DNA of 31,802 nucleotides from the NCBI RefSeq assembly GCF_000003605.2, contig NW_003124894.1, positions 765,785-797,586 of the forward strand, in the 5' to 3' direction. Within the stretch, counting starts at the first letter, position 1. Every line of letters starts with the position of its first letter. The notes beneath the pieces are model-generated. The model ran no database searches. It saw only the letters and a list, made by a program, of their open reading frames with translations, and was not told the origin of the DNA. This DNA is from Saccoglossus kowalevskii (lineage: Eukaryota; Hemichordata; Enteropneusta; Harrimaniidae). A program made the position numbers and the translations under genes. Below are positions 1 through 31,802 of the stretch, piece by piece.

Positions 1-141
1 AATAAAACTGTAACTGCAGAAATAAAGATTAGAATAAAAAAAGGAAAAATGTTTCATGTGTGTGAAACAACTGCTTTAATGTGTGACTCCAACACAACTG
101 ATTTGAATTTAGAGCTTCTGTTGTAAACAATTTCCAGGGTT

Positions 142-288
142 CAAGTTGGGTGGAGCTCAGGTTGACTCTGAGGAAGCTCAGGTTGAAGCTCAAGTTGAAG
201 CTCAGGGTGGAGCTCAAGTTGAAGCTCAAGTTGAAGCTCAGGGTGGAGCTCAGGTTGACTCTGAGCAAGCTCAGGTTGAAGCTCAAGA
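142..288. repeat. Minisatellite of 12-bp and 9-bp units
   Basis: Twelve-base units of the form AGCTCARGTTGA, with a variant ending GGGTGG, are mixed with two 9-bp units (CTCTGAGGA and CTCTGAGCA). The unit order starting at 154 recurs at 247, giving a higher-order period of 93 bp. All units are multiples of three, so both strands stay open here and produce low-complexity ORFs (alternating Leu/Lys on plus, LSFN/LSST on minus). I read those ORFs as by-products of the repeat. Confidence 0.9.
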
Positions 289-335
289 TTGCCATTACAT
301 ACCTGATATTGCGCAGGGCCAATAGGAGGTAGGTA

Positions 336-992
336 CTATAGCGATGTGTTCAATAAGACGTACATGTATCTACTACAGCACGGCGTCCGATAGAAAATAG
401 ATAAGAAATGAGCATGTCGTCCAATGAGAACTATACACTGTTTTGAAGTATAGTCACGTGAGCGCATGTATGAATAAGCGTCCCCGGCAGCGGACATGGT
501 AGACCAAGGGGGTAAGGCAAGAAAGTGTTGGATCAGTGATACAATCTGCTTTGAAAGTTTTGAGGAATAGTGTAAATGTAATGTAGGGGCACTAGTTACA
601 CGCCCTTGGTTCCACGTATAACAAGCTATTAGTGAAATGAAATTAATAGAGTAATATGCGTAATAAATATACGCACAAACTAGATATTGCGCCATTATAT
701 TTTTAATTTCTTTACCGATTTGACACGTATTGGATACATTGAGATAGCCGTAAGTTATCAATAACGGCGGAGAGTTGTAAACAATATTTAAAGGCGCCGC
801 CATCGATGTATTGTGCGCGCTCTCACTTATTGATTGCGTGCGCATGTGTGTTCGGCTATAAAAGAGAAATTTCGCGAAAGGACTATAAAATAGACGGGGT
901 GCACGTAAACAAAGGTACGAGCATTGGATGAAAAAATGTAGGTCACGTGTTCTATATGGCGAAAACCTATTGGCCAGCTTGAGATGTGTCAT
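336..992 (-). CDS. Unrecognised 218-aa open reading frame, coding status doubtful
   Basis: An ATG at 992 opens an uninterrupted frame of 218 codons, the longest single-frame ORF in the window. The translation is rich in Tyr, Ser, Leu and Ile, with no signal peptide, clear domain or repeat that I recognise. No splice-like boundary or strong third-position bias is evident. The same DNA read on the plus strand has promoter-like motifs: TATAAAAG at 857-864, TATAAAA at 884-890, and CACGTG boxes within 453-462 and 941-950. It may be a chance ORF, an orphan gene or a decayed element. It is listed because its length is unusual for sequence of this composition. Confidence 0.15.
   Translation of the reverse strand: MTHLKLANRFSPYRTRDLHFFIQCSYLCLRAPRLFYSPFAKFLFYSRTHMRTQSISESAHNTSMAAPLNIVYNSPPLLITYGYLNVSNTCQIGKEIKNIMAQYLVCAYIYYAYYSINFISLIACYTWNQGRVTSAPTLHLHYSSKLSKQIVSLIQHFLALPPWSTMSAAGDAYSYMRSRDYTSKQCIVLIGRHAHFLSIFYRTPCCSRYMYVLLNTSL
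453..462. promoter_or_regulatory. CACGTG E-box, CLEAR-like
   Basis: The sequence GTCACGTGAG resembles the CLEAR/TFEB consensus GTCACGTGAC. A second box, GGTCACGTGT, is at 941-950. A hexamer like this is expected several times in a window this size, so function is unproven. Confidence 0.25.
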
Positions 993-1272
993 AACCCGTC
1001 TATTTATTATGAAGAGCTGCTGAAGAGCTGGGTGAAAGCGTTCTACATTCGAACGTGTTCGAAAAGCTAAAACTCAGAGTCTGAGAAAGACGCAAAACCA
1101 ATACATGTACGAGTTCGAGTCAAAACATGTCACCATGGCAATGCTCGAAGTACTGTTTTTTTTTTTTTAATTTCTAGAATGTAACTAATAACTTATTTTA
1201 GCCAAGAAGGATATGTTCATGTATTATTTCTAGTATTGTATTAACTCAGGCACTTTTGTCTACCGCCCTTGG

Positions 1273-1503
1273 GTAGACTTGCATATAATCTTTTTTTTTG
1301 TATTTTTTTTGGGTATTTTTCAATAAACTAAAATAAAATATTATGTGAGTGTATAAATGGCGAAAGCTGGGTTATCGCGAAAGTCGGGTATACCATATTT
1401 CGTAGTCTTCCCCCCCCCCCGCTTTCGTCATTTATACACTAAAATAATATTTTATTTTATTGAAACAAAACACACCAGAATACTAGACTGTATGCAAGTC
1501 TAC
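1273..1503. mobile_element. Palindromic MITE-like element
   Basis: A 231-bp inverted repeat with no coding capacity. The outer ends GTAGACTTGCATA (1273-1285) and TATGCAAGTCTAC (1491-1503) are exact reverse complements. The inner arms 1321-1367 and 1421-1462 also pair closely, sharing GTATAAATG-CGAAAGC and a run of AATAAAATATTAT type. The loop contains a C-tract at 1411-1420. The structure fits a fold-back or MITE element. No clear target-site duplication was seen. Confidence 0.7.
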
Positions 1504-2368
1504 AAACATGGATGATAAGAGCACGCACTAGTGTCGTATTATACCACAGAACTTAGAAAACATGATTATACAGGTCTATGTTTATACGCTAAAAAGTCAC
1601 CGGAAACAAGCATTTTATTTGCTAATTGACAGAACATACATAGATGAGCAACTTAAAGAAGGGTATCACATTATCGGCATATCAGGGGTTGACCATTAAC
1701 AACTTGGGGTGTACAATACATCAACTTTACCCAGAAAAAGGAAATCTAGCTCAAAACCAAGTGATAGGGGAAAATGCACATCTCCCCTCCCATCATGATG
1801 GTCAACTCCAGCTGCAAATTTGAAGACAATTTCAGTCCTAACAATAAAACCGAGATCTTGAAATCTTACGGGAATGCTACCTTCCTACGCCTTGAGATTG
1901 AGATATCTGATACGTCATTTCTGTCTTAGCTTCTCAACGTAAATATTTTATCAGTGGTCCACTGACGTAATAACACATGCTACGATACCAGCTGTCCACT
2001 GAAGTAATCGCACACGCACGTTGACCCGAAGAAAATGAACAACGTTCGAATGTCTTTTCAGTACGTTGTATCGATCGACTAAAATGATATCATTAATTGC
2101 TTCCACTTCAACGACGTTCTGCTTCATTCAATCCTTTTCTATGCAGAAAACAATGACGAATATAGTAACTTGCACAGCACTGCATACAATATAAAACGAC
2201 TCGGACCAAAGACTTTTCATTTAGAATAAGTCAGAAGTTCAAGTTGAGTACGTGACATGACATACAGAGACATAATGTTTTACAAGTACCAACACGCCAA
2301 TTCCAAAATATCGAATATTATGTTCACAACATTTAGTCCGGACTCAATCCATGTAAAATTGATTTGCC
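1504..2368. other. Intergenic / FABP1 3' flank
   Basis: No ORF, RNA gene or strong repeat was seen. Minus-strand transcripts from the FABP gene at 2369-2776 must end here or further left. A TTTATT (AATAAA on the minus strand) occurs near 1616-1621 but is about 750 bp beyond the stop, so the real polyadenylation site is uncertain. Confidence 0.5.
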
Positions 2369-2776
2369 TCAAGCGCGGCAAAAGTAACAAACTCCGGTAA
2401 CATTATTCTTGGTAACTTTGGCAACGAGTTGATCTCCAACTAATTCTCGCACGGCGACCAGGTCGTCACCGGGAGTGGTGCCCCGGGTGTACAACTTCCC
2501 ATCTTCCAGCGTGGCGATGATCTTTCGTTTCCCGAACATGGTAAGAATATCCGTGGGTTCGCCAAGTTTGAATTTCTCCAAGTGAGGTTTTGGTGACGAC
2601 TGCGACGCCTCCTTCAAGACCCAACACCCATCATCCTCGTAAATCTCCAAGGATGGTTTAGCAGCGGCCATTGCCTTAGCGGCAACGTCTGGAATCCCCA
2701 TCTCGGCAAAGAGAGGTTCGGAATTTTCGTGCTTCACAAAGACCCACTTGCCTGCGAATTCTGCTAAACTGGCCAT
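2369..2776 (-). CDS. Cytosolic fatty-acid-binding protein (FABP/iLBP family), copy 1
   Basis: Intronless 135-aa protein of the intracellular lipid-binding family: a cytosolic ten-stranded beta barrel that carries fatty acids or similar lipids. The N-terminal FABP signature is visible as G9-K10-W11 with H16-E17-N18 and G27-I28-P29, and the length is typical of the family (about 130-140 aa). Aligning the C-terminus to vertebrate FABPs places Arg110 at the ligand-binding R106, while the usual R126 and Y128 positions are Cys130 and Phe132. The carboxylate triad is therefore incomplete and ligand choice may differ. The start is the first ATG, with A at -3. A TATAAA (minus strand) lies 64 bp upstream. 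The neighbouring gene at 3932-4360 is a tandem paralogue on the same strand. Most animal FABP genes have introns and this one has none. Confidence 0.92.
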   Translation of the reverse strand: MASLAEFAGKWVFVKHENSEPLFAEMGIPDVAAKAMAAAKPSLEIYEDDGCWVLKEASQSSPKPHLEKFKLGEPTDILTMFGKRKIIATLEDGKLYTRGTTPGDDLVAVRELVGDQLVAKVTKNNVTGVCYFCRA

Positions 2777-2823
2777 CTTCTGGGTCTGCGTGTGTACCGG
2801 TGGCAGCGAGTGTCAGTTTGTCA

Positions 2824-2870
2824 ACGAACGACGAAGCGTTTTATACGCATCGTTCGTGGATATGACGTCA
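2824..2870 (-). promoter_or_regulatory. Core promoter of FABP copy 1: TATA box, bracketing inverted repeat and CRE
   Basis: On the minus strand, TATAAA (plus coordinates 2840-2845) lies 64 bp upstream of the start codon. A perfect 8-bp inverted repeat, ACGAACGA (2824-2831) and TCGTTCGT (2850-2857), brackets the TATA box. A perfect cAMP-response palindrome TGACGTCA is at 2863-2870, about 18 bp upstream of the TATA box. The order CRE, TATA, start is that of a compact inducible promoter. Function is inferred. Confidence 0.6.
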
Positions 2871-3931
2871 CTTACGACCAACATTAACATAACATAATTC
2901 TCACTTCGTGATGACCTTTCAATTTCTGATTATCGATAATTTTCGATTTGATCGTTAATTTCCTCTTACGAGAACTATCATTCCGCCCAGCCAAATCATA
3001 CAAGATTAAAATACGTATAAATAGGAGGTTTTACGAAACATTTTCCCAACCGTAAATTTCTAAAAAAAAAGATGATAATCTGGTCTGAATTGTAAATATC
3101 TGCTCGTGTGTACATGATTGAATTATGGTGGCCGCCTCCTAGAAGATATTCTCGTTATTCTCAGCACCGGATTGGATATACGCCGCTACTACAATACAAC
3201 CTTGCATAAGCAGTGCATTATTCATGGCATGACGTATTCGGGACAACTAATATTCCTGGTTTCATACGTTCCCGATGCTAAACTAAATAACAAATAAATA
3301 CGTCAGAAATGCGTAATATTTATTTAGAGCATCCCTTCCAGGTTTGTATAGTATCTGCACACAATCATGTTTACTCAACACAAGACCTCTATTTGAATTG
3401 AAAGGCCAGACAACTCCTTTCACTACGTTAATCCTTTTGTTACATTTCATGCGAATGTCTGTTTCTGTCAATCTGATCCCGAGTGATCTAATTCTAAATC
3501 TAATGAGATCTGAACCACAATTGTACCAAAAATATATAAAAGAAAAAACAAATCTAGGTAAAATTGTTGGCAGCAATAAGATTCAAATAACTGAATACTT
3601 TAAGCCCATTGTACTGAATATGGTGTTCAGGCTACTAGACAGACATGATGACAATGGTGGTCTTTATTTCTTTAATAATACTGAGTCTAGACATACATGC
3701 CATGGGTGCGATGATAAAACAATATTGAGATATACGGAACAGTGATCGATCATAATATATGATGCCATGACAACTGACAAACAAGGATCATAAAATACCA
3801 TAACAGGATACAATATAATACGAAAAGATAGAATGTCATTTGAATGTCATTTGCTTCTTGCTTCAAACTTTCCTTCTTTTCTATGTTGTAGCTGAGACAA
3901 TATTCTGGGGCCACTCACATGACGAGAAGTA
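2871..3931. other. Intergenic region between the two FABP genes
   Basis: No supported gene. Open frames of 97-133 codons occur on both strands between 3283 and 3745, but they lack convincing ATG starts or domains. TTTATT at 3663-3668 (AATAAA on the minus strand), about 265 bp past the stop of FABP copy 2, is a plausible polyadenylation signal for that gene. Confidence 0.5.
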
Positions 3932-4360
3932 TTAACCAATCTTAGCGTAGTAAGCCGTGCCTACGACGTCCTTTTTCGGTAATATAGCTTTGACCACCAG
4001 TTCACCATTGATCACTTCACGACATCCAACAAACTCAATTGGTTCTTCCGGGTTTGCACTGCGATTCATTAACTTTCCCCCTTCCAACGTGACGATGCAT
4101 TTGCGCTTACCAAACAGCGTGGGCAACTCTTCCTCTTGGCCGAGACGAAATTTCTGTACTCGGTCGGGTTGCCCTGGAAACGTGGTTTCCGTGATCACCC
4201 AGTCTCCATCTTGTTCTTGTATATCCATCGTGTTCTTAATGGCCGCCATCTTTTGTCTCAGCTCTTCTGGAACCCCGATGGCGGCAAAGAGAGCCTCCGA
4301 GTTTTCGTGCCGAACCAATTCCCATTTCCCGACTAAGTCAGCCGTATCGCACCCAGCCAT
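3932..4360 (-). CDS. Cytosolic fatty-acid-binding protein (FABP/iLBP family), copy 2
   Basis: Intronless 142-aa intracellular lipid-binding protein and tandem paralogue of the gene at 2369-2776. Over the first 50 residues from the shared GKW motif, 25 are identical by hand count, including the block HENSE and the G-x-P turn; both also share LFGKRK/MFGKRK in the middle strands. The start is the ATG at 4360, with A at -3. The frame could be extended two codons to a GTG, but that is unlikely. By alignment Arg114 matches the ligand-contacting R106, and Tyr138 matches Y128, but the R126 position is Ala136. Two extra residues lie in the loop before the last strand. It probably binds lipid in the cytosol; the exact ligand is unknown. 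Confidence 0.92.
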   Translation of the reverse strand: MAGCDTADLVGKWELVRHENSEALFAAIGVPEELRQKMAAIKNTMDIQEQDGDWVITETTFPGQPDRVQKFRLGQEEELPTLFGKRKCIVTLEGGKLMNRSANPEEPIEFVGCREVINGELVVKAILPKKDVVGTAYYAKIG

Positions 4361-5337
4361 TATCACAGCAAATCGTCACGATTAACCCTGTGAGGTACAA
4401 TATAATCTTGCTCGGGAAATCGTTTTCGAGCTAACCGCTTTACCGTATAGAAATTGAATGTATAGCAGACTGCACCGACCATGTATTGATATGAAGTATT
4501 AGTATGCATAGAATTCAGACACCATCTGCATAATTGACATTTGATAAGAGCACAATAATGATATTGTCGCGTTTTAACGCCCAACGTAGTTCTTTTTCAG
4601 CGTATTTGAATCGAATATCGACAGTACGGGGACTCCCCTGAGATGTACATTAGCATTCGTATTTAATTTTAATTAAAAAAAATAGGACTTCTTGAAGCGT
4701 CGTAGGATTTAAATGCGAATGGTCATTTTACTGATTTTTCCAATCGTGTCATATACGTTGGCAATTTCAACTTGGTAACCAACATGTATGTCGTAAGGAA
4801 ATCAACTATAACAGAACAAGACGACATATTGGTTGTTACAGTGTTTCACACACTGCAAATGTCAAGTGTCAGAAGACATACAAGTTAAAGGTGTCGTGAT
4901 GAGCATGCGCACCACATACGTGGCGAAAACCGTTACTATACAGCTCAGATAACAATAAAAAAAGATTGCTATTTTGAGTATACAATGACACGCATAAAAG
5001 GGTGGAATATCTGAATAGAAAAGTCACATACAATTGATCATTTAATTGGTCGAATGTATCATTATACTACGGACTATTTTCTGAAAAAACAGCGATATAT
5101 CGCCCACTGGTTAACCTTATCCTGGCAGGTTCATGTACTTTTGAATTGACTTGGCCGGATAAATTTTATTAATCGTAAACCACCTGATCTGTACAAGTAA
5201 ACGCACATGGAACGACTGTATCTCTAAAGATCTCTAACACACAAAGAAGTTCGCTGATTATGTTCTAAACATTTTGAATTTCGGCATTCCCATGATGTAT
5301 CCTTGGAAGGAAAAGATGTATAATAATAATAATAATA
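4361..5337. other. Intergenic, upstream flank of FABP copy 2
   Basis: This should contain the minus-strand promoter of FABP copy 2. Only a weak TATATT-like element is visible, about 40 bp upstream of the start, so no site is called. There is a (TAA)n tract at 5321-5338 and nothing else of note. Confidence 0.4.
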
Positions 5338-5426
5338 AGGTTATTACGAGGATACCTCATGAGCGGAGGTCGATACTTCTGCTGTCCTGTCTTCGTGCAT
5401 ACTTTAGGGTATCCTCGTAATAACCT
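5338..5426. mobile_element. Short palindromic element with 19-bp perfect inverted repeats
   Basis: AGGTTATTACGAGGATACC (5338-5356) is the exact reverse complement of 5408-5426. The arms enclose 51 bp, and the element is flanked by TAA/TA-rich microsatellite on both sides. Small size, perfect arms and AT-rich flanks suggest a MITE or fold-back element, with insertion into or expansion of a TAA tract. Confidence 0.65.
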
Positions 5427-6903
5427 CATATTATATATATTATTATTTTTTATAGTGCATTAATTTCGAAAAATATAACAAGTCATAGTAATAAAAACTG
5501 ATGGGTGTATTGTATGCGAATTATTTATCTACGCTTGAGCTAGAAACGTTAATTCAGTTTTGTACAAAATAGTATTCGTACTTCGGTGAAATAATGAACA
5601 GCGTACACGCATGCGCATTGAATTATTAATACGTACTAATTAGTTCGTGAATAGATGTTCAACAACATGCATTATAATTGACTGTGATGAGCGAATTAAT
5701 GATAGCATGAATAAATAAACAGAATCGTTGAGTCACCGTTATAATTTGCATAATAACTGAGAAGTCGGCACTGAATGAACCAACAAAGGACTTTATCGGT
5801 CATGCGTAGGTTGTAACGGGATTACCGAGGCAATCCATTTATAATTGGCATATGCAAGAGTTATCTATAGGTTGCTAACAATTCAGCTCAGATTGAGTAT
5901 GTGATATTTGCATGATTAGGAGGAAAACTGAAATGATAATTTGACAATTAACGGGACGACGTTGCATTTAATCTGTTCACATCACATTACACATCAGTAA
6001 GTCTTTGAATATTTTATGAGGGTTCGAACAGCATAATACTGAGATGTCGTTGACCGGTCATTTGATGCTGGTAGGCATTTTCGGAGACTGAATTGAAATA
6101 AAGTTGTGCCGTGTTTACATTGAAAGAAAATAACCCAAATATTTGTTCAATGTATAGGTGCCATGACAGCCGTATAGTTACCAATTTTATTTTGGGAAAC
6201 TGAAAAAAAAATCAGCAGTTTTAAAAACGATATACGTAAATAAGCTTTGCAAAAATATGAAGAGTTTTGGACTACTTTATTTGGTGCGTCAGAATACATA
6301 TTTTATAATGTGTTATACTAATAATCCGAACAATATTATACAGATACCAAAATCAAGTTGATTTCATTTGAATGAATTACTTTCTTCTCATGGGTCATAA
6401 ATATGTAAATGAGCTTATCGTTAATTACGACAACGTATTTTTGACAATACAGCTAATGGATTCTTTTGCTACAAATATAATTGAGCAAGCCTGATGAAAT
6501 GAGCATAATACGTTAAATTATATGCTAATTAGGACACTCATGTATAACCCTTTCTCTGTTAACGCATCATTTCTGCGTTCCCCTAAATGCTCAGTGAATT
6601 CAATATGGATGTTGTAATATATATGGTCGAATTACAGATTAATACCGTGAATACTCGAAAATATAAACGATTATTGTTTATTTGTGTATTTGTGGGGAAA
6701 GCATTTCTAAGTATAACTAACCCGACAGCACTCAGAGCAGAGGAGTTTTCAACCTGTGCTATTACAACACTTCGCATCACAAACGTCTATGGTCGCCGGG
6801 AAATGTGTTCTAAGACCCTGTGACATTCTCTTCAATCATAAAATACAAGCGTGAAGGTGGTATACATTTTTCCTCTAGGAGATATACTGCATACATCGAC
6901 TTT
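5427..6903. other. Intergenic, AT-rich, no supported feature
   Basis: Only short frames with no domain or convincing start were found. The overlapping ORFs of 65 and 78 codons at 6583-6823 are on opposite strands of the same DNA and look spurious. Confidence 0.5.
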
Positions 6904-7560
6904 GTGACCTTGAAATTGAGATCTTAAAATGTAACTGAAATATTAGGAATCACATAAAAATTATGTGTGTCAAGTTTAAAGGAGCTAGCTCTCTTGTAGT
7001 TATATCCCGAACCAATCTGATTAAAATAAGATCTTGGTTGGCTTAATTTTTTTTGTATTTTTTTTTATATAATTACTATAATTATTATTCATTTTAATTA
7101 TTTTTTGATGTTGCAGGATCTTATTTTAATCAGATTGATCCTGAGCAGGCATACACGGATATACTGTGACCTTCAACCCTTGACCTAAAATCTTTATTTC
7201 TAGGATCACGTAAGGATCGCGTGTTTTGAGTTTAAATGCAATTACTATCTTTCCCTTGATGATATATTGTAATTATACACACATTGTATATACACTATAA
7301 ACACAAAATGTACCTAAATATTAAAGATCACAGAATACGTATGCCAAGTTACTGGCTATTCCCCTTTTACCTTTTACGAACACACATGAACACATTTTGC
7401 GACTTCGATATTTCATCCCGAACATATACCCCATGTGTGTAAAGTTTCAAGGCCCAGCTGTTGTCGTCTAACTTTCATTAAACTCATACTGAGACTGTGA
7501 CCTTTGACCCCAAATGGTTACACGGGGAACATGTATGCCAAGGTTTTCAAGTTACATATA
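6904..7560. repeat. Diverged long-period repeat cluster
   Basis: The motif GTGACCTT recurs at 6904, 7166 and 7497. In each case a GTGT-CAAGTTT/GAGTTT/AAGTTTCAAGG-type segment lies nearby (about 6967, 7221 and 7437; also 7537). The copies are heavily diverged, with spacing near 260 and 330 bp. This looks like old copies of one interspersed repeat rather than a gene. A separate inverted-repeat element sits inside the cluster. Confidence 0.4.
7013..7137. mobile_element. MITE-like element with 21-bp terminal inverted repeats
   Basis: The 21-bp arm at 7013-7033 (starting CAATCTGATTAAAATAAG) is the exact reverse complement of 7117-7137. The 83-bp interior is very AT-rich and non-coding. The element interrupts the older repeat cluster at 6904-7560, so it is probably a later insertion. 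No unambiguous target duplication was seen. Confidence 0.7.
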
Positions 7561-7927
7561 CTAATATATATAAATGTTTGGTATGTAAACATCATGAATA
7601 AATCCCTGTTAATTAGCCCAACATCAACTTGACTATTCAAGTTGCAGTTTTAGGTACGTTAATATGAATGACGCTTTCCGAAACTAATTGAATTCATACA
7701 AAATTCGTCCATGCATGCAGTGTACCAGGAAATCGTCATGTTTTAAATATACATCATTGTAAAATGCAATGATCAACAGTTCTGCTGTCATTCAGAGCCG
7801 GAATAGACAATTCACCAAGTAAAGTGCGCCCATACGTCGGGGTAACTTTCCACGGAATTCTCCATTACATCACAATTTGCCGATTCGGAAGTTGTCCTTA
7901 TATCAACAATCAACAGCGAGATGATCA

Positions 7928-8018
7928 ATGTGCGAAGGGGAGGAAGCTAGCCTGCAGCAACTTGGGTCTGACAAGTGCGTTCAAACGGTCCGGAACATGA
8001 CCCAGTTTCGTCCCAATT
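7928..8018 (+). CDS. Candidate first exon of an unrecognised small membrane protein
   Basis: An ATG at 7928 opens a frame with coding-like composition in AT-rich surroundings (MCEGEEASLQQLG, then CVQTVRNMTQF). The frame stays open to a stop at 8075-8077. A weak donor (T|GTAATC) after 8018 would end the exon in phase 1, which fits the start phase of the exon-like island at 8301-8359. Joining them gives N-glycosylation-like NMT and NST sites followed by a hydrophobic segment. The ATG context is weak (T at -3) and the donor is poor. I recognise no family. Confidence 0.22.
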
Positions 8019-8300
8019 GTAATCCAAACCCTGTTCTATCCGTTTTAGTACTCATCTGCCAACCAGAATGGTTATGACAAAACAATAAAATATTGATGCA
8101 AATACGTTATGCTTTATACACTTTGTGAGTAACGGCTTTCATACTCCAGACGTAAGAAACTGCTAGTTAACAATCATAAATAGTAACATCTCAGATCTAG
8201 CGAATATTGCAAAATTCTATGATTTGTACTACTCTTACAGTAACCTTATATATATTTATACAAGTTCAATGTAGCTATGGATATTATAATATTATTTCAG

Positions 8301-8359
8301 CTACTTATATTCTGTATGCGGTAGGCATCCTGGCGCTGGTGGCGCTGTGCAAGACTCCG
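8301..8359 (+). CDS. Candidate internal exon encoding a hydrophobic segment
   Basis: A 59-nt GC-rich island follows a good acceptor (ATTATTTCAG) and ends in a consensus donor (CCG|GTAAGT). Read with one base carried from upstream it gives TYILYAVGILALVALCKTP, a membrane-span or signal-anchor-like sequence, and ends in phase 0. Both splice sites and the composition stand out from the flanks. The partner exons are uncertain: 7928-8018 fits on the 5' side, and joining to 9995-10036 would end the frame after three codons. It could instead be an untranslated exon. Confidence 0.33.
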
Positions 8360-8729
8360 GTAAGTCGTCACGGTGCATGTCAGTGAATCCTTCTTGGGAC
8401 TAACAACTGGGTTTCTTATACCAGGACGGGCCTTTAGATTTTTTGACCCCATTTAAATGTGGGTAGAGAATAGGACACAACTAGATCAAAAAGAAAAGAA
8501 AACTACGACAATGGTAGTACGCTACTCAAAAATACAAATACTATATACAGTGTCACATACCGTGACCCAGGTTTCATTGTGTTTAAAGCTAAATAAATAA
8601 GGATATTGACGTAAACAAAATCAACAATAGCATCATTTAGTCAGTTTTGGAACGTTTTTACTCCGAGTTATGGCTGAAAGGGTATAATTCTGCTGTCTTG
8701 ATTTTCTTGAATACAAAATCTTAAAGTTT

Positions 8730-9165
8730 CAAAAATGTAAATATTTCAAAAATGACCAACGTACCTAAAAGGTCAAACGTGCAAGCCTTTTCCACCCAAT
8801 GTCGGGCTTCAAAAATACCAAACGTGCCTTTCAAGCATGAACAATTTTCAAAAATATTAACGCTTCAAAAATGGCAAACGTGCCTAACATGCGAAACGTA
8901 TTGTCGGGTTTTCAAGTTCAAAAATGACAAACGCACTGTGCCTAAAATGACAAACGTGTAAGACTTTCCATACCCAATGTCGGGTTTTTAAAATGCCAAA
9001 CGTGCATTGCATGACAAATTTTACAAAAAGACTGAACGTACAATCCCTTGCCAGGAAGCCAAACGCCGGGTTTCAAGAATGCCAAACGTGCTTTTAAAAG
9101 ATGTTGAATGTAAAAGATTAAAAAATTACAAACGTTAATTTAAAAACTGTAAACGTTTACAATAT
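8730..9165. repeat. Degenerate short-unit repeat array (core CAAAAATGNCAAACGTGC)
   Basis: About a dozen imperfect copies of AAAATGNCAAACGTGC-like units occur here. They are interleaved with a second motif, CCCAATGTCGGG(C/T)TT, seen fully near 8794 and 8974 and partly at about 8902 and 9065. Unit spacing is irregular (about 20-50 bp). The units contain frequent stops and frame changes, so the array is not coding. Confidence 0.65.
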
Positions 9166-9732
9166 TTGACAGTTTCACAAATGTCAAATGGAAAAAAATT
9201 GTTATACATTTTAAATTTTTAACCACCATAAATGATTTTAGTTTTCAAACGAGAACTGCACCACAGAAATACACGTGTTAGATATTTACATGTTTGATTT
9301 CCGAATTGTCTAAGTGTCTGCTGTTGGCCAATCAACATAAGCACAATTTAATCAGTATTTGAAATTGCTTGAAATATATAGTGTGTGTGTTGCTGACAGG
9401 GTCTTATTTTTTTTTTAAATTCTGGATTCGAAAATTAAAAACAGTGCTTTATCATTGTGTTCTGTGAAAACTGTTTGCATGATATCTGGTCAATTGTCAA
9501 AGGTTGCGTCACCACACAGTAGATTGTTGGTCGCTACTAATTAATAGTACAACAGTATACATGATATACTATCCAAATATGAATAGTGCTGCATGCATTG
9601 CAATCGGATACGAGTTTACCAATAGAAACTGCTATAGTCAGAAATAGTTAACTCGCTTGAATTAATTATGTCGAGTGACGTGATACCTGCCCCCCCCCCC
9701 CGATGTTGTGTCATGGTCACATGCTACAAATT

Positions 9733-9836
9733 GCCAAGAACACAGTGTGGGAGTCACAGTGAACACAGTGAATTCTGCCAAGTATTATGAACACAGTGAA
9801 CACCGTGAATTCTGCCATTATGGACATCACCGTGAC
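9733..9836. repeat. Short direct repeats of AACACAGTGA type
   Basis: GAACACAGTGAATTCTGCCA at 9761-9780 recurs with one change at 9798-9817. Shorter AACACAGTG and CACCGTGA copies lie on either side. This is a small local duplication with no evident function. Confidence 0.6.
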
Positions 9837-9994
9837 CGGGAGTGTATGGGGCGATGAGAGTGCTCACCACACCGCGTCAAATGAGGATCTGATAGCGAAT
9901 CACAGTGGCGAGGAAACTTGAAAGTGGGCATTTATGCTAATGATTTGTTAAATATGACGGACAGCTTGAAGTATTGAAATATTGGTTTTTGCAG

Positions 9995-10036
9995 TGTTTT
10001 TACTGAGCATGCCACTGGAATGCTGCTCGTGGCGAG
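9995..10036 (+). CDS. Candidate 42-nt exon with possible start codon
   Basis: The sequence between GGTTTTTGCAG and GAG|GTGAGT has an excellent acceptor and donor. One frame contains GGA-ATG-CTG-CTC-GTG-GCG-AG (MLLVA plus a split Arg codon), with G at -3 of the ATG. That frame ends in phase 2, which fits the frame of the exon-like segment at 10627-10717. Another frame hits a stop at once. Its short length makes coding status uncertain. Confidence 0.25.
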
Positions 10037-10626
10037 GTGAGTGATTTAATTACCGACCATTAATTAATGATGAGTGCGAAAGTTTGTATCTCAGTATTTG
10101 GACTCAAAAAGACCGCAGCGAAGTGTCTCTACTGCATGATCATCATGATCAGCCCCATAGTGAATTTGTGTTCATCGAAGTACTTGTAGGATATGCGATC
10201 GATACATAATCGATACATCTACTCAGTCTACAGATCAGATCGGTAATTTATTGCGAGCGCAGTACAGTATATCAAACTGATATACCGGAAATTTCAAAAT
10301 AACCAAGTCCAACAACTAAGAGAAGAATGCCAATAGACTCTAGCGCTAAAAACTATGTAGGCTACAAAGTGGCTACCGTATTCAAAAGGGAAAACTTACT
10401 CGTTGGTCAGTTCTGTCTTGATGGTGTAGAAGAATCCGAAATTTGTAACAAGTTCAAGAGCACAACATATGAATCAATACTGAATAGTGACAAGTATAAT
10501 TTTAGTAGACAACTCGCTTACTCAAACAGTAACACACAAATGTGTACTATTTGCAACGTGTACACCACTCAGCGGACAGGAATATTATATATTTTATCGT
10601 CGTTTATATCTGTTACATTACTTCAG

Positions 10627-10717
10627 ATGCCCAGTAGCGATATGTGAAAATATATGTGACCCAAATACCTGTGTAGTCACCTGGCGAATGCAAACATATA
10701 CCGGTCATTCGGCGAAG
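10627..10717 (+). CDS. Candidate cysteine-rich exon, unrecognised
   Basis: A pyrimidine-rich acceptor ending ACTTCAG precedes 91 nt that end in a good donor (GAAG|GTGAGT). Read in phase 2 it encodes 30 residues starting CPVAICENICDPNTCVVTW, with four cysteines spaced like a small extracellular module, and ends in phase 0. The exon 9995-10036 joins it in frame. I do not recognise the family. The next exon could start at 11443 or 11528, both of which accept phase 0, but neither is proven. Confidence 0.3.
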
Positions 10718-10761
10718 GTGAGTCGTTTACCTTTCTCGCAGTCTGATAGATTGTGAAACAC

Positions 10762-10773
10762 TGCGCATGCGCA
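10762..10773. promoter_or_regulatory. NRF1-type palindrome TGCGCATGCGCA
   Basis: A perfect 12-bp palindrome matching the NRF1 consensus core GCGCATGCGC. The identical 12-mer lies 16 bp before the ST7 start codon at 26211-26222. Here it is 90 bp upstream of a perfect CRE (10852-10859), so the area may be a promoter. Confidence 0.45.
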
Positions 10774-10851
10774 TTTCGCACTCATATGACGATGAGTAAT
10801 CAGACAAAACCATGGAGAACTTATTTTTAGAATCATAACACAAGATTCTAG

Positions 10852-10859
10852 TGACGTCA
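10852..10859. promoter_or_regulatory. Perfect CRE palindrome TGACGTCA
   Basis: One of six perfect CREB/ATF palindromes in the window; four of them fall between 10.8 and 13.1 kb. See also 2863, 11311, 13036, 13048 and 17846 (the last is coding). Confidence 0.45.
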
Positions 10860-11194
10860 ATCGTGAAAGTTATTTATAGCACATGAGTAGGAAAATTCCA
10901 GACGGGTATGCACTTCATTTGATACGTTTTCGCGACACCGTGAAGTTCACGGTACATATTTACATAATGACTGGTACATCAAGGGTACCCATCACGTTCG
11001 ACATTAATATTTTGGTTGAAATGTGTAGTTTGTTGGTGGGTTTGACGCTGGCAAAGGAGTTCCCTTCCGGACATTATCACATTACATCGGGGGTGTCTTC
11101 AGACGGACATAGTCTGACTGATTGGAGATGTGGCAACAATGTTTCCTGTTTCTGAAACATTCGAATTTCTGACCGAGTCCTCTGTCAATGATTA

Positions 11195-11336
11195 GACGTC
11201 AGGTATAAAAAGTATGTTGCAAGTTGTAGTAAATAAAGAAATCTCATACTTTGGATTGTATATCTCCCCCTCGGCACTGAGATGGTTTCGGCCAGTTCTT
11301 ATCAAAGGACTGACGTCAACGTTGAGTCAACCAATT
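11195..11336 (+). promoter_or_regulatory. Candidate promoter: TATA, CRE, AP-1, CCAAT
   Basis: In order on the plus strand: GACGTCA (11196-11202), TATAAAA (11204-11210), a perfect CRE TGACGTCA (11311-11318), a perfect AP-1 site TGAGTCA (11323-11329) and CCAAT (about 11331-11335). This cluster lies 200-340 bp before the ATG of the candidate exon at 11537. Density and order suggest a stimulus-responsive promoter. Activity is inferred only from motifs. Confidence 0.45.
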
Positions 11337-11536
11337 AGAAAGCTCGGTTTTATTTACCTCGTTATCTTTGATCAACATTCTAGTGAATGAAATTACGGAA
11401 TCTTACTACTACTGGTCACTTCCCACAAAGACCGTGACTCAGAACGAGCCAGTCAAACCATTCGGCGGCGAATCCAAACCCCCTGAATTCGAAAACAGCC
11501 GCCTGGTTCCCACCACCACTCGCACAGCAACAGGTT

Positions 11537-11775
11537 ATGAAAAATGGATCCCCTTACAGTGATGATGTTGATTCGCCGACTACAGACGACGCCGCTAACG
11601 GCAAAGGCAACGACGCCGACTACACGATCTCGCGGAACAGCCGCGTAGATGCGGAAGAAATCCAAAGTAAAAAATATCCACAACTAAGAGCTTTGCTAGA
11701 AGAAGACGAGACAAAAACAATGGTTGAAAGTGAGCAAATACTGCGGAATTTCTGCAAATTTCTGGAAAAAATACG
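11537..11775 (+). CDS. Candidate alternative first coding exon of the downstream MiT/TFE gene (or exon of an unknown gene)
   Basis: The frame from ATG 11537 (G at -3) has coding-like, GC-rich codons. It encodes an acidic, disordered N-terminus (MKNGSPYSDDVDSPTTDD) and then a charged helix ending CKFLEKI, 79 codons in all, and stops just past a donor-like CG|GTGAGC after 11775. That donor leaves phase 2, the same as coding exon 1 of the MiT/TFE gene, so it could splice in frame to exon 2 at 17811. Vertebrate MITF is known for many alternative first exons. Phase agreement alone has a one-in-three chance of being accidental. The exon might extend upstream, since the frame is open from 11438 and acceptors at 11442 and 11527 are possible. 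An overlapping frame at 11443-11562 also looks coding. It fits a candidate exon at 14496 equally well. Confidence 0.4.
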
Positions 11776-13035
11776 GTGAGCCAGTGTTATACATATAAGA
11801 TGGGAATTCCCTTTGCCATTTTGTACAACAATTTTGCAATTGATGTCGACTTGGACATGTACCTGTCAGTGTTTTGAGCTATTGTAAACACCAAAAGAAG
11901 GAAACACTGAGTTTATTGCATATAATTGGTCCACTCGCTGGGAATAATACTATTACGATGTGTTCTCGAGTACAACTGATACGTAGTAAGTGGTTGACTG
12001 TTTCATATCTCACAACCAACGCATGTATGAGTTAAGTAAATACATCATTAACCTCGAGCAAAGTTCACATCTTGTGTTTATGTTTGTATCCATGGTAACC
12101 GCGCCTACTGCTCTTATTGCATTCTAAATGTCTAGCATGTAACTGTGATGTGAGCAGTTGCCATGATATACGAAAATCCCTACACATTAAAAGTATGAAT
12201 CGATAGCGCGGGTTGTTCCTCCGTCGGTCACGCGAACAAAAGGGACACAGTGCAATGATTAGTGGGCCTGTCACACATTATTGGGTTACTCGAACATACA
12301 ATAGTCGAATTCTTGTTTGTTCTATTTTAATGTCATTCAAGTCTGTTTTGTAGCAATCACGAAGGTGGTCACGACCGGACAGTAACACAGAAAGCATGCC
12401 GAATGTAGACGCCGTGCATAGTAAGATCGCGTTACAACTTGAAATACACACTCCATGTTGTATAGTCCGTTTTAGCATGTTGCTAGTTAATTATACAATA
12501 TGACTGTTTGTATTATGAAATAAGTAAATAAATAAGTACGTTATTTATTGTGTTTACACTGTTTTATTTGTATAACATAGAATCTTTGTTAGACATAAAA
12601 CATTGCGAGCGGTCATTTTGGCGTGGTGAGTGGAATACCTTGTTGGCACCACGTAAAAAAAGTTATCATATGTCAGTGGTTCATTTTCCCCTCATACGTC
12701 GCAGACTGAGGTCAGTTGGTCACATTGTTCGATTTCAAATAGCACATACATAATTCTTGCGTAATTGTCCGCATCCGAAATATGATCGAAACAGGAAGAA
12801 CAGTTTGCACAAACACAGTAGTTATTTGAAGACAAACTAACAACACCTTGATTTCGAGGAGGTCTGGAATAAAGAATGACGTATTTCTCTTGTTGACATA
12901 TCAACATGGCGAATGATATATGACAAAAAAAACTCCGTACATGAGACGTTTCACCCTGTTTGTCAAAACTGACCTGGTAATTTCTATTCATGTATATATA
13001 TCTAGGTCACTATAAGGCACCAAAGGTCATCACAT
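11776..13035. other. Non-coding stretch, no supported feature
   Basis: Only short frames on both strands without domains or good starts. If 11537-11775 is a first exon, this is intron. Confidence 0.45.
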
Positions 13036-13055
13036 TGACGTCATCACTGACGTCA
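13036..13055. promoter_or_regulatory. Two perfect CRE palindromes, 12 bp apart
   Basis: TGACGTCA occurs at 13036-13043 and again at 13048-13055. A pair on nearly the same helix face (12 bp centre to centre) is typical of CREB/ATF enhancers. No start codon with coding support lies close by, so this may be a distal or intronic element. Confidence 0.5.
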
Positions 13056-13559
13056 CATGCGAACAAAGGGTACCTGAGTCATGGCTTAAGTGTTGAGACC
13101 GCTGCTGCTGGTGTAACTTTTACGAAGTGTAAACCATACCTATAGAACGGCGTTGGTCAACAACCCTGTAAAAAGCAAATAGATAAACACCGAATGCTAC
13201 AATTAAATGGAAGCACTGACAAACACTAATTAAGCTCGTATTATAAAAAGTATTACAATGGGATAAGACAGATAAATACCAATCTAAAGAAACAGTTCGC
13301 CACAAAATAGGGAAAAACTATAGACAATAAAAAACCGAAATATTCTGATAGCATGAATGAATTAGGAACCTATGTAAATTTTAAATATGACAGAAAAAGA
13401 AATTCGAAAATAAGCTTACCAAATTATTGCCTGATTACTAAGGCAACCATTGTTTAAACTGAAAAAAACAGGTAGGCACACAATACAAATCTCCTACTGC
13501 AAACATGATTTGTGAACTATGTGAAAAAGAGGGAATATAAAATGAATTATACTCCATTA

Positions 13560-13807
13560 TAGCCTGTCCCATATGCAGAGAACACAGTAACTTATAGCTT
13601 GTCCCATATGCAGAGAACACAGTAACTTATAGCTTGTCCCATATGCAGAGAACACAGTAACTTATAGCTTGTCCCATATGCAGAGAACACAGTAACTTAT
13701 AGCTTGTCCCATATGCAGAGAACACAGTAACTTATAGCTTGTCCCATATGCAGAGAACACAGTAACTTATAGCTTGTCCCATAGTATGCAGAGAACACAG
13801 TAACTTA
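13560..13807. repeat. 35-bp minisatellite, seven copies
   Basis: Near-identical 35-bp units beginning TAGCTTGTCCCATATGCAGA run head to tail. Six are 35 bp and the seventh, from 13770, has a 3-bp insertion (ATAGTATGC). The first copy differs by one base (TAGCCT). There are no unique spacers, so this is not a CRISPR-like array. High identity implies recent expansion. Confidence 0.95.
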
Positions 13808-15990
13808 TATGAATAAATTTCAAAATACATCCCAGACTTGTATTAACCAAGACGAGATAAAGGAAAATTTATTCGAACACTGAACAAAAACGAAAACTGA
13901 AAAAGCTAAAGTTACGAAATATAATTTTCTAAGGGGCATCACAATCTAACCAACATATAGATAGTTTTCAGATGATTTCAACTGTGACTGGTTTGTCTAG
14001 TCTCCATGCATAGTTTCTCGTAAATACTCATTTATATCCCAACTAGTAAATAACAAGTACTACGTTCCGATGCCGATTTATTATGTTACTGTACTACGTG
14101 TTATTTAACGTATGGTGAATATTATATACTTAGTAGAGTTGAGCTTTGACTTCAATTATACCGCCACCGCAACTTATAACGCTTAAACACAATATTCCAC
14201 GAAGAATCTTTTGTGCTTTTTTGGCTTCGTGAGCATACTGTAAAACAAGGTGAAATAGTTACCTGCCATTTTAGCGAATTTAACTCAAAGCATGAATTAA
14301 CACAATTTTACTTTTGCTGAAGTGCCTACAATATACTTTATTTTAAATTAGCGAAACTACAGATTACCTGATTAGCTAAAATGACATGTTTTACAGTAGT
14401 CCAGACTTCTTCAAAATGTTTTAGAAAGTGCAGATCATGCATGTAGAAAACACATGTTTTGTCCATTTAGATTTTTCCTTTTCCCAACGTTTCAGGACTT
14501 TGAACCCAAGTCGTTTGCTCCGTGAACTCTTCCCTGATAAATATCCCCTTATTTGTGTTACATACACAACGCCCACAGTGGCAACAGTTACGTTATGTGT
14601 ATTTATTTTGTTTAAATTCTGCGCAGATTATGTGAAATATATAATGATAATAAGCCATTATAATATCATAACGTTTTAGAATCCTGTGGTGACCTAGTCT
14701 AGTTATTCGGTGTTCCTTGACCACCTGATAGATTAGTAGGAACACGTGACATTCCAGTTCGCTGCAATATATTGTGAATTTACCGAATGAAGCTATGTTA
14801 GATCACGCTCACTATGGTGGAAAGGTTTTCAGTGGGAAACCAGTGTAAATAACACCTACGTTGAGCAATATTGTTGTCACCCGAAATTATAGCTTTTCGC
14901 TCTTTTTATTTGTTATTAGCGAGCTTTTCCAGTCTCACGTAGACCACTTATGTCGCCACAGGCGGCGCTCTCAATCGGTGCGCAACTTGCGGTAAACTTC
15001 CCAAAACATGCATTGTCTAAACTAAAATATGTACTACCGACTTCATCTTATACAGAATCTGAAATTGTACTCATTTTTTAATCTAAAATACCTGCCAAAA
15101 CTTTTACGCTATAGGGAAATCGCAAAATAACATTTTCCATGGAAACAAATACATGTGTATCCGATTTGTATCTGTTTTTCTTTAATTTAATTGATCTTTT
15201 TACAAAATGTGCAGTGATTTAGCCTAATCCATCCAACCTTTAATTGAACTGGTATTATGACTACATATGAAAAAAAAAAAATCGCTGACAAAATGAAAAA
15301 AGACATATTGAGCCTAGTCTTCCGCCTTTCCCAGAAAATGTGGGAAACGTGTATTCTCTAGACTATTACGAAAAAAATCTACGAAGAAAGCCACACAGTC
15401 AGGGTCGCTCAGGGGAAATGAACACCTACTAGAGTGGCAATAGTTTTGTCAGTGTTGGAGCATTTGCAAAAAAAGTATCTCACTATTTTCATACATGACA
15501 TAGTGCTTCAACTTGTTGCATGATATTACTGTAAAATATGTCTTTTTAGCCAGTATGTTATAATTTTAGCTAATTTAGCTAATCTCTAATTTCGTTAATT
15601 AAAGATGTAGCTAATTCAAACGAAAGTCCATGTATGTCCTCACAATGAGGTTGTTGGCACTTTAATTTCGTGCATATTGGAGTCAAATTCGCTATAATAG
15701 CATGTTGCGATTTCAAAGTGTTTTACAGTATTTTATATTTTTTCCTAGACTGCATTGAGCCTGATACTAATGAGATTTGCTTAAACATTTAAATAATTAT
15801 TTTAAGCCGTTTTTGTTGGTATATGCCCCTATACAATATGCACATATGTCAAAATAGTAAAACAAACGTAACCGTCTTTCAGGTAGTAAGCAAAAAACAA
15901 GATTGATATCTACAACTGCATTACTGAAATGATTGTCCACTGTTCGTACCAGGGTACGACTCTCACTCTTTCATATAGAGACGGCGATAA
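13808..15990. other. Upstream flank of the MiT/TFE gene, mostly without features
   Basis: AT-rich, with one exon-like island (14496-14679) and a CACGTGAC E-box at 14743-14750. Nothing else is supported. Confidence 0.45.
14496..14679 (+). CDS. Candidate terminal exon, unrecognised
   Basis: A very strong acceptor (pyrimidine-rich run ending AACGTTTCAG) is followed by an open frame entering in phase 2. It begins TLNPSRLLRELFPDKYPLIC, passes through a hydrophobic stretch (TVATVTLCVFILF) and reaches a stop at 14677-14679. Phase 2 matches the donor at 11775, so the two could form a small separate gene. The AT-rich second half looks less coding-like. Confidence 0.2.
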
Positions 15991-16114
15991 TGACGTTATT
16001 TCCCATTCTATAAATAGTTCAGCACGTCATATTTTTCAGTCATGTGATTTAGATCCCCCCCCCTTCAACCAATCACCAGACACGAGCTGTGACATGTGAT
16101 AACCATTGGCCAAT
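15991..16114 (+). promoter_or_regulatory. Candidate proximal promoter of the MiT/TFE gene
   Basis: In order: CRE-like TGACGTTA (15991-15998), TATAAATA (16009-16016), ACGTCA (16024-16029), M-box AGTCATGTGAT (16038-16048), CCAAT (16069-16073), a second CATGTG E-box (16093-16098) and the palindrome ATTGGCCAAT (16105-16114), which holds two opposed NF-Y sites. The start codon is at 16275. If the TATA box is used, the E-boxes lie in the 5' UTR; if NF-Y sites drive a TATA-less start, they are upstream of it. TCATGTGA is the sequence MITF itself prefers, so self-regulation is possible. Confidence 0.55.
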
Positions 16115-16274
16115 ACGATCTGTCGTTACATCAAAGTGTTTTCGTTGTGTGCCTGTACTCTTACACTCTTCTGATTTCGTGTGATAATGTAAAGTCTCTG
16201 GACTAAAACAGCAGAATATATCTGGATCGCGGATTGTTTTACTGTTCCCAGAATCGTTAAATTATTGTTTCTTC

Positions 16275-16462
16275 ATGTCTGCCTCAACGCTAGAATCGGG
16301 CATTGACCTCGACTTCGAACTACCGTCAGACATAGAGGTCCTTCTGAACTCGGATATTTCTGGAACCGACAACGTCGAGCTTGTTTCGGATCCCGATTCT
16401 ACCCGGCCAAAGCAACCCACTTTTTACCAACTGATTAGCCGAAGTGTGGAAGACATCCCTAG
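16275..16462 (+). CDS. Mitf: MiT/TFE coding exon 1 (MITF-A-like N-terminus)
   Basis: Residues 1-62 plus two bases (AG|GTAAAT donor, phase 2). ESGIDLDFE and TFYQLISR correspond to the N-terminal exon shared by MITF-A and TFE3 and absent from short isoforms such as MITF-M. That region carries nutrient-regulated Rag-binding and degradation signals in vertebrates. Confidence 0.9.
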
Positions 16463-19400
16463 GTAAATTCACATTCTTTGTAAGAGCAATGTTTGAGCGC
16501 GAGAACGCTGTTTTGCGATGCCATAACATCGACAAATGCGTATGCGTTTATGAGGGTTGTAGCTTTATCGCCCGTCCATATTTGGTTGTCGTTGTGTGGC
16601 TGGGACTCTCCCTATACATACGTTCTATCAGGACTCCGTTTGCTGTACACAATTCCCCGCACGTCTCTAGATCTTGCGTCATACTTTCAGTTTTCTAAAA
16701 GTGAAACAATGCGTCTATTTAACGTGTTTCCACGAAATTGTTCATCTCTGTGGGAGGGAAATTATCGTGTATGTTTGTCTGTGTGTATGTGTACGAATTA
16801 ATTATTCAATCACGTCGTCTGACGCTACGTACGGCTGTTGTCGGCGTGCTCAGGTTAACAATAATACTGTGGTAGTTTATTTTTGAGCAACGAATATACC
16901 GGATCACCTATTTGCGCACTTACACACTGCTCGCTGGGGGTCGGGATTGCGGTTCCACCGAGATTTGAAGGAGCACACGCTTTTCGAAAGTTAAATTACA
17001 TAAGTATTGATGTACATGATCGTGTGTATACTAGTAGTCATATACTAGTATAACATACACTGTTGCCGACTGTACTTGTTTTTATGCAAGTGACGAAGAT
17101 TTGGAAAAATCGAATACTTTTCAGAGTATTGCGATATGAAACTATAAAATGATACTTCCCCTTTCGCGCGCTAGAATTACTGGAATCGTCTATGTGTCAA
17201 AGAACTATGATCCCCCACGAACCAATACATGTTAATGTGCAAAAAAAAAAAAACCTTGTAAAAGTCTAAGTCTGTTTGTCTGCAAAGTACTGGTCTCCTT
17301 ATGGTGTCAACTGTTTTAGGGACAAGGTGGACTTTGACCAATATATTGTCACTGAGGGCAGACATGGCTTTTATTTCAAATACTTTCTAGAGAATTAATT
17401 TGTAAATCTCCTGCAAAAAACTGTTACACACAGACCAAAATAGTTGTTCAGTTTGTTCAAACTTCAGAACAGAGTTTATGAAAATTAGACACATGTATGT
17501 TTTTTAGGTTTGTCAGATCTTAAAGTGGGTGGTTCCCTAAGATAAAAATCTTGTGTAGTGTTGAACGCCGTTGTTAACGAAAAACAGTCCTGTATCCACA
17601 TGCATTGGGTGTAAATCTATCCTCGCCTCTTGTGTAAGTTTGTTTTAGTTTCATAATGTTTTTTCTTTTTTTTTTTTGCTTAGTGGGTTGTAGGTACATT
17701 TGTATATCAATGGACTACAAAAAAATTTGCATTCCTTGTTTCCCTTCCACACCTTGAAACTAATGTATTAATTATTGACAATGAATTTATTCTTTTTTTT
17801 TTTATTGCAGTTCACCAAAGGAAGATAAACCCTCTCTTAATCCAATGACGTCAAGAACAAATTTGAAGCAGCAGCTTATGCGACAACAGCAACTGCAGCA
17901 GGAAGAGCGAGAACGCCAAGCTGTGTTGAAAGCGGCTGCAGAAACTAAATCACACACAAATGCAGTTGAAGTTCCATCAACACTTGCCACGATACCAGAA
18001 GTGCCGGCACAAGTCTTACATGTGAGTGCCTGTTTGACTGTTTGACTATTGGTATCTTCATTTTCAGTTTCCTTCCTGCAACTCGGCTTGCCACGTTTTC
18101 AAGGCAATGGGACCACATGGTTCCCCAGATAAACGTGTACTGATTTATTCATGTTGTTAATTTCCCCTGACAACTACGATGCAATTTATCCTCTGGTATT
18201 AGGTCACCCTAGCTGTTTAAAGAATAAAACTAAAAATACCATATTGTAAAGGACATTTCTTAATATTGTGAAGGTCATAAAGACTTTCAGGTTGGAGTCA
18301 TCTGGGCAATGCCCTCTGTGACCTACATAGATTTCAAGCTGTGCTATGGCATATTTCATCATATACAGTATACCTTGTTATGTGCAATGACATTTGGTAC
18401 ATATTGGGCCTATTTAGTAGATAACCTTGTATTTATTTAATTGAAATGTATAACATTTAAATGTGATACTACTACCTGGTAGTTGCTTACTGCTAATGGC
18501 ATAACATGGCGGAAATTAAAGTGCAAGCATTCCTACATTAAATATTTGCTTATCTAAATAAAGACAAGAATTTGCTTTGAAATCACTGCCCTATACGAGT
18601 GTACCTAAGCATTTGAAGAACATTCATTGATAGGTTCATTTTGCTATGTATACTCCATCTTCACCAGTCAAGTCATATCATAGCCATTTTATCATTTCCA
18701 ACCCTACCATGCTTGAGGTATTTTACAAATTGTTGCATACTTGGCAGAATGGTAGTACAAATGTATAATTCGTGGCATTGATTCATTTCAGGTGAACACT
18801 CGGTTGGCGAATCCAACTCGTTTTCATGTTGAAGAAAAAAAGCGTCAACAGGTCAAAGAATTTTTATCCCAGTCACATACGGGATCGCCGCAACGACTGA
18901 CAATACAGTCCTCCAGAATGACACCTCCAATATCTCCTTCTCATAACACCAAGCCACTGGGTAGTCCAGCATCAACAAATCTTAGCATGTCAGCACAGAG
19001 TACAGATGTAAGTATTTGTTTTAGAATTATTCAAACTGTACGATTTTAATTATTATTATTATGGTTTTATTTCAGACATAGTCCATATATAAAGAAAAAA
19101 GATACAAACAAATATGTAATAAGATAAAATTACAAACCATACAGATTTGAAAACTATACTAAACTCAGTAGACTACCTTTGTAGACTTCCATCTCACATC
19201 ACTATTGAGCAAGGCACACACAAGCGTATTGTTTGATGTTTGTAATCGATCCATAAAAGCATAAATTAGCTTTCTATATAAACTGGTAAATGTGTTTGTA
19301 CGGATATTTAATATGTTTACAAGCTGCCTAAGTTCAGTAATGTAGAAAGTGCAATGATATCTGATCTATTTATGAGATACAGTTATAGCTCAACATAATA

Positions 19401-22178
19401 GCAAATATTTTACACCCCACTCACTTCCATTGCAGTTGGATGAATTCTTGGAAGATGTGCTGAGTCTTGGATCAAGTCTGGGCGATGACATGCTAGTGAA
19501 CACACTGGATCCAGCTGCACATCTGTCAGCAACAGTAAGTTACTCATCTTAATTCTGTGTTTATCATCTTGGATTTATGAGAATTTTTCTTTTGGACAAA
19601 TGATAAGCATCGTTTCAACCTATTCTGGTCTCAATTTTTGCAGCTAGTTGTGTCTAATGAACGAGCCCGAGAAAAGATAGAGTTATATCCTGTCTTGGTG
19701 TGGCTGTGATCCTACAAAGACATTATTGAATGTTTCTTAGATTGTCCAATTTCACTGAGAAGTCTGAAAGTCATTGAAAGTAAAAAACACTGCTGTGGAG
19801 ATACATAAAATGCAATTAAGTACTGTGGCCATTATGTTGTGAGATAGATTTAGAAAATACTGTGGGAAAAGTAGACCCAGTAATAAACTGTTTATAACAT
19901 TTTTCAGCTGTTGTATAACTAGCTCAACCATTGTATCAATGGATGAAAATGTGATCACCTGTATAAAGAGTCAACCATTTGAAATCAGGGGTGTGGGGTG
20001 GTAGAGTGTGATCAGTGCATTTTCTTTTGCCATGTCTCATCTGTACATATTTTGGTTGAATATGTGAACATTTGTTCTTTGCAACACCGCGATGGCATTT
20101 CTTTCCCCTAGGGGTCTACCTTTCAAATTTTTTTTTTAAACAAATTTTTTTGTCACCCCCATGATTTAAAATGTTAGGCCCCTGATTGGAAATTTCAACC
20201 TGTGGCCATTGTTGTTTAGTTTGTCTTGTATTCAATACTGTAAGCCAGAGTTGATAAACTAGTTTTATTGCACGTCTTCATCTATTCCCATTATGTAGTT
20301 TTATTCACCTCTCTGTTCCAAATATTTTTCAGCTTCCCACCACCAATTTCTTAGACCTGACGCCAAGCAATGTTACACCCATTGCCGTAGCAACAACATC
20401 ACAGTCCTGTCCTACAGATATGTCCTTATATGGGGATGAACTTGTTTTGACCGAGGAACAAGCCAAAGCTTTTGTCAAAGACAGACAAAAAAAAGATAAC
20501 CACAATATGAGTAAGTATTTTAAAATAATTATGTTTGATTGTATATTTTATTTATTTTTACGTAAACATCATTTTAAAGCTGTTTTACCAACTTTCTTGA
20601 AACATTTGTGTACAATTTAGCTCAAGGTCAGATTATGTTTTGATTATTTCAGTCAATTCACGAGGCAGACATGTATGTTTTTGTGTATGACACGGCTTAC
20701 GCCAGCATTTCACCAGCTGTCACTCTCAGTTTATTAGTTAGGTCACTCAACTAGCCAAGCAAAACAGTATTGATGCAACAGTAGTAATCTTGATGATTTG
20801 CCAAAATATAAATTGTTTTGCTTTCTGAGAATGATTAATATTTTGTGATTTATTACTTCTTGAAATAAGTTAGCAGGTTTTGATATTTTAATGTTTTTTT
20901 GTTTTTTTATTTCACAATGCCGACACAATGTCTTGTGTGATAGGATGATATGCCTGTGAATCCAATATATTAACGTTTTATTGTTTCCATTCTTCTTTAG
21001 TTGAGAGAAGGAGGCGTTTCAATATAAATGACAGAATAAAGGAACTGGGAACACTACTGCCAACAAATGGAGACCCGTACGTATTGCAATATTGCTATTT
21101 ATTTGTGTAGATTACATATTTTACTGTATTCTTTAGATTGTAAATCTGGTAATTATGTATGAATGTAGAGATAAGCTGGAACTCAAAAATACTCTGGCAG
21201 TTAGACAGTTTAAGTTGCTTCAATGGAAAAGTACAAAATAATTATACAGCTTTTGTCTTTATCGTTGTACAATGGTCAGCTTCATTTCCACATCACTGCT
21301 CTGTATATGGGAAGATAAAAAAAAAAACATATATAGCTGTGCTGGGAAAAACCCTGACCTATTTATACATATTTTCTGTAGTGAAACTAGAATGAATCTG
21401 ATGTTTTCAAATTCCCCTTAGTGAATGCTTCAACATACTTAGCCTGACTTGTCTCAACTATTAAATCTGCAAAAAAACATTTTTTAAGGAAAGCAAAAAA
21501 TATCACTTTGTAAATCTGTAATCTTTAAAGTCATTTCTGTTAGTGTACTGCTATTGCTGCTTAGCGTGTTGAAGGATTGATTGATTTATACGTTATGCGT
21601 CTTATTTTAGGGATCAAAGAATAAACAAGGGAACTATTCTCAAATCATCTGTTGACTACATCCGAAGACTTCGGAAAGATGCATCAAAGATGAAGCAGGA
21701 GCAGGAGCGATCAAGGTCTTTAGAAAATATCAACCGCAAAATGCTGTTGAGAATACAGGTTTGTGAGCATTTTGAGAGTGCCATATGTTGTTGCTTTCTC
21801 AACCCAATACTTTTAGCCTTTTGGAGGTAATCCATAAATAAATAATTACATGTATTTTTTTTTTTTGCACAGGAATTGGAAATGCACTGCAGAGCACATG
21901 GTATTAACCCAACTCCATTAAGCAACGACACTTCAACGGCCAATATCACACAGGAATTTCTGAAACAACAACCGCCTTTAAATCTTGAAATTAACGAGGA
22001 ACTGCCAGAGAGAGAGAGTACATCGTCGTCATCCTTCCTTGACTTGGGTTTGAACTCGACGTTGGATGATATGATGGATGACAGTATGTCGCCAATTTCT
22101 AACGATCCATTATTGTCAGCATCGTCCCCAATGGACAGCCAACTGAGCAGTATTGATGACGATCTTCTTATGTCGTAA
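16275..22178 (+). CDS. Mitf: MiT/TFE family bHLH-leucine zipper transcription factor (Mitf/Tfe orthologue), eight coding exons
   Basis: The joined exons (16275-16462, 17811-18021, 18792-19007, 19436-19534, 20333-20510, 21001-21076, 21611-21758, 21873-22178) total 1422 nt and give 473 aa with all phases consistent, close to human TFEB. In order: ESGI-x-x-DFE (7-15) as in MITF-A and TFE3; Rag-GTPase-binding helix around [11 protein letters not shown] (77-87); Gln/Glu-rich coil (88-100); NPTRFH block (140-145); Ser/Thr-Pro sites (165, 177, 181, 191); acidic activation helix [11 protein letters not shown] (206-216); 14-3-3 site QSCP with Ser263 and Cys264; basic region from R289 with H295, I298, E299 and R303; helix-loop-helix to about 345; zipper to about 382; and a DPLLS-x-x-SP tail. 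The family binds E-boxes (CACGTG, TCATGTG) and controls lysosome/autophagy genes under mTORC1. A stop at 16185-16187 precedes the ATG in frame, with no other ATG between them. The ATG context is weak (T at -3). Confidence 0.95.
16463..17810 (+). other. MiT/TFE intron 1 (1348 bp)
   Basis: Bounded by GTAAAT and a poly-T acceptor ending TTTATTGCAG. Contains several T-tracts and short spurious ORFs; no other feature was seen. Confidence 0.85.
17811..18021 (+). CDS. Mitf: MiT/TFE coding exon 2 (Rag-binding helix)
   Basis: Phase 2 in, phase 0 out (CAT|GTGAGT). Completes Ser63 and encodes the helix beginning [13 protein letters not shown] at Met75, matching MTSRILLRQQLMR of MITF, then EVPAQVLH. The TGACGTCA at 17846-17853 is coding. 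Confidence 0.95.
18022..18791 (+). other. MiT/TFE intron 2 (770 bp)
   Basis: GTGAGT to ATTTCAG. No repeats or embedded genes were recognised. Confidence 0.9.
18792..19007 (+). CDS. Mitf: MiT/TFE coding exon 3 (phosphosite-rich)
   Basis: Phase 0 to phase 0; 72 codons. Starts [20 protein letters not shown], matching the VQTHLENPTRYH block of MITF/TFE3. The rest is Ser/Thr/Pro-rich, with four Ser/Thr-Pro sites where vertebrate TFEB carries mTORC1/ERK/GSK3 sites. Confidence 0.95.
19008..19435 (+). other. MiT/TFE intron 3 (428 bp)
   Basis: GTAAGT to CCATTGCAG. Contains a short ATT microsatellite (about 19048-19062) followed by sequence that may be an interspersed repeat tail (TTTATTTCAGACATAGTCC). 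Confidence 0.85.
19436..19534 (+). CDS. Mitf: MiT/TFE coding exon 4 (activation domain)
   Basis: 33 codons, phase 0 to phase 0. [15 protein letters not shown] parallels MDDVIDDIISLESSY of MITF, the acidic amphipathic helix that recruits p300/CBP in vertebrates. Confidence 0.95.
19535..20332 (+). other. MiT/TFE intron 4 (798 bp) with a possible alternative exon
   Basis: GTAAGT to TTTTTCAG. A second good acceptor (CAATTTTTGCAG, ending 19643) is followed by 21 open codons in the correct phase and a stop at 19707-19709, a possible early-termination exon. Confidence 0.8.
20333..20510 (+). CDS. Mitf: MiT/TFE coding exon 5 (14-3-3 site and basic region start)
   Basis: Phase 0 in, phase 1 out (ATG A|GTAAGT). 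Encodes SQSCPTDM, matching TFEB Ser211/Cys212, and ends RQKKDNHNM, the first half of the basic region. As I recall it, the intron splits the basic region at the same codon as in vertebrate MITF. Confidence 0.97.
20511..21000 (+). other. MiT/TFE intron 5 (490 bp)
   Basis: GTAAGT to TTCTTTAG. Interrupts the basic region between Met297 and Ile298. No embedded feature. Confidence 0.9.
21001..21076 (+). CDS. Mitf: MiT/TFE coding exon 6 (basic region and helix 1)
   Basis: Phase 1 in, phase 2 out. Encodes [20 protein letters not shown] and PTNGD, near-identical to vertebrate MiT/TFE. The donor is CC|GTACGT, chosen over a GT four bases later because it restores Pro323-Asp324 across the junction. Confidence 0.97.
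21077..21610 (+). other. MiT/TFE intron 6 (534 bp)
   Basis: GTACGT to CTTATTTTAG. No embedded feature was recognised. Confidence 0.9.
21611..21758 (+). CDS. Mitf: MiT/TFE coding exon 7 (helix 2 and zipper)
   Basis: Phase 2 in, phase 0 out (CAG|GTTTGT). 49 complete codons from Asp324 to Gln372, the same number as the matching MITF exon, so the MiT-specific three-residue shift in the zipper register is probably kept. [18 protein letters not shown] carries Ile327 where vertebrates have Trp. Confidence 0.97.
21873..22178 (+). CDS. Mitf: MiT/TFE terminal coding exon 8
   Basis: Follows a 114-bp intron (21759-21872; poly-T acceptor ending GCACAG). Starts [11 protein letters not shown], as in vertebrates (ELEMQARAHGL). 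The SUMO motif of MITF (IKQE) is LKQQ here (402-405). The tail keeps DPLLS (450-454) and SP, but ends [11 protein letters not shown] instead of the vertebrate Arg-Arg-Ser-Ser cluster. Stop TAA at 22176-22178. Confidence 0.97.
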   Translation, partial: ELEMHCRAHGINPTPLSNDTSTANITQEFLKQQPPLNLEINEELPERESTSSSSFLDLGLNSTLDDMMDDSMSPISNDPLLSASSPMDSQLSSIDDDLLMS

Positions 22179-22773
22179 AAATATGCGATTATTGAAGAAT
22201 TGGCCGTTTCACTTTGCTATATGGACTTAAAAGGCTACCTTATTTAGAGGGACAAATTGATATTTTAAAGAATAAGAGACACAAAGTTATGATGCTGTTG
22301 AAGCTCTTTACCCCATGGTCTTCAGATATAAACATTGTAATATTCGATGTATGAAATGACATCCACAGTTTATCATGTGCACAATTTTATCTTTCAATAT
22401 TATTATATTGGCAAAATAACCATGCTCTAACAGTGACCCAATCAGCCTGAGCAAAAGAGCTGTGTTACAAGTGAAGTTACTTGTACAAGTCTGGTATCGT
22501 TCAGTATTAAAATGAACATGCTTGTACTGGCTGTTGGCTGGCTGTGGATGATTGCTATTATAACCCTCGAAAACTTACACACCCACTGTGACTCTTGCGC
22601 ACACGCTGCCATCACTTGTTAGCTACTACACATAATATAAAAAGAAGGCAAACAAGTGGTTTTAATATTAATGTATGATATTTTACATACATGCTGAAGA
22701 CAAATATTGATGTCATGCATCATTCGGTAGTTTATCCTACGTATAATTTAACGTTTTGTTTGTTTTTATTTAT

Positions 22774-22794
22774 AAATAAATAAATAAATAAATA
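22774..22794. repeat. (TAAA)n microsatellite
   Basis: About five TAAA units, which also supply several AATAAA hexamers and so could act as a proximal polyadenylation region. Confidence 0.85.
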
Positions 22795-25222
22795 CAACAA
22801 ATGTGCAGATTGTTGGATACTGTAAATATTTTATTTTTATTGCCTCTCATTTTTATTGTGTTTTTCAATTTCTCTTTGATGTTCATTGAAAAATGATTTT
22901 TCGGGAATGTAAAAATGAAAAATGTAATGATGTATATACTTGAATGAATTTTTATGAAAATTACATAACGTGTCAGCTGCATATTTATGATTGGATTGCT
23001 GTCATTGCACAGTTTTGATTCTGCTTTTGTCTTTCATGTACAGTATAATGTGTCTACAATTGAGCCGCATAAACAGCTGATCTGTAAACACCTCTGTAAA
23101 CTGAACTATTTCACCCAGTATATTTGTTGTTTGCCACAAAAGCAGCAGTTAATGGGTGGCAGTCGCGCAGCGTCCTGTTCGGTATGGGACTCATAGCGAC
23201 CGATACAACACGCAACACGTGTCAAATACATTGTTTATTTACATGAAATTCGAACACATGTGACAACCACCGCCCTTTAACCCTAAAATTGATTTGACCA
23301 CATAAGGGTGGAGCCACCACCACTACAGTCACGGTTCAACATGTGCTCAGTGTATTTCCCACCTTATGTACACGTTACCCATTCGAACACAGCGTATTAT
23401 GATGTATTGAGTTAAGTTTGATATTTGAAACTTTGAATTTATAATATATAAACCTAACTCACCTAAGTTTATTACATGCTACCAGTGGTGTGTGAAAATT
23501 AATTACAGTAGATGCTGTAAAAGCTACTTGCAAAAAACTGCTATCTGCATATTGGTATCCATTAGACTTTTCCCAAGGACACTTAGTGGAAAGGGAAAAT
23601 ACTCCTTCACACAACCATTTGAATGAGGGGAAAGTTACTTTGCCAAAACAAAATGTATTTAAGTACTGGTGTATACTGGGTACAATTAGTATTTGAATAT
23701 TTCATGGTAGCCTACGTTTTATGTTGTGATAGAAAGTGAAAGAAAGATGTTGAACATTATGAGACATTGCTTCACTGTATAATTGACAATGACAACCAGC
23801 ACTGCAATTTTTATGATGTTGCAAGAGAACTTTTAATGAATACTTTTTTTAGCGCCCGCTTTAATTTGTAACTGGTATATAGTTTTGGAGGTAATCCAAT
23901 TGAAAATAAAGTCTTAAGTTTTTGATTGTGAAATCTTTACTAAAAGTATGTTAATTAAATTGATGAGAAATTGACAACAACATTACAGTATTTTCTCTAT
24001 TGCGCACGTGGTCTTGTCAATGATTCAGTATATGCAATAAAATATGCAATCTGCTTCTGTTGAAGATAAGTTTGTAATAGAACAGTATTTTTTTAGAAAT
24101 GAGAAAGCTAGAACTGATGGCCAGAGTTCCTATGTAAGCTTGTGAAACCTTGGGCTGTACTGAAAATTGCGTTATTTTCTCTGCAAACTGCAATTTGATG
24201 TATTCTTGATGTAATACATTATTCATGTTGAATTTTTTTCAGACAACTCTGTACTTGTACAATCATGTAATATATGATAATAGTATAATAACGAAATACA
24301 AGTGAATATTTTGAGGTAATTAGGGTTGATCATTTACATACGCTCAATGATGCGTTTTGTTTCTTTCTGAATGATGGTGAAACTGTTTGGGATACATCTA
24401 AGCATTAAATCTTTACAGTAGATCAAGAATCGTCTGATGTACTGAAAACTAAGGAATACTATATCTGCTCTAATATTGGTGCATGTTCTTAAAAATGTAT
24501 ATGCTTTTATGTGTACTTCTAATATCTTAGAGATGTGCTTTTAATAGGTATACTGTCTTAAACAAGCATTTGATGCAGAGATCATGATTGACCTTCTGTT
24601 AGAGAGAGGGAAAACGAATCATGCTTGCCATTTCTTGGATTTTTCACATGTGTGGCTTCAAGACGTTTAATTTTGAAACTTTTAAAAAAAAATCATCATT
24701 GTATGACTTGCACTTGTATTTGATTTCTGATGCCATTAGAGGAAAGAAACATTGAATATGAAAGTACTGTACCATAATTCTCACATGTGTAGCCTTTGCA
24801 CATGGGATTTGTTAAATGCTGCGACTGTGACACTTTATAGTTGCCGTAAACTGCTTTAATCTGGGGTCAGATGGCACAAAGTTTTGCTAACTTTTGCAAA
24901 ATTTGTCATCATGAAGTATTTAAAATCCTCAAATCAGGAAAATTCCCAGCAGCAGAAATGAAACAGTTTACAGGATATCACTTTGATTCTTCTGAAAAAT
25001 GTGCTTATTAGACATGCGTAAACATGTAATTTACATGCGTAAACATGTAAATATCACTTTTAAAATAAGAGTTGATTATTTTTAACAAAAATTGACAGCG
25101 TGGCAGATCATCACATTTTGTATTGCATTCCTGATATACTTTCATGTTGGTTGTATTGATTTTAACTGCAAATATTATGTAGATACTGATGGTGTCGTGC
25201 CTTTTGTAATATATATATTGGT

Positions 25223-25228
25223 AATAAA
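25223..25228 (+). terminator. Candidate distal polyadenylation signal of the MiT/TFE gene
   Basis: AATAAA followed by a T/GT-rich tract (about 25232-25280), the usual downstream element. It is the last AATAAA before the ST7 promoter and would give a 3' UTR of about 3 kb. Confidence 0.35.
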
Positions 25229-25245
25229 CAAGTTTTATTAATCTT

Positions 25246-26210
25246 TATTTGTGTATTTACATTCTGGTTTGATTGAGTGACTGGTTTCTGACGGAATGAT
25301 TTTATTTTTTTATATTATTAAAATAATTCAGAATAATAGTTACTTGAAATTGGTGTGTCACAATTATTTTTATAATTATTTTACCTTTGAAGCGAGAGTC
25401 CAGCACAGCCTGCTTGCCAAGGCATTATGCAAATGTTGTAAATTATCTGTTTCCTTCACTTGGTTTTGATTGGTTGATCATTAAAACTCATGGTGGAAGG
25501 TGGGGGGGGGGGTGGCTACTGTACAAACATTATTCTAGCCCAAGTTTGAACATCTTTCACGATGATGCTGCTGTGAAAAAAAAATTTACTCTTCCTCATT
25601 TATGATGCTAGGAATTTTTTTTTGATTTTTTATTCAAATTCCGAGTTAACATCCCCACACCCTTCTTTCTAATGGTCAACCCCTAGCTAGATTTTTCTTT
25701 GAGGATGATGTAATGGTATTATTTTTTTTTGCATTCCTCAATTTGGAATATCAAATTGTGTTTTTGTGTTTTCTCCGTGCTGAATTACTAATTGCCTATC
25801 CTTTAATGCATTCATTTTAAACCATAGACAGTATAGTGTATGGTTAAAAACATTATTAATGGGACCCTGCATTTAGTAAATATATGTATATAACTGGATA
25901 AAGTGTCATTTGTTTTTACACAGAGATGTTATTGGGTGAGCTGTCATGTGGTGCACCTGGCTATAAAAAACTTGAAGCTCCCTTTTGATTGGCTAAGATG
26001 CATTATGAATAATTATAATTACTAAAAATACATGACTTTTTTGTCATCATCAATCTTAAAAACAAATTTAAGATCAATAAACAAAAATAGTACTGCTACG
26101 AGAGATAGTTGGTTTGTAAAATCGAATTCCATTATTTGGGAAGTTTTTTCCAGGGTCAGAGCAGCACAAGCAAGGTCATTCATTCATAGTTTGATTGAAA
26201 GTAGGGCAGT
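25246..26210. other. Intergenic region between MiT/TFE and ST7
   Basis: About 1 kb, AT-rich, with a G-tract at 25502-25511 and an inverted CCAAT (GATTGG, about 25986-25991). Two short ORFs in this stretch (25387, 26032) have no support. Confidence 0.5.
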
Positions 26211-26222
26211 TGCGCATGCGCA
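26211..26222. promoter_or_regulatory. NRF1-type palindrome TGCGCATGCGCA in the ST7 promoter
   Basis: A perfect NRF1 consensus palindrome ending 15 bp before the ST7 ATG. Its position implies a transcription start very close by and a short 5' UTR, as in many housekeeping genes. Confidence 0.6.
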
Positions 26223-26237
26223 AGCAAAGTATTCAAC

Positions 26238-26388
26238 ATGGCGGGTCTGTTGACTAGTTTGATGAACAAGTTGAAGGCTTGTGTCTGGTGGGTTTGGAGT
26301 TACCTGTGGTTCTTCTGGTTCTTACTTGTGATTTTTCTTCTTTACTTTTTAAGAGTCCCACTGAAAATGACTGAAAATGTAAATTTCT
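26238..26388 (+). CDS. ST7: ST7 (suppressor of tumorigenicity 7 protein homologue), first coding exon, partial gene
   Basis: ATG at 26238 in a good context (A at -3, G at +4) encodes 50 residues plus one base, ending at a consensus donor (TTCT|GTAAGT, phase 1). Residues 11-43 ([17 protein letters not shown], then LRVPLK) match the N-terminus of ST7/ST7L as I recall it (LKSCIVWSWTYLW and ILRVPLKINDN), including the Trp-rich first transmembrane segment at about 17-38. ST7 is a conserved multi-pass membrane protein of uncertain biochemical role. Only this exon was found; the next one (expected to encode an NTLTPKFYVALTG-like stretch) was not seen up to 31802. It lies head-to-tail about 4 kb after the MiT/TFE stop codon. 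Confidence 0.85.
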
Positions 26389-29300
26389 GTAAGTATTCAC
26401 ATTACGTTTGAAGTTTTATTTTTTTGCCAAGTTGTCGAAAGTTGCAAACTTCAAGAGCGGTATAATGATATCAACAGTTTAATTTGATATTTATGTCAAC
26501 GTTCGTTAGCTAATATTTTTTGAAAATAACAGTATTAGTGGAGCTTATTCAATTAGACAGAACGCGTAAACAATTCATCGTTTTGTAAAATAATAATTAT
26601 TTTTAAGTTTGTGTTTTTGCAACTGTAACAAACTGTCCCAGTCGCATCGATACGCACAACCATAACAGCTCTGTATTCGAATTCACGATTCTAATTTAAC
26701 AAGAAGAACTTGAGGTCGGATAAGTGCTGAGCACAATTTGGTGAGAAGCATTTTGCAAGTTAGCAAAACGTTGTTCACCGAATCAGACAACGAGCAAATA
26801 TTTCTTTTGAAACAGATTTAAGGGCTGACCATTTGAAATCGTGAGGGCAATATTTTCAAATACATGATATGTAGCCAGAAAGTTTTAGTTACGCTCTCAT
26901 GTTTTAATTGTAACTGAATATGTGTACCCCTACCATGTTTTATGTGAAGAACAAAAAATATTATAGCTGTTGTCAGAATGAACTTTAGACAGTATATAGC
27001 CTCCAATTTGTCTACACAACCCCATTTAGTACAATGTGTTAGCCCTTATGTGTTTCATGAAGAAATTTTGCAACAGGAATTGCTTATGTAATCTGGCAAG
27101 CATGATGGTACCTAATTGTGATCACAAAAATTTAGACCACCATTCACCTACCCTAGATATATAGACTATATATCTATACTGTTAAATACTTCGCTAAAGG
27201 AATGATTCAGTAATTCACAATACACCATTGTCATTTATGAAAGCAACCAACAAAGTACACAATAATGCTGATGTAGTAGTAAAAGTGTCATTCAAATGTG
27301 AAATTACGTAACATTTATTAAACCTACTTGTTAAATCCCACTTAGCAATAAAACTTTGAGGTAGATGATGGGAACCTCCAAAAACCACACAACTAAAATG
27401 TTGTGAAAGCGGCTAGCTCTGGCAGCCTAGAATAAGTGATCCTATTTGTCATATGGTTTTTCTGATTGGCTAATGATCACCCACTTTAAAACTCTTACTG
27501 TGATTGGGCCAATGTATATGTCCTCATTAGCATAAAACATAGAAGTTGATAAACCAGCCTTCTTTGCTAGCTCTACCATAAATAATTGAACAAGACTCGT
27601 TCCCTTTTAATTGTAATTATTACATGTGATGTGTATAGTGGTAATCATGCTTCTATTCCTACAAACTCTTGCACATCTTGTATTTCGTGCAGGCATAAAA
27701 TATTTTACTGTGGAAGATGATACAGTATTTATTTATTGCATCATAGATATATGAGTATGAAAAATCAGAAAACTGCCTTAGGAATTTGTTGTGTACCATG
27801 TCTGTCATTAAATTACATGTGCAGTGGTTGTTTATATAAACTTATCTCCAACATCTAACAAGTTTCCTCGTGATTGGGTAAATGATTTTGCTCATCTTTG
27901 ATATCAATGGTGGTAATTCCAAAATGCCACTGCAGGCAGAAATGCTAACTAAGCTATACTTAACTCAAAAAGTCATCTGAAAATGACCTGTAGTGAACAC
28001 GCTGAAAGCAATATGCCGTAAATGACTTTAATTTTGGAAATATCATTTTGTAGCTGTGAACTTTTTTGGGGGGGTCCTAAAAAGAATGGGATTGCAGCCA
28101 CTGATTTTGTTCTCGACGAATGCCTTAAATAATAAAAAATTAAACATTAAATAATTTACAGTATTCAAAATATATTTTAATGTGTGGATGTTTGTTAGCA
28201 ACTGTAACTAAAAGAAGAGCTTTTGTATTTCATAATTAATTGAAATAGACTTTGTGTAATTAATTTATAAGTAACTGAAATGCTGTAAAACCATTTATTT
28301 TCACTGTTTTGAATAATTAATTTACATTTACAGTAAACATGTATTTCATAATATGTATTAATTGAAATAGACATTGTGCATTTCATTTTAGTTCATTGCA
28401 ATTAATAAGCAATTAAATATATCAGATTTGTGCTGTGTAAATCACCCCCCCCCCCTCATTTATGTCTCTATACATTTGTGTATGTACATTACAAGCAGGC
28501 TATCAGCTGGCAATGCCTTCTCATAAAATATTTAAAGAGTATAATTTTCATCAATAAATTCAACTTTATTTAGGTAGATTACTCTGCAAAATTTAAATTC
28601 ATTATTTGTCTTTAACAGTATAATTTCATTTCATATAATTTCTAACCAATGCATATTAATACAATAAAAACAAAATTTTTTATCATGAGGAAATGCCGAC
28701 ATTTTTAGATTAAAATACCATCTGTTTGTACATTTTAGAACAAATTGAAATCTTTCATTCTTGCCTGCTGCATAAAATAGAAAACTGACGGCAATATTCC
28801 TGATATCTTGCAACCCCTGTCATGGTTATTTTATTTAGACTATAATGGGTGGAAATATCGGTTTAAAAAATGCTCCAAAAGATCACCCAGAAATATGACC
28901 CATTCTCCTAAACATTGCCCCAGGCGGGGTATCAAATAAATATGGCATATGGTGATTTTAAAAGCTAGCTACATGTTAAGTTACGTTATGAATATACTGT
29001 TAGTCAGTTAGTGGGTAAGTGGTATGTGGTACAAAAGTTTGTATGGATAGGACGCCCTCCCTAAACAAACACGTATAAACTAGGTTAATGAGATGGAAAA
29101 GATTCAACAAATATTCAGTATGCTGCCATGCACGGTGTTATGATTTAAATTAAAATTTTATTCAAAATAGAAAAATCTGGAGATGGCAAGACATTTTTCT
29201 CTTGTCTTTCATGAATATACAAAATGTAGCTTAATGAAATTTGATTATAAATTATGATTTTCATTGAGCTCGAAATCATTACTAATGTGTGATCATGGTA

Positions 29301-31802
29301 TTGGCCACATGTTTACATACAGGTACATGTTACAGTACTACTACTCAAGCTATGATTTTCATTTTTATGAAGTCTTGTCTTTTAAATTATTCTGGGTGCC
29401 TTCTTTATTAGCACTGCTGTCATCATAGATGACAAGGCAGAGCTGTTTATATACAATCTATTTTCGACTTCTCCTTGAAAACTACAAGCTCAAATGCTTG
29501 GCACTTAATGTCCATGGGTTGACCTCCATGAGATTTGCAACAACAATTGTAATTGCTAAGACAACAACCAAATAAACAACAGACAACAGAGCTATTTCAA
29601 CCATTAAGGCGCTGGTTGAATCAGTGTATAATGTCTATTATATCCTGGTATACATGGGTAGGGGTACTGATACTGACAACCAATATTATTGTAAGTCCTA
29701 TTATCTTTTATTTCTACAAAAATATCATCCATGAAATATACAGTTGACCCTGTGGTTAATACAATACTGTAGTAATAATAAAAGTAATATTTTATTGCTT
29801 CTTTAGATAATATTCGATCATATTGTTAGCAATAAATATATGGGTAACAAAAACTAAAAAGTAATACATGTAAAAGTAAAGATATAACAAACCATTCTAA
29901 GATTCAAAAGGTTAGCAAATTTCACGTTATTGCTAACTATTTCAATAAGCCAGTTTGAAAATCAATGAAAGCATGCAAATGAGTATAGCGCCCCCAGTGT
30001 TTGAATCAAAATAAAATGTCAACACCAATAGAGTAAGCAGTAGTCTGTTACAGACAATGATTCTGCGAATATTACTTATGATGTCGCCATACTCTGTAGA
30101 AAACCGATGAATAAAATAGTGAAAACTGCATATAAAAATTTACAATAGGAAATGTATTTTCATTCTGGTTTATGGACACTGCTGCTAAAATAGGATTTTA
30201 TACATATTATTTTACTGTTTTTCTTAGACAAACTAAGAGTGACCCAAAAAAGTCACATACTATTGACTAATAATAAAACGATTAATTTTAGACTGACAAA
30301 ACATTGCTATATGTGCTAAAATATGCATGAAAAACTGACTAGTAGCATTTTAACTTAATTCACTGATATTCATCATGAACTGAATTACATGACAATTTTT
30401 TACATTTGATGACATCAACATCAGTTTCTGCAACTACCGGTACTTCAAATGTAAAACTGATAACTGAAATCTGCTAAATAAAATTCCTATGTTCTTGTAA
30501 AATTACAATATGAATCATTGTGTCGATGGAAAATCTGTAATTTTCACTATTGACAATGTGATATTTTGGCGATTTGGAAATGGCATTTCAAACCCAAGGT
30601 TGTAGCTGGATATTGTACATCCATTTTTTTTAAAAATGGGTAAACCTACTTTTTACTTTTGTGACAGTCATAATCACACTTTGAAAACAAATATTTTCCC
30701 ACAAATATTGTTTATCCTACTAAAATCGCATAGCACTACATCCAGAATTATCTGATTCATACCATTGGACATTGATTTCTCTAAAACTTGTTATTGATTG
30801 TTTTTACTCTATAATATTCCTTAGGAGTCTGCTGTGTTTGTTTTTCTAAAGTACGTTTTGCAATGTGTGATCAGAATGTCAAATTTACCTCAAACTCTGG
30901 TGAAAGACAATTTATATAATTGTTACAAAAAGCTTTCAAACTTTGACTAATGTAATCTCTGATGTAAGTCTTCCCTCTCATCACCTGGCAGCTAATATGC
31001 AATTTTCTTTGTTTCATCCATTTGAGGACAGTCAGGTGTTGTTTTCTTTAGTTACCTAAGAATTATATAGTATGATTATGAACTAAGTTTGATGTACAGT
31101 TGATAAAAAACACTCTTACTCTAGAAAAACTATTCAGCAATTTAGAGAAAAAAAGAAAGGAAAAACATTTTGAACAAAATATGTACAATTTCAGAATGCA
31201 CAAAGCCTATTCACAGATGCCTGTGAACGAGTGACATTTAGCAAATTTATACCTCAGTCTCTGTGCTTATACCGACCAAATATATGTACAAACCACGTAG
31301 GATTGTGGGTATTCACAGGCAATGACGACATGCAACAGAATCTGAGTGACAGGGTTAAATGAAATAAAATCTCAACTAGAGGTGCAACTTTTCACACACA
31401 ATAGCATACAGCAGTGTATTGAAAGAAGGGATGCATGGCAAAATTCAATTAGTTGACGGCTACACCACAGTCAATAGTACCCAGATGGGTACACTGCATA
31501 ATTAAAAATGATAGCGATATCACAACTACTCGAACTCAATATAAGAAATGTACCCTAATGAGTTTACACTACAAGCACTACAATAGATATATAGCACAGG
31601 TAATAATACTAATGTCACTTTCTGCACAGAAATTGATAACATCATAGCATACAGTACAGTTCTCGCGAAAGCTTTTGTGGCATCATTGTCGTCTACGCAT
31701 GGCTTCATTGTCGCCTCAGCATTGCATCATTGTGGCATAAGCTTCGCGTCATTGAAAATTGAAGTTGTGTTTGCCTCGCTTATATTGTGGCATCATTATC
31801 AG
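26389..31802 (+). other. ST7 intron 1 (incomplete), AT-rich, no supported exon
   Basis: Begins with GTAAGT and continues to the window end. It contains C/G tracts (28444-28455), a short palindrome near 27155-27175, a direct repeat around 28226-28378 and scattered short ORFs without support. No tRNA, rRNA or further ST7 exon was recognised. Confidence 0.6.
28226..28378. repeat. Imperfect direct repeat of TATTTCATAATTAATTGAAA type
   Basis: TATTTCATAATTAATTGAAA with the following TAGACTTTGTG near 28226-28257 recurs near 28340-28378 with a small insertion. The intervening ATGCTGTAAAACCATTTATT resembles a segment of a repeat common in marine invertebrate DNA; that resemblance is from memory and unverified. 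Confidence 0.5.

Follow-up and report, generated by a model that had tools for sequence, protein, structure and literature searches.

The window, that is, the whole stretch of 31,802 nucleotides analyzed here, contains a complete gene of the MiT/TFE family and, behind it on the same strand, the first coding exon of ST7. The features that make up the two genes are the following:

16275-16462, 17811-18021, 18792-19007, 19436-19534, + strand: MiT/TFE coding exons 1-4 of 8 (open spliced frame, Pfam, PDB sequence matches)
20333-20510, 21001-21076, 21611-21758, 21873-22178, + strand: MiT/TFE coding exons 5-8 of 8 (open spliced frame, Pfam, PDB sequence matches)
22179-25245, + strand: possible MiT/TFE 3' UTR (last well-placed AATAAA at 25223)
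26238-26388, + strand: ST7 coding exon 1, ending in phase 1 before a GTAAGT donor (Pfam ST7, match to human ST7 residues 1-49, shuffled controls)
26389-31802, + strand: first part of ST7 intron 1 (tblastn, Pfam on all 52 ORFs of 28 aa or more on this strand, CpG o/e of 0.34 over 27001-31500)

Structure and identity of the two genes

The eight MiT/TFE coding exons (16275-22178, + strand) join into one frame of 473 aa with no stop inside, and GT-AG ends are found at all seven introns. The gene is therefore complete, as an earlier note on this DNA had claimed, and the outer coordinates assigned there to the pair, 16275 and 26388, are exact. The region specific to the family ahead of the bHLH is present (Pfam PF15951, MITF_TFEB_C_3_N, E 3.3e-24, 86.5 bits against a cut-off of 27) and is accompanied by the HLH domain (E 2e-15). 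Comparison with solved structures gives TFEB (E 1.7e-58) as the best sequence match, followed by MITF (E 3e-40); with the latter, residues 277-382 align to structure 6g1l, which identifies a MITF-type bHLH-leucine zipper. Two stretches of the protein, SRTNL and SCP, align with TFEB, a resemblance only; in the MiT/TFE family we take them to mediate regulation through Rag GTPases, mTORC1, and 14-3-3. MiT/TFE proteins are master regulators of lysosome and pigment genes, with lysosomal targets.

The clam Corbicula has a MiT/TFE gene with the same exon and intron count, eight and seven, according to PMC8298618. The earlier note's statement that invertebrates usually have a single MiT/TFE gene is in line with PMC2862960 (Table 2), where one MITF-family gene each is tabulated for fly, lancelet, and limpet. 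There are exceptions: the counts in PMC8298618 are two in Corbicula, five in Crassostrea virginica, seven in Lingula, and none in Lottia, the last of which conflicts with the limpet count of PMC2862960.

The exon at 26238 was assigned to ST7 in the earlier note, and the assignment is borne out. Its ATG opens 51 residues resembling the ST7 N-terminus, and the exon is 151 nt long, with the GTAAGT donor directly after 26388. The conserved amino end of ST7 is recognized by Pfam PF04184 with E 9.6e-7 and 28.1 bits (cut-off 24.3), the match covering only profile positions 2-33 of 533. When an approximate human ST7 sequence was compared with the window by tblastn, the exon scored 64.3 bits with 49% identity over 49 aa. 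A chance match was considered and rejected: the Pfam score exceeds its cut-off, and when the window was shuffled 100 times by a first-order Markov model and searched with equal settings and the same query, no shuffle scored above 27.3 bits. Neither the MiT bHLH nor ST7 exon 1 had a relative in the prokaryote and viral collections, as expected for animal genes, and the short ST7 piece had no PDB sequence match up to E 10.

The exon stands alone in the window. By tblastn, the rest of the approximate human ST7 query stayed at or below 20.8 bits; none of the 52 ORFs of 28 aa or more on the + strand of 26391-31802 matched Pfam, a scan that shorter exons could escape; and on the - strand beyond 26389 all eight ORFs that reach 60 aa gave nothing over the Pfam cut-off. 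The simplest reading is a long first intron. A stray copy outside any working ST7 gene would agree with the failure to find exon 2 onward in the remaining 5.4 kb, but the ATG is intact, the donor is of consensus form, and promoter motifs and a rise in CpG mark the start, with CpG-poor sequence behind it. Because start and donor are intact and promoter signs are present, we regard a stray copy as highly improbable and retain the reading of a working gene with a long first intron. The window is free of any N; a wrong assembly join is still conceivable.

The remainder of the window holds several features of its own. Two neighbouring, uninterrupted ORFs on the - strand, 2369-2812 and 3932-4375, encode FABP-like proteins of 135 and 142 residues that are 41% identical over 134 aa. 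Against the Lipocalin_7 profile (cut-off 25.4 bits), the 3932-4375 ORF scores above the cut-off (36.4) and the 2369-2812 ORF below it (17.1); the former also matches liver FABP structures (E 9.4e-14). FABP genes usually contain introns, which makes two intronless ones in tandem slightly unusual. These two gave the FABP-like matches obtained when Pfam was run on 13 of the 18 ORFs in 1-4600 that reach 60 aa and lie outside the 4400-16270 set discussed below. A 245-aa open frame at 336-1073 (- strand) has no Pfam match up to E 1. An acidic open frame of 113 aa at 11438-11779 (+ strand) ends near a donor-like GTGAGC site and gives a weak TAFA match below cut-off; judged from these signals, it is possibly an exon. 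Two tandem arrays were found: at 173-285 a 12-bp unit, GAAGCTCAGGTT, with frames open on both strands and no Pfam family above cut-off, and at 13557-13809 a 35-bp unit in 7.1 copies with 98% matches and low CpG. The window yielded no Rfam matches and no tRNAs.

Arrangement and probable separate promoters of the pair

The distance from the MiT/TFE stop to the ST7 ATG is 4,059 bp, close to the 4 kb of the earlier note; both genes are on the + strand, and no gene was detected between them. MiT/TFE and ST7 are thus a tandem pair of separate, intact-looking animal genes, whose order, strand, and spacing are established. The 3' end of the first gene is a guess because the gap contains thirteen AATAAA/ATTAAA hexamers; a transcript running to the AATAAA at 25223 may leave about 1 kb between the genes. 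The probable promoter regions are as follows:

15900-16274, + strand: probable MiT/TFE promoter or upstream region (CpG o/e of 1.25 over 15900-17200; CATGTGA boxes at 16041 and 16093)
26211-26244, + strand: ST7 core promoter and start (TGCGCATGCGCA at 26211-26222, AACATGGCGG at 26235-26244)

Both gene starts stand out in CpG content. CpG o/e is 1.25 at the MiT/TFE start (15900-17200), 0.46 in the body of that gene, and 0.55 behind it; it is 0.28 in the intergenic stretch before ST7 (25246-26100), which is also CpG-poor, rises to 0.85 where ST7 starts (26100-27000), and falls to 0.34 within the intron of that gene (27001-31500). On the scale of the window there is a sharp shift, from about 1.0 over 1-15500 to 0.3-0.55 over the two genes (17300-31500), with peaks at both starts. 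The drop over both genes looks like gene-body methylation, and the profile as a whole resembles what germline methylation would leave at two expressed genes whose starts stay unmethylated, though the gap is CpG-poor as well.

At the ST7 start, the palindrome TGCGCATGCGCA, which we take to be an NRF1-like motif, lies directly ahead of the ATG, and AACATGGCGG, presumably a YY1/TISU-like motif, spans it; in 413 bp of shuffled local sequence, 0.0005 and 0.0015 occurrences are expected, respectively. Both motifs recur in the window, the first at 10763 and the second at 4243 and 18503. Because CpG peaks mark both starts and ST7 has promoter motifs of its own, each gene seems to have a separate promoter. 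An operon, read-through, or other shared transcription unit was rejected because 4,059 bp separate stop and ATG and because the start of ST7 shows a rise in CpG along with promoter motifs.

CATGTGA-type boxes are sites bound by the MiT/TFE family. Two of them, at 16041 and 16093, lie less than 250 bp upstream of the MiT/TFE ATG, where 0.12 are expected (P 0.0085 as a single test, with several motifs tried); across the window the motif is not enriched (10 against 7.6 expected). Autoregulation of the MiT/TFE gene through these two predicted boxes is possible, but with several motifs tried it is no more than a side remark.

Proposed linkage of the two families before the vertebrate duplications

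Between human TFEC and ST7 we assume the presence of TES, CAV2, CAV1, MET, and CAPZA2, and we take TFEC and ST7 to be in opposite orientation. The human 7q31 region (FOXP2, MDFIC, TFEC, TES, CAV1/2, MET, CAPZA2, ST7, WNT2) would thus resemble the window in joining a MiT/TFE gene and ST7 in one region, and differ from it in having several genes between the two and opposite strands, whereas in the window no intervening gene was detected and both genes share one strand. The co-location itself, claimed in the earlier note, agrees with the gene list of PMC5696175, where both TFEC and ST7 appear within 7q31.1-7q31.31.

MiT genes also have stable neighbourhoods with FOXP genes in vertebrates. Clusters of UCNEs named FOXP2-MDFIC-TFEC and FOXP1-MITF are listed in PMC3436827; therefore, the MiT neighbourhoods on human chromosomes 7 and 3 are paralogous. 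Here the partner is FOXP, in contrast to the window, where no FOXP domain was found among the upstream ORFs scanned. Pfam was applied to all 101 ORFs of at least 42 aa (50 on the + strand, 51 on the - strand) in 4400-16270, and no FOXP, MDFI, TES, CAV, CAPZA, or WNT domain was detected; the only matches, all below cut-off, were DUF7135, Gemini_mov, and TRAP_alpha. The 12 kb or so upstream of MiT/TFE is a short stretch for testing the presence of vertebrate neighbour genes.

The same clusters bear on a regulatory tie, in which the ST7 intron or the gap would hold MiT/TFE enhancers and ST7 would be a bystander kept in place, much as TFEC and MITF are kept in FOXP blocks. They show such blocks to be a possible setting for MiT genes (PMC3436827), but no CATGTGA box occurs in the 413 bp scanned at the start of ST7, and we consider this tie quite improbable.

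The remaining vertebrate positions bring in ST7L. A goat region on chromosome 3 that carries ST7L presumably corresponds to human 1p13. As listed in PMC9902602, this block unites ST7L, a relative of ST7, with CAPZA1, CTTNBP2NL, WNT2B, MOV10, RHOC, and PPM1J; unlike the window, the listed block has no MiT/TFE gene.

A possible second association concerns chicken chromosome 26, on which we assume myogenin to lie. Chicken TFEB is on contig NW_001471610, two numbers after the myogenin contig NW_001471608 (PMC2862960, Table 1). By this indirect route, TFEB may be located on chicken chromosome 26, which matches the region of ST7L on human 1p13. The proposal of the earlier note that TFEC kept the link to ST7 and that MITF, TFEB, and TFE3 lost it is therefore doubtful, because it left out ST7L and because chicken TFEB, by this indirect route, may share chromosome 26 with ST7L. 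If ST7L is indeed on chicken 26, TFEB-ST7L would be a second surviving pair and the claim for TFEC alone would be wrong.

We place human MITF at 3p13, TFE3 at Xp11, TFEB at 6p21, and ST7L at 1p13. With several positions so assumed, MITF, TFEC, TFE3, ST7, and ST7L plausibly belong to the 2R paralogon of human chromosomes 1/3/7/12/X; TFEB on 6p21 would be outside it unless it broke away later, since human chromosome 6 is absent from the published chromosome list. The blocks of this paralogon, on human 1, 3, 7/12, and X and on chicken 1, 12, and 26, are described as one chromosome quadrupled in 2R, with families including PPM1, PHTF, MAGI, and LRRN (PMC3826523). The main text of PMC3826523 names none of MITF/TFE, FOXP, ST7, and CAPZA, and neither ST7 nor MITF is named in a study of chordate linkage groups (PMC7269912).

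The proposed history is as follows. A single chromosome of the chordate ancestor would have carried one MiT/TFE gene and one ST7 gene; the two rounds of genome duplication in vertebrates would have copied this chromosome; and its descendants would still carry both families, as TFEC and ST7 on human 7q31 and as ST7L on 1p13, perhaps together with TFEB on chicken 26. The chain passes through the paralogon and partly through gene positions that we assume, and it is suggestive rather than a proof. On balance, we think it somewhat probable that the closeness of MiT/TFE and ST7 goes back to an old linkage within one chromosome. The earlier note's idea of linkage before the vertebrate duplications finds partial support, in that the paralogon blocks (PMC3826523) could hold both families; its corollary, TFEC as the sole keeper, does not fare as well.

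A different origin is coincidence, with the two families on different ancestral chromosomes and the adjacency in the window and the co-location at 7q31 arising independently. The pair was picked out after the fact, and ST7L, presumably on human 1, is on a different chromosome from the human MiT genes, such as TFEB, presumably on human 6, as coincidence would allow. The tracing of the blocks on human 1, 3, 7/12, and X to one chromosome, which would hold both families, argues against it (PMC3826523), and we judge coincidence unlikely.

Age of the adjacency and its meaning

Old linkage is a weaker claim than old adjacency. In the stronger version, MiT/TFE and ST7 were already immediate tandem neighbours in the bilaterian ancestor, and the pair, copied in 2R, gave rise to TFEC-ST7 and TFEB-ST7L; we hold this to be doubtful. 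The comparison with human came only after the pair had been noticed, and the match is weaker than it looks because a gene near any of the four human MiT genes would also have stood out. This post hoc choice, together with the separation and the presumably opposite orientation of human TFEC and ST7, is the reason for our reserve on old linkage and for our greater reserve on the ancestral neighbourhood.

The two genes may have shared an ancestral chromosome and come to lie side by side only recently, by later intrachromosomal shuffling. The human order and opposite orientation, as we assume them, agree with such a history, as does the fact that TFEC and ST7 are apart in the gene list of PMC5696175. 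Gene order within linkage groups generally mixes, and fusion with mixing of chordate linkage groups is described in PMC7269912. We give a recent origin of the side-by-side position slightly less than an even chance. It overlaps with old linkage rather than opposing it, so that the probabilities attached to the readings are not shares of a single whole.

Old linkage itself, if accepted, would make the MiT/TFE-ST7 pair an instance of deep gene linkage of a known kind, perhaps of microsynteny. Ancient metazoan microsynteny pairs have reportedly been described by Irimia and others in 2012. Such pairs consist of unrelated neighbouring genes, and the MiT/TFE-ST7 adjacency, seen here in one window, likewise may be old. 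Among the matches listed in the literature search, compared by titles and abstract openings, no publication title dealt with MiT-ST7 adjacency in animals; the combination of TFEC, ST7, and synteny returned no publication, and those joining 'suppressor of tumorigenicity 7' with MITF were on cancer topics, judged by title.

If the pair is old, ST7 and ST7L would help to order the duplications behind MITF, TFEB, TFE3, and TFEC, and the pair would point to a neighbourhood where shared regulation could be sought. If it was copied in 2R, ST7 and ST7L would be a landmark for how vertebrates came by their four MiT/TFE genes. A local accident would make MiT/TFE-ST7 one more shuffled gene order. Whether the pair is old or accidental, the window provides a clean model for a MiT/TFE gene of invertebrate type.
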